Assembly: GCF_900250115.1 (NCBI RefSeq)
Contig: NZ_LT984804.1
Coordinates: forward strand, 1,999,301-2,063,300
From: Cupriavidus taiwanensis
GTDB taxonomy: Bacteria; Pseudomonadota; Gammaproteobacteria; Burkholderiales; Burkholderiaceae
Direction of reading: 5' to 3'
Length of the DNA stretch: 64,000 bases
Shown here: positions 1-64,000 of the stretch, one piece after another
Numbering within the stretch: the first letter of the stretch is position 1
How the letters are laid out: the number at the start of each line of letters is the position of its first letter
Notes under the pieces: generated by a model
The model's database searches: none
What the model was told of the DNA's origin: nothing
The model's input: only the letters and a program-made list of their open reading frames with translations
Made by a program: the position numbers and the translations under genes

Positions 1-1288
1 GCGTGCGGATGCGCGCGTCACGAAACTCGGGATGCTCCAGCGCGCGGCTGTCGGCGACAATCTCGCCCAGCGCGCGTGACGCTTCGATCCGCTCCACCAC
101 GCCGTCGTTCTGGATCGCACCGATCAGTTCCACCGCCTTGGCCGGATCGCCGGTCAGCTTGCTGATGGCTTCGCCGATCGCCGCGGCAACCTGGTCGAAG
201 CTGACGCGCCCTTCCGGCGTATCGATGCCGTCCTTCGGCACGTAGATGTTCTGCGGCGCGGTGCACATCTGGCCCGAGTACAGCGACAGCGAGAAGGCGA
301 TATTGCGCACCATGCCCTTGAAGTCGCTGGTGGAGTCAATGACGATCTGGTTGACGCCGGCCTTCTCGGTGTACACCTGCGCCTGGTGCGCGTTGCGCTC
401 GAGCCAGTCGCCGTTGGCGGTGCTGCCGGTGAAATCGATCAGGCGCACTTCCGGGCGCAGCGCCAGCTTCGATGCCATGCGCTCGCTCGGGTCGTTGGCC
501 ACCAGCGTGACGAGGTTCGGGTCGAAGCCGGCTTCTTCCAGCACTTCACGCGCCACCTCGACGGTGATCGCCAGCGGCAGGATCGCGCCCGGATGCGGCT
601 TGACCACCACCGCGTTGCCGGTCGCCAGGCTGGCGAACAGGCCGGGATAGCCGTTCCAGGTCGGGAAGGTGCAGCAGCCGATCACCAGGCCCACGCCGCG
701 CGGCACCACGGTGTAGCGCTTTTCCATGCGCAGCGGCTCGTTCTTGCCTTGCGGCTTCTCCCACGTCGCCTGCTTGGGGATGCGGCGCAGTTCGTCCCAG
801 GCGTAGGCCACGGCTTCCAGGCCGCGGTCCTGCGCGTGCGGGCCGCCGGCCTGAAAGGCCATCATGAAGGCCTGGCCGGTGGTGTGCATGACCGCGTAGG
901 CGATCTCGAAGCTGCGGCGGTTGAGGCGCTGCAGGATTTCCAGCGACACGCCGACCCATGCTTCCGGGCCTGCCTTGCGCCAGGCGGGCATGCCCCTGGC
1001 AACACCGGCAAAGAGCTGGTCGAGGTCAGGCCTGGGATAGGTGATGCCGAGTTCCGGCCCGTACGGCGAGACTTCCTTGCCGGCCTGGCCGACGGTGCCC
1101 GGCTGCGCCAGCGCGAACGGCTGGTTCAGGCGCGCCTCGAAGACAGCCTTGCCGTCGGCGTTGGCGGTTTCGCCATAGGCCTTCGGGCTCGGCATCTCGG
1201 CGAACGGGCTCCAGTAGCCGCGCGTGGCAATGGCTTGGGTGGCTTGTTCCAGCAGCGCCTGGTGGCGTTCAAAAAACGGATGGGACAC
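1..1288 (-). CDS. paaN: PaaN, phenylacetate-pathway aldehyde dehydrogenase (partial, 3' end outside window)
   Basis: Aldehyde-dehydrogenase-superfamily protein of the phenylacetyl-CoA pathway, thought to oxidise the ring-opened semialdehyde. The frame stays open from a GTG at 1288 to the left edge, giving 429 codons of a family that usually has about 550. GTG was chosen because GGAG lies about 8 nt upstream. The protein has an aldehyde-dehydrogenase cofactor region (VVVKPHPGAILPLA), a substrate-loop stretch (LIDFTGSTANG) and a catalytic-Cys region (SLYSGQMCTAPQ). It is the last visible gene of the paaABCDE operon, 53 bp after paaE. It resembles the PaaN form found in Burkholderiaceae rather than the PaaZ fusion, since no hydratase domain is visible in the part present. 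Family is certain; the exact reaction is inferred from context. Confidence 0.9.
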   Translation of the reverse strand, partial: MSHPFFERHQALLEQATQAIATRGYWSPFAEMPSPKAYGETANADGKAVFEARLNQPFALAQPGTVGQAGKEVSPYGPELGITYPRPDLDQLFAGVARGMPAWRKAGPEAWVGVSLEILQRLNRRSFEIAYAVMHTTGQAFMMAFQAGGPHAQDRGLEAVAYAWDELRRIPKQATWEKPQGKNEPLRMEKRYTVVPRGVGLVIGCCTFPTWNGYPGLFASLATGNAVVVKPHPGAILPLAITVEVAREVLEEAGFDPNLVTLVANDPSERMASKLALRPEVRLIDFTGSTANGDWLERNAHQAQVYTEKAGVNQIVIDSTSDFKGMVRNIAFSLSLYSGQMCTAPQNIYVPKDGIDTPEGRVSFDQVAAAIGEAISKLTGDPAKAVELIGAIQNDGVVERIEASRALGEIVADSRALEHPEFRDARIRT

Positions 1289-1341
1289 GGCTTGCTCCGG
1301 GGGCGAGTGAATCGGGGTATTTGGGATGGCAGGAGAACGCT

Positions 1342-2418
1342 TCAGGTTTCCTGGTCGAAATCGATCACCAGTTTGTCGCTGACGGCGTAGCTCTGGCAGC
1401 TCAGGATGAAGCCGCGCGCGACTTCGTAGTCTTCCAGCGCGAAGTTGACGTCCATGTCGACCTCGCCTTCGATGCGCTTGCAGCGGCAGGTCGAGCAGAC
1501 CCCGCCCTTGCATGAGTACGGCAGTTCGATGCCCTGCGCCAGCGCGGCGTCGAGCACCGTTTCCTTGTTCTTCTCCAGCGTGAAGGAACGGGTACGGCCG
1601 TCCTGGATCACGGTCACTTCGCACTGCTGCTGGCCGACCTGCTTGTGCGCATGCGCGGCCGGCCGCGCCGACGGGATGCTGGTGGCAAACAGCTCGCGCT
1701 TGATACGGGTCTTGTCGACGCCGTTGTCGAGCAGCGCCTGCGAGACCTCTTCCATCATCGAGTGCGGGCCGCAGATGAAGGCGACATCGATGTCCTGCGG
1801 ACTGACCCAGTGCTCCAGCAGCGCGTTGACCTTCTCGCCGTCGATGCGGCCGTTGAACAGGTCGATGTCGAGCTGCTCGCGGCTGAGTACGAACACCAGG
1901 TTGAAGCGCTGCAGCCAGGTATCCTTCAGGTCTTCCAGCTCTTCCCTGAACAGCACCGACGACGAGGCGCGGTTGCCGTAGAACAGCGTGAAGCGGCTCT
2001 CCGGCTCCGCCTGCAAGGTGGTCTTGATGATCGACAGCATCGGCGTGATGCCGCTGCCGGCCGCAAAAGCGACGTAGTGCTTCGCGTGCGTGGCGGATAG
2101 CGGCACGTGGAAATGGCCGGACGGCGGCATCACTTCCAGCTTCATGCCCGGCTGCAGCTGCTCGTTGGCCCAGTTGGAGAACAGCCCGCCGTCGACGCGC
2201 TTGATCGCCACGCGCAGCTGCGCGTCCTGCACCGCCGAGCAGATCGAGTACGAGCGGCGCACATCCTCGCCATCGATGCCGGTGCGCAGCGTCAGGTGCT
2301 GGCCCTGCACGTAGCGGTAGGCATCGGCCAGCTCGTCCGGCACGACGAAGGTCACGGCCACCGCGTCGCGGGTCTCGCGCGTGACCGAGGCCACCGTCAG
2401 TTCATGGAATTTGCTCAT
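1342..2418 (-). CDS. paaE: PaaE, ferredoxin-NADP reductase-like component of phenylacetyl-CoA epoxidase
   Basis: Reductase that passes electrons from NADPH through flavin and a 2Fe-2S centre to the PaaA di-iron subunit. The 358-residue protein has an N-terminal ferredoxin-reductase FAD/NAD module (RSYSIC at 55-60, GSGITP at 121-126) and a C-terminal plant-type ferredoxin domain with cysteines at 303, 308, 311 and 341. A longer in-frame start exists at 2499, but ATG 2418 directly follows a strong AGGTGGGGAG ribosome site and gives the family start MSKFHELTV. It sits 17 bp after paaD and is surely cotranscribed. Length and domain order match the family. Confidence 0.97.
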   Translation of the reverse strand: MSKFHELTVASVTRETRDAVAVTFVVPDELADAYRYVQGQHLTLRTGIDGEDVRRSYSICSAVQDAQLRVAIKRVDGGLFSNWANEQLQPGMKLEVMPPSGHFHVPLSATHAKHYVAFAAGSGITPMLSIIKTTLQAEPESRFTLFYGNRASSSVLFREELEDLKDTWLQRFNLVFVLSREQLDIDLFNGRIDGEKVNALLEHWVSPQDIDVAFICGPHSMMEEVSQALLDNGVDKTRIKRELFATSIPSARPAAHAHKQVGQQQCEVTVIQDGRTRSFTLEKNKETVLDAALAQGIELPYSCKGGVCSTCRCKRIEGEVDMDVNFALEDYEVARGFILSCQSYAVSDKLVIDFDQET

Positions 2419-2435
2419 CTCCCCACCTTTCCTTC

Positions 2436-2960
2436 TCAGTGAGCCTTGAAGTAGTCGAACGGCTCTTTGCAGTCGCCGCAGCGGTACAGCGCCTTGCACG
2501 CGGTCGAGCCGAACTGGCTGACCAGCCGCGTATGGCGCGAGCCGCAGTGCGGGCAGGCCACCACCAGCGCCGCCGGTCCCGTGCCTGACTTGCGGCTGAT
2601 GCCGCTGATATCGATCACCTGCTGCGCCGGCGGCGCGATGCCGTAGCCGGCGAGGCTGGCCTTGCCGCGCGGGGTCATCCAGTCGGTGGTCCAGGCCGGC
2701 GCCAGCCGGGTCTGCACGCGGACGTTGTCCACGCCCTGCGCGGCGAGCGCGCTTTCAATACCCTCGCGGATCACGGTCATGGCCGGGCAGCCAGAATAGG
2801 TCGGCGTGATGGTGACGACGCAGGCGTCGCCTTCCCACGCCACGTCGCGCACGATGCCGAGGTCCACCACGGATATCACGGGGATCTCGGGGTCGGGCAC
2901 CGTGTCGAGCCAGGTCCAGACCTGGTCCACGGCGGCACGGTCCAGCGCTTGCGCGGTCAT
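2436..2960 (-). CDS. paaD: PaaD, assembly/maturation protein of phenylacetyl-CoA epoxidase
   Basis: Small protein with an N-terminal MIP18/DUF59-type domain (the VPDPEIPVISVVDLG region) and a C-terminal zinc-ribbon-like Cys-x2-Cys pair set (CPHCG and CGDC). In the family it is needed for active epoxidase, probably for Fe-S or metal-centre maturation. ATG 2960 was chosen: it has GGTGAG a few bases upstream, formed across the paaC stop codon, so translation is likely coupled. ATG 2972, overlapping paaC by 7 nt, is the alternative and would add four residues. The product is 174 residues. Confidence 0.93.
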   Translation of the reverse strand: MTAQALDRAAVDQVWTWLDTVPDPEIPVISVVDLGIVRDVAWEGDACVVTITPTYSGCPAMTVIREGIESALAAQGVDNVRVQTRLAPAWTTDWMTPRGKASLAGYGIAPPAQQVIDISGISRKSGTGPAALVVACPHCGSRHTRLVSQFGSTACKALYRCGDCKEPFDYFKAH

Positions 2961-2965
2961 GATGC

Positions 2966-3718
2966 TCACCATTGCGCGCCGGGATAGGCGCGCTGCAGGA
3001 ACTGCATCTCGGCCAGCAGGTAGCCAAGGTGTTCTGTATGACGGCCGTGGCGGCCGCCGCTTTGCGCCCACTGGCCGGCGGGCACGCGCAGCGTGGCTTC
3101 TTCCAGCACCTCGCTGACATGGCGCTGCCAGGGCTCGGCCAGCGTGCTGGGTTCGGGGATCACGCCCTCCTTCGCCAACTCCGCCTCGGCCGCATCGGCT
3201 TCGAACAGCTCGCCGGTGAACATCCACAGGTCGTCGAACGCATCCTGCATCCGGCGGTGGCTTTCCTCGCTGCCATCGCCCAGGCGCACCACGAGGTCCG
3301 CGCTGCGGCGCACGTGGTAGGTCACTTCCTTGAGCGACTTGGCGGCGATTTCAGCAATTCGCGCATCGGTGGAGCGCTGCAGCGCTTCGAGCTGGAAGTA
3401 GTGCCACGTATCGAACAGGAACTGGCGCGCCAGCGTATCGGCATAGCTGCCGTTGGGTTGTTCCACCAGCAGCAGGTTGCGGAACTGGTGCGCATCGCGC
3501 AGGAATGCCAGCTGGTCGGCGGTGCGGCCGGCGCCCTCCACTTCCGCGGCATAGCCCAGCCACAGGCGGGTCTGGCCGACCAGGTCGAGCGCGACGTTGG
3601 TCAGCGCGATGTCTTCCTCCAGCGCGGGGCCGCGGCCGCACCATTCCGACAGGCGCTGGCCGAGCACCAGCGTGGAATCGCCATGGCGCAGCAAGAATTC
3701 GAGCTTGTGGTTCGTCAT
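2966..3718 (-). CDS. paaC: PaaC, structural subunit of phenylacetyl-CoA epoxidase
   Basis: A 250-residue ferritin-like helical protein. PaaC pairs with PaaA in the oxygenase core but is catalytically inactive and serves as scaffold. The family-typical start MTNHKLEFLLRHGDSTLVL and the later NLLLVEQPNGSYADTLARQF segment are clear. It follows paaB by 13 bp and precedes paaD by 5 bp, so it lies inside the paaABCDE transcription unit. Length is normal and there is no sign of damage. Confidence 0.96.
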   Translation of the reverse strand: MTNHKLEFLLRHGDSTLVLGQRLSEWCGRGPALEEDIALTNVALDLVGQTRLWLGYAAEVEGAGRTADQLAFLRDAHQFRNLLLVEQPNGSYADTLARQFLFDTWHYFQLEALQRSTDARIAEIAAKSLKEVTYHVRRSADLVVRLGDGSEESHRRMQDAFDDLWMFTGELFEADAAEAELAKEGVIPEPSTLAEPWQRHVSEVLEEATLRVPAGQWAQSGGRHGRHTEHLGYLLAEMQFLQRAYPGAQW

Positions 3719-3731
3719 GATGCGGGCCGTC

Positions 3732-4013
3732 TCAGATGTGCTTGACCGCTTCCGGCATCGGGAAGAACGTCGGGTGGCGGTAGACCTTGCTGTTGGCCGG
3801 CTCGAACAGCGGGCCCTTGTCGCCGGGGCTGCTGGCCATCACGTCGCTGGCCTTCACCACCCAGACGCTGACGCCTTCATTGCGGCGCGTGTAGACGTCG
3901 CGGGCGTTGTTGATCGCCATTTCGCCGTCCGGCGCGTGCAGGCTGCCCACGTGCTTGTGGGCCAGGCCGTGCTGGCTGCGGATAAAGATCTCCCAAAGCG
4001 GCCACTCTTTCAT
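3732..4013 (-). CDS. paaB: PaaB, small subunit of phenylacetyl-CoA epoxidase
   Basis: A 93-residue protein that bridges PaaAC units in the epoxidase complex. The sequence MKEWPLWEIFIRSQHGLAHK and the motif EGVSVWVVKASDV are hallmarks of the family. AGGAGG stands 5-6 nt before the ATG. It is the second gene of the operon, 57 bp after paaA. Confidence 0.97.
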   Translation of the reverse strand: MKEWPLWEIFIRSQHGLAHKHVGSLHAPDGEMAINNARDVYTRRNEGVSVWVVKASDVMASSPGDKGPLFEPANSKVYRHPTFFPMPEAVKHI

Positions 4014-4070
4014 GGCAACCTCCTGTGTAAAGCGATTCGATGTGGGGAGCGGCGCGCTGCGCCGCGGAGG

Positions 4071-5066
4071 TCAGGCGGCGGCTTGCCGTGCCTGCCGGTC
4101 TTGCTTATCGGCGTGCGCCACCAGCGCGTCGCGGAACCATGCGCCGTCGTCCCAGGCCTTGACGCGGGTGCGCAGCCGGTCGCGGTTGCACGGGCCGTTG
4201 CCCTGGATCACGTTGTAGAACTCGGACCAGTCGATCTCGCCGAAGTCATAGTGGCCGCGTTCCTCGTTCCAATTCAGCTTCGGGTCGGGAATGGTCAGGC
4301 CCAGGTACTCGGCCTGCGGCACGGTCTGGTCGACCATCTTCTGGCGCAGCTCGTCGTTGGAGAACAGCTTGATGCGCCATTGCATCGACTGCGCGCTGTT
4401 CGGCGAATCGCCGTCGGACGGGCCGAACATCATCAGCGCGGGCCACCACCAGCGGTTGAGCGCGTCCTGCGCCATCTGCTTCTGCTCGGCCGTGCCGTTG
4501 CACAGCTTCAGCAGGATGTCGTAGCCCTGGCGCTGGTGGAACGACTCTTCCTTGCATACGCGCACCATGGCGCGCGCATACGGGCCGTAAGAGCAGCGGC
4601 ACAGCGGCACCTGGTTGATGATGGCCGAACCGTCGACCAGCCAGCCGATCATGCCGATGTCGGCCCAGGACAGCGTGGGGTAGTTGAAGATGCTGGAATA
4701 CTTGGCCTTGCCCGCATGCAGGTCGCCCAGCATCTGGTCGCGTGACACGCCCAGCGTCTCCGCCGCGCTGTACAGGTACAGGCCGTGGCCGGCTTCGTCC
4801 TGGATCTTGGCCAGCAGTACCGCCTTGCGCTCCAGCGTGGGCGCGCGGGTCACCCAGTTGCCTTCCGGCAGCTGGCCAACGATTTCCGAATGCGCATGCT
4901 GCGAGATCTGGCGGACCAGGGTCTTGCGGTAAGCCTCGGGCATCCAGTCCTTGGCCTCGATCTTGATCCCTTCATCCACGCGGGACTGGAACGCGCGCTC
5001 CTGCGGGTCCATCTCTGCCATCGCGCGGAGCCTTGTTGCTCCTGTCTCCACCAGCTGTGCGTACAT
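4071..5066 (-). CDS. paaA: PaaA, catalytic di-iron subunit of ring-1,2-phenylacetyl-CoA epoxidase
   Basis: Catalytic subunit (331 residues) that epoxidises the ring of phenylacetyl-CoA using O2. Carboxylate/histidine di-iron ligands are visible as QDEAGH at 89-94 and EESFHQ at 173-178, with a further candidate at E61 (HAHSEIVG). The [18 protein letters not shown] block is characteristic. The gene is first in the leftward operon and diverges from paaX across a 128-bp control region. GGAG precedes the ATG. Intact and of normal length. Confidence 0.98.
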
Positions 5067-5140
5067 GCCTGCTCCGCTTTTGTTGGGTCCCGCTCGGGGT
5101 CTTGATTTACGTCAATTGCATCAGTTGCAATGCATGGTAG

Positions 5141-5179
5141 TGATACAATTTGATTCAAGCAATCGACGTATGTGTATCA
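5141..5179. promoter_or_regulatory. Probable PaaX operator between paaA and paaX
   Basis: TGATAC (5141-5146) and GTATCA (5174-5179) form a perfect inverted repeat with exactly 27 bp between the arms. This resembles the TGATTC-N27-GAATCA arrangement I recall for PaaX sites in E. coli. It lies in the divergent paaA/paaX gap, just upstream of the paaX start, where a phenylacetyl-CoA-responsive repressor would control both directions. An inner TGATTCAAG copy starts at 5151, which strengthens the match. Promoter elements could not be placed with confidence. Confidence 0.65.
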
Positions 5180-5194
5180 CTTCAAGGGCCTGCG

Positions 5195-6118
5195 ATGGCG
5201 ACTTCACCTGACCCGGAACAACCCTCTGCACGCCTTGGCCGGCTGGCGCGCGGACTCAAGCTGGGGGCCAATTCGCTGCTGGTGACGCTGTTCGGCGACG
5301 TGGTGGCGCCGCGGCCGCAGGCGGTGTGGCTGGGGAGCCTGATCCGCCTCGCCGCACCGTTCGGCATCAACGACCGGCTGGTGCGCACGGCCACGTTCCG
5401 GCTGACCGCGGACGACTGGCTGAGCGCCATCAGGATCGGACGGCGCAGCTACTACGGACTGTCGGAAGCCGGGTTGCAACGCGTGCTGCACGCCGGCAAG
5501 CGCATCTATGCGGGCGAAGCGCAGGAATGGGATGGCCGCTGGACCATGGTGATGGTGCGCGGTGACGTACGCGCCACCGTGCGGCAAAAGCTGAAGCGGG
5601 AATTGTTGTGGGAGGGCTTTGGCGCGATCGCGCCAGGGGTGATGGCGCATCCCAATGCGGACCTGGGATCGCTGCGCGAGATCATCGGCGCGGCACGCGC
5701 GCAGGAGTACGTCGCGGTGATGGAGGCAAGCAGCCTGGAAGCGTTCCCGATCCAGCCGCTGCAGGCGCTGATGCACCAGACCTTCAAGCTGGGCGACGTC
5801 GCGGACGCGTGGCAGGCGCTGCTGCGGCGCTTTTCACCCCTGGCGGAAGAAGCGGCGCAACTACCGCCGGCCGATGCCTATTTCGTCCGGACACTGCTGG
5901 TACATGAATACCGGCGCGTGCTGCTGCGCGATCCCAACCTGCCGGAGGCGCTGCTGCCGCAGGACTGGCCCGGGCGCACGGCGCGGGAGATGTGCAGTGG
6001 GATGTATGGTTCGCTGTTGGCGGCGAGCGAGGATTACCTGCAGCGCACGGTGGAGGTGGCGGAGGGGAAACTGGCGGATGCGGGGAAGGTGTTGCGCAGG
6101 CGGTTTGCGCATGGCTGA
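5195..6118 (+). CDS. paaX: PaaX, phenylacetyl-CoA-responsive transcriptional repressor
   Basis: A 307-residue GntR-type winged-helix repressor of the PaaX family. The N-terminal part (LLVTLFGDVVAPR followed by WLGSLIRLAAPFGINDRLVRTATFRL) is the DNA-binding domain, and the central and C-terminal regions match the PaaX ligand-binding and C-terminal domains. ATG 5195 has AAGGG 6 nt upstream; an in-frame ATG at 5150 would lie within the operator dyad and was rejected. The gene diverges from paaA and probably represses both the operon and itself until phenylacetyl-CoA accumulates. Confidence 0.93.
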   Translation: MATSPDPEQPSARLGRLARGLKLGANSLLVTLFGDVVAPRPQAVWLGSLIRLAAPFGINDRLVRTATFRLTADDWLSAIRIGRRSYYGLSEAGLQRVLHAGKRIYAGEAQEWDGRWTMVMVRGDVRATVRQKLKRELLWEGFGAIAPGVMAHPNADLGSLREIIGAARAQEYVAVMEASSLEAFPIQPLQALMHQTFKLGDVADAWQALLRRFSPLAEEAAQLPPADAYFVRTLLVHEYRRVLLRDPNLPEALLPQDWPGRTAREMCSGMYGSLLAASEDYLQRTVEVAEGKLADAGKVLRRRFAHG

Positions 6119-6136
6119 AAACTTTCCCCTTCGCTT

Positions 6137-6172
6137 GTTTGCTCCCCTCTCCCGCTAGCGGGCGAGGGGAGC
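6137..6172. repeat. Solo hairpin of the dispersed GC-rich repeat family; likely bidirectional terminator
   Basis: An almost perfect inverted repeat (GCTCCCCTCTCCCGC, short turn, GCGGGCGAGGGGAGC; 6141-6172) preceded by TTGTTT, the mirror of the GAGCAAAC end seen in other copies. It lies in the 92-bp gap where paaX and boxA transcription converge, so it can end transcripts from both sides. It is one arm of the composite repeat found whole at 7559, 50286, 59554 and 63301. Confidence 0.75.
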
Positions 6173-6210
6173 CTGTGCCAGCCGCGATGGCACTGATTGC
6201 AGTATCGCGT

Positions 6211-7491
6211 TTAATACGTCTCCAGATGCAGCCGCCCGTCGCGCTTCAACCCTTCCGCCAGCGTCTCCCAATGCAGCCCCGCATGCTGTGCCACTTCGCG
6301 CAGCGCCAGCACCACGCCCTCCTCCATGCTCTTCAGCCCGCAGACGTAGAAGTACGTATCGGATGAAGCCAGCAACGCGGCCAGATCCGCCGCGCGCTCG
6401 CGCATCAGGTCCTGTACATAGCGCTTGGGCTGCCCCGGCGTGCGCGAGAACGCCAGGTTGATGTCGATGAAATCCTTCGGCAGCTTCTGCAGCGGCCCGA
6501 AGTACGGCAGCTCCTCCCGCGTGCGCGCACCGAAGAACAGCATCAGCTTGCCGCCGTCGAATTTGCCGGCCTTGCGCAGCCGGCGGCGCCATTCAGTCAT
6601 CGCCCGCATCGGCGCGCTGCCGGTGCCCGTGCAGATCATCACGATGTTCGAGCGCGGGTGGTTGGGCATGAGGAAGCTGGCGCCGAACGGGCCGATCACT
6701 TCCACCTTGTCGCCCACCTTCAGGTCGCACATGTAGTTGGATCCCACGCCACGCACGGGATTGCCGTCATGGTCCTGCAGCACGCGCTTGATGGTCAGCG
6801 ACAGGTTGTTGTAGCCCGGCCGCTCGCCGTTGCGCGCGCTGGCGATGGAGTACTGGCGCGCGTGGTGCGGCCGGCCGCCCTCACCGGTGCCGGGCGGGAC
6901 GATGCCGATGGACTGGCCTTCGAGCACCGGGAAGGGCGTCGTGCCGAAGTCCAGCACGATGTGGTGCGTATCGTATTCACGTCCGACATCGGTCACGCGC
7001 ACATTGCCGGTCACCGTGGCGGTGATGGTCTTGTGGGCAGACTTCGCGCCATAGAGGTTGGTATAGGCATGCGCGGCGGACCACGGCGGCACGGTGGCGC
7101 CGTAGCGCGCGCTGTTGAGGGTCTCTTCGCCGGTGCCGGCGAGCGGCGACGTGACTGGAATCTCCGGCGGGGCGGTGTGCGCCCCGGCGCCGGGCGCCAG
7201 GTCGGCCAGTTGTTCGGGCGAGAGTTCTTCTGGCAGCGTGTCCCAGGTCAGTTGCTCTTCAACGCTGTAGGCGCGCAGTTTCGGCATGTCGCGCCAGTTG
7301 TCGATCGAGCCGGTCGGACACGGGGAAATGCAGGCCATGCACAGGTTGCACTTGTCGGCATCGACCACGTAGTTGCGTGAGTCGTGCGTGATCGCGCCCA
7401 CCGGGCAGGTGGCTTCGCAGGTGTTGCAGCGGATGCAGATCTCGGGATCGATCAGGTGCTGCTTGATGACTTGAATTTCTGCCATGTCCAT
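6211..7491 (-). CDS. boxA: BoxA, reductase component of benzoyl-CoA 2,3-epoxidase
   Basis: Supplies electrons from NADPH to BoxB for epoxidation of benzoyl-CoA. The 426-residue protein starts with two bacterial-type 4Fe-4S clusters (Cys 19/22/25/29 and 48/51/54/58), followed by a linker and a ferredoxin-NADP-reductase module with RQYSIAS (FAD) and [13 protein letters not shown] (NADPH). ATG 7491 was chosen because GGAGACC is 6 nt upstream; a GTG at 7503 and ATG 7485 are possible alternatives. It is the last gene of boxC-boxB-boxA, and a 132-bp hairpin repeat is inserted between boxB and boxA. Confidence 0.96.
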
Positions 7492-7558
7492 GGCGGTCTC
7501 CACAAATCAGAGGGCATCGCGGGCACTGCGCTCGAGCTTGCCAAGGCCCGTCGCGAAC

Positions 7559-7690
7559 GCTCCCCTCTCCCGCGCAGTGGGAGAGGGGGGGGGAGAGGGC
7601 CGGAGCCTCAACGAAGTGCAACTCGTCGGTATGCCATCGCCTGCCCTCTCCCCCGGCCCCTCTCCCGCATGCGGGAGAGGGGAGCAAACC
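7559..7690. repeat. Composite double-hairpin repeat, copy 1, inside the box operon
   Basis: A left hairpin (GCTCCCCTCTCCCGC to GTGGGAGAGGGG, 7559-7590) and a right hairpin (CCCCTCTCCCGC, ATGC, GCGGGAGAGGGGAGC, 7658-7685, then AAACC) flank a core of about 65 bp. The core is shared, in reverse orientation, with the copy at 63301-63430 (CGAAGTG and CGTCGGTATGCCA stretches). It sits between boxB and boxA, two genes that must be expressed together, so it may trim or modulate the transcript rather than stop it completely. Confidence 0.8.
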
Positions 7691-7714
7691 GGGAGCGGTT
7701 GGTAAGACCGTGAA

Positions 7715-9142
<1,428 letters not shown>

Positions 9143-9187
9143 GGTGGTCTCCGTTATGCGGGCGATGCGGTATGCGTTCAGGGGTGG

Positions 9188-10846
9188 TCAGACCCGGTTC
9201 CAGTCGAAGGCGGCCTTGTCGCCCTTGCCGTAGACCTTGAGCGCACCCTTGTCGCCGACCGCGTTGGGGCGCTGGAAGATCCAGTTCTGCCACGCGGTCA
9301 GGCGGCCGAAGATGCGGGTGAACATGTTTTCCTGGCCGTTGAAGCGCAGGTTGGCTTCCATGCCGGTGAGCGCGTCGGGCGACATCGCCACGCGCTCTTC
9401 CAGCGCGATGCGGACTTCGTCGGTCCAGTCGATATCGTCGGGATTGGCGGTGACCAGGCCCAGCGCGTAGGCGGCATCGGCGTCGAGCGGCTGGCCGGCC
9501 CTGGCGCGCACGGCATCGAGCGCGGGCTGTTCGTCGTAGAAGCGGCGGCCGAGGCGGCTCTGGCCGGTCGCCATCGGGTACAGGCCGAAGTTGACGTCGG
9601 CCACGGTGATCTTTGGCGCGCGCACCGCGTCGTCGGGCAGCGCCAGGTGGTAGCTGCGGTCGCACGCCAGCGCCAGTTCCAGGAAGGTGCCGGCAAAGCA
9701 GGAGTCCGGCTCGATCAGCGCGAACAGGCTGCGCGACGACACGTCCAGGCGACTCAGCGTGCGGCGCAGCAGCCCGATGGTCTCGCGCACGAACCAGTGG
9801 TCCTTGTGCGCCAGCAGCGTGGCGTCGCTGGCCAGCACCGCGGCGGCATCGCCACCGGTCTTGATCAGCCAGGTGCCGATGTCGAGTTCATTGGTGCGCA
9901 TCGACAGGATCGCGTCTTCCAGTTCGCGCGCCAGTTGCAGCGGGTACCAGTTGGCGCCGGCCCGCACGATTTCATCAATGTTCTGCGGCTGCGTGCCCGT
10001 CGGCGCCTTCACCGTGAAGGTAGCGGTGCGGCCGGCACGGTCGATTTCCACAGTCACGTGCGTATAGCGCAGCGCATCGGCTTCAATGGTGCGCTCGATC
10101 GGCGCGAGCGCGACGCCCTGCGCAGCGGCCGGCCGGTCGCTCTGCGCGGCCAGTGCCAGCGCGCGCTCCTGCACCTTCTGCGCGAACACCGCCGGCTTGG
10201 CAATATCGTCGACCAGGCGCCAGTCCTTGGCGCGCTGGCCGCGCACGCCTTCGGTGGTGGTGCAGAAGATGTCGGCGAGGTCATGGCGCACATGGCGCTT
10301 GTCGGTGACGCGGGTCAGGCCGCCGGTGCCCGGCAGCACACCCAGCAGCGGCACTTCCGGCAGGCTTACCGCCGACGAGCGGTCGTCGACCAGCAGGATC
10401 TCGTCGCAGGCCAGTGCCAGCTCATAGCCGCCGCCGGCGCAGGCGCCGTTGACCGCGGCCAGGAACTTCAGGCCGCTGTGCTGCGAGGAATCCTCGATGC
10501 CGTTGCGGGTCTCGTTGGTGAACTTGCAGAAGTTGACCTTCCAGGCGTGGCTGCTGACGCCGAGCATGAAAATGTTGGCGCCCGAGCAGAACACCTTGTC
10601 CTTGCCGCTGGTGACGACCACGGTGCGCACTTCGGGGTGCTCGAAGCGGATACGGTTGAGCGCGTCGTTCAGTTCGATGTCGACGCCGAGGTCATAGCTG
10701 TTGAGCTTGAGCTTGTAGCCGGGACGCAGGCCGGCGTTCTCGTCGATATCCACCGCCAGCGTGGCGACGGGGCCGTCGAAGGCCAGCTTCAGATGCTTGT
10801 ATTGGGAAGGATCGGTCTGGTAGTCGACGCGGGGGGCGGTGGTCAC
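9188..10846 (-). CDS. boxC: BoxC, 2,3-epoxybenzoyl-CoA dihydrolase
   Basis: Crotonase-superfamily enzyme (552 residues) that opens the epoxide ring hydrolytically, releasing formate and 3,4-dehydroadipyl-CoA semialdehyde. Two enoyl-CoA-hydratase-like halves are seen. The first carries the oxyanion-hole region around FCSGANIFML and NGACAGGGYELALACDE; the second includes the ELALACDRSYHLALPDDAVR stretch. GTG 10846 was chosen because AGGAG lies 8 nt upstream; the longer frame begins inside an operator. It is the first gene of boxCBA and lies behind the predicted promoter at 10907-10936. Confidence 0.95.
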   Translation of the reverse strand: MTTAPRVDYQTDPSQYKHLKLAFDGPVATLAVDIDENAGLRPGYKLKLNSYDLGVDIELNDALNRIRFEHPEVRTVVVTSGKDKVFCSGANIFMLGVSSHAWKVNFCKFTNETRNGIEDSSQHSGLKFLAAVNGACAGGGYELALACDEILLVDDRSSAVSLPEVPLLGVLPGTGGLTRVTDKRHVRHDLADIFCTTTEGVRGQRAKDWRLVDDIAKPAVFAQKVQERALALAAQSDRPAAAQGVALAPIERTIEADALRYTHVTVEIDRAGRTATFTVKAPTGTQPQNIDEIVRAGANWYPLQLARELEDAILSMRTNELDIGTWLIKTGGDAAAVLASDATLLAHKDHWFVRETIGLLRRTLSRLDVSSRSLFALIEPDSCFAGTFLELALACDRSYHLALPDDAVRAPKITVADVNFGLYPMATGQSRLGRRFYDEQPALDAVRARAGQPLDADAAYALGLVTANPDDIDWTDEVRIALEERVAMSPDALTGMEANLRFNGQENMFTRIFGRLTAWQNWIFQRPNAVGDKGALKVYGKGDKAAFDWNRV

Positions 10847-10868
10847 GGCGGGGTCTCCTCTGCGAAAC

Positions 10869-10949
10869 TGCACTATCGTGCATCAACGGGTATCGGCTTG
10901 AGACGAACTATAATTCATCAATCCGATTTTTATCAAGCACTATTGTGCA
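10869..10949 (-). promoter_or_regulatory. boxCBA promoter with two probable BoxR operators
   Basis: Reading leftward, a sigma-70-like promoter TTGATA (10936-10931), 18-bp spacer, TATAGT (10912-10907) points at boxC. Two TGCA-N6-TGCA-type sites bracket it: a perfect one at 10869-10882 (TGCA, CTATCG, TGCA) downstream of the start region, and AGCA, CTATTG, TGCA at 10936-10949 touching the -35 box. Repeated TGCA units are the known operator signature of BzdR/BoxR regulators. The position fits repression released by benzoyl-CoA. Confidence 0.7.
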
Positions 10950-11006
10950 GATTACTCGAGACGTGACCGGCACTGCCCCCGTCGTGGGGTCATTGCGCCA
11001 GCGCCG

Positions 11007-11969
11007 TCACACCGGCATGCGCAACGCCTGCCGCACCAGCTGGCGCAGGACGGCAAAGGTGGCATCGAGCGGCTGCGCGCTGGTGTCCAGCGCAAACTCG
11101 GCCTTGGAATAGAAGGCGGCGCGGCCGTCCAGGATCTGGCGCAGGTCTTCCATGGCCTCCTTGCTGGCCGCCATCGGCCGGAAGTCGCCCTGCGCGCGCA
11201 CCCGCTCCATATGCTGTTCGGGCTCGGCCTGGAGCCACACCGTGGTGCAGTGGGCCAGCAGAAGGTTGAAGGTGGCGGGGTCCGACACCAGGCCGCCGGG
11301 CGTGGCGATCACGGCCTCGGGATAGATCTGGATGGCCTCCTCCAGCGCGCGCCGCTCGTAGCGGCGATAGGCGTTCATGCCGTACAGGCCCTGGATCTCG
11401 GAGATGCTGCAGCCGGCGAATTTCTCGATCTCGCGACTCAGCTCCACGAACGGGAAATCCAGATCCTCGGCCAGCATCCCGCCCAGTGTGGTCTTGCCGG
11501 CGCCGCGCAGGCCGATCAGCGCCACGCGCGGACTGCGCGCGGCCTGGGCCGCATTCTCGCCGCCGGTGCCGAGCAGCTCGCCCACGGCAATGCGCACGCG
11601 CCGCAGCGTGGCTTCGTCGCGGTGTTCCAGCAGCTCGCGCAACAGGATCCATTCCGGCGACGAGGTAGTGACGTCGCCCAGCAGTCCCGCCAGCGAGCAC
11701 TGCAGGGCCTCGGCCACGTGCTGCAGCACCAGGATGGAGGCATTGCCGCTGCCGTATTCGAGGTTGGCCAGATGCCGCTCGGAAACGCCGGCCGCCTGCG
11801 CGGCGGCCTTGCGGGTCAGGCCGCGGCAGGCCCGCTGCGCGCGCACGCGCTCGCCCAGGGACACCAGGAAAGGGTTCTTCTCCGCGGTGTTGGCGGCGGC
11901 GGCGCTTGAACCATCCTGCAGCTCCGCATCCGGGGTTAACCCAGATTCATGCAATATAGTGCTTGACAT
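11007..11969 (-). CDS. boxR: BoxR, XRE-family repressor with shikimate-kinase-like sensor domain
   Basis: A 320-residue regulator. Residues about 38-98 form an XRE/lambda-repressor helix-turn-helix (LTRKAAAQAAGVSERHLANL). Residues about 147 onward resemble shikimate kinase, with P-loop GLRGAGKT at 153-160, and in this family this domain binds benzoyl-CoA. ATG 11969 is taken as start; ATG 11978 is three codons longer. The gene lies 160 bp upstream of boxC in the same direction and diverges from the DUF4863-boxD-bclA unit. Its 5' end overlaps a TGCA-type operator, suggesting autoregulation. Confidence 0.93.
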   Translation of the reverse strand: MSSTILHESGLTPDAELQDGSSAAAANTAEKNPFLVSLGERVRAQRACRGLTRKAAAQAAGVSERHLANLEYGSGNASILVLQHVAEALQCSLAGLLGDVTTSSPEWILLRELLEHRDEATLRRVRIAVGELLGTGGENAAQAARSPRVALIGLRGAGKTTLGGMLAEDLDFPFVELSREIEKFAGCSISEIQGLYGMNAYRRYERRALEEAIQIYPEAVIATPGGLVSDPATFNLLLAHCTTVWLQAEPEQHMERVRAQGDFRPMAASKEAMEDLRQILDGRAAFYSKAEFALDTSAQPLDATFAVLRQLVRQALRMPV

Positions 11970-12012
11970 GATTTCCACGCGGCTCTATTTTTCATACATG
12001 CACAATAATGCA
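11950..12012. promoter_or_regulatory. Divergent boxR / boxD-bclA control region with two TGCA-type operators
   Basis: Sites TGCA-ATATAG-TGCT (11950-11963) and TGCA-CAATAA-TGCA (11999-12012) flank a rightward sigma-70-like promoter, TTGACA (11963-11968), 17-bp spacer, TATTTT (11986-11991). The left site falls within the first codons of boxR and overlaps the -35 box; the right site is near the expected start of transcription of the rightward unit. The same half-site logic is seen before boxC, so one regulator probably controls both units. Confidence 0.68.
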
Positions 12013-12060
12013 TGATGCCAGTGAAGGCAACTGGCGTATCAGACGGAGCCCCTCTTTCCC

Positions 12061-12525
12061 ATGTCACACACTGAATTCCGCAGCCAGGTCGCCCGGCTCA
12101 CCGCGCAACTGGCAGGCCGCCCGCTCGACCCGGCGCTCGATGACTGGCTCAACGCCGAGCACGGCGCGGGCAGCCCCACCTACCAGCAACTGATGGCGTC
12201 ATGCCAGGCCGGCGTGGCCGATGGCTGGCTGTGCAACCGCGCAGGCGGCGGCATCCGCTACGGCCGCATCTTCAAGCCCGCCGACGACCTGCACGGGTTT
12301 TCGGTCGACGTGGTCGACATGCACGACATCGCCGGACCGCACCATATTCATCCCGAGGGCGAGATCGACCTGATCATGCCGCTCGACCGGGACGCGCGTT
12401 TCGACGGCCGCCCCGCCGGCTGGCTGGTGTGCCCGCCGGGCAGCGCCCATCGCCCCACCGTCAGCAATGGCCGCGCGCTGGTGCTTTACCTGCTGCCGCA
12501 AGGCCGCATCGACTTCACCCGCTGA
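12061..12525 (+). CDS. DUF4863 / PnbB-like protein in the box locus
   Basis: A 154-residue protein of the DUF4863 family, which includes 4-hydroxylaminobenzoate lyase (PnbB) of p-nitrobenzoate degraders. A cupin-like metal-binding motif, HHIHPEGE at 94-101, is clear. It is the first gene of the rightward unit, 8 bp ahead of boxD, so it is translated with the benzoyl-CoA genes. Its role there is not established: it could process a substituted benzoate or protect the pathway from a side product. Family resemblance is fairly sure; function is open. Confidence 0.75.
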   Translation: MSHTEFRSQVARLTAQLAGRPLDPALDDWLNAEHGAGSPTYQQLMASCQAGVADGWLCNRAGGGIRYGRIFKPADDLHGFSVDVVDMHDIAGPHHIHPEGEIDLIMPLDRDARFDGRPAGWLVCPPGSAHRPTVSNGRALVLYLLPQGRIDFTR

Positions 12526-12533
12526 GGACTGCC

Positions 12534-14081
12534 ATGACCGAACTGCTTTCCAACTATCTCGGCGGCGAATGGCAGGCCGGCAGCGGCAGCGGCACGCCCC
12601 TGTTCGATCCCGTGCTGGGCGATGAACTGGTGCGGGTCGATGCCAGCGGCCTGGACCTCGCCGCCGGCTTTGCCTTCGCGCGCGAACAGGGCGGCGCCGC
12701 GCTGCGGGCGCTGAGCTACCGCCAGCGTGCCGCGCTGCTGGGTGAAGTCGTCAAGGTGCTGCAGGCCAGCCGCGATGCCTATTACGAGATTGCCACCGCG
12801 AACAGCGGCACCGTGAAGAACGATTCCGCGGTCGATATCGATGGCGGCATCTTTACGCTGGGCACCTATGCGAAGCTGGGCGATACGCTTGGCGACCGCC
12901 ACTACCTGCTCGACGGCGAGGCCGCTCGGCTGGGCAAGGATCCGCTGTTCCAGTCGCAGCACGTGCTGGTGCCCACGCGCGGCGTGGCGCTGTTTATCAA
13001 CGCCTTCAACTTCCCGGGCTGGGGGCTGTGGGAAAAGGCGGCCCCGGCGCTGCTGGCCGGCGTGCCGGTGATCGTCAAACCCGCCACCGCCACGGCCTGG
13101 CTGACCCAGCGCATGGTGCGCGACGTGGTCGAGGCCGGCGTGCTGCCAGCGGGCGCGCTGTCGGTCATCTGCGGCAGCTCGGCGGGACTGCTGGACCAGC
13201 TGCAGCCGTTCGACGTGGTGTCTTTCACCGGCTCGGCCGATACCGCGGCGGTGATCCGCTCGCATCCAGCCATCGCGCAGCGCTCGGTGCGCGTGAATAT
13301 CGAGGCGGACAGCATCAACAGCGCGCTGCTGCTGCCGCAGGCCGAGCCGGACACCGCCGCGTTCGACCTGCTGGTGAAGGAAGTGGTGCGCGAGATGACG
13401 GTCAAGTCCGGCCAGAAATGCACCGCGATCCGCCGCGTGTTCGTGCCCGCGGCACTCTACGGGCAGGCCGCCGAAGCGATCGGCGCGCGGCTGTCGAAAG
13501 TCACCGTCGGCAATCCGCGCCATGACGAGGTGCGCATGGGCGCGCTGGTCAGCCGCGCGCAGTTCGATGCGGTCACCGCAGGGCTTGCGGCGTTGCGCCA
13601 GCACGCACAGGTGCTGCATGACGGCACGCGCCAGCGGCTGGTCGACGCCGATCCGGCCGTGGCCTGCTGCATCGGGCCGACGCTGCTCGGCGTCAGCGAT
13701 GCCGATGCGGCCGCGGTGGTGCATGACACCGAGGTGTTTGGCCCGGTCGCCACGCTGCTGCCCTATCGCGACACCCCGCATGCGCTCGCGCTGGTGCGCC
13801 GCGGCCAGGGCTCGCTGGTGGCTTCGCTCTATGGCAGCGACGCGGCCGCGCTCGGCGCTGCCGCGCTGGAACTGGCAGACAGCCATGGGCGCGTGCATGT
13901 GATATCGCCCGAGGTGGCGCAGCTGCACACCGGCCACGGCAACGTCATGCCGCAATCGCTGCACGGCGGCCCGGGCCGCGCCGGCGGCGGCGAAGAGCTG
14001 GGCGGCCTGCGCGCCCTGCACTTTTATCACCGCCGCAGCGCGATCCAGGCCAGCACCGCGGTGCTCGGCAGCCTGGCCTGA
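12534..14081 (+). CDS. boxD: BoxD, 3,4-dehydroadipyl-CoA semialdehyde dehydrogenase
   Basis: NADP-type aldehyde dehydrogenase (515 residues) acting on the product of BoxC. The start MTELLSNYLGGEWQAGSGSG has GAGG about 7 nt upstream. Visible motifs are the cofactor region INAFNFPGWGLWEKAAPALL, the loop DVVSFTGSAD and the catalytic Cys in KSGQKCTAIRR. It belongs to the unit DUF4863-boxD-bclA-MFS and is controlled by the TGCA-operator region upstream. Length and motif order are normal. Confidence 0.93.
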   Translation: MTELLSNYLGGEWQAGSGSGTPLFDPVLGDELVRVDASGLDLAAGFAFAREQGGAALRALSYRQRAALLGEVVKVLQASRDAYYEIATANSGTVKNDSAVDIDGGIFTLGTYAKLGDTLGDRHYLLDGEAARLGKDPLFQSQHVLVPTRGVALFINAFNFPGWGLWEKAAPALLAGVPVIVKPATATAWLTQRMVRDVVEAGVLPAGALSVICGSSAGLLDQLQPFDVVSFTGSADTAAVIRSHPAIAQRSVRVNIEADSINSALLLPQAEPDTAAFDLLVKEVVREMTVKSGQKCTAIRRVFVPAALYGQAAEAIGARLSKVTVGNPRHDEVRMGALVSRAQFDAVTAGLAALRQHAQVLHDGTRQRLVDADPAVACCIGPTLLGVSDADAAAVVHDTEVFGPVATLLPYRDTPHALALVRRGQGSLVASLYGSDAAALGAAALELADSHGRVHVISPEVAQLHTGHGNVMPQSLHGGPGRAGGGEELGGLRALHFYHRRSAIQASTAVLGSLA

Positions 14082-14168
14082 CCGATCCGGCCCCCGCAAT
14101 TTTTTCCCGCGTCGCCACATCCGCATGGCGGCGCGGCACACCGTACCTCAGCAACGGGGAGACAACCC

Positions 14169-15773
14169 ATGCACGCCACGAACGCAGCGCCACCGGTCCG
14201 GCCACCCGGCACCCCCTTCAACTTTGCCGCGCACCTGCTCGACTGCAATGCCGCGCGCCCCGGCAAGGTGGCTTATCTCGACGACGATGGCCAGCTCAGC
14301 TATGGCGAACTCGAGCAGCGGGTGCGGCGCCTGGCCGCGGCGCTGCTCGGCGCCGGCATCCGCCGCGAAGAGCGCGTGCTGCTGTTGATGCACGACTGCA
14401 CCGACTGGCCGGTATGCTTCCTTGGCGCGATGTACGCCGGCATCGTTCCGGTGGCCGTCAACACCTTGCTGACCGCCGACGACTACGCCTACATGCTGCA
14501 GCACAGCCGCGCCCAGGCGGTGCTGGTCTCGGCCGCGCTGCTGCCGGTATTGCAGGACGCGCTGGCGCGGCCCGGGCACGAGGTGCAGCAGGTGCTGGTG
14601 TCGCGTGCGCAAGCAGCCTTGCCCGATGGCATGGCGGCGCTGGAACCGGCGCTGGCCGCGCAGGCACCGCTGCCGGCGCCCGCCGCCACCGGCTGCGACG
14701 ATCCCGGCTTCTGGCTCTATTCGTCGGGCTCGACCGGCCAGCCCAAGGGCGTGGTGCACAGCCACGCCAACCCCTACTGGACCGCGGCGCTCTATGCCGG
14801 GCCGGTGCTCGGCCTGAACGAGCAGGATGTGTGCTTCTCCGCGGCCAAGCTGTATTTCGCCTACGGGCTCGGCAACGGCCTCAGCTTTCCGCTCAGCGTC
14901 GGCGCCACGGTGGTGTTGATGGCCGAGCGCCCCACGCCCGATGCCACCTTCCGCCGCTGGCTGCAGCACCGGCCCACGGTGTTCTTCGGCGCGCCGACCG
15001 GCTATGCCGGCCTGCTCGCGTCGCCGGCGCTGCCGGCCCGCGCCGAGGTCGCGCTGCGGCTGTGCTCGTCGGCCGGCGAAGCGCTGCCGGCCGACCTCGG
15101 CGAGCGTTTCACCGCGCATTTCGGCTGCGAGATCATCGACGGCATCGGCTCCACCGAGATGCTGCATATCTTCCTGTCCAACCGCCCCGGCCAGGTGCGC
15201 TACGGCACCACAGGCTGGCCGGTGCCGGGCTACAGCGTCGAGCTGCGCGACGAAGACGGGCGTGCCGTGCCCGACGGCGAGATCGGCGACCTGTATATCC
15301 AGGGCCCCAGCGCCGCGATGATGTACTGGGCCAACCGCGAGAAATCGCGCGAGACCTTCCGCGGCGGCTGGACCAAGAGCGGCGACAAGTACGTGCGCAA
15401 CCCCGACGGCAGCTACAGCTACGCCGGACGCAGCGACGACATGCTCAAGGTCAGCGGCATCTATGTGTCGCCGTTCGAGGTCGAGGCCACGCTGGTTCAG
15501 CACCCCGCGGTGCTGGAAGCCGCGGTGATTGGCGTGCCCGACCAGGACGGCCTGGTCAAGACCAAGGCCTTCGTGGTGCTGAAAGCGGGCGCGCAGTTGC
15601 GCGAGGACGAACTGAAGGCCTTCGTCAAGGAACGCCTGGCCGCCTGGAAGTACCCGCGCACGATCGCCTTCGTCGAGGCGCTGCCCAAGACCGCCACCGG
15701 CAAGATCCAGCGCTTCCTGCTGCGCGAACGAGAACTGCAGGCCGCCGCAGAGCGTGCCGCCGCGGTGGCGTGA
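14169..15773 (+). CDS. bclA: BclA, benzoate-CoA ligase
   Basis: AMP-forming ligase (534 residues) that makes benzoyl-CoA from benzoate, CoA and ATP, the entry step of the box pathway. It has the P-loop-like YSSGSTGQPKGVV at 184-196, the A5-type motif GIGSTEMLHIF and the catalytic lysine K512 in TATGKIQRF. ATG 14169 follows a GGGGAGAC ribosome site. It lies 87 bp after boxD and 47 bp before the transporter. The benzoate assignment rests on context as well as family resemblance; 2-aminobenzoate or fluorobenzoates could also be substrates. Confidence 0.93.
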   Translation: MHATNAAPPVRPPGTPFNFAAHLLDCNAARPGKVAYLDDDGQLSYGELEQRVRRLAAALLGAGIRREERVLLLMHDCTDWPVCFLGAMYAGIVPVAVNTLLTADDYAYMLQHSRAQAVLVSAALLPVLQDALARPGHEVQQVLVSRAQAALPDGMAALEPALAAQAPLPAPAATGCDDPGFWLYSSGSTGQPKGVVHSHANPYWTAALYAGPVLGLNEQDVCFSAAKLYFAYGLGNGLSFPLSVGATVVLMAERPTPDATFRRWLQHRPTVFFGAPTGYAGLLASPALPARAEVALRLCSSAGEALPADLGERFTAHFGCEIIDGIGSTEMLHIFLSNRPGQVRYGTTGWPVPGYSVELRDEDGRAVPDGEIGDLYIQGPSAAMMYWANREKSRETFRGGWTKSGDKYVRNPDGSYSYAGRSDDMLKVSGIYVSPFEVEATLVQHPAVLEAAVIGVPDQDGLVKTKAFVVLKAGAQLREDELKAFVKERLAAWKYPRTIAFVEALPKTATGKIQRFLLRERELQAAAERAAAVA

Positions 15774-15820
15774 GCGGCAACGCCGCCCTGCCGCACCCCC
15801 CAACCATCCGGAGACAAACC

Positions 15821-17188
15821 ATGCGTCAGATCGATGTCCACCAGCTGGCCGACACGGCCGGCTTCAACCGCTTCCATGCGCTGATCCTGTTCTGGTGCGC
15901 GCTGATCATCATCTTCGACGGCTATGACCTGGCCGTGGCCGGCATCGCGCTGCCGTCGATCATGAAGGAGATGGGCGTGACCGCCACCAGCGCGGGCTTC
16001 ATGGTCAGCTCGGCACTGTTCGGCATGATGTTCGGCGCGATCTTTCTCGGCACCGTGGCCGACCGCATCGGGCGCCGGCGCGCCATCGCCATCTGCGTGG
16101 CGCTGTTCAGCGTGTTCACCGCGGCGGCGGGCCTGACCAGCGATCCGGTCAGCTTCAGCGTCACGCGCTTCCTGGCGGGGCTGGGCATCGGCGGGGTGAT
16201 GCCCAACGTGGTCGCGCAGATGACCGAGTATTCGCCGCGCAAGCTGCGCGGCACGCTGGTGACGCTGATGTTCAGCGGCTATTCGGTCGGCGGCATGCTC
16301 GCCGCGCTGCTGGGCAAGGGGCTGATCGAAAGCTACGGCTGGCAGTCGGTGTTCCTCGCCGCCGGCCTGCCGGTGGTGCTGATCCCGGTGGTGCTGCGCG
16401 CGCTGCCCGAGTCGATGCCTTACCTGATCCGCACCGGCCAGACCGCCGCGCTGCAGTCGGTGGTGTCGCGGCTGGCGCCGTCGCATCGCCCCCAGGCCGG
16501 CGATGTCTTCGTGCTCCCCGCCGACGACGGCGATGCCCGCGCGGCCGGCGGCACGCCGATCCGCCGCCTGTTCCAGGACGGGCGCGGCGTCAGCACGGTG
16601 ATGTTCTGGGTCGCGTTCTTCATGTGCTTGTTCATGGTCTACGCGCTCAGTTCGTGGCTGACCAAGCTGATGGCGGGCGCGGGCTACAGCCTGGGCTCGG
16701 CGCTGACTTTCGTGCTGGTGCTGAATTTCGGCGCGATGCTGGGCGCGATCGGCGGCGGCTGGCTGGCCGACCGGCTGCCGATCAAGCACGTGCTGGTCGG
16801 CATGTATGCGCTGGCGGCGGTGTCGATCACGCTGCTGGGCTATCCGATGCCGAGCGCCGCGCTGTTCGTGGTGGTGGGCCTGGCGGGCGCGTCCACCATC
16901 GGCACGCAGATCGTCACCTATGCCTACGCGGGCCAGTTCTACCCGATCGCGGTGCGCGGTACCGGCATCGGCTGGGCCTCGGGCGTGGGCCGCAGCGGCG
17001 CCATCCTGGCACCGATCGTGATTGGCGTGCTGGTGGGGATGTCGCTGCCGCTGCAGCAGAATTTCATGGCAATGGCAATCCCGGCGGTGATCGCGGCAGG
17101 TGCGGTGTCGATGATCAACCACCGGCGCTCGGCCTCGGCGCAGGCCGAAGCGGGGGCGCCGGTGCGAGCGGTGGTAAAAGGAGCCTGA
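15821..17188 (+). CDS. MFS aromatic acid:H+ symporter (BenK/PcaK-like)
   Basis: A 455-residue, 12-helix major facilitator protein of the aromatic acid:H+ symporter family. The helix-1 signature FDGYDLAVAGIALPSI and the loop GTVADRIGRRRAI are typical of BenK/PcaK/MhbT-type carriers. GGAGAC precedes the ATG. As the last gene of the DUF4863-boxD-bclA unit it most likely imports benzoate. The following hairpin repeat at 17212-17247 probably ends the transcript. Confidence 0.88.
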   Translation: MRQIDVHQLADTAGFNRFHALILFWCALIIIFDGYDLAVAGIALPSIMKEMGVTATSAGFMVSSALFGMMFGAIFLGTVADRIGRRRAIAICVALFSVFTAAAGLTSDPVSFSVTRFLAGLGIGGVMPNVVAQMTEYSPRKLRGTLVTLMFSGYSVGGMLAALLGKGLIESYGWQSVFLAAGLPVVLIPVVLRALPESMPYLIRTGQTAALQSVVSRLAPSHRPQAGDVFVLPADDGDARAAGGTPIRRLFQDGRGVSTVMFWVAFFMCLFMVYALSSWLTKLMAGAGYSLGSALTFVLVLNFGAMLGAIGGGWLADRLPIKHVLVGMYALAAVSITLLGYPMPSAALFVVVGLAGASTIGTQIVTYAYAGQFYPIAVRGTGIGWASGVGRSGAILAPIVIGVLVGMSLPLQQNFMAMAIPAVIAAGAVSMINHRRSASAQAEAGAPVRAVVKGA

Positions 17189-17211
17189 GGGAGCTCGACC
17201 GTCGCTTGCGT

Positions 17212-17247
17212 GCCCTCTCTCCCGCTTGCGGGAGAGAGGAGCAAACC
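17212..17247. repeat. Solo hairpin of the dispersed repeat family; likely terminator
   Basis: CCTCTCTCCCGC, turn TT, GCGGGAGAGAGG followed by AGCAAACC: the right-hand end of the composite repeat alone. It lies between the convergent transporter and hydrolase genes, where a bidirectional terminator is expected. Confidence 0.72.
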
Positions 17248-17270
17248 GGCAGCGTACCGGGCTGCACGGC

Positions 17271-17897
17271 TTACTTGCCGCCCTTCACCGTCGTATAAGC
17301 CGTAATCAGATTCCGGTAGTCCGGGATATGGTTCGAGAACAGCGTGCCCAGCCCTTCGATGTCGTTGCGCCAGTCGCGATGCAGTTCGCAGGCCACGCCG
17401 AACCATGTCATCAGCTGCGCGCCGGCCTCGGACATCCGTCGCCAGGCCGAATCGCGCGTCAGTTCATTGAAGGTGCCCGAGGCATCGGTCACGACGAACA
17501 CTTCAAAGCCTTCTTCAAGCGCCGACAGCGCCGGGAATGCCACGCATACCTCGGTGACCACGCCGGCGATCAGCAACTGCTTCTTGCCGGTGGCGCGCAC
17601 GGCCGCGACGAAGTCCTCGTTGTCCCAGGCATTGATCTGGCCGGGGCGCGGAATGAACGGCGCATCCGGGAACATGGCCTTGAGTTCGGGCACCAGCGGC
17701 CCGTTGGGGCCGTCCTCGAAACTGGTGGTCAGCACCGTCGGCAGCTTGAAGTACTTGGCCAGGTCGGCCAGCGCCAGCACGTTGTTCTTGAACCGGTCGG
17801 GCTCGATGTCCCGCACCAGCGACAGCAGGCCGGCCTGGTGGTCGACCATCAGCACGGCTGCCTGGGTCTTGTCCAGGCGCTTGTAGGGCTTGCTCAT
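17271..17897 (-). CDS. Isochorismatase-family hydrolase (YcaC-like), copy A
   Basis: A 208-residue cysteine hydrolase fold protein. The catalytic Asp lies in MVDHQAGLL and the catalytic Cys in VVTEVCVAFPAL, followed by VVTDASGT. ATG 17897 has GGAG 8 nt upstream. It resembles YcaC-type hydrolases of unknown substrate more than nicotinamidase. The neighbour at 17985-18662 is a paralogue in the same orientation, 87 bp away, and the pair probably forms one unit controlled by the divergent LysR gene. Confidence 0.85.
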   Translation of the reverse strand: MSKPYKRLDKTQAAVLMVDHQAGLLSLVRDIEPDRFKNNVLALADLAKYFKLPTVLTTSFEDGPNGPLVPELKAMFPDAPFIPRPGQINAWDNEDFVAAVRATGKKQLLIAGVVTEVCVAFPALSALEEGFEVFVVTDASGTFNELTRDSAWRRMSEAGAQLMTWFGVACELHRDWRNDIEGLGTLFSNHIPDYRNLITAYTTVKGGK

Positions 17898-17984
17898 GAT
17901 GTGCTCCGATGGATGGAAGCGGTGCGGACGCACGCCGGCGCCGCGAGCCCGCCGCCATGGGGTGAGGCCGTTGCCGGCCGGTCG

Positions 17985-18662
17985 TCAGCGGCTGGAGTCC
18001 AGCACTTCGTTGTTCTTCTGCACGTCCTGCGCCTTCATGTAGCTCTCGATCAGCAACTGGTAAGCCGGGAAGATCCTGGTGTAGACCTCGGCCCATTGCT
18101 GAGCGTCCGGGCGGTTCCAGCTCTGCTGCAATTCCGAGGCCACGGCCGCGGTGTCCATCGGCACCACGCCGGCCTGGACGATGCGCGCCAGGGTAATCTC
18201 CTGCGCCATCTTGGAATAGGTGCCCGAGGCGTCCACCACCGCGAACACCTTGTAGCCGTCAGCCACCGCGCTGATCGACGGGAACGCCATGCATACGCTG
18301 GTGATGGTGCCGGCGATGATCAACGTCTTCTTGCCGGTTTCACGCACGGCGGCGACGAAGTCGGGGTTGTCCCAGGCGTTGATCTCGCCCTTGCGCGCGA
18401 CGTATTTGGCATGCGGCGCGTTCTCGTGGATCTCGGGGATCAGCGGGCCGTTGGGGCCCTGCGGCACCGAAGCGGTGGTGATCACCGGCAGCTTGCACAG
18501 CGTCGCCATCCTGGCCAGCGCGGCGGCGCGCAGGCGCAGTTCGGGCATCGGCATGTCGCCCACGGTCTGGAACAGGCCACTCTGGTGGTCGATCAGCAGC
18601 ATTGCCGTATCGGCGGGATCGATGGCCGGACGCTTGCCGTTGAAATTGGCGGGGGTAGTCAT
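17985..18662 (-). CDS. Isochorismatase-family hydrolase (YcaC-like), copy B
   Basis: A 225-residue paralogue of the next gene, with Asp in [10 protein letters not shown] and Cys in [11 protein letters not shown]. Compared with copy A it has about 15 extra residues, with differences at both ends. It diverges from the LysR regulator with 147 bp between start codons, an arrangement typical of LysR targets. Substrate unknown; amide or ester hydrolysis is inferred from the fold only. Confidence 0.86.
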
Positions 18663-18809
18663 TGCGCATTCTCCTATGCGGTTGGCAAAACCGGCGGACC
18701 GGGCATCCGGAACCGACCGTGTTGCGAAAGCATAGGACTTGGCAAATACCGCCGGTAGGCCGGAAAATCCGCCTTCAGCGTCCTACTGGCAGGACGACAG
18801 GAGCCGCGC

Positions 18810-19718
18810 TTGCATCCGGACCTCAACGACCTGTACTACTTCGCGCAAGTGGTCGACCACCAGGGCTTTGCCCCGGCCGGCCGCGTGCTGGGCATCCCCA
18901 AGTCCAAGCTCAGCCGGCGCGTGGCCCTGCTGGAAGAGCGCCTGGGCGTGCGCCTGATCCAGCGCTCGACGCGGCGATTTTCCGTGACCGAGCTGGGACA
19001 GACCTATTACGGCCACTGCAAGGCCATGCTGGTCGAGGCCGAGGCCGCCGAGAGCGCGATCGAGCAAAGCCGCGCCGAGCCCAGCGGGCTGGTGCGCATG
19101 ACCTGCCCGGTGGCCCTGCTGCATGCGCGCGTGGGCGAGATGGTGGCCGACTTCATGGCGGCCAATCCCAGGGTCATCGTGCACCTGGAGGCCACCAACC
19201 GGCGCGTCGACGTGGTGGCCGAGGGCATCGACCTGGCCGTGCGCGTGCGCGTGCCGCCGCTGGAAGACAGCGACCTGGTGATGCGCGTGCTGGCGCAGCG
19301 CGCCTGGTGCTTTGTCGCCAGCCCCGCGCTGCTGGCCGGCCACGGACCGCTGCTGGCGCCGGCGGACCTGAACGCCCTGCCCACGCTGGACCTGGGCCCG
19401 CCGCGCCCGTCGCACACCTGGTCGCTGTACGGGCCCGGCGGCGCCAGCGCCGACCTGCACCACAAGCCCCGGCTGGTCACCGACGACATGATCATGCTGC
19501 GCACCGCGGCGGTGGCCGGCGCCGGCGTCGTGCAGCTGCCGGTGATGATGATGACCGACGAGCTGCGCGCCGGCCGCCTGGTCAAGGTGCTGCCGGAATG
19601 GTCGGTCAAGGGCGGCGTGATCCACGCCGTGTTTCCGTCGCGGCGCGGGCTGCTGCCGTCGGTGCGCGAGCTGATCGATTTCCTGTCGCAGCGCTTCGCG
19701 CAGATCAACGAATCCTGA
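18810..19718 (+). CDS. LysR-family transcriptional regulator
   Basis: A 302-residue LysR protein with an N-terminal winged helix (LYYFAQVVDHQGFAPAGRVLGIPKSKLSRRVALLEERLGV region, residues about 6-45) and a periplasmic-binding-protein-like effector domain. TTG 18810 is the start, 6 nt after AGGAG; no better ATG is near. It diverges from the two isochorismatase-type genes and most likely regulates them. Inducer unknown. Confidence 0.9.
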   Translation: MHPDLNDLYYFAQVVDHQGFAPAGRVLGIPKSKLSRRVALLEERLGVRLIQRSTRRFSVTELGQTYYGHCKAMLVEAEAAESAIEQSRAEPSGLVRMTCPVALLHARVGEMVADFMAANPRVIVHLEATNRRVDVVAEGIDLAVRVRVPPLEDSDLVMRVLAQRAWCFVASPALLAGHGPLLAPADLNALPTLDLGPPRPSHTWSLYGPGGASADLHHKPRLVTDDMIMLRTAAVAGAGVVQLPVMMMTDELRAGRLVKVLPEWSVKGGVIHAVFPSRRGLLPSVRELIDFLSQRFAQINES

Positions 19719-20160
19719 GCCCTGCATGACCGGCGTGGCGGGGAGCAGCGTCCGTCACGCGAACCGGCGCGCCTGTGGAAAGTGGTATCATGCCGGTTCT
19801 CATGCACGGATCGGCAGGGCCGACACCAGTGCGCCAGCCGCACACGGAACGACGGTTTCACCGGAAGCGCTCCGTGCCGTGTCATCCGCGGCGGCATGGC
19901 GGGCGCACCCCCGATGCATCCATGGGCCGAAGCGCCCACCACCCATCCGACCGGCGGCTATTCCGCTCCGCGACGATCGCCCGGACCACCGGCGCATCGG
20001 CTCGCGCAGGCACGGTCCACTTCACGCCAGCTGCAACGCCCGCGCCCCGCAGGTATGGCGCTGGCCCATCGCAACGGCTGACGGCCGCCACCGCACCGCG
20101 GGTTGCATCGGATGCCGACGCAACGCGCCAGCTTCGGCCGCGCCATGAACAGGTAAGCCA
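19719..20160. other. Intergenic region without a supported gene
   Basis: About 440 bp between the LysR gene and a small unknown gene. Short open frames exist on both strands, but they are rich in Arg, Pro and Ala, lack ribosome sites and resemble nothing recognised. No clear terminator or dyad was found. AGGTAA near 20153 may serve the following TTG start. Confidence 0.5.
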
Positions 20161-20394
20161 TTGAATCGAGTCAATCCCATCCGACACAACCCTTATACCG
20201 TTTCCGTCTATCCGATCGAGCAGGAACCCGGCCTCTGGTTCGCGACCTACATGATTGCGGAATACCGCAATGGCGCCGAACGCATCGTCGCCAACGTCGC
20301 CATGCGCCACGACACGCACCGCTCCGAAGCGCGCGCCAGGCGCGCCGCCCGCCGCGCCGGCGAACAGGCCGCGGCGCGCCTGCGCCAGCAATAA
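20161..20394 (+). CDS. Small hypothetical protein (77 aa)
   Basis: Not recognised with certainty. The product begins MNRVNPIRHNPYTVSVYPI and has a small beta-strand-like first half (GLWFATYMIAEYRNG), then an Arg/Ala-rich helix (RARRAARRAGEQAAARLRQ). The start is TTG with an AGG-type site about 8 nt upstream. The layout of a short beta sheet followed by a C-terminal helix recalls small stress-related DUF proteins common in Burkholderiaceae. It shares that plan with the minus-strand gene at 21204-21500. Confidence 0.55.
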   Translation: MNRVNPIRHNPYTVSVYPIEQEPGLWFATYMIAEYRNGAERIVANVAMRHDTHRSEARARRAARRAGEQAAARLRQQ

Positions 20395-20451
20395 GCCGCG
20401 CCGGCGCGTGCCATCCGCCACACCGAATTTCTAGATCAAGGAGAACCGATC

Positions 20452-20706
20452 ATGTCCGTCATCGAAGAATGGGAAGCCCTGCACCTGACGCCCGAGGGCT
20501 GGCAGCCCGGCAGCTACCGGCATGCGCCGTGGCAGGCCGTGGAAGTGGCTGCGCCCGCGACCGGCGTGCTGACCGTCAGGCGCCACGTGACCGCCACCTA
20601 CTGCGGTCCGTCGCGCGCGGTGGAAGACCGCACCCCGCAGACCACGGACATGGCACTGATCGAAGCGCTGCTGGAGCGCCACGGCAACCCTGTGTTCCAG
20701 ATCTGA
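20452..20706 (+). CDS. Small hypothetical protein (84 aa)
   Basis: Unknown. The start MSVIEEWEALHLTPEGWQPG is preceded by an excellent AAGGAG site, which makes it a likely real gene. No membrane segment, signal peptide or metal motif is visible. It follows the 20161 gene in the same direction (57 bp) and converges on the 20732-21106 gene. Confidence 0.65.
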   Translation: MSVIEEWEALHLTPEGWQPGSYRHAPWQAVEVAAPATGVLTVRRHVTATYCGPSRAVEDRTPQTTDMALIEALLERHGNPVFQI

Positions 20707-20731
20707 TTGCCTGCGCGCAGGACCCGGCGCG

Positions 20732-21106
20732 TCAGCCCAGCACGCGCACATGCGGCCGGGCGGTCCTGAGCCCGGCGCCGACGGTGCGCAACTCGCCGTC
20801 CCATGGGGCGGCGGCCAGGTCCAGTACGTAGTCGCCCTCGCGCGCCTTGTCGTGCAACTGGTCACGCACCACCTGGCCGATGGCGACGCGGCACAAGGCC
20901 TCGCCACTGCTGGCGAGCTGGCCGCGCAAGGCGGCCGGATCGGCCAGCACGCCGAACGAACGCCGCCCCACGCCGACGAAGCTGGTGAACAGCACGCCGG
21001 TGGGGCGCTCGGCATCGATAAAGCAGACGGCCACGTGGTAGGTAGTGCCTTTGCCCTCGCCGGGCAGCGTGCACAGAAAACCGGATGATCCCGTACGCAT
21101 GTCCAT
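20732..21106 (-). CDS. Hypothetical protein (124 aa)
   Basis: Unknown soluble protein. ATG 21106 has AAGGAG 7 nt upstream, better supported than ATG 21169. The sequence (MDMRTGSSGFLCTLPGEGKG, later YHVAVCFIDAERPTGVLFTSF) shows alternating strands and no known catalytic motif. It converges with the 20452 gene, leaving 25 bp between stops. Confidence 0.62.
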   Translation of the reverse strand: MDMRTGSSGFLCTLPGEGKGTTYHVAVCFIDAERPTGVLFTSFVGVGRRSFGVLADPAALRGQLASSGEALCRVAIGQVVRDQLHDKAREGDYVLDLAAAPWDGELRTVGAGLRTARPHVRVLG

Positions 21107-21203
21107 GAACGGACTCCTTGCAGTCTGACGGAGGACGCCGCACGCCTTGGCTGTGCCGCAACGGGCCAATGCTGGCGACTACGAAGGTACCCGCCCGGAA
21201 AGT

Positions 21204-21500
21204 TCAGCCCTGCAATCCGGCCAGCGCTACCGATACCCCCGGCACGGTGCCATTTATGATGTCCTCGGCATAGCGCAGTGCGCCGCGGCGCGCGCCGCCC
21301 ACATTGTCCCAGGGCGCGGCCTGCAGGCGGAACGTGCGCGCCTGGCCATCTTCGGGCGACTGGCCGGCCAGGCAGATCACCACCGCGGCATCGAAAGAAC
21401 GGTCGGGCCGCGGTTCGGGCCACACGCGCGCGGCGGCATGCCTGTACACCAGGGGATAAAGGTCATATCCCTTGTAAGTCGCAGCCGGATGGGTATCCAT
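21204..21500 (-). CDS. Small hypothetical protein (98 aa)
   Basis: Unknown. ATG 21500 is chosen over 21515 because GGAGG lies 5 nt upstream. The sequence starts MDTHPAATYKGYDLYPLVY and ends in a helical tail (GGARRGALRYAEDIINGTVPG), with the strand-then-helix plan of the gene at 20161. It is separated by 97 bp from the 21106 start in the same direction and may be cotranscribed. Confidence 0.62.
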   Translation of the reverse strand: MDTHPAATYKGYDLYPLVYRHAAARVWPEPRPDRSFDAAVVICLAGQSPEDGQARTFRLQAAPWDNVGGARRGALRYAEDIINGTVPGVSVALAGLQG

Positions 21501-21723
21501 GGCAGCCTCCGCCATTTAGTGGTCTTGCCCCCACTCTACCCTTGTTGTCGCGTCCGCAGTGGCTTTATTTCCGTTTTGCCAGACTTCTCCACGCACGACA
21601 GCCGGGCGGGAGGCAAGTTGTAACAACGGTTGGCAAACCTCCGGCGCCTGATTGCACGCTGACCGGCCAGGTAACCGCCCATGCCGGGGCACGATTGCCT
21701 GGCGGTCCTGGCACGGGATCGCC

Positions 21724-22842
21724 TCAATGCGTCAGCAACTGCGCAGCCTCGTGATAGGCATAGCCGAGATCGTGAGCAACCTCCTTGCAGGTCACCTTGC
21801 CGAACGCCACGTTCAGACCATTGGCAAGGTGCGGGTTGTCCGCCAATGCGGTCTTCCAGCCTTTGTCAGCGATCTGCAGGGCGAACGGCAACGTGGCGTT
21901 ATTGAGCGCATAGGTCGATGTACGCGGCACCGCCCCCGGCATATTGGCAACGCAATAGTGCAACACGCTGCCGACCAGATAGGTGGGATCAGCGTGGGTC
22001 GTCGCCCTGGCGGTCTCGCAGCAGCCGCCCTGATCGATCGCCACATCGACGATGACCGAACCCGGCTTCATCGCATCCACCATGCCGGCGCTCACCAGCT
22101 TGGGCGCGGCGGCGCCCGGTATCAGCACGCCACCGATGACGAGATCGGCCGACAGTACGTGGCGCTCCAGGTTGTCCTGGTTGGAGTAGACCGTCGTCAC
22201 GCGGGCGCCCAGCAAGCGGTCCATGCGCCGCAGCACATCGATATTGCGGTCGATCACCACCACCTGGGCGCCGGTGCCCACGGCGATCTGCGCCGCGTTG
22301 CTGCCAACCACGCCCCCGCCGAGAATGACGATCTTGGCCGGCTCCACGCCCGCCACGCCGCCCAGAAGGACGCCCATGCCGCCGCGCGCCTTCTCCAGGC
22401 AGTGCGCCCCGGCCTGCACCGACATGCGGCCAGCAACCTCCGACATCGGCGCCAGCAGCGGCAGGCCGCCACCGGCCTGGGTCACGGTCTCGTAGGCAAT
22501 GCAGACCGCACCGCTGCGGACGAGATCGGCACACTGTTCCGGGTCTGGCGCGAGGTGCAGGTAGGTATAGAGGATCTGCCCCTCCCGCAGCATGGCACGC
22601 TCACCGGCCTGAGGCTCCTTTACCTTGATGATCATCTCGGCCTTGGCGAAGACCTCCTCCGCCGACTCGGCAATGGTCGCGCCGGCCTTGCGATAGTCGG
22701 CATCGCTGGCGCCAATGCCGGCGCCGGCAGCCGTCTGCACCAGCACCTCGTGGCCGTGTGCCGCCATCTCCCGCACGGACGACGGCGTCAGGCCGACGCG
22801 ATACTCATGGTTCTTGATTTCCTTCGGAACTCCGATCCTCAT
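21724..22842 (-). CDS. ald: Alanine dehydrogenase, last gene of the phn island 1 operon
   Basis: NAD-dependent L-alanine dehydrogenase (372 residues; usual length about 370) that deaminates alanine to pyruvate and ammonia. Visible are the N-terminal MRIGVPKEIKNHEYRVGLTP, the substrate region YLHLAPDPEQ and the NAD-binding GGGVVGSNAAQIAVGTGA. It lies 49 bp after phnY in the same direction, and PhnW makes L-alanine from pyruvate. The placement implies that Ald regenerates the pyruvate amino acceptor and frees nitrogen for growth. No comparable gene is joined to island 2. Confidence 0.94.
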   Translation of the reverse strand: MRIGVPKEIKNHEYRVGLTPSSVREMAAHGHEVLVQTAAGAGIGASDADYRKAGATIAESAEEVFAKAEMIIKVKEPQAGERAMLREGQILYTYLHLAPDPEQCADLVRSGAVCIAYETVTQAGGGLPLLAPMSEVAGRMSVQAGAHCLEKARGGMGVLLGGVAGVEPAKIVILGGGVVGSNAAQIAVGTGAQVVVIDRNIDVLRRMDRLLGARVTTVYSNQDNLERHVLSADLVIGGVLIPGAAAPKLVSAGMVDAMKPGSVIVDVAIDQGGCCETARATTHADPTYLVGSVLHYCVANMPGAVPRTSTYALNNATLPFALQIADKGWKTALADNPHLANGLNVAFGKVTCKEVAHDLGYAYHEAAQLLTH

Positions 22843-22891
22843 GGCTGTCTCCTTCTTTAGTGGTGTATGAATCCGGTACGATGGCGCCGCC

Positions 22892-24334
22892 TTACCAGGG
22901 CAGCGAGTAGGTCTTGGTATTGCAGAAGCTTTTCATCGCCTCGAGCACGCCCTCCTTGTAGCCCAGTCCCGAGTCCTTGATGCCGCCGAACGGCGTCATC
23001 TCGAGCCGATAGCCAGGGACTTCGCGGACATTGACCGTCCCGACGTGCAATTCGCGGATAAAACGGGTGATGTAGTCGAGCCGGTTGGTGCAGACCGACG
23101 ACGAAAGCCCGTAGGCCGTGCCGTTGGAGATGCGGATGGCGTGGTCGATATCCTTGAAGCGGATCACCGGCGAGACCGGCCCGAAGGTCTCCTCCCTGAC
23201 AACGGTCATCTCCGGGTCCACGTGGTCGAGAACGGTAGGTGCGTACAGTGCCCCGTCGCGCTTGTGGCCGGCCAGCAGGCGGGCGCCGCCGGCGATGGCG
23301 GCGTTCACCACGGACTCGAACTGGATGGCTGCGGCCTCGTCGATGACCGTGCCCATGTCCGTGGCAGGATCGAGCGGATCGCCATACTTCACGGCCTGCG
23401 TCCTGGCCACCAGCAACTCGACAAAGCGGTCGGCCACGGATTCCTGCACCAGCATCCGCTTTACCGCCGTGCAGCGTTGGCCCGAGTTCTTGTACGAGCC
23501 GCCCGCGGCCAGCGTGGCGGCTTCCTCCAGGTCGGCGTCTTCCATCACGATGATCGGATCATTGCCGCCCAGTTCCAGTACCTGGCGCTTGTACGCAGCC
23601 TTGGCCGCGATGTACTTGCCGATCGGCACGCCGCCGGTGAAGGTGACGAGATCCACGTGTGGGCTGGTCAGCAATTCGTCGGCGATCTCGCGCGGGTCGC
23701 CGGTGACGACCGACAGCATCTGCGGCGGCAGGCCGGCCTCATAGAGGATGTCGGCGAGCGCGAAGGCGGCCAGCGGCGTTTTCTCGCTCGGCTTGAGGAC
23801 GATGCGGTTGTTGGTGGCCACCGCCGGCGCCACCTTGTGGATCACCTGGTTGAGCGGGTGATTGAACGGCGTGATGGCCGAGATCGCGCCCAGCAGGGGT
23901 TCCTTGAGCGTATAGACCTTGCGGCTCTTGCCATGGGGGGTCAGGTCGCAGGAGAAAACCTGGCCGTCGTCCACCAGTGCCTGGTTGGCGGCGAACAGCA
24001 GCACGTCGGAGGCGCGGCCGACCTCATAGAGCGTGTCCTTGAGCGACAAACCCGATTCCAGCGTGATCAGCGTCGCCATCTCTTCCTTGCGCTGCGCGAT
24101 GAGCTCGCCGGCGCGCATCAGGATGCGGTAGCGGTCGTAGCGGGTCAGGGTCGAACGGTACTGATGGGCGATGCGCAGCGCGCGGCGCACGTCTTCGAGA
24201 TCGGCTTTCGGCACCGTGGCGATCACTTCCCCGGTGTAGGGATAGGTCACCTCGATCACGCGGTCGCGATAGACCTTTTCGCCGGCAATGCGCAGCGCTT
24301 CGTGGCGGATGCCGGTGGCGGCTGGTGTATGCAT
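22892..24334 (-). CDS. phnY: PhnY, phosphonoacetaldehyde dehydrogenase, island 1
   Basis: Aldehyde dehydrogenase (480 residues) expected to oxidise phosphonoacetaldehyde to phosphonoacetate with NAD. Motifs: TPFNHPLNQVIHKVAP (cofactor site), VTFTGGVPIGKYIA and the catalytic Cys in [15 protein letters not shown] 24334 has GAGGAG 7 nt upstream. It lies between phnA and ald in the leftward operon. A second gene of the same family, clearly similar throughout, is at 50446-51909. The assignment depends on the phnA/phnW neighbourhood, because related dehydrogenases use other aldehydes. Confidence 0.9.
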   Translation of the reverse strand: MHTPAATGIRHEALRIAGEKVYRDRVIEVTYPYTGEVIATVPKADLEDVRRALRIAHQYRSTLTRYDRYRILMRAGELIAQRKEEMATLITLESGLSLKDTLYEVGRASDVLLFAANQALVDDGQVFSCDLTPHGKSRKVYTLKEPLLGAISAITPFNHPLNQVIHKVAPAVATNNRIVLKPSEKTPLAAFALADILYEAGLPPQMLSVVTGDPREIADELLTSPHVDLVTFTGGVPIGKYIAAKAAYKRQVLELGGNDPIIVMEDADLEEAATLAAGGSYKNSGQRCTAVKRMLVQESVADRFVELLVARTQAVKYGDPLDPATDMGTVIDEAAAIQFESVVNAAIAGGARLLAGHKRDGALYAPTVLDHVDPEMTVVREETFGPVSPVIRFKDIDHAIRISNGTAYGLSSSVCTNRLDYITRFIRELHVGTVNVREVPGYRLEMTPFGGIKDSGLGYKEGVLEAMKSFCNTKTYSLPW

Positions 24335-24432
24335 GAGTGTCTCCTCTTGGTTTCGTTCGGCGGGCGCGACTGTCCCCCCGCCCCTGCGCGGGGGCGCGTC
24401 AGGACAGCAAGCAGGTAATCCGGAAGGCGCCG

Positions 24433-25692
<1,260 letters not shown>

Positions 25693-25697
25693 TCAGC

Positions 25698-26393
25698 TCA
25701 TGGTTCTTTGCTACTGCCTAAATGCACCCTGCGGTGCGCCTTGAGCATGCGTACACGGCTGGCGGCCACGTGCGCGCGCAGCGCGGCGCCGGCGCGGCGG
25801 GCATCGCCCGACACGATCGCATCGACGATCGCGCGGTGTTCGTCGGCGGATACATCGAGTCCCCCGCCCTGGGTCAACGCCTGCATGCGGAACAGGTGCA
25901 ACTCCTTCACCAGGCGCCGGTAAGTCTCGGTCAGCTTGCGGCTGCCCGCGTGTTCCAGCAGCAGTTCGTGGAAGCGCAGGTTCAACGATGCGTATTCGGC
26001 CGCTTCCTTCTTGCTGGCAGCCTCCTCCATGGCGCCCACCAACTGGTTCAGTTCGGCCCCCAGCGTTGCGTTGACGCGCTGCGCCACGCGCTTGCCGATG
26101 ATTTCCTCGAGGGCTTCACGCAATTCGTAGATTTCATCGGCCTCCTCAACCGAAATCTCGCGCACGAACACGCCGCGGTTCTTCTCGTTGCGGGCCAGCC
26201 CGGCTTCCTCCAGCGCCCGCAGCGCTTCGCGGATCGGCCCCCGGCTGGTGCCAAAGCGGGCAGCAATGTCGCTTTCATTGATGCGCGTTCCCGGCGGCAG
26301 TGCGCCGGTCATGATCAGGCGTTCGATTTCCTCCTGCACCAGCATCGGCAGCGAGCTTGAACGCAACAGTTGGATGGCATCGGTCATTCCCAT
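25698..26393 (-). CDS. GntR/FadR-type regulator of phn island 1
   Basis: A 231-residue regulator with an N-terminal winged helix (SDIAARFGTSRGPIREALRALEEAGLARNEKNRGVFV region) and a C-terminal FCD ligand domain (NLRFHELLLEHAGSRKL). It heads the leftward gntR-phnA-phnY-ald unit and diverges from phnS. The promoter -10 box lies at 26400-26405, so transcription would begin at about the ATG at 26393 and the message may be leaderless or use ATG 26387. It is a paralogue of the gene at 53296-54006. Effector probably AEP or a pathway intermediate (inferred). Confidence 0.9.
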   Translation of the reverse strand: MGMTDAIQLLRSSSLPMLVQEEIERLIMTGALPPGTRINESDIAARFGTSRGPIREALRALEEAGLARNEKNRGVFVREISVEEADEIYELREALEEIIGKRVAQRVNATLGAELNQLVGAMEEAASKKEAAEYASLNLRFHELLLEHAGSRKLTETYRRLVKELHLFRMQALTQGGGLDVSADEHRAIVDAIVSGDARRAGAALRAHVAASRVRMLKAHRRVHLGSSKEP

Positions 26394-26399
26394 AGCTCC

Positions 26400-26474
26400 A
26401 TTAAAGTTCCCGAACTGTAAATTGTCAACAGTTTTCAATCTTCAGTTGACAGTCTTCAACCTACGTTCTACATT
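26400..26474. promoter_or_regulatory. Divergent promoter pair and dyad operator of phn island 1
   Basis: Leftward promoter: TTGACA (26428-26423), 17-bp spacer, TTTAAT (26405-26400). Rightward promoter: TTGACA (26446-26451), 17-bp spacer, TACATT (26469-26474). The two -35 boxes are mirror images, forming the perfect dyad TGTCAAC-N15-GTTGACA (26423-26451). A second dyad, AACTGT-N9-ACAGTT, covers 26413-26433. The dyads are natural binding sites for the GntR regulator. The leftward promoter is conserved base for base in its key elements at island 2. Confidence 0.75.
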
Positions 26475-26560
26475 GATTCCATCTTACCGCAGGGGTGCGC
26501 TACGACACACCGCGGCAGGGCAGCAGGACAGACGACAGATCTGCTAACAGGAGACAAAGC

Positions 26561-27586
26561 ATGAAGAATTCCCTTGCCATGGCGCTCTGCGCCTCCGCGC
26601 TGGCATTCACCACGGCCATCGCGGCTGCACAGCAAAAGACCACGCTGACGGTCTACACGGCGCTGGAGACAGACGCCATGAAGCTCTACAAGGACGGCTT
26701 CGAGAAGGCCAACCCCGATATCGAGGTGCGCTGGGTGCGAGATTCCACCGGCATCGTGACCGCGCGCCTGCTAGCCGAAAAGGCCAACCCGCAGGCCGAC
26801 GTGGTCGCCGGGCTGGCGGCCAGCAGCCTGGTGCTGCTGTCGCAGGAAGGCATGCTCCAGGGCTACGAGCCCAAGGGCTTCCAGCAACTGAGCCCGAACT
26901 ATTCCGATCCTGCCCGGCCGCCCCAGTGGGTCGGCATGGACGTATGGGCCGCCACCATCTGCTTCAACCGGGTGGAGGCGCAGAAGCTGGGCCTGCCCAG
27001 GCCGGAGAGCTGGAAGGACCTGGCCAAGCCCATCTACAAGGGCCGCATCACGATGCCGCACCCGGCTTCCAGCGGCACCGGCTATCTCGATGTGGCGGCC
27101 TGGCTGCAGATGTGGGGCGAGGCCGATGGCTGGAAATACATGGACGGCCTGCACGAGAACATCGCCCAGTATGTGCACTCCGGCTCCAAGCCGTGCAAGC
27201 AGGCTGCCACCGGCGAATTCCCGATCGGCATCTCGTTCGAATTCCGGGGCCACCAGGTGCGCAAGGCCGGTGCGCCGGTCGACCTGATCTTCCCCGCCGA
27301 AGGCCTGGGCTGGGACATCGAGGCTACCAGCATCATGAAGACGACCAGGAAGATGGCGGAGGCGAAGCGCTTCGCCGACTGGATGGCCAGTCGCGACGCG
27401 AACCAGATCAGCGCCAACTGGTGGGCCGTGGTGGCCTACCCCGGGGTGGCCAAGCCGCTCGACGGCATTCCCCCGAATTATGAGAGCCGCTTCGCTCGCA
27501 ATGACTTCCAGTGGGCCGCCAGGAATCGCTCCCGCATTCTTGCCGAGTGGAGCAAGCGCTACGACAGCAAGGCCGAAGCCAAGTAA
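26561..27586 (+). CDS. phnS: AEP ABC transporter substrate-binding protein, island 1
   Basis: Periplasmic binding protein (341 residues) of the iron(III)/spermidine-type solute-binding family, the PhnS-like AEP branch. A signal peptide (residues 1 to about 22-24, hydrophobic core then AIAAAQ) is followed by TTLTVYTALETDAMKLYKDG. The start ATG follows an AACAGGAGAC ribosome site. It is the first gene of phnS-T-U-W, transcribed from the divergent control region. Aminophosphonate specificity is inferred from the neighbouring phnW/phnY/phnA. Confidence 0.9.
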   Translation: MKNSLAMALCASALAFTTAIAAAQQKTTLTVYTALETDAMKLYKDGFEKANPDIEVRWVRDSTGIVTARLLAEKANPQADVVAGLAASSLVLLSQEGMLQGYEPKGFQQLSPNYSDPARPPQWVGMDVWAATICFNRVEAQKLGLPRPESWKDLAKPIYKGRITMPHPASSGTGYLDVAAWLQMWGEADGWKYMDGLHENIAQYVHSGSKPCKQAATGEFPIGISFEFRGHQVRKAGAPVDLIFPAEGLGWDIEATSIMKTTRKMAEAKRFADWMASRDANQISANWWAVVAYPGVAKPLDGIPPNYESRFARNDFQWAARNRSRILAEWSKRYDSKAEAK

Positions 27587-27659
27587 GCCTGGCCCCCGGG
27601 GCGCAAGCCGCCCCGCCTTCCACCACCATCGTGGCCATCACCACATTGCGGGGACACCC

Positions 27660-28790
27660 ATGGAAATGACCAGCGCCAAGTTCGTCGCCACGCGCGCCGG
27701 CAGCGTGCCCGCCCTCGAGATCCGGGGCGTGCGCAAGGAATTCGAATCGTTCAGCGCCCTGCGGCATATCGACCTGACCGTCTACCAGGGCGAGATGCTG
27801 TGCTTCCTCGGCCCGTCGGGCTGCGGCAAGACCACGCTGCTGCGCATCATCGCCGGACTGGAGAAGCAGACCGCCGGCACCATCCTCCAGAGCGGGCGCG
27901 ACATTTCCGCCCTGCCTCCCGCCAGGCGCGACTACGGCATCGTGTTCCAGTCGTACGCCCTGTTCCCCAACCTCACGATCGCCGATAACGTGGCCTACGG
28001 CCTCGCGAATCGCCGCGCCAGCCGGGCCGAGACCGCGCAGCGGGTGCAGGAACTGCTCGACCTGGTGGGCCTGCCGACCTCCGGACGCAAGTATCCCAGC
28101 CAGCTGTCGGGCGGCCAGCAGCAGCGCGTCGCGCTGGCACGGGCGCTTGCAACACGGCCCGGCCTGCTGCTGCTGGACGAACCGCTGTCGGCGCTCGATG
28201 CCCTCGAACGCGTGCGCCTGCGCGGCGAGATCCGGCGCCTGCAGCAGCAGGTGGGCGTGACCACCATCATGGTCACGCACGACCAGGAAGAAGCGCTGTC
28301 CATGGCCGACCGGATCGTCGTCATGAACCACGGCGTGATCGAGCAGGTCGGCTCGCCGCTGGAGGTATACGAAAGCCCGGCCACGCCGTTCGTGGCGGAC
28401 TTCGTCGGGCGCGTGAACGTGCTGTCCGGCACGGCGCTGGGTGGGCGGCGCTACCGCGTGGGCACGCTGGAGCTGACCTGCGAAGGCTGCAGCCGCGAGT
28501 TCGAGCCCGGCACGCCGGTCAATCTATATCTTCGCCCCGAAGACCGCCACATCGGCCAGTTCAGCCCTGACACGCCCAACCAGCTGACCGTCAACATCGA
28601 AAAGGTCGAGTTCCTCGGGGACACCTGCATGGCCGAAGCGAGCTGCGAGCAATTGCGGGAACAGTCGCTCAGCCTTCAGTTCACCCTCGACCAGTTCCAC
28701 GATCACGGTATCCGCGCCGGCCAGCCCCTGCGCATTGCGCTGCGCGCCAGCCGCATCCAGGCCTTCGCCGCAACCGGAGCAGGACGATGA
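27660..28790 (+). CDS. phnT: AEP ABC transporter ATP-binding protein, island 1
   Basis: ATPase of the AEP importer (376 residues). Walker A is GPSGCGKTT, the signature is LSGGQQQRV and Walker B is LLLLDEP; a C-terminal TOBE-like regulatory domain of about 110 residues follows. ATG 27660 has GGGGA upstream. The stop overlaps the permease start by 4 nt (ATGA), which indicates translational coupling. In the D-loop this copy reads SALDALERV, where island 2 has the commoner SALDARVRV. Confidence 0.93.
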   Translation: MEMTSAKFVATRAGSVPALEIRGVRKEFESFSALRHIDLTVYQGEMLCFLGPSGCGKTTLLRIIAGLEKQTAGTILQSGRDISALPPARRDYGIVFQSYALFPNLTIADNVAYGLANRRASRAETAQRVQELLDLVGLPTSGRKYPSQLSGGQQQRVALARALATRPGLLLLDEPLSALDALERVRLRGEIRRLQQQVGVTTIMVTHDQEEALSMADRIVVMNHGVIEQVGSPLEVYESPATPFVADFVGRVNVLSGTALGGRRYRVGTLELTCEGCSREFEPGTPVNLYLRPEDRHIGQFSPDTPNQLTVNIEKVEFLGDTCMAEASCEQLREQSLSLQFTLDQFHDHGIRAGQPLRIALRASRIQAFAATGAGR

Positions 28791-30517
28791 AAGAGATCGC
28801 GCTTTCCCAACCGCCAGAAGCCACGCATGCGGGCTGGCTGGCCAGCCGGAACTGGGACGAAATCATCGCCCGCGCGGTGCTGGCCTGCGTGCTGGCCGCG
28901 CTGTTCCTCTTCCTGCTGGCGCCGATGTGCGCCATCCTGGCTAATGCCGTGCTCGATCATGACGGCCATTTTGTCGGGCTGGCCCACTTCGCCGCCTACA
29001 TCAAGACGCCGGCGCTGATGCAGTCGGCCCGCAACTCGGTGATGCTGGCAGGCAGCGTGGTCGGCATCTCGGTACCACTGGCCTTCGTCTTCGCCTATGC
29101 GCTGACGCGCAGCACCCTGCCCGCGCCCCTGAAGGCAGTCTTCCGGCTGGTGGCACTGATTCCGCTGCTGGCGCCGTCGCTGCTTTCCGCCATCTCGTTC
29201 GTGCAGTGGTTCGGCAACCAGGGCGTGCTCAAGCCGCTGCTGGGCGGGGCCTCGATCTATGGCGCGCCGGGCATCATCATCGCGGAGGTTTACAACACCT
29301 TCCCCCATGCATTGATGATCCTCGTCACGGCGCTGTCGCTGGCTGACGGCCGCCTCTACGAGGCCGCCAGCGCCCTCGGCGCCAGCACCTCGCGCAAGTT
29401 CTTCACCGTGACGCTGCCCTCCTGCAAGTACGGGCTGATCAGCGCGGCGACGGTGACCTTCACCTATGTCATCTCCGACTTCGGCGCGCCCAAGGTGATC
29501 GGCGGCGACTTCAACGTGCTGTCCATCGACGTCTTCAAGCAGGTCATCGGCCAGCACAATTTTTCGATGGGCGCGGTGGTGGGCATGCTGCTGCTGATCC
29601 CGTCCGTACTCTCCTTCATGATCGATACAGTGGTGCGCCGCAAGCTGCGCGCCCAGCTCACAGCGCGTTCGGTGCCCTATGCGCCCAAGCCCAATGCCTG
29701 GGTCAACGCGCTGCTGGGCGGCTACTGCGCGTTGATCTGCGCCCTGCTGCTGGCCGTGGTCGGGATGGCGGTCTATACCTCGCTGATCAAGCTGTGGCCA
29801 TACGACCTGACGCTCGGCCTGCAGAACTACCGCATCGTGCTGTTCGAGAGCGACATGGCGGGCGCCTACAAGAACAGCCTGGTGCTGGCAGGCGTCACGG
29901 CGCTGAGCGGCTCGCTCATCGTCTTCACGGGGGCCTACCTGATCGAGAAGACCCGCAACCTCGGGCTGATGCGGCCGGTCATGCATTTCCTGGCGGTGCT
30001 GTCGATGGCCGTCCCCGGCCTGGTGCTTGGCCTGGGCTACGTGATCTTCTTCAACCACCCGGCGAACCCGCTCAACTTCCTTTACAACACGATGATCCTG
30101 GTGATCCAGTCGACCATCATCCATTACTACACCTCCAGCCACCTGACGGCCATCACCGCGCTCAAGCAGATCGACAACGAGTTCGAGGCGGTGTCGGCCT
30201 CGCTCAAGGTGCCGCAGTGGCGCACCTTCCTGCGGGTCACGCTGCCGGTATGCCTGCCGGCGGTGCTGGACATCGCCCGGTATTACTTCGTGGTGTCGAT
30301 GGCCACCCTGTCCTGCGTGATCTTTCTCTATACCCCGGAAACCATCCTCGCCTCCGTCGCCATCATGCACATGGACGATGCCGGCGACATCGGCCCCGCA
30401 GCGGCCCTGGCCAGCCTGATCGTGCTGACGTCCACCGCCATCTGCCTGGTCTACGCCCTTTGCACCCGCGTGCTGCTGCGACGCACGCAGGCCTGGCGTG
30501 ACCTGGCCCGCCGCTGA
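28787..30517 (+). CDS. phnU: AEP ABC transporter fused permease, island 1
   Basis: Inner-membrane permease of 576 residues with two binding-protein-dependent transport domains in one chain, about 12 predicted helices. The two halves carry EAA-type loops ([20 protein letters not shown] and [21 protein letters not shown]). This fused form replaces separate PhnU and PhnV partners. The start ATGA overlaps the phnT stop. It is followed by phnW after 55 bp. Confidence 0.92.
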
Positions 30518-30572
30518 GCCCCTCTTTTCGACATCTTTCCGACAGACCAACACCCGACATCAGGAGACACCC

Positions 30573-31700
30573 ATGACCGCCGCGCCCTACCCTATCCTGC
30601 TGACCCCCGGCCCCCTCACCACCTCGGACCGCACCCGCGCGGCCATGCTGCGCGACTGGGGCTCGTGGGACACTGACTTCAACGCCATTACCGCCCGCAT
30701 CCGCGAGCAGGTGCTGGCGATCGTGCACGGCACAGGCACGCACGAATGCGTGCCCCTGCAAGGCAGCGGCACCTTTTCCGTGGAAGCCGCCATCGGCACG
30801 CTGGTGCCGCGCGACGGCCATGTGCTGGTGCCGGTGAACGGCGCCTACTGCCAGCGCATCGCCAGGATCTGCAAGACCATTGGCCGGCGCCTGTCCACCA
30901 TCGAATATGCGGAGGACCGGCCAATGCGGGCCTCGGACATCGACCGCCTGCTGGCGGCGGACCCCTCCATCACCCACGTCGCCGTGGTCCACTGCGAAAC
31001 CGGCACCGGCGTGCTCAATCCGCTGGACGAGATCGCCCAAGTGGTGGCCCGGCATGGGCGCGGACTGATCGTCGATGCCATGAGCTCATTCGGCGCGATC
31101 GACATCGACGCTCGCACCACCCCGTTCGACGCCGTTATTGCCGCCTCCGGCAAATGCCTGGAAGGGGTGCCCGGCATGGGCTTCGTGATCGCCCGGCGTA
31201 CCGCGCTGGAACGCTGCGAAGGCAACAGTCCCTCCCTTTCACTCGACCTCTATGACCAGTGGAAATACATGGAGCGAACCACGCAGTGGCGCTTCACGCC
31301 ACCGACGCATGTGGTCGCGGCGCTTGACCAGGCGCTCCAGCAATATGTGGAAGAAGGCGGACTCCCCGCACGCGGCGCGCGCTACACGCGCAACTGCGCG
31401 CTGCTGGTGGCCGGCATGGAAGCGCTCGGCCTGAAGCCCTACCTGGAGCGCAAGGTGCAGGCGCCGATCATCGTCACCTTCCACGCACCAGCCGACCCCC
31501 GCTACGACTTCAAGACCTTCTACCAGGCTGTCAAGCAGCGCGGCTACATCCTGTATCCGGGCAAGCTGACCGAGATCGACACCTTCCGGGTGGGATGCAT
31601 CGGCCATTTCGGCGACGCCGGCATCCCCGGCGCGGTGAAAGCCATCGGCGAAGTCCTGGCCGGGATGGGCGTCGAGATCGGCGCATCCGTCGCCGCCTGA
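30573..31700 (+). CDS. phnW: PhnW, 2-aminoethylphosphonate-pyruvate transaminase, island 1
   Basis: PLP enzyme (375 residues) that transfers the amino group of AEP to pyruvate, giving phosphonoacetaldehyde and L-alanine. The PLP lysine is K194 in [14 protein letters not shown] and the PLP-nitrogen aspartate is D168 in [10 protein letters not shown]; the N-terminal [10 protein letters not shown] binds phosphate. The ATG lies downstream of CAGGAGACAC. It ends the transporter unit and is followed by a strong hairpin at 31759-31790. It is highly similar to the copy at 58388-59521. Confidence 0.95.
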
Positions 31701-31758
31701 GACCGGGTTCGGGACCGTTGATATGAGCCTCACCCCCGTGCAACCCAGCATCTGACAG

Positions 31759-31790
31759 GCACGCTCGCGGATGAGCGTCCGCGAGCGTGC
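31759..31790 (+). terminator. Hairpin terminator after phnW (island 1)
   Basis: Perfect 13-bp stem GCACGCTCGCGGA / TCCGCGAGCGTGC with a 6-nt loop, 58 bp after the phnW stop. There is no T tract, so it may act through RNA stability or Rho rather than as a classic intrinsic terminator. Confidence 0.6.
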
Positions 31791-31864
31791 GCTGCGTGGC
31801 GCTCAGCAGCCGATTCGTCCTGAACGGAACGCGCCTGCGCGAGCGCTCGCTCGCTCAACGGAAA

Positions 31865-31891
31865 CAAAAAAGCTCCGCGCTGGCGGAGCTT
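31865..31891 (-). terminator. Intrinsic terminator of the cold-shock gene
   Basis: Read leftward, a 9-bp stem (AAGCTCCGC / GCGGAGCTT) with a 4-nt loop leads into a run of T opposite 31866-31870. It lies 50 bp past the stop of the cold-shock gene. Classic intrinsic form. Confidence 0.85.
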
Positions 31892-31941
31892 CCTTTCCCG
31901 GACTGGCGCTGCGGCGCCAGCGGAATTCAGGTCGGTGCGAT

Positions 31942-32145
31942 TCAGATCGGCTCGATCTTGGTCGCGGCCGGGCCCTTCTGGCCGACGCCGGCAACGTAAC
32001 GCACCTTCTGGCCTTCTGCCAGCGACTTGAAGCCGCTGCCCTGGATTTCGGAGAAATGCGCGAACAGGTCGTTGCCGCCTGCATCAGGCGTAATGAAGCC
32101 AAAACCCTTCGAATCGTTAAACCACTTGACGGTACCGGTTTCCAT
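31942..32145 (-). CDS. cspA: Cold-shock-domain protein (CspA family)
   Basis: A 67-residue OB-fold RNA chaperone. The RNP1 motif KGFGFI and RNP2-like DLFAHF are present, and length and start ([20 protein letters not shown]) are those of the family. It is monocistronic, with its own terminator at 31865-31891 and a long gap upstream shared with a divergent small gene. Whether it is cold-inducible cannot be told from the sequence. Confidence 0.96.
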
Positions 32146-32427
32146 GTTGGATTCCTCAATAAGTTCCTTCTCACCGGTAAAAGCGCCGGCAAGGCATGAC
32201 GATCAAGGAAGACACAAGGAGAAAAAGTGGCGCCGTACGGGCAAGCACCTGGACTTCGAGGCTGCGGCTTGAAAGATCCTGCATCGACCCTTATACAGGC
32301 CACCCCCCGCCAAGTCAACGAACTTCTACGGATCGCTGCGGAATCGTGCGCAGAGTGCGGCTCGCGGGTCTTCGCGTCCTGCACGCGGCAGGCATGCTAC
32401 AGTGGCCCATCGAAGGGAACACCACGG

Positions 32428-32649
32428 ATGACACTCTGCACTGCCTGCCAGTCCATCGAACGCCATGTGCGCGGCGCCCCCGGGCATGCCGCGCTGCGCA
32501 TCACCGACACCCGACGCATCAAGCCGCCGCGCTCGGCGGCCGTCACCATCAGCAGCTTCGTCTGCCAGGATTGCGGTGCCGCATGGACCTACCGCGACCA
32601 GAAGAGCGGCCCCGAACAAGGGTGGGACCTGCCAACGCCGCCGCAGTAG
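32428..32649 (+). CDS. Small zinc-ribbon-like hypothetical protein (73 aa)
   Basis: Unknown. Starting at ATG 32428 (GAAGGG about 10 nt upstream), the product has two Cys pairs, CTAC near the N-terminus and CQDC at about 50-53, likely holding one zinc. A frame open farther upstream exists, but its extra codons overlap the cold-shock upstream region and do not look coding. The icd terminator at 32669-32695 probably ends this transcript too. Confidence 0.55.
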   Translation: MTLCTACQSIERHVRGAPGHAALRITDTRRIKPPRSAAVTISSFVCQDCGAAWTYRDQKSGPEQGWDLPTPPQ

Positions 32650-32668
32650 ACCAACCCGCGGCGCCAAC

Positions 32669-32695
32669 GAAAAACCCCGGACCGGGGTCCGGGGT
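32669..32695 (-). terminator. Intrinsic terminator of icd, probably bidirectional
   Basis: Near-perfect GC stem ACCCCGGAC / GTCCGGGGT at 32674-32695, followed in the leftward direction by TTTTT. It lies 40 bp past the icd stop and 25 bp past the convergent small gene. Confidence 0.85.
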
Positions 32696-32734
32696 CTTGC
32701 TCACGGCCGGCCCGCAACGCGGAGCCGACTGCGC

Positions 32735-34972
<2,238 letters not shown>

Positions 34973-35866
34973 TGCTTCTCTCAGATCCTCTATCGGTGGG
35001 TGGGACTTCTGCCTGCCGGGTCACGGTCAGGGCAACAAACTAGGCGAAAAATAGAATTTTGCCTCAGTTTGCTTTCAGGAATCTGAAAATCTACGCCGTC
35101 AAGTCCTTTTCTCTCACCCCTGGCCACCCGGCAAGCCCCCTTTGCAGCGCGCTTCGTCGTCACTGTCGGCCGTCCGGACGCTGCCGGACGATGTTTTAAG
35201 TGACACTTTTATCTGATCTGCACGAAGTTTCATCCGAGCAACCAAATGCACCGCGCTCCACCCGAACTCCATTACCCCAAAAGAACGAGTCGGCTTGGAG
35301 TCCGCACAAGGGATCGCTTTCGTCTATCCGCCGTTTGCCGTGGCATGGGCGCCGAGCCGCGCACATTTCGGCCCTAGCCAGGCGTTGTCCTGGCACGCGG
35401 CCCCCGTGTGATCCGCCACGCGAGGCATCACAAGACTGGTGCACTCCGGAAACCCGGCAAACGTTTCAGTTCGGAAACGTCGTATCTGGCAAAAAGTAAA
35501 CCATGAAGCATTAAGTTGCCATTTCTGGCGTCATATTCGGATTGCTGACGCGGCGCCCCGGGCAACGCGCCTGCCGGTAGCGTGTATTTCCTACTCCATT
35601 TTGTTACAGCCCTGCAACTCCCGGGACAAGGGACTGGCCGGATGTCGCTGGCGTAAACGCCCGGATCCTGACGGATCAAGGATTGCAGCCCGCTGGCACA
35701 GCCATCGCTATGCCCTCGCTCAGGATGGGCACGCGTATCCGTCGAGCCGCGCGGACCGATCCCGCCCGCTTGGCGCCGTCCCCATGCAAGGCGCGATGCC
35801 AGGCCCGACACTGCCCCTCTCGAAAAACCAGCGGCAGCATCCGCCGACAAGACCAAAGAGACCGAC
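34973..35866. other. 894-bp intergenic region between icd and the polysaccharide operon
   Basis: No supported gene. It holds the icd upstream region (AT-richer around 35040-35095, dyad TTTCAG-N4-CTGAAA) and a second perfect dyad, ACGTTTC-N6-GAAACGT, at 35461-35480, placed about 390 bp ahead of wecB. The stretch from 35173 to 35520 is lower in GC than its neighbours. It probably contains the promoter and a long leader of the rightward operon. Short frames in it lack ribosome sites and known relatives. Confidence 0.55.
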
Positions 35867-37045
35867 ATGCCGAAGAAAGTCCTGGCTGTATTCGGAACCC
35901 GCCCGGAAGCCATCAAGATGGCGCCGCTGATTCATCGCCTGAAGGCCTCGGACCGCTTTGAGTTGCGGGTCTGCGTGACCGGACAGCATCGCGAGATGCT
36001 GGACCAGGTACTGCGGCTGTTCGAGATCGAACCGGATTACGATCTCAACGTCATCAGCCATGGCCAGAGCCTGAGCGACATCACCACGCGCGTGCTTTCA
36101 GGCGTGCATGCGGTGCTCGATCAATACTTGCCCGATGCGGTGCTGGTCCATGGCGATACCACCACCACCCTGGCGGCCACCCTCGCTGCCTTTTACCGCA
36201 ATGTCGCAGTCGGGCATGTCGAGGCAGGACTGCGCACCGGCGACCTCAGTGCCCCCTGGCCCGAGGAGATGAACCGCCGCGTCACCGACGTGATGGCAGC
36301 CTGGCACTTCGCGCCGACGCAGCAGGCACAGGAAACCCTGCTGCGCGAGGGGGTCGACCCGATCCGGGTCAGCCTGACCGGCAACACCGGCATCGATGCG
36401 CTGCTGCAAGTCAAGGCCCGGCTGGACACCGACGTGGCGCTGCACCAGCAGCTGGCGGCGAACTACCCATTCCTGGACGGCTCGCGCCGGCTGGTGCTGG
36501 TGACAGGGCACCGGCGCGAGAACTTCGGCGCGCCTTTCGAGCGCCTGTTCACGGCACTGCGCACGCTTGCGGACCGCAACCGCGATCTGCAATTCGTCTA
36601 TCCGGTGCACCTGAACCCGCGCGTGCGCGCCCCCGTGCAGGCCATCCTGAGCGGGCATCCGGACATCCACCTGATCGAACCACAGGAGTACCTGCCTTTT
36701 GTGTTCCTGATGTCGCGGGCGCACCTGATCGTCACGGATTCCGGCGGAATCCAGGAAGAAGCGCCGGCACTCGGCAAGCCCGTGCTGGTCACGCGCGAAA
36801 CCACGGAGCGGCCCGAGGCCGTCGCCGCGGGCACGGCGCGGCTGGTCGGCTCTGATCCCGAGCGCTTGATTGCCGCCGCGGAGCAACTGCTCAATGACGA
36901 CGACGAGTATGCGTGCATGTCGCGGGCGCACAACCCATTTGGCGACGGCCGTGCCAGCGAACGCATCGTTCTCGCGCTGGAGGGCCGTGCCGCCGAGTAT
37001 TGCGGCGCGCCCGCCGGCCTGGGTACCGGCGTCACCACGCACTAG
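35867..37045 (+). CDS. wecB: UDP-N-acetylglucosamine 2-epimerase, first gene of the polysaccharide operon
   Basis: Non-hydrolysing epimerase (392 residues) interconverting UDP-GlcNAc and UDP-ManNAc. Family motifs [11 protein letters not shown] near the N-terminus, VTGHRREN in the middle and [11 protein letters not shown] plus RETTERPEA near the C-terminus are all present. It opens an eight-gene rightward unit. Because no UDP-ManNAc dehydrogenase (wecC) follows, ManNAc itself rather than ManNAcA is the likely sugar supplied to the synthase (inference). Ribosome site weak (GAGA). Confidence 0.94.
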
Positions 37046-37157
37046 CCGGCAAGGGTAGCGCACGCACGACACGCGCAACACGTCGCCCCCCGACAAGCAC
37101 ACCTCGCACCACGCTACAGCCGCGGCCGGCCTGGTCGCTTACCGCAGGAGCATCGCA

Positions 37158-37490
37158 ATGAAGCGCTCACGTATTGGAATGGCAACAGCCGTTGCACTCG
37201 CCGCGGCTCTGGCGCTGCCGACAGCCAGGGCCGCGCTGACCGAGGAAGCCACCGTGGCCCTGGCCGGAAGCCCGCTCTATCTTCCGGCCAGCCCTGCCAA
37301 TCCCGGCGGGCTGAACGGCTACGAGCACGGCAGCCAGCTCGATTTCGCTTTCGAAGCGCATGCGCCAAGCAAGAACAAGGCGCTGAAGGACAGGCTGACC
37401 AAGAAGCTCCTGAACAAGGCCGTGGCGGGCCCGAAGTTGCAAACCGGCTCTTACACGCTGGCGCCTGCGCCTGCGGCCGAACCGGACTGA
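37158..37490 (+). CDS. Small secreted hypothetical protein (110 aa)
   Basis: Unknown. A clear signal peptide (MKRSRIGMATAVALAAALAL, cleavage likely after the following PTARA) leads a mature protein of about 85 residues with a Lys-rich centre (SKNKALKDRLTKKLLNK) and an Ala/Pro tail. AGGAG is 7 nt before the ATG. It lies between wecB and the deacetylase-like gene, so it probably works in the periplasm with the polysaccharide machinery. Confidence 0.75.
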   Translation: MKRSRIGMATAVALAAALALPTARAALTEEATVALAGSPLYLPASPANPGGLNGYEHGSQLDFAFEAHAPSKNKALKDRLTKKLLNKAVAGPKLQTGSYTLAPAPAAEPD

Positions 37491-37604
37491 CGTTCCCCTT
37501 CATTGCCACGGCGCCTCGCCGCCCGGCGGCATAACGCCCCGTGCCGCAGCCGGGCGGCTGCGCACGGCAAGACCGGTTCACATTGATCGCGCTGGGAGAA
37601 GACC

Positions 37605-39443
37605 ATGCCAAACCCACTGTATGCCCTGCTGCAACGGCTGCGAAAGCACCGCGCCATGCTGTTGTTGGTCGTGGCGGCGCTGTCGCTGGCCATGCCAGCG
37701 GTGAGCCGCGCCGCCACCAACCAGATCGCGCTGCTTGTGCCGGACGGCATGGTGCTGCCCGACGCGCGCGTCTCGGCGTGGGAGGATGCCGCGCGGGAAG
37801 AAGGGTTGAAGCTGACCGTCATCAGCGATACCCAGTTGCAGCAAGGCATCACCCCGGCACAGTTCCCTGGCCTCATCCTGCCCGACCAGGTGCACGTGCA
37901 TGCCAGCGAGAACCTGATCGCCGCGCTGGAGAATTACACCAACCTGGGCGGGAAGATCATGCTGGTGTATGACTTCGGCGCGCTGACCACCACCGGCTTC
38001 TATGCGCCGCAGCGAAGCCGGCTCAGCAACCTTGCCGGCGTCGATTACGTGCTCTACGACTCCCTGCTCGGCAATATGATCGGCCTGGGGCCGGTCACGG
38101 GCCTGGGCAGCACGCTCAGGAGCATCCAGGTGCCGCCCGGCAAGTCAATGTTGTGGTCCACCAACGGCACTACCGACCAGGTGGAGGGCATTTCGGGCTA
38201 TGTCTATGGCTTCCTGACCTATCCCAGTTTTGTCACGCAAGGCACTTATACCGGATCGGCACTGCTGACATCGCCAAACTTCGGCCTGGTGGCCGGGCTG
38301 CGCAATTTCGGCTCCGGCAGCGTGCTGTTCGTCAACCTGCCGCTGTCGTACCTGAAGGGCCAGACCGACGGCATGCTGATGCACGGCTTCCTGCGCTACT
38401 TTGCCGTCAACCTGATGAAGCTGCCGCGGCTGTCGGCACAGCCCAAGGGGCGCGCCGGCCTGGTGCTGAACATGCACTTCTGCGCCGGCGACCAGATCGC
38501 GCCGGCGCTCAAGCTCAAGAACTGGGGCATCTTCAACAACGGACCATTCTCGGTTTCCGTGACCGCGGGCCCGGACCAGATCACCTTTGGCGATGGGCGC
38601 GGCATCAAGCTGTCGCAGAATGCCACGGCGCAGCAGCTGCTGCTGTTTCTGCAGTCCAAGGGCCACAAGATCGGCAGCCATGGCGGATGGATCCACGACT
38701 ACTGGGGTGCCAACGCCAGTGAATCCAACCAGGCCACGTTCCAGCAGTATCTTGAGCTGAACAAGCAAAGCGTGGAAGCAGTGACCGGGCGGCCAGCGAC
38801 GGAGTATGCCGCGCCGGAAGGGAACACCCCGCAATGGTCGGTCGACTGGCTGGAAGCCAACGGCAACACCGGATATTACTTTCTTGGCCATACCGGCATG
38901 GCGCCAACGCGCAGCTATCGCAACGGCGTGCTGACCAACCAAGGCATCCGCGCATTCCCGGTCATGCCGTTCGGCCAGTATGCGACGTTCGAGGAGTTCG
39001 ATGAGTTCAACGTGCCCGCGGGCAGCGTCACCGCCTGGTACCGGCAACTGATCGACTTCGTGGTCAAGAACCGCACCAGCCGGCTGATCTACATGCACCC
39101 GCTCGGCGCCGAGGAGTATCCGACTGTGTTGAACGCGCTGTTCAGCCGCGCCGCGACGCTGGCGCTGAACGGGCAGTTCAGCTGGTACACCATGGACACG
39201 CTGGCCAGGTTCGGGCAGCGGCGTGACCAGGTCAACTGGCAGGCCACCGACAACGGCCTCACCTGGGTATTCCAGGCCTCGCATCCGACCGACATGACTG
39301 ACATGACCTGGGTACTGCCGCGCACGGGCTTCATTCAGCCGGTGGTCACCGGCGGCCTCGGGCTCGTGACCTTCGATGCCAACAACTGGATCGTGACCTC
39401 GCTGGGCGGGACGTCGCTGACGTTTATCGCCAGCAAGCTCTGA
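37605..39443 (+). CDS. Secreted two-domain protein with polysaccharide-deacetylase-like C-terminal half
   Basis: A 612-residue exported protein (hydrophobic signal near 16-36). The N-terminal half (about 40-270) looks like a Rossmann/amidotransferase-like fold (IALLVPDGMVLPDARV, GGKIMLVYDFGA). The C-terminal half (about 280-540) has an order of motifs like NodB deacetylases: GSHGGWIHD with H359 and H364, APEG at 403-406 and YMHP with H498. The usual TFDDG motif is replaced by NMHFCAGDQ, and the histidines are spaced one residue wider than usual. A role in deacetylating the polymer is plausible but unproven. Confidence 0.7.
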   Translation: MPNPLYALLQRLRKHRAMLLLVVAALSLAMPAVSRAATNQIALLVPDGMVLPDARVSAWEDAAREEGLKLTVISDTQLQQGITPAQFPGLILPDQVHVHASENLIAALENYTNLGGKIMLVYDFGALTTTGFYAPQRSRLSNLAGVDYVLYDSLLGNMIGLGPVTGLGSTLRSIQVPPGKSMLWSTNGTTDQVEGISGYVYGFLTYPSFVTQGTYTGSALLTSPNFGLVAGLRNFGSGSVLFVNLPLSYLKGQTDGMLMHGFLRYFAVNLMKLPRLSAQPKGRAGLVLNMHFCAGDQIAPALKLKNWGIFNNGPFSVSVTAGPDQITFGDGRGIKLSQNATAQQLLLFLQSKGHKIGSHGGWIHDYWGANASESNQATFQQYLELNKQSVEAVTGRPATEYAAPEGNTPQWSVDWLEANGNTGYYFLGHTGMAPTRSYRNGVLTNQGIRAFPVMPFGQYATFEEFDEFNVPAGSVTAWYRQLIDFVVKNRTSRLIYMHPLGAEEYPTVLNALFSRAATLALNGQFSWYTMDTLARFGQRRDQVNWQATDNGLTWVFQASHPTDMTDMTWVLPRTGFIQPVVTGGLGLVTFDANNWIVTSLGGTSLTFIASKL

Positions 39444-39538
39444 TACGCAAGCACGCGCGGGACGACACGCTTGCCGGCGCACATGGCAGCGCACCGGCAA
39501 GCGCCTGCCGCCCATCATGCACTTGAGGATTGTCGTCC

Positions 39539-41113
39539 ATGCGCCTGACCCATCGCTGGTTGCTGCCGCTGTGCGGATTGCTCGCAGGCAACATCGCCAT
39601 GCCGCTGCAGGCGGCCGACCTGCCGCGTCGCGGCGACACCCTGGTCCGTGAAGCGGGCGCTGCCCAGCCCTTGTCCGCGCCTGTGACCCAGGCCATTGCG
39701 GGCAACATCCCCGACCCCGGCGCGCAATCCGTGGCGCTGGCGAGCGCTTTCGTCGATACCCTGCCCGCCGACGCGCTGGAGCCGGCCGACCCGGCCGCAC
39801 GGACGTGGCCGCTTGCACCATCGGGCCAGCCCCCCATGCCGGCAGACGGGCACGCCATGGTCACGCTGCTCGCCGGCATGCTGGCGCTGATCGTCGCACT
39901 GGTGGTGTTCTATGCGGTGCGGCATTACGTGTTCACACTGAACCGCCTGTTCGGCAAGCAACGCCACCCCTATCTCGACATCGATATCGCTGACTGGCCG
40001 AGGCTGACGGTGATGGTCGCCGCGCATAACGAAGAAGCCGTGATCGCCGGTTCTCTGGCCTGCCTGCTGCGGGCCGACTACCCGGCCGACCGCCTCACCA
40101 TCATGCCGGTCAACGACCGCTCCGCCGACCGCACCCGCGAGATCATCGACGCGATCGTGGCACAGCACCCCGGCCGCATCACGCCGTTCCACCGTACCGG
40201 CGGCAAACCGGGCAAGGCCGCGGCCCTGAAGGATGCGTGCGAGACTGTGACCAGCGAGATCATCGTCGTCTTCGACGCTGACTACCTGCCGCCGATCGGC
40301 TTGCTCAAGCAACTGGTAGCGCCGTTCTTCGATCCGGAAGTGGGTGCCACCATGGGGCGGGTGGTGCCGATGAACCTGAGTAGCAACCTGCTGACGCGAC
40401 TGCTGGATCTCGAGCGCTCCGGCGGCTATCAGGTCGACCAGCAGGCGCGCATGAACCTGAACCTGGTGCCGCAATATGGCGGCACCGTGGGCGGCATCCG
40501 CATGCGTGCTCTGCGCAGCGCCGGCGGCTGGCACGACGACGTGCTGGCCGAGGACACCGACCTGACCTACCGCCTGCTGCTGGCCAACTGGAAGACTGTC
40601 TACCAGAACTGGTCCGAATGCTATGAGGAGGTGCCCGAGAGCTGGCCCGTGCGGGTCCGGCAGATCAAGCGCTGGACCAAGGGGCACAACCAGGCGCTGT
40701 ACCGGCACGCATGGAAGTTGACGCGCTGCCGTGATCACGGCCTGCTTGAGAAGATCGACGGCCTGGCGCTGCTGGGCATCTACATGATGGCGCCGGTAAT
40801 GCTGGCGGGCTGGCTGCTGGCAATCCTGCTGTTCTATGCCGGCGGACTGCCGTTGCTGAGCGATACGCTGATCCTGTTCGCCCTGATGTCGTACGGGACG
40901 CTGGGCAACTTTGCCGCGTTCTTCGAGATTGCGGCGGCGGTGTACCTGGACGGCAGCCGCGCTCGCATCTGCCTGCTGCCGCTGAATTACTTCGGCTTTC
41001 TGGTGAGCGTACTGGCCGTATCGCGGGCGATCGCCGACCAGGTGGTGCTGGACCCGCTGCTGCGCCGCGAGATGCGCTGGGACAAGACCACGCGTTACCG
41101 ACAGGGGAGCTGA
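39539..41113 (+). CDS. Membrane glycosyltransferase family 2 (polysaccharide synthase-like)
   Basis: A 524-residue processive-type GT2. It starts with a signal-like segment and an Ala/Pro-rich region of about 80 residues outside the membrane, then a helix at about 108-130. The catalytic domain follows: VAAHNEE at 169-175, FDADY at 255-259, AEDTD at 347-351 and QIKRW at 385-389. Three or more C-terminal helices are seen. The QxxRW motif marks chain-forming synthases such as PgaC, HasA and BcsA. ATG 39539 is chosen, with GAGG 10 nt upstream. No PilZ domain is visible. Confidence 0.87.
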   Translation: MRLTHRWLLPLCGLLAGNIAMPLQAADLPRRGDTLVREAGAAQPLSAPVTQAIAGNIPDPGAQSVALASAFVDTLPADALEPADPAARTWPLAPSGQPPMPADGHAMVTLLAGMLALIVALVVFYAVRHYVFTLNRLFGKQRHPYLDIDIADWPRLTVMVAAHNEEAVIAGSLACLLRADYPADRLTIMPVNDRSADRTREIIDAIVAQHPGRITPFHRTGGKPGKAAALKDACETVTSEIIVVFDADYLPPIGLLKQLVAPFFDPEVGATMGRVVPMNLSSNLLTRLLDLERSGGYQVDQQARMNLNLVPQYGGTVGGIRMRALRSAGGWHDDVLAEDTDLTYRLLLANWKTVYQNWSECYEEVPESWPVRVRQIKRWTKGHNQALYRHAWKLTRCRDHGLLEKIDGLALLGIYMMAPVMLAGWLLAILLFYAGGLPLLSDTLILFALMSYGTLGNFAAFFEIAAAVYLDGSRARICLLPLNYFGFLVSVLAVSRAIADQVVLDPLLRREMRWDKTTRYRQGS

Positions 41114-41115
41114 CC

Positions 41116-42204
41116 GTGTGGCCCCTGACCCTTGCGTTGCTGACCTTGCTGGTGCTGGCACTGCCGTTGACGCCGGCACTGCTGGAATGGCGCCGGCAAC
41201 GCGATATTGGCCCGCTGCCCATCGATGGCGAACACACCCTGGATGTTGGTGCCGTGGCAGCCGGCTTTCGGGCGCTGCTGACTGCGCAGCCGGTGCTGCC
41301 AGGGCAAGCGGCCAGGGCCACGCCCGATCTTTCGCTGGAGCCGCTGGTGCGCGTGAACGGCGCCTTCGTGCCGAGCCCGGCCGAGTCGGCCGTCGGCCTG
41401 TGCGCCCGCACCATCGTGGGTGCCGAAGCCGTGCTGCTCCCCGATGATTACGCGTTTGCACGCGACATCTATGGCCGGCGCAGCATTCGCACCGGACAGC
41501 GCAACCGCCTGCAGGGACTTCTCTCCGACGGCGGCATCGTCATGGCAGCAGGCAGTGAACTGCGGCGCTGGGCCCATGCCAGCCACGTGCACGTGGGCGA
41601 ACGCTGCCGCCTGCTGGGTCCGGTCGGTGCGCTGCAATCGATCCGACTGGAGGCAGGCTGCCGCTTCGCGTCGGTCAGCGCGCCGGTGGTCCGTTTCGGA
41701 CGTGCCGGCGGCGCCGATGGCACCGCGGCCAGCCGCTACGCCGGAGCGCCGGCGGGCGAGCTCTCACCCGCCGAAGCGAGGGATGGTCGCTGGCTGGTGG
41801 CGCAAGACTTCACCTTTCCCGCCAACAGGCTGTATCGCGGCGACCTGGTGGTCCATGGCAACTTGCGGATCGGCACCGGCGCTCACATTGCCGGCAGTGT
41901 CAAGGCGAGTGGCAGCATTCGGCTGGAAGCCGGCGCCCGCATCGGTGGCGCCCTGATTGCCGGGGCTGCCATCTCGGTGGAACAAGGCTGCGCCATCGGC
42001 GGGCCGGTCGCCGCCGAGTGCGAGATCCGGCTGGCCCGGTTCTGCGTCATCGGCTCGCCTGACCGGCACACCACCGTGGTGGCGCCCATGCTGCTGGCGC
42101 GCGTCGGCGCCACGGTACACGGCGCCGCCTCGGCCCTGGAGCTTGGGCGCGTCGAATCGGACAGCGACGCTGCCACCGCCAAGGATCATCCATGCCCGCC
42201 ATAA
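41116..42204 (+). CDS. Membrane-anchored bactofilin-like repeat protein
   Basis: A 362-residue protein with one N-terminal helix (WPLTLALLTLLVLALPLTPALL), a less regular middle, and a C-terminal stretch (about 235-340) of short hydrophobic/Gly repeats (GDLVVHGNLRIGTGAHIAGS, IGGALIAGAAISVEQG, IGGPVAAECEIRLA) typical of the right-handed beta-helix of bactofilins/polymer-forming proteins. GTG start two bases after the synthase stop, with GGGGAG upstream. Its end overlaps the next gene by 13 nt. It may form a scaffold holding the synthase; this role is inferred. Confidence 0.7.
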   Translation: MWPLTLALLTLLVLALPLTPALLEWRRQRDIGPLPIDGEHTLDVGAVAAGFRALLTAQPVLPGQAARATPDLSLEPLVRVNGAFVPSPAESAVGLCARTIVGAEAVLLPDDYAFARDIYGRRSIRTGQRNRLQGLLSDGGIVMAAGSELRRWAHASHVHVGERCRLLGPVGALQSIRLEAGCRFASVSAPVVRFGRAGGADGTAASRYAGAPAGELSPAEARDGRWLVAQDFTFPANRLYRGDLVVHGNLRIGTGAHIAGSVKASGSIRLEAGARIGGALIAGAAISVEQGCAIGGPVAAECEIRLARFCVIGSPDRHTTVVAPMLLARVGATVHGAASALELGRVESDSDAATAKDHPCPP

Positions 42205-43202
42205 ACGTTGTGTTCACCCTGCTGGTGGCGCTCGCCGCCCTCCTGCCCGCCCACGCCGCCACCGCCGAGCTTGCGCTGCCGGGCTACCAACGGTCAGATG
42301 GCGCCATCACGACATACCTGGGCGGCGACTCGATCGACCCCTACTTCGCGGCCAAGGCCCTGCTGGCGGCACAGGATGCCGGCATGATCACCGGCACCGC
42401 GGCCCGCAACTGGATCGCGTGGCAATTGCCACGCCAGCACGTCGACGGCCGCTTCGACCGCTATTGCCTGAAGGGACAACACTTTGCCGCGTGCCAGGCC
42501 GCCGATGCCGACGACGCGCTGATGGCGGCCTGGATGGAACTGCTGGTCCGCACCGCCCCGGCCAAGGGCATGCCGCCCGCGTGGCAAGCCAGCTTCGACA
42601 CGGCAGCCCGCTACCTCGACACGCTGCGGGACGGCCGCACCGGCGTCTACCACATCTCCCGCACACTGCCGGTGGCGCTGCTGATGGACAACGTCGAGGT
42701 TTCCAGCGCGTTCAAGGCGGCCAGCCGCTACCGCCAGAGTCTGGGCGACAGCCGGGGCGCCGCGGCCTGGGCACGCCAGGCCGAACAGCTGGACCAAGCC
42801 ATCCTGCGCGTGTTCTGGCGCAACGGCGTCTTCCTGGTCAGCACCCAGCCACGCGAGCGCAGCGAGTTCTATCCCGATGCGGTGGCGCAGATCTTCCCCA
42901 TCCTGGCCGATATCCAGGCTCCCGGCCGTCCGCACGACAGCGCCTACCGGGCGTGGATGACAACGTATCGCTTCGCGTGGCTGCAAATGTCCGAGGTGGA
43001 TTTCCCGTGGGGGCTGGTGGCGCTGGTGGCCGACAAGATGGGCGACGCCGACGCGATCACCTGCTGGCGCGTGCGCTCGAACCAGTTCCGCCACGGCCAC
43101 CACTGGAATGTCCTGGAAGAGGCGCTGTTTCTCGCCTTCGAGGCCAGGCTCGCGCCGGCGCAGGCGCTTGCGCCACCGGCGGCCAGCCTGCGCTGCCGAT
43201 AA
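42192..43202 (+). CDS. Exported helical-barrel glycosidase-like protein
   Basis: A 336-residue protein with a signal peptide (1 to about 22). The rest is helical with repeated Trp/Tyr-Ala patterns suggesting an (alpha/alpha)6 barrel. The stretch AADADDALMAAWMELL at 103-118 resembles the acidic motif of GH8-type enzymes such as BcsZ, but the family could not be assigned. In synthase-dependent systems a periplasmic hydrolase or lyase trims the polymer, and this gene sits where one is expected. Start overlaps the previous gene; AAGGAT precedes the ATG. Confidence 0.62.
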   Translation: MPAINVVFTLLVALAALLPAHAATAELALPGYQRSDGAITTYLGGDSIDPYFAAKALLAAQDAGMITGTAARNWIAWQLPRQHVDGRFDRYCLKGQHFAACQAADADDALMAAWMELLVRTAPAKGMPPAWQASFDTAARYLDTLRDGRTGVYHISRTLPVALLMDNVEVSSAFKAASRYRQSLGDSRGAAAWARQAEQLDQAILRVFWRNGVFLVSTQPRERSEFYPDAVAQIFPILADIQAPGRPHDSAYRAWMTTYRFAWLQMSEVDFPWGLVALVADKMGDADAITCWRVRSNQFRHGHHWNVLEEALFLAFEARLAPAQALAPPAASLRCR

Positions 43203-43407
43203 CACGGCAACGCAGGGGCGCGGCGGCAAGGCAAGCGACCGGCGCGCCCGGATAGCATTTCAGAGCTGCAACACACCACCAAAATGACGAGGCATGGCGG
43301 ATCGACGCATCGCCCCGGTCCGGTGTATGGTGCAAACGCTGCTGCCGCATCGGGCGGTCTCCAACGACCGTCCACCGGAAATACCTATAAGCACGACAGG
43401 AGGCAAC

Positions 43408-44247
43408 GTGAAGCTACCGGACGCCAGATACTTCGGTGCACAGTCCCTTGCCTGCCTGCTCGGCGTGCTGGCACTGGCGGCTTGCCCGCACGCCCGGGCC
43501 CAGGCCGAGGCCACCGCGCCCCGGACCTTCGTCCCGTTGCTGAGGGGCTTTATCGAAGGCGGCCTGGGCCACGCCAACCTGACCGGCGACAACGACAGCT
43601 GGAATGACCAGTATCTGCGCGGCGGGGTGCACCTGTCCGCCGACGACTACGTCACCGGCGAAATCAGCCACCAGCGGCACTTTGGCGACCAGGGCACCTT
43701 CTTCGGCCTCGGCTACACCCGCAACTTCAATGAGGACTGGTACGGCTTCCTGAGCGCCGGCACCAGCGCGGGCGGCTTTTTCCTGCCAGAGTTCCGCGTC
43801 GACGGCATGCTGTTCCGCAAATTTCTTGACAAGAAGAACCTGGTGGCCAGCGCCGGCTTCACTTACTACCGGGCCAAGGAAATCTATACCGACAAGACGC
43901 TGCTGCTCGGCCTGACCTACTACTTCGACGCTCCGTGGATCGTGCAGCTCGGCGCGCGCCTGAACCGCAGCGACCCGGGCAACGTCCGCTCCAACCGCGG
44001 CGTGGCCGCCATCATTTACGGCCGTGACAAAGACCAGTACATCACCCTCAAGTACGACGGCGGGCGCGAAGCCTATCAGCTGACCGGCGCCCAGTCGCTG
44101 CTGAGCGACTTTACCAGCCATGAGGTCACACTGACGTGGCGCAAGTGGTTCAACAAGCGTTACGGCATGAACCTGCGCGCCATCTATTACGAGAACCCGT
44201 CGTACCGGCGCAAGCAAGCGGAGATCGGCTTCTTCGTCGAGTTCTGA
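43408..44247 (+). CDS. YaiO-like outer-membrane beta-barrel protein
   Basis: A 279-residue protein with an N-terminal signal (hydrophobic core near 12-26, end at HARAQAEA) and a C-terminal barrel of alternating aromatic strands (GFIEGGLGHANLTGDNDSW, YVTGEISHQRHFGDQGTFFG) ending in FFVEF, a terminal aromatic typical of outer-membrane proteins. It matches the YaiO family in plan. GTG 43408 follows AGGAGG. It probably provides the exit path or an outer-membrane partner for the polymer. The 205-bp gap before it may hold a second promoter. Confidence 0.78.
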   Translation: MKLPDARYFGAQSLACLLGVLALAACPHARAQAEATAPRTFVPLLRGFIEGGLGHANLTGDNDSWNDQYLRGGVHLSADDYVTGEISHQRHFGDQGTFFGLGYTRNFNEDWYGFLSAGTSAGGFFLPEFRVDGMLFRKFLDKKNLVASAGFTYYRAKEIYTDKTLLLGLTYYFDAPWIVQLGARLNRSDPGNVRSNRGVAAIIYGRDKDQYITLKYDGGREAYQLTGAQSLLSDFTSHEVTLTWRKWFNKRYGMNLRAIYYENPSYRRKQAEIGFFVEF

Positions 44248-44249
44248 CC

Positions 44250-45068
44250 ATGCCACGCCAGGCCGGCGATCCCACTGCCGACCCGTCCCCAGCAAGGGAC
44301 AAGGGCGATGCACTCGGCCTGGCAACGCTGTACCATGCCCGGCAGCGATCGCTGGACCGCCTGATACTGAGCCTGCCCACGCTTGCCGCGATCCCGCTGG
44401 TAGCGGCCGCCTTCAACGCCGCCGAGTGGATGCTGCGCGGCAAGCTGAGCGCAGCCTGGGCCGCCGTGCTGGCCTTCTGGATCGACAAGCTGCGCCTGGA
44501 GGGCACCGTGGCCGAGCGCATCGCGCCGCTAGGCTGGTTCGACCTGCCCCTTCCATACGTCAGTGTCTCCGTCGCGATGCCCGACACGCTGACATGGTGG
44601 CTGACGCTGGGTGGCACACTGGCGGTCGCGCTGCTGGCGCTGCGCCTGCGTGACCACTATCTTCCGCTGCGCTATTTCATGTTGTTCGCGGTGTTCGTGC
44701 AGGCCACCGCGCTGCTGTTCTTCGCGGTGGCCCCACATAGTTTTCCGTATAGCGCGAGCAGCTACATGGACAACGGCCTCAAGACCTCCTGCGGCCTTCT
44801 CTGGCTGCTGCCGTGGGCGCATGCGCTGACGTACAACATCTTCGGCTTTGCGTGGTGGAAAAAGGTATCCCTGACGCTGCTGACACTGGCGTTCGTGGTG
44901 GTCGCCGTACCGTTGCAGCTGGCGCTGCACCTGTACATCCTGACCTGCTGCTCGCTGCTGATGATGCCGTTGCTGTCCTTTGTATTGGGGCCGACCGTGA
45001 TAGTAGCGGGATGCATTGCGCTGTACGGATGGGCCATGAGCTGGAAGCGTACTGGCGAGCGCCCGTAG
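44250..45068 (+). CDS. Integral membrane protein (about 7 helices), last gene of the polysaccharide operon
   Basis: A 272-residue inner-membrane protein of unknown family. Hydrophobic segments occur near LILSLPTLAAIPLVAAAF, WWLTLGGTLAVALLAL, YFMLFAVFVQATALLFF, GLLWLLPWAHALTYNIF and VSLTLLTLAFVVVAVPL. ATG 44250 begins two bases after the stop of the barrel gene, so the two are coupled. Possible roles are synthase partner, acyl-transfer or lipid-linked step; nothing in the sequence decides among them. Confidence 0.72.
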   Translation: MPRQAGDPTADPSPARDKGDALGLATLYHARQRSLDRLILSLPTLAAIPLVAAAFNAAEWMLRGKLSAAWAAVLAFWIDKLRLEGTVAERIAPLGWFDLPLPYVSVSVAMPDTLTWWLTLGGTLAVALLALRLRDHYLPLRYFMLFAVFVQATALLFFAVAPHSFPYSASSYMDNGLKTSCGLLWLLPWAHALTYNIFGFAWWKKVSLTLLTLAFVVVAVPLQLALHLYILTCCSLLMMPLLSFVLGPTVIVAGCIALYGWAMSWKRTGERP

Positions 45069-45153
45069 TGTCAGCGTGCCGCTGTAACGGAGGCTTGCTG
45101 GGCAGGCGCCCTTCTTCCGGACTGGCGGAAAAAGGGTAACCGCTAGCCGGCCG

Positions 45154-46695
45154 CTACGCCGCCAGCCTGAACGTCGCCACTGCTTCCTTCAGCCGCTGCG
45201 CCTGCTCCTCCAGCGAACCCGCCGCCGCCGCGGCCTGTTCCACCAGCGCCGCGTTCTGCTGCGTCACCGTATCCATCTGCGTCACCGCCTGGTTCACCTG
45301 CTCGATGCCCGAGCTCTGCTCGGCCGACGCGGCACTGATCTCGCCCATGATGTCGGTCACGCGCCGGACCGCGGCGACGATCTCTGCCATGGTCTGGCCC
45401 GACTGCGTCACCAGCATCGAGCCCTTTTCGACGCGATCGGCCGAATCGCCGATCAGCGCCTTGATCTCCCTGGCCGCGGTCGCGCTGCGCTGCGCCAGCG
45501 TGCGCACCTCGCCCGCCACCACCGCAAAGCCCCGGCCCTGCTCGCCGGCGCGCGCCGCCTCCACCGCGGCGTTGAGCGCCAGGATATTGGTCTGGAACGC
45601 AATACCCTCGATCACGGCGATGATGTCGACCACCTTCTTCGACGCGCCATTGATCTCCTCCATGGTCTCGGCCACCTTGCCCGCGACTTCACCGCCCATG
45701 GCGGCGATATCCGAGGCATTGACCGCGAGCGTGCTGGCCTGGCGCGCGTTGTCGGCGTTCTGGCGCACGATGCTGGTCAGCTCTTCCATGCTTGCCGCGG
45801 TCTGCTGCAGCGACGAGGCCTGTTCCTCGGTGCGCTGCGACAGGTCGGTATTGCCGGCCGCGATCTGGCTGGTGCCAGACACGATCGATTCGGTGCCGGC
45901 GCGCACCTGGCGCACGATGCGCAGGATATTGGCGTTCATGTCGGCCAAGGCCTGCAGCAGCTGGCCGGTCTCATCGCGGCGGTCGACGTCAATGCGGCTG
46001 GTCAGGTCGCCCGACGCCACGGTGCGGGCCACGGCCACGGCGCGATGCAGCGGGCGCGTGATGCCGCTGGTGAGCCAGACCGAGAAGGCAATGCCGATCC
46101 CCAGCACCACCACGCCCAGCCCGATCAGGCTGTTGCGCGCATTGACGTAGATGGCATTGATCTCGCGCGCGGTGGCGTCGATGCTGGCGCGCTGGATGTC
46201 GAGCAGCTTCTGGATCTCGGCCAGGTAGGCGTCGCCGGCGGGCACGAACTCCTTTTCCAGCACCAGGTTGGCTTCCTCGGTCAGGCCTTCCTGCTTGAGC
46301 TTCGTGATCTTGTCGCGGCCGTTGTTGTAGGGGTCGCGCACGCTCAGGATCTTCTGGAACGCGGCCTTTTCCTGCTCGGAGCTGAGCATCGGCTGCAGCT
46401 TGTCGCGCAGCTGCGCAATGCCTTCGATCGACGCCTTGGTCTCGGCGGCAAAGAACTGGCCCAGCGACGGGTCGGCGCTGCGCGCCACCGCGGTGGTGCG
46501 GCGCACGCTGGTATGCATGAGGCGGTACCAGTCGCTGACCAGCCGCTCCTTGGTCAGCGGCTGCTGCATCATCGCGTGCGTGCGCTCGGCCACCTGCTGC
46601 AGGCGCAGCATGCCCAGGCCAGTCATCAGCGCCGCAAGCAGCAAAACCACCCCAAAACCGATGCCGAGGCGAACCCCGATACCTAGATTCTTCAT
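45154..46695 (-). CDS. Methyl-accepting chemotaxis protein
   Basis: A 513-residue chemoreceptor. TM1 lies at about 5-30, a four-helix-bundle sensor domain follows, TM2 ([21 protein letters not shown]) at about 188-208, then HAMP ([21 protein letters not shown]) and the cytoplasmic hairpin with tip [20 protein letters not shown]. No CheB/CheR-binding pentapeptide is seen at the C-terminus. ATG 46695 is preferred because AGGTAGAAGAA lies just upstream; a GTG at 46722 would be longer. Ligand unknown; it converges with the polysaccharide operon. Confidence 0.93.
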
Positions 46696-46975
46696 TTCTT
46701 CTACCTGATTAGCATTGGTCACGGCGAAGTGCTGCGGCGCTCGAAACGGCTCGGCGCAACGCTCTTCGCTCTCGTCGTCCGCGGGCGGGCCGGCTCGGGC
46801 CGGCGCACAGGCGGGCTATGGATGCCAACGGCAGGGGCGACGGTAACTTTAGGGTCTTCCTCGATTGACGGCCAGAAGTGTGCGGATACCGGCTATAGTG
46901 GACAGTATCCCGGCCAAAAGGCACGCCATCCTCGCCGCCGGCCGACCTGCCAGTCCTTCCACCAGGAGACCCAGC

Positions 46976-47410
46976 ATGGCCACGCCCCCCAATCCCTTCG
47001 CCGATTTCACCAGGATGATGGAACAGTTCCGCCTGCCGGGCGTGGACATGAGCGCGGTCGTCGAAGCGCGCCGCAAGGATATCGAGGCCCTGGCCGAGGC
47101 CAACCGGCTGGCCTATGAAGGCATGCAGGCCATCGTGAAGAAGCAGCAGGAGATCTTCGCCCAGACCATGCAGCAGCTGCAGGCGGCCGCGCAGCAGTAC
47201 GGCACGGCGAACAACCCGGCCGAGGCCATGGCCAGGCACAGCGAGCTCGTGCAACAGCAGCTGCACCAGGCCCTGGAGAATATGCGCGCCCTCGCCGAGA
47301 CCGCGCAGAAGGCGCAAGCCGAGGCGCTTGCCGTGATCAGCAAACGCGTCGAACAGAACGTGAAGGAGGCTGGCGAGATGGCCCAGCCAAAACCGAAAGC
47401 GCGCGGCTAG
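46976..47410 (+). CDS. Phasin-family protein
   Basis: A 144-residue amphipathic, Gln/Ala-rich coiled-coil protein (MATPPNPFADFTRMMEQFRL, then AYEGMQAIVKKQQEIFAQTM) matching the phasin family that coats polyhydroxyalkanoate granules. AGGAG is 8 nt upstream. It stands alone, divergent from the chemoreceptor and overlapping the 3' end of the convergent DUF1272 gene by 4 nt. Granule binding is inferred; some family members have other roles. Confidence 0.83.
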   Translation: MATPPNPFADFTRMMEQFRLPGVDMSAVVEARRKDIEALAEANRLAYEGMQAIVKKQQEIFAQTMQQLQAAAQQYGTANNPAEAMARHSELVQQQLHQALENMRALAETAQKAQAEALAVISKRVEQNVKEAGEMAQPKPKARG

Positions 47411-47712
47411 CGCCGCTCGGGCGCGACCTGGCCCACGGCCTCGACCAGGCGGGCATGCGCGGCCAGGTCCACCGGCCGGTGCCTGACCCTGGTGCTGGCC
47501 GGGTTGTTGCCTAGAAAATTACCGTTGTTCCAGTCCCGCGCCGGGCGCACCGGCCGCGGCGCGAAACCGCCGCCGCAGTTCGGGCAGACGTTGCCGAGCA
47601 GCTCGACGCAGCCGGCGCAGAAGGTGCATTCGTACGAGCAGATGCGCGCTTCGGTGGAATCCGGCGGCAGCGGCTTGTTGCAGTGTTCGCAGCCTGGTCT
47701 GAGTTCCAGCAT
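47407..47712 (-). CDS. DUF1272 domain protein (zinc-binding)
   Basis: A 101-residue protein. The first half (MLELRPGCEHCNKPLPPDST, then ARICSYECTFCAGC and VCPNCGGGF) has at least seven cysteines arranged as a treble zinc ribbon, the DUF1272 signature. The tail of about 45 residues is less conserved. It overlaps the stop of the phasin gene by 4 nt, tail to tail. Function unknown. Confidence 0.85.
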   Translation of the reverse strand: MLELRPGCEHCNKPLPPDSTEARICSYECTFCAGCVELLGNVCPNCGGGFAPRPVRPARDWNNGNFLGNNPASTRVRHRPVDLAAHARLVEAVGQVAPERR

Positions 47713-47804
47713 GGCGCCTGGCTCCCTTTTCTGGATGAGTGGTTCGGGACCGCCATCGTAGCCGGATTCCGCGCGGCCGGCATGGCGCCGGCCGTGGCTT
47801 CAGG

Positions 47805-49148
47805 TCAGATCACGCCTTGCGCCAGCATCGCATCCGCCACCTTGACGAAGCCGGCGATGTTCGCGCCTTCCACGTAATTGATGTAGCCATCCGCCTTCTG
47901 GCCGTGGTGGATGCAGTTCTGGTGGATGTCCTTCATGATCGCGTGCAGCTTCTCGTCGACCTCGGCATGGTGCCAGGACAGGCGCATTGCGTTCTGCGAC
48001 ATCTCCAGGCCCGAGGTGGCCACGCCGCCGGCATTACTGGCCTTGCCTGGCGCGTACAGGATCTTTGCGTCGACAAAGCGGTCCACCGCCTCCAGCGTCG
48101 ACGGCATGTTGGCGCCTTCGGCCACGCAGATCACGCCATTGCCCAGCAGGGTCTCGGCGTCGTTGCCGTCGAGTTCGTTCTGGGTGGCGCACGGCAGCGC
48201 CACGTCGGCGGGCACGTGCCAGGGCGTGCGCCCGGCTTCGAAGGTCATGCCGTGGCGGGCGGCAAAGTCCGACAGGCGGCCGCGCTCTTCGTTCTTGAAG
48301 GCCATGACTTCGGCCAGCTGTTCGGTGGTCATGCCTTGCGGGTAGTGCAGCACGCCGCCGGAGTCGGACAGCGTCAGCACTTTGGCGCCCAGTTCGATCG
48401 CCTTCTCGGCCGCGTACTGCGCCACGTTGCCCGAGCCGGAGATCAGCACGCGCAGGCCGTCGAAGCCGCGCCCGCGACGATGCAGCATTTCCTGGGCAAA
48501 GTAGACCGTGCCGTAGCCGGTGGCCTCCGGGCGCATCAGGCTGCCGCCGTAGGCCAGGCCCTTGCCGGTAAACACGCAGGCCGACTGGTTCGACAGCTTC
48601 TTCATCATGCCGGCCATGAAGCCGACCTCGCGCGCGCCCACGCCGATGTCGCCGGCCGGGATGTCGGTATCCGGGCCCAGGTGGCGGTACAGCTCCGTCA
48701 CCAGGGCCTGGCAGAAGCGCATCACTTCACCGTCGGACTTGCCCTTGGGGTCGAAGTCCGAGCCGCCCTTGCCGCCGCCCATGGGCAGCGTGGTCAGCGC
48801 GTTCTTGAAGGTCTGCTCGAAGCCCAGGAACTTCAGCACCGACAAGTTTACGGTCGGGTGGAAGCGCATGCCGCCCTTGAACGGGCCGATCGCCGAGCTG
48901 TGCTGCACGCGGAAGGCACGGTTGACCTGGACCCGGTTCTGGTCGTCGGTCCATGCCACGCGGAACTGGATCACGCGCTCGGGCTCCACCAGCCGCTCGA
49001 GCAGGGCCTGGTCGGCGTAGCGCGGATTGCGCTCGACGAACGGCCACAGCGTCATCATGACTTCCTTCACGGCCTGGAGGAATTCGGGTTGATTGGGGTC
49101 GCGGCGGGCAACCCCCGCCAGAAATGCGTCAAGGGAAGGAGAATTCAC
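47805..49148 (-). CDS. gdhA: NADP-type glutamate dehydrogenase
   Basis: Hexameric-type glutamate dehydrogenase (447 residues, equal to the E. coli enzyme). The substrate lysine loop is LPMGGGKGGSDFDPKGKSD and the dinucleotide fold is ISGSGNVAQYAAEKA. GTG 49148 is chosen because it gives the family length and has GAGAC upstream; an in-frame start at 49295 would add 49 non-conserved residues. It lies leftward of the DeoR gene with a 288-bp gap, so it probably has its own promoter. It assimilates ammonia, including that freed from AEP or alanine. Confidence 0.94.
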   Translation of the reverse strand: MNSPSLDAFLAGVARRDPNQPEFLQAVKEVMMTLWPFVERNPRYADQALLERLVEPERVIQFRVAWTDDQNRVQVNRAFRVQHSSAIGPFKGGMRFHPTVNLSVLKFLGFEQTFKNALTTLPMGGGKGGSDFDPKGKSDGEVMRFCQALVTELYRHLGPDTDIPAGDIGVGAREVGFMAGMMKKLSNQSACVFTGKGLAYGGSLMRPEATGYGTVYFAQEMLHRRGRGFDGLRVLISGSGNVAQYAAEKAIELGAKVLTLSDSGGVLHYPQGMTTEQLAEVMAFKNEERGRLSDFAARHGMTFEAGRTPWHVPADVALPCATQNELDGNDAETLLGNGVICVAEGANMPSTLEAVDRFVDAKILYAPGKASNAGGVATSGLEMSQNAMRLSWHHAEVDEKLHAIMKDIHQNCIHHGQKADGYINYVEGANIAGFVKVADAMLAQGVI

Positions 49149-49436
49149 GGATGTCTCTTGCTGTGCTGGAGTGGCAGGATCCGGCAGCCTTGCCGGCTGG
49201 ATGCCGGTCTGCGGTGCCGTCTGGCGTTGCGCCGATGGAAGGTGGGTCGCCTCCGGTTTATCGGACGGGCACGGCTGACCGTGCCGATCCGACAACCCAG
49301 CACTTTAGCACCGCCGTGGGGCACACGACAGTCAAAACACCTGTGACAGCGGCGTCAAAGCCGCATTCTGGTGCACGACCGGCCGGATTTCCGTGCGATC
49401 AGCGAACAGGGCGCCCCACCGGCCGATGCCCGGCCT

Positions 49437-50192
49437 TCACGCAATCAGGAGCTTGTTGCCCCGTTCCTTCAGCGCCGCGCCCAGCTCAGGCTCCGGCGCC
49501 ATGTCGGTAATCACCCAGGCCGCCAGTTCGGCGTGCTTGATGGTGATGCCGGTGTTGCGGCCGAACTTGGTGTGGTCGGCGACCACGCAGGCCACGTCGG
49601 CGGCCAGCAGCATGCGGCTGCGCAGCTCCGCCGCGGCGCGCGAGAAATCGCAGATCTCGCCGCGCGGGGTGATGCCGCCGATGCCGATAAAGGCGAAGTC
49701 GGTGTGGTAGCGCGACAGCTGCTCGATGGTGTCCCAGCCGTGGGTGGCATCTTCGTTGTCCTGCAGTTCGCCGCCCAGCACGATCACGCGGTTGCCGTTG
49801 CGCCGGCCCAGCAGCTGGGCGATGGCCAGGTCGTTGGTGTAGACCAGCAGGTTGTGGTGCCCGTGCAGCGCCTGCGCCACCGCATGCGTGGTGGTGCCGT
49901 AGTCCAGGATCAGCGAGGCACCGTCGCGCACCAGCTCGGCCGCGCGCACGCCGATGGCGCGCTTGCCCTCGGCATTGACCTGCGCCCGGGTCTGGGTATC
50001 GGGCTCGGTGCGGTCCGGCGCCAGTGCGCCGCCGTGGGTCAGCACCAGCAGCCCGCGCGTGGCCAGCGCGTTGAGGTCGCGCCGGATGGTCTCGCGCGAC
50101 ACGTCGAGCTCGCTCACCAGCTCGCTGATGGCCAGCGCGCCGGTCGCGGCAAGCTGATCGAGGATGAATTTCTGCCGTTGTTCGGCGAGCAC
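49437..50192 (-). CDS. DeoR/GlpR-family transcriptional regulator
   Basis: A 251-residue regulator with an N-terminal DeoR winged helix (MLAEQRQKFILDQLAATGAL, VSELDVSRETIRRDLNALA) and a C-terminal sugar-phosphate-sensor domain (DYGTTTHAVAQAL, GGITPRGEICDFS). It lies after the phnY of island 2 in the same direction, separated by a double-hairpin repeat at 50286-50416, so it may be a separate unit. Target unknown; gdhA or the phn island are neighbours but no operator was found. Confidence 0.88.
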   Translation of the reverse strand: MLAEQRQKFILDQLAATGALAISELVSELDVSRETIRRDLNALATRGLLVLTHGGALAPDRTEPDTQTRAQVNAEGKRAIGVRAAELVRDGASLILDYGTTTHAVAQALHGHHNLLVYTNDLAIAQLLGRRNGNRVIVLGGELQDNEDATHGWDTIEQLSRYHTDFAFIGIGGITPRGEICDFSRAAAELRSRMLLAADVACVVADHTKFGRNTGITIKHAELAAWVITDMAPEPELGAALKERGNKLLIA

Positions 50193-50285
50193 GGGGACTC
50201 CGGTGGATCGGGGACTTGGGGGCTGATTCTAGCGCAGCCATTCCTTGGCGTGCCAAGGCGCCGTGCCCCGAACAACCGCTTGCAT

Positions 50286-50416
50286 GCTCCCTCTCCCGCT
50301 TGCGGGAGAGGGCTTGGGAGTGGGCCGATGCATCAACGAAGTCAAGGCCTTCGCTCTTGCCAGCGCCGGCCCTCTCCCCCGGCCCCTCTCCCGCAAGCGG
50401 GAGAGGGGAGCAAACC
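50286..50416. repeat. Composite double-hairpin repeat, copy 2
   Basis: Left hairpin CCCTCTCCCGC-TT-GCGGGAGAGGG (50289-50312) and right hairpin CCCCTCTCCCGC-AA-GCGGGAGAGGGG plus AGCAAACC (50383-50416) around a core with CATCAACGAAGT and CCCTCTCCCCCGG. Same plan and orientation as the copy at 7559. It fills the gap between phnY (island 2) and the DeoR gene and may end the phn transcript. Confidence 0.8.
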
Positions 50417-50445
50417 AGCGGTCGGGGTAAACCTCCAATCGTGCT

Positions 50446-51909
50446 TCACCCCCACGGCAGCGTAATCGTCTTCAAGTTCGTAAAACTCTTCGCCGCCTCC
50501 TGCACGCCCTCCTTGTACCCCAGCCCCGAATCCTTGATGCCGCCGAACGGCGTCAGCTCGATGCGGTAGCCCGGCACTTCCCACAGGTTGACCGTGCCCA
50601 CATGCAGCGAATTGGCGATCTTGGTGAAGGCCTCGATATTGTTGGTGCACACCCCCGACGACAGCCCGAAGGCGGTGCCGTTGGAGATGCGGATGGCGTC
50701 GTCGACATCGCGGAAGGTGATGATGGGGGAGACCGGGCCGAAGGTCTCCTCGCGCACCACCGTCATCGACGGGTCGACGCGGTCGATCACGGTGGGGGCG
50801 TAGCTGGCGCCGCTGCGCTGGTTGCCGACCAGCAGCCGCGCGCCCTGCGCCACCGCCTCGTTGACGCGGGCCTCGAACAGCTGCGCGGCCTGCTCGTCGA
50901 TCACGGTGCCCATGTCGACGCCGCGGTCCATCGGGTCGCCGTACTTCCAGGCGCGGGTCTTCTCCACCACCAGCTCGGTAAAGCGCGCCGCCACGGCCTG
51001 GTGCACCAGCATGCGCTTGACCGCGGTGCAGCGCTGGCCGGAGTTCTTGTACGAGCCCTGCACCGCCAGGTCGGTGGCGCGGTCGAGGTCGGCGTCGTCG
51101 AGCACGATCAGCGGGTCGTTGCCGCCCAGCTCCAGCACCACGCGCTTGTAGCCGGCCTTGCTGGCAATGTACTTGCCGATCGCCACGCCGCCGGTAAACG
51201 TCACCAGGTCCACCGCCGGGTGCGTGATCAGTTCGTCGGCGATCTCGCGCGGGTCGCCGGTCACCACCTGGAACATCTGCGGCGGCAGGCCCGCTTCATA
51301 CAGCAGGTCGGCCAGGTAGAACGCTGACAGCGGCACCTTCTCCGACGGCTTGAGCACCATGCGGTTGTTGGTGGCGATCGACGGCGCGACCTTGTGCGCG
51401 ACCTGGTTCATCGGGTGGTTGAACGGCGTGATCGCGCTGATCACGCCCATCAGCGGCTCGCGCTGGGTCATCACGCGACGCTTCTTGCCGTGCGGCGTCA
51501 GGTCGCACGAGAACAGCTGGCCGTCGTCGCGCAGCGCCTCGGTGGCGGCAAAGCCCAGCACGTCGGCGACGCGGCCGATCTCGTACAGCGAATCCTTCTT
51601 GGACAGGCCGGATTCCAGCGTGATCAGGTCCGAGGCCTCTTCGGTGCGCTCGCGCAGCAGCGCCGCGGCGCGGTTCAGGATGGCAGCGCGCTCATAGCGC
51701 GTCAGCGTGGCGCGGTAGGCCTGGCCCACTTCGAAGGCGCGGCGCACGTCTTCCAGCGTGGCCTTGGGCACGGTGCCCACCAGCGTGCCGTCGAACGGAT
51801 TGCGCACTTCGATGACGCGCTCGCGCACGATCTTCTGGCCGTCGATGCGCAGCGCTTCGGCACGGAAATGGGGGCTGACGGCGCCAGCGGGAAATTGGGG
51901 GGCGTTCAT
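50446..51909 (-). CDS. phnY: PhnY, phosphonoacetaldehyde dehydrogenase, island 2
   Basis: A 487-residue aldehyde dehydrogenase, paralogue of the gene at 22892-24334, with the same motifs ([42 protein letters not shown]). GGAGGAGAC precedes the ATG. It is the last enzyme gene of the leftward gntR-phnA-phnY unit of island 2. Unlike island 1, no alanine dehydrogenase follows. Slightly longer N-terminus than copy 1 ([15 protein letters not shown]). Confidence 0.9.
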
Positions 51910-51972
51910 GAGTCTCCTCCGGTAAATGCGGGTTCAGGCAGCGGCGCGAACCGCCAGATGCGATCCAGGGGT

Positions 51973-53295
<1,323 letters not shown>

Positions 53296-54006
53296 TCAGG
53301 CGGCAGCGTCGTTGCCGGCGCCGGCCGGCGCCACCGCGGCATGCATGCGCGCGCGGCCGCGCTCGACGTGCTCGCGCATCAGGCGCGCGGCCAGTTCGCC
53401 GTCGCGCGCGGCGATCGCCGAGACGATGGCGCGGTGCTCGCGGGTGGAGTCGGGCATGGCGGCGTGGCTGCGCGACAGCGCCTCGCGCCGGAACAGCGTC
53501 AGCTCCTTGACCAGGCGCCGGTAGGTCTCCAGCAGCTTGCGGTTGCCGGCCAGCTCGACCATGCGGTCGTGGAAGCTCAGGTTCAGCCGCGTGTATTCAT
53601 CGACATCGCGCGCGTGGCTGGCCGCGTCGAGCGCCTCCACCAGTGCGCGCAATTCGCGCAGGCTGTCGGGCGTGATGCGGGCGGCCAGTTGCCGGCCGAT
53701 GAATTCGTCCAGCACCGCGCGCAGTTCATAGATCTCATCGGCTTCCTCGACCGAAATGGCACGCACGTACACACCGCGGTTCTTCTCGGTGCGCAGCAGG
53801 CCGGCCTGCTCCAGCGCACGGAACGCCTCCCGCACCGGTCCGCGCGACACATTGAGCTGCCCGGCGACTTCGATCTCGTTGAGCTTGGCGCCGGGCGCCA
53901 GTTCGCCGGACATGATCCGCAACTCCAGTTCGCGCTGCACCAGGGTGGTCAGGGACTGGCTCTGCAGGATGGTGATTTCGCTCGCCAGCGGGGCTTGGCG
54001 TGACAT
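53296..54006 (-). CDS. GntR/FadR-type regulator of phn island 2
   Basis: A 236-residue GntR regulator with a winged helix (IEVAGQLNVSRGPVREAFRA) and FCD domain (NLSFHDRMVELAGNRKLLET), clearly paralogous to 25698-26393. ATG 54006 has GGGAG 5 nt upstream; a GTG at 54012 is less likely. The promoter at 54057-54085 gives a leader of about 44 nt, unlike the leaderless arrangement of island 1. Confidence 0.91.
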   Translation of the reverse strand: MSRQAPLASEITILQSQSLTTLVQRELELRIMSGELAPGAKLNEIEVAGQLNVSRGPVREAFRALEQAGLLRTEKNRGVYVRAISVEEADEIYELRAVLDEFIGRQLAARITPDSLRELRALVEALDAASHARDVDEYTRLNLSFHDRMVELAGNRKLLETYRRLVKELTLFRREALSRSHAAMPDSTREHRAIVSAIAARDGELAARLMREHVERGRARMHAAVAPAGAGNDAAA

Positions 54007-54056
54007 GGACACTCCCGTTTGTGACGGATTCAGCAGTATCGAAAATCCTTATTGCC

Positions 54057-54085
54057 ATTAAAGCAAGCGGTTTGTATATTGTCAA
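54057..54085 (-). promoter_or_regulatory. Promoter of gntR-phnA-phnY, island 2, with overlapping dyad
   Basis: Leftward TTGACA (54085-54080), 17-bp spacer, TTTAAT (54062-54057). The -35 box lies within TTGT-CA-ACAA (54079-54088), a short inverted repeat and a candidate regulator site. The block CCATTAAAG-N10-GTATATTGTCAACA is shared with island 1 (there GTAAATTGTCAACA) at identical spacing, although the N10 bases differ. The rightward phnS promoter could not be placed. Confidence 0.72.
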
Positions 54086-54268
54086 CAATCAGGCAGTGGC
54101 GCATGTAGGCGGGTGACGAAACAAGCGCCTACTGCTGGGAATATGTCTTGCAAGTGTTGTAGTACGAGGGTTTCATGGTGATCCGATGTTGTGCAGTGCG
54201 CCCCACGGCATTGCAACAAATTCACCACATTGACACATTTCTACACCTACAATGCCGAAGGAGTCCCC

Positions 54269-55303
54269 ATGCAACCGTCCTTCACCACCACCCTGCGCAC
54301 CACCGCCGCCTTGCTTGCGCTAACCGCCTCCGGCACCGCGCTGGCGCAGAAGACCACGCTCATCGTCTATACGGCGTGGGAGACCGAGACCCTCAAGCCC
54401 TATGCCGAGGGCTTTGCCAAGGCGGCGCCCGATATCGAGCTGAAATACGTGCGCGATTCCACCGGCGTGATCACCGCCAAGGCGCTGGCCGAGAAAGCCA
54501 ACCCGCAGGCCGACGTGATCGCCGGGCTGGCCGCGTCGAGCCTGGAACTGCTCAAGCAGGAGGGAATGCTCGCGCCCTACACCCCCAAGGGCTTCGAGAA
54601 GCTGACGCGCGACTACAGCGACAAGGCCACGCCGCCGTCGTGGGTCGGCCTGGATGTCTGGGGCGCGACCATCTGCTTCAACACCATCGAGGCCAAGAAG
54701 CGCAACCTGCCGCGCCCCGAGACCTGGAAGGACCTGGCCAAGCCGGTCTACAAGGGCACCATCGTGATGCCCAACCCGGCTTCGTCCGGCACCGGCTTCC
54801 TCGACGTGACCGCGTGGCTGCAGCTCTATGGCGAGCAAGAGGGCTGGAAATACATGGACGCGCTGCACGAGAACATCGCGCAGTACACGCACTCCGGCTC
54901 CAAGCCGTGCAAGCAGGCCGGCTCGGGCGAGTTCCCGATCGGCATCTCGTTCGAGCTGCGCGCGCACAAGACCCTGGCCGCGGGCGCGCCGATCGAGATG
55001 ATCTTCCCCAAGGAAGGCCTGGGCTACGACATCGAGGCCGCCGGCATCGTCAAGGGCACGAAGAAGATGGAGGCCGCGCAACGCTACCTGGACTGGCTGG
55101 CCAGCAAGGAAGCCAACCAGCTGTTCGCCAAGGACTGGGCCATCGTGGCCTACCCCGGCGTGGCGAGAAAGGTCGAGACCATCCCGGCCAACTACGAGCA
55201 GATGCTGGTCAAGAACGATTTCGGCTATATCGCCAAAAACCGCGAGCGGGTGCTGACCGAATGGCAGAAGCGCTACGCCAGCAAGTCGGAAAAGCAGCCC
55301 TGA
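54269..55303 (+). CDS. phnS: AEP ABC transporter substrate-binding protein, island 2
   Basis: A 344-residue periplasmic protein, paralogue of 26561-27586. Signal peptide at residues 1 to about 25 (LRTTAALLALTASGTALAQ). The block YVRDSTGVITAKALAEKANP and the motif NPASSGTGFLDVTAWLQ align with copy 1. GAAGGAG lies just upstream of the ATG. First gene of the rightward unit, 92 bp before phnT. Confidence 0.9.
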   Translation: MQPSFTTTLRTTAALLALTASGTALAQKTTLIVYTAWETETLKPYAEGFAKAAPDIELKYVRDSTGVITAKALAEKANPQADVIAGLAASSLELLKQEGMLAPYTPKGFEKLTRDYSDKATPPSWVGLDVWGATICFNTIEAKKRNLPRPETWKDLAKPVYKGTIVMPNPASSGTGFLDVTAWLQLYGEQEGWKYMDALHENIAQYTHSGSKPCKQAGSGEFPIGISFELRAHKTLAAGAPIEMIFPKEGLGYDIEAAGIVKGTKKMEAAQRYLDWLASKEANQLFAKDWAIVAYPGVARKVETIPANYEQMLVKNDFGYIAKNRERVLTEWQKRYASKSEKQP

Positions 55304-55395
55304 GCGCCTGAGCGCCGTTTTGTACCGCCGCCGCCGGCCCGTCTCGCGGGCAGGCGGCGGCGGGGTCCCCCAGCAGAACCCACAGGCCCCACGCC

Positions 55396-56538
55396 ATGCA
55401 GACCTCCACATCCACGGCCGAGACCTATCTCAGCCTGAAAGGCATCCACAAGCGCTTCGGCGGCAGCAGCGGCGCCTTCGTCGCCCTGCACAACATCGAC
55501 CTCGACGTGCGCCAGGGCGAGCTGCTGTGCTTCCTGGGCCCGTCGGGCTGCGGCAAGACCACGCTGCTGCGCATTATCGCCGGGCTCGAATCGCAGAACG
55601 CCGGCACCATCCACCAGGGCGGGCGCGATATCTCCACGCTGCCGCCGATGGAGCGTTACTACGGCATCGTGTTCCAGTCCTATGCGCTGTTCCCCAACCT
55701 GACCGTGGCCGACAACGTCGCCTACGGCCTGGTCAACCGGCGCATGCCGCGCGACCGGCGCCGCGCCCGCGTGGCGGAACTGCTGACGCTGGTGGGCCTG
55801 CCCGATCGCGGCGACCAGTACCCGGCGCAGCTGTCGGGCGGCCAGCAGCAGCGCGTGGCGATTGCGCGCGCGCTGGCCACCTCGCCCGGCCTGCTGTTGC
55901 TGGACGAGCCGCTGTCGGCGCTCGACGCGCGCGTGCGGGTGCGGCTGCGCAGCGAGATCCGCGCGCTGCAGCAGCGGCTGAACATCACCACCATCCTGGT
56001 CACGCACGACCAGGAAGAGGCGTTGTCGATGGCGGACCGCATCGTGGTGATGAACCAGGGCGCGATCGAGCAGGTCGGCACCCCGGCGCAGGTCTACCAG
56101 CGCCCCGCCACGCCGTTCGCGGCAGACTTCGTCGGCAAGACCAACATGCTGGGCGCGCGCGTCTGCGGCGATGGCGAGCTGCACCTTGGCGGCGTGCGCA
56201 TGCGCTGCGCCGCGCCGGCGGGCTGCTGCCCCGACGAGGACGTGCAGGTGTTCTTCCGCCCCGAAGACGTCTGCGTGCGCGGCATCGAACAGCATGGACC
56301 CAATGTGCTGGAGGCCACCGTCGACAAGATCGAGTTCCTCGGCGCCTTCTCGCGGCTGACGCTGCGGCTGCCCGACGCCGCCCCCGCGGCAGCCGGTGCC
56401 GCCGCCGCGGCCGGTGGCGCGCTCTATGCCGACCTTTCGCTCAATGACCTGCACGAACTGCGCCCGCACACCGGCGACCGGCTGCGCCTGGCCATTCCCG
56501 CTGACCGTATCCGTATCTTCCGCCACGCATGCGCATGA
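55396..56538 (+). CDS. phnT: AEP ABC transporter ATP-binding protein, island 2
   Basis: A 380-residue ATPase with Walker A GPSGCGKTT, signature LSGGQQQRV, Walker B LLLLDEP and D-loop SALDARVRV, then a TOBE-like C-terminal domain with an Ala-rich insertion (about AAPAAAGAAAAAGG). Paralogue of 27660-28790. Its stop overlaps the permease start. There is no strong ribosome site before the ATG. Confidence 0.93.
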   Translation: MQTSTSTAETYLSLKGIHKRFGGSSGAFVALHNIDLDVRQGELLCFLGPSGCGKTTLLRIIAGLESQNAGTIHQGGRDISTLPPMERYYGIVFQSYALFPNLTVADNVAYGLVNRRMPRDRRRARVAELLTLVGLPDRGDQYPAQLSGGQQQRVAIARALATSPGLLLLDEPLSALDARVRVRLRSEIRALQQRLNITTILVTHDQEEALSMADRIVVMNQGAIEQVGTPAQVYQRPATPFAADFVGKTNMLGARVCGDGELHLGGVRMRCAAPAGCCPDEDVQVFFRPEDVCVRGIEQHGPNVLEATVDKIEFLGAFSRLTLRLPDAAPAAAGAAAAAGGALYADLSLNDLHELRPHTGDRLRLAIPADRIRIFRHACA

Positions 56539-58349
56539 GCCTCACTGCGGCGCCGGCCACCACGTCTGCCACCCTGCCGGCTACCGATACCCTCCCCCCC
56601 GCCTCGGCCAGCGCGCCGGCGGGGCCCGCCAAGCCTGGCGCGGAGCCCGCGCCACCGGCGCTGGTCGCCACCTCGGTGCGCGCGCACTGGACCGACCGCC
56701 TTGCCCACGTGCTGCTGGCGCTGGCGGCGCTGGCGCTGGCCTGCTTCGTGCTGGCGCCGATCGTGATGATCCTGGCCAAGAGCGTGCAGAACCGCGACGG
56801 CACCCTGGCCGGCATCGCTCACTTCCGCGCCTACTTCGAGTCGCCCGCGCTGCTGCGCTCGGTGTGGAACAGCCTGTGGGTCTCGGCGCTGGCCACCTGC
56901 ATCACGGTGCCGCTGGCGTTCGGCTTTGCCTATGCGCTCACGCGCAGCCGCATCGCCTGCAAGGGGCTGCTGCGCAACCTGGCGCTGATCCCGCTGCTGG
57001 CGCCCTCGCTGCTGGCGGCGATCTCGTTCATCTTCTGGTTCGGCAACCAGGGGCTGTTCAAGCCGTGGATGGGCAGCACGCAGATCTACGGGCCGCTCGG
57101 CATCGTCGCCTCGCTGGTGTTCGCCACCTTTCCGCATGCGCTGATGATCCTGATCACGGGGCTGTCGCTGACCGACGCGCGGCTGTATGAAGCCGCCGAC
57201 GCGCTCGGCACCTCGACCGTGCGCAAGTTCTTCACCATCACAGTGCCGGGCGCGCGCTACGGGCTGGTCAGCGCCGCCATGGTGGTGTTCACCTATGCGA
57301 TCTCGGACTTCGGCATCCCCAAGGTGATCGGCGGCAACTTCCATATGCTGGCGACCGACATCTACAAGCTGGTGATCGGCATGCAGGACTTCTCGCAGGG
57401 CGCGGTGGTGTCGCTGATGCTGCTGGTGCCGGTGGCCGTGACCTACTGCGTGGACGCGCGCGTGCAGCGCCGCCAGATGGCGCTGATGTCGGCGCGCTCG
57501 GTGCCCTACGTGCCGCGCCGCAGCCCGCGCTTCGACCTGGCCATGGCCGTGTTCTGCTGGCTGATGGCGGCACTGATGCTGGCGGTGATGGGCATGGCGG
57601 TGTACGCGTCCTTCGTCAAGCTGTGGCCGTACAACTTCGCGCTGTCGCTGAACCACTACCGGGTGGGGCTGGTCGAGGGCGGCGTGGTCGATTCCTACCT
57701 GAACAGCCTGCGCCTGGCGGGGCTGGCCGCGGTGATCGGGCCGGTGTTCATCTTCGCCACCGCCTACCTGCTGGAAAAGACCCGCGGCATGGACTGGCTG
57801 CGCGGCTTCGTGCGGCTGATGGCGGTGCTGCCGATGGGCGTGCCGGGGCTGGTGCTGGGCCTGGGCTACATCTTCTTCTTCGTGCCGCAGGCCAATCCCC
57901 TGCACGGGCTGTACCAGACCCTGGGCATCCTGGTGCTGGTGACCATTGTCCACTACTACGCCTCGTGCCACCTGACCGCGGTGACCGCGCTCAAGCAGCT
58001 CGACAGCGAATTCGAGGCCGTCTCCGCGTCGCTCAAGGTGCCGTTCTACAAGACCTTCTTCAAGGTCACGGTGCCGGCCTGCCTCCCCGCCATCCTGGAG
58101 ATCTCGCGCTACCTGTTCATCAATGCCATGACCACGGTCTCGGCGGTGGTGTTCCTGTACGGCGCCGACACCAAGCTGGCTTCGGTGGAGATCGTCAACC
58201 TGGACGAGTCCGGCGACATCGGCCCGGCGGCGGCGATGGCCACGCTGGTGGTGCTGACCTCGGCCGTCGCCTGCCTGCTCTATTACCTGCTGCAACGCGT
58301 GCTCGATTGCAAGACCCAGGCCTGGCGCCAGGCCCAGGGCAACGACTGA
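56535..58349 (+). CDS. phnU: AEP ABC transporter fused permease, island 2
   Basis: A 604-residue two-domain permease, about 12 helices, with EAA loops [20 protein letters not shown] and [21 protein letters not shown]. Compared with copy 1 it has an Ala/Pro-rich cytoplasmic extension of about 35 residues at the N-terminus. Start ATG 56535 makes the same ATGA overlap with phnT as in island 1; ATG 56529 is the alternative. Confidence 0.91.
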
Positions 58350-58387
58350 CCTTCCCTCTTTCACTCCTTCCCAATCAGGAGCTCACC

Positions 58388-59521
58388 ATGATCCGCGGCA
58401 ACGACCCGATCCTTCTGACCCCCGGCCCCCTGACCACCTCGCTCGCCACCAAGCAGGCCATGCTGCGCGACTGGGGCTCGTGGGACGCCGCCTTCAACAC
58501 CGTCACGCGCAGCCTGTGCGACGACCTGGTGCGCATCGTCCACGGCGAAGGCACCCATGTGTGCGTGCCGATGCAGGGCAGCGGCACCTTCTCGGTGGAA
58601 GCGGCGATCGCCAACGTGGTGCCGCGCGACGGCAAGGTGCTGGTGCCGCAGAACGGCGCCTACTGCCAGCGCATCCTGAAGATCTGCAAGGTGCTCGGGC
58701 GCGCCAGCGTGGAACTGCCGATCCCGGAAGACCAGCCCGCCAGCGCCGCGCTGATCGAAGAGGCGCTGCGGCGCGACCCGTCGATCACGCACGTGGCGCA
58801 GGTGCACTGCGAGACCGGCGCCGGCGTGCTCAACCCGCTGCAGGACATCGCGCAGCTGTGCCAGCGGCTGGGCAAGGGCCTGATCGTCGATGCCATGAGC
58901 TCGTTCGGCGCGATCGAGATCGACGCCCGCACCATGCCCTTCCACGCGCTGGTGGCCGCCACCGGCAAGTGCATCGAGGGGGTGCCGGGCATGGGCTTCG
59001 TGCTGGTCAGGAAAGACGTGCTCGAAGCCAGCCAGGGCAACAGCCACTCGCTGGCGCTGGACCTCTACGACCAGTACGTCTACATGCAGAAAACCACGCA
59101 GTGGCGCTTCACCCCGCCCACGCACGTGGTGGCGGCGTTCCGCGCGGCGCTGGACCAGTTCCTGGATGAAGGCGGCCAGCCGGTGCGCGGCGCACGCTAT
59201 CGCCGCAATTGCGACGCGCTGGTAACGGGCATGGCGGCGCTCGGCTTCCGCACCTTCCTGCCGGCGGCGGTGCAGGCGCCGATCATCGTCACCTTCCACG
59301 CGCCGGCGGATGCGCGCTATGACTTCAAGACCTTCTACGGCAAGGTGCGCGAGCGCGGCTACATCCTGTACCCCGGCAAGCTGACCCAGGTGGAAACCTT
59401 CCGCGTCGGCTGCATCGGCGCGATCGATGACAACGAGATGCGCAACGTGGTGACGGCGGTGGGTGAAGTGATGCGGGAGATGGGGATCGAGATGCAGGCG
59501 CGGCTGGCGGAGGCGGCATGA
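58388..59521 (+). CDS. phnW: PhnW, 2-aminoethylphosphonate-pyruvate transaminase, island 2
   Basis: A 377-residue PLP transaminase, paralogue of 30573-31700, with PLP lysine K194 ([14 protein letters not shown]) and aspartate in [15 protein letters not shown] lies 6 nt before the ATG. Last gene of the phnS-T-U-W unit; a double-hairpin repeat follows at 59554. Two active-looking PhnW copies in one region suggest different substrates or different conditions of use. Confidence 0.95.
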
Positions 59522-59553
59522 CGAAAAGCTTGTTCTCCCAACGCTAGCAGCAA

Positions 59554-59728
59554 GCTCCCCTCTCCCGCCTGCGGGACAGGGGTTGGGGGTGAGGGCCGGA
59601 GCTCGCAGCACCGCAGTCGACCCAACCGCGACGACAAGCCGCCTCAGCGCGCCGCGAATGCCTGCGCCTTTGTCACCGCCCGCCCTCTCCCCCAAGCCCT
59701 CTCCCGCGCGCGGGAGAGGGGAGCAAAC
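59554..59728. repeat. Composite double-hairpin repeat, copy 3 (long core)
   Basis: Left hairpin CCCCTCTCCCGC-CT-GCGGGACAGGGG (59558-59583) and right hairpin CCCTCTCCCGC-GC-GCGGGAGAGGG followed by GAGCAAAC (59697-59728). The core is about 110 bp, longer than in the other copies, and differs from them in sequence except near the right hairpin (CCCTCTCCCCC). It fills most of the 263-bp gap between phnW and the EamA gene. Confidence 0.78.
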
Positions 59729-59784
59729 AAGCGGGTTCGGGAAACGCCACCACGCAGCAGACCACAAGAACCAACACCCCCTTC

Positions 59785-60636
59785 ATGTCCCTCCCCCCCG
59801 ATTTCCACGGCCTCGCCTTTGCCGCCGTGATGCTGTCGGCGCTGATGCATGCGTCGTGGAACGCCATCGTCAAGATCGGCGGCGACCGGCTGTCGTCGAT
59901 GGCGCTGATCGATACCTTCTGCCTGCTGGTGGCACTGCCCTTCCTGCTGCTGGTGCCCGTGCCCGCGCCGCAGGTATGGCCGTTCCTGCTCGCCACGGTG
60001 GCGCTGGAGGTGGTCTACAAGCTGTCCTTGGTGGCCGCCTATAACCGCGGCGACTTCAGCCAGGCCTATCCGCTGATGCGCGGCTCGGCGCCGATGATGG
60101 TGGCGATGCTGCTGTTGCTGAGCGGCAGCGAACGGCTCGGGCCGGGCGGCTATGCCGGCATCGCGCTGATCTGCTGCGGGCTGGTCAGCCTGGTGCACTG
60201 GCGCCGGCAGGCGCCCGACCTGCTCGGCTTCGCGCTGCTGGCCGGGGCCTGCCTGGCGGGCGGCACCGTGATCGACGGCACCGCGGTCAAGCGCCATGGC
60301 GAGGTGCTGACCTACATCGTCTGGCTGCAGGCGATGTCGCACGTGTTCATGCCCGGCTATGCCTTTGCCCGCCGCGGCACCGCGCTGCTGGCGCTGCTGC
60401 GCACCGAATGGAAGCGCGCGGGCATCGGCGGCATCAACCGCGTGGGCTCGTATGCGCTGATGCTGTGGGCCATGACGCTGGCGCCGGTGGCCAAGCTGGC
60501 GGCGCTGCGCGAGTCGAGCGTGATCTTTGCCGCGCTGCTGGGGCACTTCCTGCTGCGCGAAGCCTTCGACCGGCGCCGCGTGGTGGCGACCGCGCTGGTG
60601 CTGCTGGGCATCGTCACGCTGCAGCTGGCGCGCTGA
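59785..60636 (+). CDS. EamA/DMT-family membrane transporter
   Basis: A 283-residue membrane protein with about ten helices and two EamA halves (first from SALMHASWNAIVKIGGDRL, second from GAGACLAGGTVIDG-like positions). The family carries metabolites or amino acids, often outward. It lies after phnW of island 2 in the same direction, behind a hairpin repeat. A role in exporting or importing phosphonate-pathway compounds is a guess from position only. Confidence 0.85.
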   Translation: MSLPPDFHGLAFAAVMLSALMHASWNAIVKIGGDRLSSMALIDTFCLLVALPFLLLVPVPAPQVWPFLLATVALEVVYKLSLVAAYNRGDFSQAYPLMRGSAPMMVAMLLLLSGSERLGPGGYAGIALICCGLVSLVHWRRQAPDLLGFALLAGACLAGGTVIDGTAVKRHGEVLTYIVWLQAMSHVFMPGYAFARRGTALLALLRTEWKRAGIGGINRVGSYALMLWAMTLAPVAKLAALRESSVIFAALLGHFLLREAFDRRRVVATALVLLGIVTLQLAR

Positions 60637-60741
60637 TGCCCCGGCGTTGGGCTGCTTGTTGCATTTTGCGTTGTTTGTTGGCTTTTTGTGGCATACCATG
60701 GCAATCAACCTTCACCGCCTTCGCCCCGCGCGCTGAACCTC

Positions 60742-63240
60742 ATGTCCCCTGCCATTCCTGCCCAAACCCGCGTCGTCATCATCGGCGGCGGCATCATCGG
60801 CTGCAGCGTTGCCTACCACCTGACCCGGCTCGGCTGGACCGACGTGGTGCTGCTCGAGCAGGGCCAGCTGTCGTGCGGCACCACCTGGCACGCCGCCGGG
60901 CTGGTCGGCCAGCTGCGCTCGCAGGAAAGCATGACCAGGCTGATCCGCTACTCCACGCAGCTCTACAGCGAACTGGAAGCGGAAACCGGCCTCGGCACCG
61001 GCTGGAAGCAATGCGGATCGCTGTCGGTCGCGCGCACTGCCGAACGCATGACGCAATTGCGCCGCACCGCGGCGGTTGCGCGCGCCTATGGGGTCGAATG
61101 CGAGGTGATCTCGCCCGCGCAGGCCGGCGAGCTCTGGCCCGCGATGCGCACCGATGACCTGCTCGGCGCGGTCTGGCTGCCGGGCGACGGCAAGGCCAAC
61201 CCGACCGACCTGACCCAGGCGCTGGCGCGGGGGGCGCGCAGCCGCGGCGCCCGGATTGCACAGGACACCAAAATCACCGCGGTCCATGCCCGCGATGGCC
61301 GTGCCACCGGCGTCAGCTGGCGCAACAAGTCCGGCGACGAAGGCCGCATCGAAGCCGAGATCGTCGTCAATTGCGCGGGCCAGTGGGCACGCCAGGTGGG
61401 CCAGATGTGCGGCGTGACCGTGCCGCTGCACTCGGCCGAGCACTACTACATCGTCACCGAGCGCATTGCCGGCGTGCACCCCGACCTGCCGGTCATGCGC
61501 GACCCCGATGGCTTTATCTACTTCAAGGAGGAAGTGGGCGGGCTGGTGATGGGCGGCTTCGAGCCGGACGCCAAGCCCTGGGGCATGGAGGGCATTCCCG
61601 AGCCGTTCGAGTTCCAGCTGCTGCCCGATGACTGGGACCAGTTCCAGATCCTGATGGAAAACGCGCTGGTGCGCGTGCCGGCACTGGAAACGGCGCAGGT
61701 CAAGCAGTTCTACAACGGCCCGGAGTCGTTCACGCCGGACAACAACTTTATCCTGGGTGAGGCGCCGGAGCTGCGCAATTTCTACGTCGGCGCGGGCTTC
61801 AACTCGATGGGCATCGCCTCGGCCGGCGGCGCCGGCATGGCGCTGGCCGAATGGATCGTCGCGGGCGAGCCCACCATGGATCTGTGGCCGGTCGATATCC
61901 GCCGCTTCGCCGGCTTCAACGGCAACCAGAGCTGGCTGCACGACCGCGTCAAGGAAACGCTCGGGCTGCATTACGCGATGCCGTGGCCAAACCGCGAACT
62001 CGAGAGCGCGCGCCCGTTCCGCCGCTCGCCGCTGTATGCGCAGCTGCGCGATGCCGGCGCCAATTTCGGCAGCAAGATGGGCTGGGAGCGGCCCAACTTC
62101 TTCGCGCCGCCGGGCACATCGCCGCGGCTCGCGCCGCAGATCGAATACGCCTTCGGCCAGCAGAACTGGCTGCCGTGGAGCGGCGCCGAGCACCGTGCCT
62201 GCCGCGACGGTGTGGCGCTGTTCGACATGAGCTCGTTCTCCAAGTACCTGGTCAAGGGCGCCGATGCCGAGGCGGTGCTGCAGTACGTGATGAGCAACGA
62301 CGTGGCGGTGCCGCCCGGGCAGAGCGTCTACACCGCGATGCTCAACGAGCGCGGCACCTATGAGTCCGACCTGACCGTGACGCGGCTGGCGCACGACCAG
62401 TACCTGGTGGTGACCGGGTCGGCGCAGACCACGCGCGACTTCAGCTATATCGAGCGGCTGATCCCCGGCGACAAGCGCTGCGTGATCGTCGACGTCACCG
62501 GCCAGTACGCGGTGCTGGCGGTGATGGGACCGCGCTCGCGCGAGCTGCTGCAGCAGGTGTCGCGCGCGGATTTCTCCAATGAGGGCTTCCCCTTCGGCAG
62601 TTCGCGCGAGATCGACCTCGGCTACGCCACCGTGCGCGCGACGCGGCTGACCTATGTGGGCGAACTGGGCTGGGAACTGTACGTACCCGTCGAATTCGCG
62701 GTGGGCGTGTACGAGACCCTGCATGAGGCCGGCCGCACGCTCGGCCTGGTCAACGCCGGATACTACGCGATCGAGTCGCTGCGGCTGGAAAAGGGCTACC
62801 GCGCCTGGGGCCGCGAGCTGTCGCCGTCGGTCAACCCGTTCGAGGCCGGACTGTCGTTCGCCTGCAAGCTGGCCAGCGGCATCGATTTCCGCGGGCGTGA
62901 AGCGCTGCTGCGGCTGCGCCAGGCGGGCGCGCCCGCGCGGCGCATGGTGGTGGTGACGGTCGATGGCGCCAGCGACGCCATGCTGTGGGGCGGCGAGGCC
63001 GTGCTGCGCACCGGCCCCGACGGCAGCGTGCGCGCGGTGGGATCGCTCAGCTCCGCCGCGTTCGGCCATACGCTGGGCTGCCCGGTCGGCATGGCCTTGC
63101 TGGCGCGCGCGGACGGGCCGGCCGATGCGGCGTGGCTGGAAGCCGGCAGCTACCGGGTCGACCTGGCCGGCGCCCTGCTGCCCGCGCGCGTGCATCTGCG
63201 CGCGCCCTACGATCCGGCCTCGGCACGGCCCAGGGCTTGA
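60742..63240 (+). CDS. FAD-dependent dimethylglycine/sarcosine dehydrogenase-like oxidoreductase
   Basis: An 832-residue flavoprotein. Residues about 10-370 are a DAO-type FAD domain (VVIIGGGIIGCSVAYHLTRL) with the motif CGTTWHAAGL, where H50 matches the covalent flavin histidine of dimethylglycine dehydrogenase. Residues about 430-830 are GcvT-like folate-binding domains (NERGTYESDLTVTRL, YVGELGWELYVPVEFAVGVY). ATG 60742 gives the family start MSPAIPAQTRVVIIGGG. Substrate: N-methylated amine; next to phn island 2 an N-methyl aminophosphonate is possible, but glycine betaine breakdown products are the default. Confidence 0.85.
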   Translation: MSPAIPAQTRVVIIGGGIIGCSVAYHLTRLGWTDVVLLEQGQLSCGTTWHAAGLVGQLRSQESMTRLIRYSTQLYSELEAETGLGTGWKQCGSLSVARTAERMTQLRRTAAVARAYGVECEVISPAQAGELWPAMRTDDLLGAVWLPGDGKANPTDLTQALARGARSRGARIAQDTKITAVHARDGRATGVSWRNKSGDEGRIEAEIVVNCAGQWARQVGQMCGVTVPLHSAEHYYIVTERIAGVHPDLPVMRDPDGFIYFKEEVGGLVMGGFEPDAKPWGMEGIPEPFEFQLLPDDWDQFQILMENALVRVPALETAQVKQFYNGPESFTPDNNFILGEAPELRNFYVGAGFNSMGIASAGGAGMALAEWIVAGEPTMDLWPVDIRRFAGFNGNQSWLHDRVKETLGLHYAMPWPNRELESARPFRRSPLYAQLRDAGANFGSKMGWERPNFFAPPGTSPRLAPQIEYAFGQQNWLPWSGAEHRACRDGVALFDMSSFSKYLVKGADAEAVLQYVMSNDVAVPPGQSVYTAMLNERGTYESDLTVTRLAHDQYLVVTGSAQTTRDFSYIERLIPGDKRCVIVDVTGQYAVLAVMGPRSRELLQQVSRADFSNEGFPFGSSREIDLGYATVRATRLTYVGELGWELYVPVEFAVGVYETLHEAGRTLGLVNAGYYAIESLRLEKGYRAWGRELSPSVNPFEAGLSFACKLASGIDFRGREALLRLRQAGAPARRMVVVTVDGASDAMLWGGEAVLRTGPDGSVRAVGSLSSAAFGHTLGCPVGMALLARADGPADAAWLEAGSYRVDLAGALLPARVHLRAPYDPASARPRA

Positions 63241-63300
63241 ACGGAAAGCCTGCGGGAAATATTCGCGCCGGCTGATAACCACTATTCCACGCCCCGCTCC

Positions 63301-63430
63301 GGTTTGCTCCCGTCTCCCGCTTGCGGGAGACGGGCCGGGGGAGAGGGCAGGCGCTGGCATACCGACGCGCTTCACTTCGTGGACGCTCTGGCCCTTCCCC
63401 CCTCTCCCACTGCGCGGGAGAGGGGAGCGC
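63301..63430. repeat. Composite double-hairpin repeat, copy 4, inverted
   Basis: Same element as at 7559-7690 but reversed: GGTTTGCTCCCGTCTCCCGC with its pair GCGGGAGACGGG first, then the core in reverse (GGCATACCGACGCGCTTCAC), then CTCTCCCACTGCGCGGGAGAG and GGGAGCGC. A CC-to-CG change in the left stem is matched by a compensating GG-to-CG change in the pair, so the hairpin is kept. It lies in the 428-bp gap 63241-63668, which otherwise holds only the sigma-54-type promoter. Confidence 0.8.
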
Positions 63431-63585
63431 TTGCGAGGGGTGGTGGCAAGCGCCAATCCTGTCGCACATCAGCGCATCCAACCAAGTGCTCCAATCTGGG
63501 ACACCCGCTGTCACGCGCTGGCACACCTGGCCCGATTGCGCGACCGGATCCTCGGTTTTTCCCCGCTGTTACGCCCCCTCCCGTC

Positions 63586-63602
63586 CCGGCACACCTCTTG
63601 CG
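63586..63602 (+). promoter_or_regulatory. Sigma-54-type -24/-12 promoter before the aldehyde dehydrogenase
   Basis: CCGGCACACCTCTTGCG matches the consensus TGGCAC-N5-TTGC in its core: GG at 63588-63589 and GC at 63600-63601 with the required 10-bp interval. It lies 66 bp before the start codon. Upstream, GACA-N5-TGTC (around 63501-63513) could be an enhancer half of an AcoR-like activator. Related acoD genes of Ralstonia eutropha are known to be sigma-54 dependent. Confidence 0.62.
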
Positions 63603-63668
63603 ATCTGCTCCCGTGCGCACGGCCCCGGCCGTGACGACACCACACAGATCACTCGAACGGAGCGAGAC

Positions 63669-64000
63669 ATGGACATGGCGGAAATCGCCCAGCTGGGCGT
63701 CAGCAATCCCTACAAGCAGCAGTACGACAACTTCATCGGCGGCCGGTGGGTGCCGCCCGCCGGCGGCGAGTATTTCGAGTCGATCACGCCGATCACCGGC
63801 AAGCCGTTCACGCGCGTGCCGCGCTCCAACCAGCAGGACGTCGACGCCGCGCTGGATGCCGCGCACGCCGCCAAGGCCGCGTGGGCGCGCACCTCGACCA
63901 CCGAGCGCGCCAACATCCTGAACCGCATCGCGGATCGCATCGAGGCCAACCTGAAGCTGCTGGCGGTGGCGGAAAGCATCGACAACGGCAAGCCGGTGCG
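63669..64000 (+). CDS. Aldehyde dehydrogenase, AcoD/ExaC-like (partial, 3' end outside window)
   Basis: The first 110 codons of an NAD-dependent aldehyde dehydrogenase. MDMAEIAQLGVSNPYKQQYDNFIGGRWVPP closely resembles AcoD (acetaldehyde dehydrogenase II) of Ralstonia eutropha. GGAG lies 6 nt before ATG 63669. The sigma-54-type promoter upstream agrees with an AcoR-type controlled acetoin/ethanol gene. The catalytic part is outside the window, so the substrate rests on N-terminal resemblance. Confidence 0.85.
   Translation, partial: MDMAEIAQLGVSNPYKQQYDNFIGGRWVPPAGGEYFESITPITGKPFTRVPRSNQQDVDAALDAAHAAKAAWARTSTTERANILNRIADRIEANLKLLAVAESIDNGKPV

What the first reader, a model, noticed from the sequence alone, without database searches (positions are those of the whole stretch)
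35867..45068. Eight-gene synthase-dependent polysaccharide operon of unfamiliar composition
Seen: UDP-GlcNAc 2-epimerase, small secreted protein, two-domain deacetylase-like protein, QxxRW GT2 synthase with an exported N-terminal region, bactofilin-like protein, exported helical-barrel protein, YaiO-like barrel and a polytopic membrane protein, mostly with tight or overlapping junctions. Known: pga, bcs, alg and pel systems each pair a synthase with periplasmic modifiers and an outer-membrane exit. Inferred: this is a separate system, perhaps making a ManNAc- or GlcNAc-based polymer. It has no PilZ domain, no Pga-type TPR porin and no wecC.
Basis: partly seen in the sequence, partly recalled or inferred. 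Interest (0 to 1): 0.78.

Follow-up and report, generated by a model that had tools for sequence, protein, structure and literature searches.

The report
Unstudied ManNAc-type slime-sugar export operon
This Cupriavidus operon is one copy of a conserved but, as far as the searches show, unstudied gene set that appears to make, modify and export an amino-sugar polymer through an unusual outer-membrane barrel; related sets were found in Burkholderia, Acidobacteria, methane oxidisers and an Escherichia plasmid.

Summary
In detail: eight same-strand genes at 35867-45068, with one correction (only 3 of 7 junctions are tight; the others are 95-205 bp). The genus is Cupriavidus. A six-gene core (WecB-type UDP-GlcNAc 2-epimerase, QxxRW GT2 synthase, membrane-anchored bactofilin-like protein, exported alpha/alpha-barrel protein, YaiO barrel, polytopic membrane protein) recurs complete in 15 of 15 relatives' loci, 35 of 47 loci seeded by the barrel protein, and 12 of 12 fetched loci seeded by the synthase (sets overlap). 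Hosts include Burkholderia, Acidobacteria, Methylococcaceae, an E. fergusonii conjugative plasmid and an E. coli chromosome. Deacetylase-like and small secreted genes are accessory; a Burkholderia fusion suggests their products act together. A glmS paralogue beside many copies, plus WecB, points to an amino-sugar polymer, most likely with ManNAc. No PilZ or TPR domain was found, the synthase falls below Pga and Bcs cut-offs and is far from NfrB, and ten paper searches did not show this set characterised. Best reading: a new variant of synthase-dependent exopolysaccharide systems with a YaiO barrel as exit. Sugar, export route and deacetylase activity are inferred, not shown.

The parts
35867..37045 (+). 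wecB-type non-hydrolysing UDP-GlcNAc 2-epimerase (UDP-GlcNAc to UDP-ManNAc); core gene
   Evidence: TIGR00236 492.5 bits, cut-off 210.15; only wecB match in the genome; within 8 kb of the barrel gene at 19 of 20 places in 60 Cupriavidus genomes
37158..37490 (+). small secreted protein, accessory; probable partner of the next gene product
   Evidence: no family; its profile matches an insert inside the deacetylase-like protein of Burkholderia/Paraburkholderia, 13 of 13 full-length ones in the set, 23-43 bits, best of 880 shuffled controls 5.3
37605..39443 (+). exported protein with a NodB/polysaccharide-deacetylase-like C-terminal part; accessory
   Evidence: PF01522 at threshold; 10 of 16 family members match PF01522 at E<=0.01; H291 and H364 in 50 of 50, H359 in 48 of 50, position 293 Asp in 28 and Cys in 22 of 50 incl. 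this copy
39539..41113 (+). processive-type GT2 polysaccharide synthase, inner membrane, DxD / ED / QxxRW; core gene
   Evidence: PF13641 101 bits; these motifs invariant in 21 of 21; one hydrophobic segment before and about three after the catalytic part; N-terminal ~100 residues not conserved
41116..42204 (+). bactofilin-like protein with one N-terminal membrane segment; core gene
   Evidence: PF04519 at E<=0.01 in 27 of 30 family members, though this copy is below cut-off; hydrophobic segment 4-22
42192..43202 (+). exported (alpha/alpha) barrel protein of the glycoside-hydrolase kind; core gene
43408..44247 (+). YaiO-family outer-membrane beta-barrel, proposed polymer exit; core gene
   Evidence: TIGR04390 201 bits, cut-off 32; only YaiO match in the genome
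44250..45068 (+). polytopic inner-membrane protein of unknown family; core gene
   Evidence: no Pfam family at E<=0.1 in the window copy, and only one chance-level match among 22 family members; about five hydrophobic segments, two of them overlapping

Best explanation
The operon encodes a complete synthase-dependent exopolysaccharide system. WecB turns UDP-GlcNAc into UDP-ManNAc; the inner-membrane GT2 polymerises an N-acetylhexosamine chain, most likely containing ManNAc, and pushes it into the periplasm; the membrane-anchored bactofilin-like protein and the polytopic protein form the synthase/periplasmic assembly; the deacetylase-like protein with its small partner modifies the chain, and the alpha/alpha-barrel protein trims or clears it; the YaiO barrel lets it out, without the TPR porin of the classical systems. 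Shown here: gene content, conservation as a unit, family relations, barrel fold (model), small/deacetylase fusion elsewhere. Inferred: sugar, direction of export, role of each accessory protein, enzyme activities.
For: Six core genes together in 15 of 15 loci from relatives, seeded by the bactofilin-like protein; 35 of 47 loci seeded by the barrel protein; 12 of 12 fetched loci seeded by the synthase, out of 35 other genomes that hold it (five of the 12 were seen before). Same six in an E. fergusonii IncI1/B/O conjugative plasmid and an E. coli chromosome, with an acyltransferase in place of the deacetylase-like gene. Different gene orders keep the same set. The icd/mcp flanks recur in only 2 of 23 loci compared, so the unit moves. 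wecB lies within 8 kb of the barrel gene at 19 of 20 places in 60 Cupriavidus genomes, the 20th lying at a contig edge, and is the only one in this genome. glmS paralogue beside 22 of 23 Burkholderia loci and some others. GT2 motifs invariant. Precedent: NfrB plus WecB proposed to make a ManNAc polymer (PMC8669469, PMC8669472, passages).
Against: No biochemical data. Distances of wecB follow the barrel gene (rho 0.75) rather than the synthase (0.29), while synthase, bactofilin-like, YaiO and membrane protein follow each other (0.69-0.81). Ten Burkholderia loci keep wecB, barrel gene and glmS with the synthase block absent, so wecB there has another use or is left over. wecB occurs in 17 of 43 Cupriavidus genomes without the barrel gene, so it is not exclusive to the cassette. 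wecB is split by frameshifts at three of 20 Cupriavidus places. The deacetylase-like protein carries Cys where 28 of 50 relatives have Asp, and the gene is missing from 5 of the 35 complete loci. YaiO as a polymer pore is untested.
Confidence: 0.62

Rival explanations
1. The polymer is a GlcNAc homopolymer (PNAG- or chitin-like) made by a diverged PgaC-like synthase; WecB only tunes the UDP-GlcNAc pool or serves another glycan.
For: PgaC is the nearest of the three E. coli synthases compared (127 bits to the family profile); glmS supplies UDP-GlcNAc too; wecB evolves apart from the synthase; wecB also occurs without the cassette.
Against: wecB is found at every synthase locus examined (15, 12, 35 of 36, the exception L076 running off its contig) and is the only copy in this genome; no PgaB relative and no PgaA-like TPR part in the cassette.
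Confidence: 0.18
2. The cassette makes a non-amino-sugar chain (for example glucan) and the wecB-barrel pair belongs to a different, neighbouring pathway.
For: wecB, barrel gene and glmS persist without the synthase block in 10 Burkholderia loci; two co-varying groups of genes.
Against: In the Acidobacteria, Alphaproteobacteria and Methylococcaceae loci and on the Escherichia plasmid, wecB and the barrel gene are interleaved with or contiguous to the synthase genes on one strand.
Confidence: 0.1
3. The products decorate a cell-bound structure (lipid- or protein-linked glycan, sheath, cell wall) rather than release an exopolysaccharide.
For: The bactofilin-like protein could be a structural scaffold; no secretion assay exists.
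Against: Processive-type GT2 motifs, and no lipid-carrier initiating transferase or flippase family matched among the eight genes; the unknown membrane protein leaves a gap in this argument.
Confidence: 0.06
4. The copy in this window is cryptic or decaying.
For: No sigma-70-like promoter match in 34900-45300 (0 found, 1.1 expected by shuffling); wecB is broken at three related places.
Against: All eight frames are open here, and three of the proteins are 86, 89 and 92% identical to their best other database match; the promoter scan covers only one promoter type.
Confidence: 0.04

Closest known systems
NGR / NfrB-NfrA-YbcH with WecB (E. coli phage N4 glycan receptor; PMC8669469, PMC8669472, passages read)
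   Same: GT2 synthase plus WecB, proposed ManNAc-based polymer, outer-membrane barrel, wecB beside the synthase gene where no other copy exists
   Different: NfrB scores only 12.6 bits to this GT2 family; [quoted passage not shown] the nfr operon is nfrB-nfrA-ybcH, without bactofilin-like, alpha/alpha-barrel or YaiO genes
Listeria monocytogenes Pss exopolysaccharide (beta-1,4-ManNAc with galactose; PMC6307706 and PMC7479077, passages; original paper not read)
   Same: ManNAc polymer with a deacetylase (PssB) and an (alpha/alpha)6 glycosidase (PssZ)
   Different: Gram-positive, so no outer-membrane part; c-di-GMP regulation by the title of the original paper; PssZ is a weak fold match to the barrel protein (TMq 0.35); PssC was not compared
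pgaABCD (poly-beta-1,6-GlcNAc)
   Same: synthase, deacetylase and outer-membrane barrel genes in one operon
   Different: PgaC/IcaA score 108 against cut-off 422; no TPR match; no similarity of the deacetylase-like protein to PgaB
E. coli yaiO-yaiX-yaiP-yaiS locus
   Same: YaiO-family barrel beside a GT2, a deacetylase and an LbetaH-domain protein, by annotation
   Different: YaiP scores only 44 bits and E. coli YaiO gives no match to the family profiles; YaiS is annotated PIG-L deacetylase, YaiX acetyltransferase; no wecB, alpha/alpha-barrel or further membrane protein annotated in that locus

Membership tests
Synthase-dependent exopolysaccharide systems (general) | inner-membrane processive GT2 synthase | tested here: met
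   GT2 Pfam families; DxD, ED and QxxRW invariant in 21 of 21; processivity itself not tested
Synthase-dependent exopolysaccharide systems (general) | c-di-GMP-binding domain or co-polymerase subunit | tested here: inconclusive
   no PilZ or MshEN match in the eight proteins; the unknown membrane protein could play that part
Synthase-dependent exopolysaccharide systems (general) | TPR domain with outer-membrane pore | tested here: not met
   no TPR family at E<=0.1 in any of the eight; a YaiO barrel is present instead
PNAG (pga) | PgaC/IcaA-family synthase | tested here: not met
   TIGR03937 108 bits, cut-off 422
PNAG (pga) | PgaB two-domain deacetylase/hydrolase | tested here: not met
   hhalign of the 50-member profile with PgaB: probability 0.2, E 0.37
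Cellulose (bcs) | BcsA with PilZ | tested here: not met
   TIGR03030 43 bits, cut-off 699; no PilZ match
NGR/Nfr | NfrB-family GT2 with MshEN domain | tested here: not met
   NfrB 12.6 bits to the family profile; no MshEN match
NGR/Nfr | dependence on WecB | not testable with these tools
   only genomic association: 19 of 20 places
Listeria Pss | poly-beta-1,4-ManNAc product and PssC-type synthase | not tested
   no chemistry; PssC not fetched
YaiO barrel family | TIGR04390 / PF19413 above cut-off | tested here: met
   201 bits (cut-off 32) and 115 bits (cut-off 23.9)
Bactofilin (PF04519) | score above Pfam cut-off | tested here: not met
   window copy 17.8 bits, cut-off 27.9; 27 of 30 aligned members match at E<=0.01, hence 'bactofilin-like'
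CE4/NodB deacetylases (PF01522) | profile match | tested here: met
   23.2 bits, cut-off 23.1: barely
CE4/NodB deacetylases (PF01522) | metal-binding Asp-His-His triad (recalled) | tested here: inconclusive
   H359 in 48 of 50 and H364 in 50 of 50, but position 293 is Cys here and in 21 others; the mapping of these positions to the triad is my reading, and the structure job failed
Non-hydrolysing UDP-GlcNAc 2-epimerase (WecB) | TIGR00236 above cut-off | tested here: met
   492.5 bits, cut-off 210.15

The most novel reading that the evidence does not exclude
This is a distinct class of trans-envelope polysaccharide machine: a membrane-anchored, polymer-forming bactofilin-like beta-helix protein replaces the TPR scaffold and bridges a UDP-ManNAc-using GT2 synthase to a small YaiO barrel, giving a Gram-negative ManNAc exopolysaccharide secretion system with a dedicated precursor supply (WecB, in some lineages also GlmS).
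Probability: 0.3. Interest if true: 0.85.

Novelty: new variant of a known kind. Interest (0 to 1): 0.6.

Why it matters
PMC7112194 (passages) lists five identified synthase-dependent exopolysaccharides and describes a TPR-plus-pore arrangement as typical of Gram-negative systems. This cassette shows neither a TPR part nor a recognised synthase family, yet the same core is found from Acidobacteria to an Escherichia conjugative plasmid. If it works as proposed, it adds a polymer and an export design, gives YaiO-family barrels a job, and makes the ManNAc-polymer idea behind the phage receptor NGR testable with a self-contained gene set. The clean presence or absence of the synthase block among Burkholderia genomes also offers natural comparisons.

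Tried and rejected
Considered and rejected: a pga variant (synthase and PgaB tests not met); a bcs variant; an nfr system; the yai locus; the B. pseudomallei bec cluster, whose paper reports group-1 glycosyltransferase, periplasmic export and UDP-glucose lipid-carrier genes (PMC5507470, passages; also the review PMC9899790, passages); the Rubrivivax psc1 locus, a wza/wzy/wzx cluster with epsC and nodB (PMC3684757, passages); a Janthinobacterium list with wecB and a deacetylase beside epsH and a tyrosine kinase (PMC5080296, passages).

Led nowhere: profile searches of the deacetylase-like protein against PDB sequences (none at E<=1; four chance-level matches); PHROGs for two proteins (none); Pfam for 22 membrane-protein relatives; promoter scan (0 found, 1.1 expected); a search for recurrent further neighbours (25 of the groups printed), in which glmS was the only one I could link to the pathway. 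The second deacetylase-like copies of the two Methylococcaceae loci do not match the small-protein profile (0.7 and 1.9 bits).

Print search: the ten counted paper searches were made; 'not shown as characterised' rests on these listings, on passages of the papers named here, and on that library only, which lacks most subscription-journal papers.
Full report
What is there. Eight + strand genes fill 35867-45068 between a monomeric isocitrate dehydrogenase gene and a chemoreceptor gene, both on the - strand. In order: wecB; a 110-residue secreted protein; an exported protein with a marginal polysaccharide-deacetylase match; a GT2 synthase; a bactofilin-like protein with one N-terminal hydrophobic segment; an exported barrel protein; a YaiO-family barrel; a polytopic membrane protein. 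The nearest named relatives are Cupriavidus (81% for the bactofilin-like protein; 89% for the barrel protein); the window lies on contig C2 of a 7.0 Mb, three-contig genome.

It is a unit. A search of 60 genomes of relatives, own included, with the bactofilin-like protein found it in 13. Of the 15 loci then fetched from the 12 others, all 15 carry wecB, GT2, bactofilin-like, barrel, YaiO and membrane-protein genes (wecB in two pieces in L014 and L020, YaiO in pieces in L023), and 14 the deacetylase-like gene. One genome has three copies and one has two. A scan of named genomes with 50 aligned barrel proteins gave 47 loci: 35 hold all six core genes (L036, L038 and L040 with wecB in pieces, L036 also the GT2; in L067 wecB is cut by the contig start), 10 Burkholderia loci hold only wecB and the barrel gene, and 2 run off their contigs (L032, L076). 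Of the 35, 30 have the deacetylase-like gene. Since that scan was seeded by a core gene, I repeated the test with the synthase as seed: 34 of 299 genomes of the family and 4 of 398 of the phylum sample carry it, own genome included in both. I fetched 12 of the 35 distinct other genomes' loci; all 12 carry the six core genes, 10 of 12 the deacetylase-like gene.

Gene orders differ while the set stays: wecB-small-deacetylase-GT2-bactofilin-barrel-YaiO-membrane in Cupriavidus; wecB on the other strand, then GT2-bactofilin-YaiO-membrane-deacetylase-barrel in Burkholderia; wecB-GT2-bactofilin-barrel-deacetylase-YaiO-membrane in Acidobacteria; GT2-bactofilin-barrel-wecB-YaiO-membrane in Alphaproteobacteria. 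A conjugative IncI1/B/O plasmid of Escherichia fergusonii and the chromosome of E. coli AH19B041 hold bactofilin-like, wecB, YaiO, membrane protein, acyltransferase, barrel and GT2. Among complete E. coli genomes a nucleotide match to the plasmid set (15% of it covered) appears in 2 of 5426; I looked at one of the two. The icd and mcp flanks recur in only 2 of 23 loci compared, most of them Cupriavidus, so the cassette sits at different places.

Precursor supply. WecB is the only such match in this genome. In 60 Cupriavidus genomes the barrel gene occurs strongly (E<1e-50) at 20 places in 17 genomes, and 19 of the 20 have wecB within 8 kb on the same contig; the other lies at a contig edge with wecB on a different contig. 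Four weaker barrel-gene matches (E 1e-10 to 6e-8) were left out of this count. wecB also occurs in 17 of the 43 genomes without the barrel gene, one of them a weak match, so it is not exclusive. In 22 of 23 Burkholderia loci the gene after the barrel gene is a glmS (TIGR01135 773 bits in L044); the four Burkholderia genomes checked have four full-length glmS each. glmS neighbours also appear in C. pauculus (L020/L040, one genome), in a split form in L023, and in L094 and L095; the window copy has none. GlmS and WecB lie on the established route to UDP-GlcNAc and UDP-ManNAc. No dehydrogenase lies in the cassette; the genome has one nucleotide-sugar dehydrogenase over cut-off, on another contig.

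The synthase. DxD, ED and QxxRW residues are invariant in 21 of 21. Its nearest solved relatives by sequence are a family 2 glycosyltransferase (6yv7) and cellulose synthases. To the family profile the plasmid and E. coli members score 604 and 630 bits, PgaC 127, YaiP 44, NfrB 13.

The deacetylase-like protein and the small protein. PF01522 matches 10 of 16 relatives at E<=0.01, the window copy by 0.1 bits over cut-off. Several His are invariant or nearly so, but the position where I expect the metal-binding Asp is Cys in 22 of 50. So 'deacetylase' is a lead. The small protein is more telling: its profile hits an insert in 13 of 13 full-length deacetylase-like proteins of Burkholderia and Paraburkholderia at 23-43 bits, while the best of 880 shuffled sequences reaches 5.3 (the split L059 gene was left out). 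What is one protein there is two neighbouring genes here, which suggests they work together.

Results that cut the other way. Pairwise distances over 36 loci fall into two groups: GT2, bactofilin-like, YaiO and membrane protein (rho 0.69-0.81) and wecB with barrel (0.75), with 0.28-0.53 between groups (the loci are related and mostly Cupriavidus and Burkholderia, so these are descriptive). In 10 Burkholderia loci the GT2-to-deacetylase block (about 7.3 kb in L044) is absent; in the 8 of these 10 that I aligned with L044, the wecB side is 83.0-88.4% and the barrel-glmS side 87.6-90.5% identical. No remnant is found in the 10 loci and no such GT2 elsewhere in these 10 genomes, while both positive controls ring. 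So wecB, the barrel gene and glmS can persist alone; they may serve another glycan, be left over, or act on neighbours' polymer. At three of 20 Cupriavidus places wecB is split by frameshifts, by error or decay.

Comparison with known systems. PMC7112194 (passages) describes Gram-negative synthase-dependent operons as synthase, c-di-GMP part, periplasmic modifiers and TPR-plus-pore, and lists five polymers. This cassette has the first and likely the third, and lacks a recognised second and fourth. It works most like NGR (GT2 plus WecB; PMC8669469 and PMC8669472, passages) and like Listeria Pss (ManNAc polymer with deacetylase and alpha/alpha-barrel glycosidase; PMC6307706 and PMC7479077, passages), but does not meet the tests made for Nfr, Pga and Bcs, and was not compared with PssC. 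Ten paper searches did not show the set as characterised; of 41 papers naming YaiO, the 30 listed look from titles and abstract starts to be largely detection or genomics work on E. coli and other bacteria.

Verdict. A real, conserved, mobile exopolysaccharide cassette of uncharacterised type: a new variant of a known kind. My estimate that it is a dedicated polysaccharide synthesis-and-export system is about 0.85; that ManNAc is in the polymer about 0.65; that YaiO is the exit about 0.65; the combined statement, 0.62, is given as a reading of the main line (synthesis, amino sugar, export), since these are correlated.

Noticed in passing
L045, L047, L048, L050, L053, L057, L058, L060, L061, L072 (Burkholderia): The synthase block is absent while wecB, the barrel gene and glmS remain: natural presence/absence among close relatives, or a retained hydrolase without the polymer system.
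   Followed up: partly
L080 (NZ_CP057682.1) and L085 (NZ_CP196316.1): A variant cassette with an acyltransferase instead of the deacetylase-like gene lies on an E. fergusonii conjugative plasmid and on an E. coli chromosome, in both within about 12 kb of fimbria-type genes.
   Followed up: partly
L014/L038, L020/L040 and genome G076 contig 102: wecB of the cassette is split by frameshifts; sequencing errors and decay were not told apart.
   Followed up: no
L022, L023, L026 (genome G007): One Cupriavidus genome carries three cassettes, one of a different gene order; the YaiO gene of L023 is split.
   Followed up: no
L062:15708-18701 and L065:16089-19013: Two Methylococcaceae loci have a second, longer deacetylase-like gene (ORFs of 997 and 974 residues) after the membrane-protein gene.
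   Followed up: no
window 26495-31700: A 2-aminoethylphosphonate transport (PhnS2, PhnT2, PhnU2) and PhnW-type transaminase gene group passing NCBIfam cut-offs.
   Followed up: no
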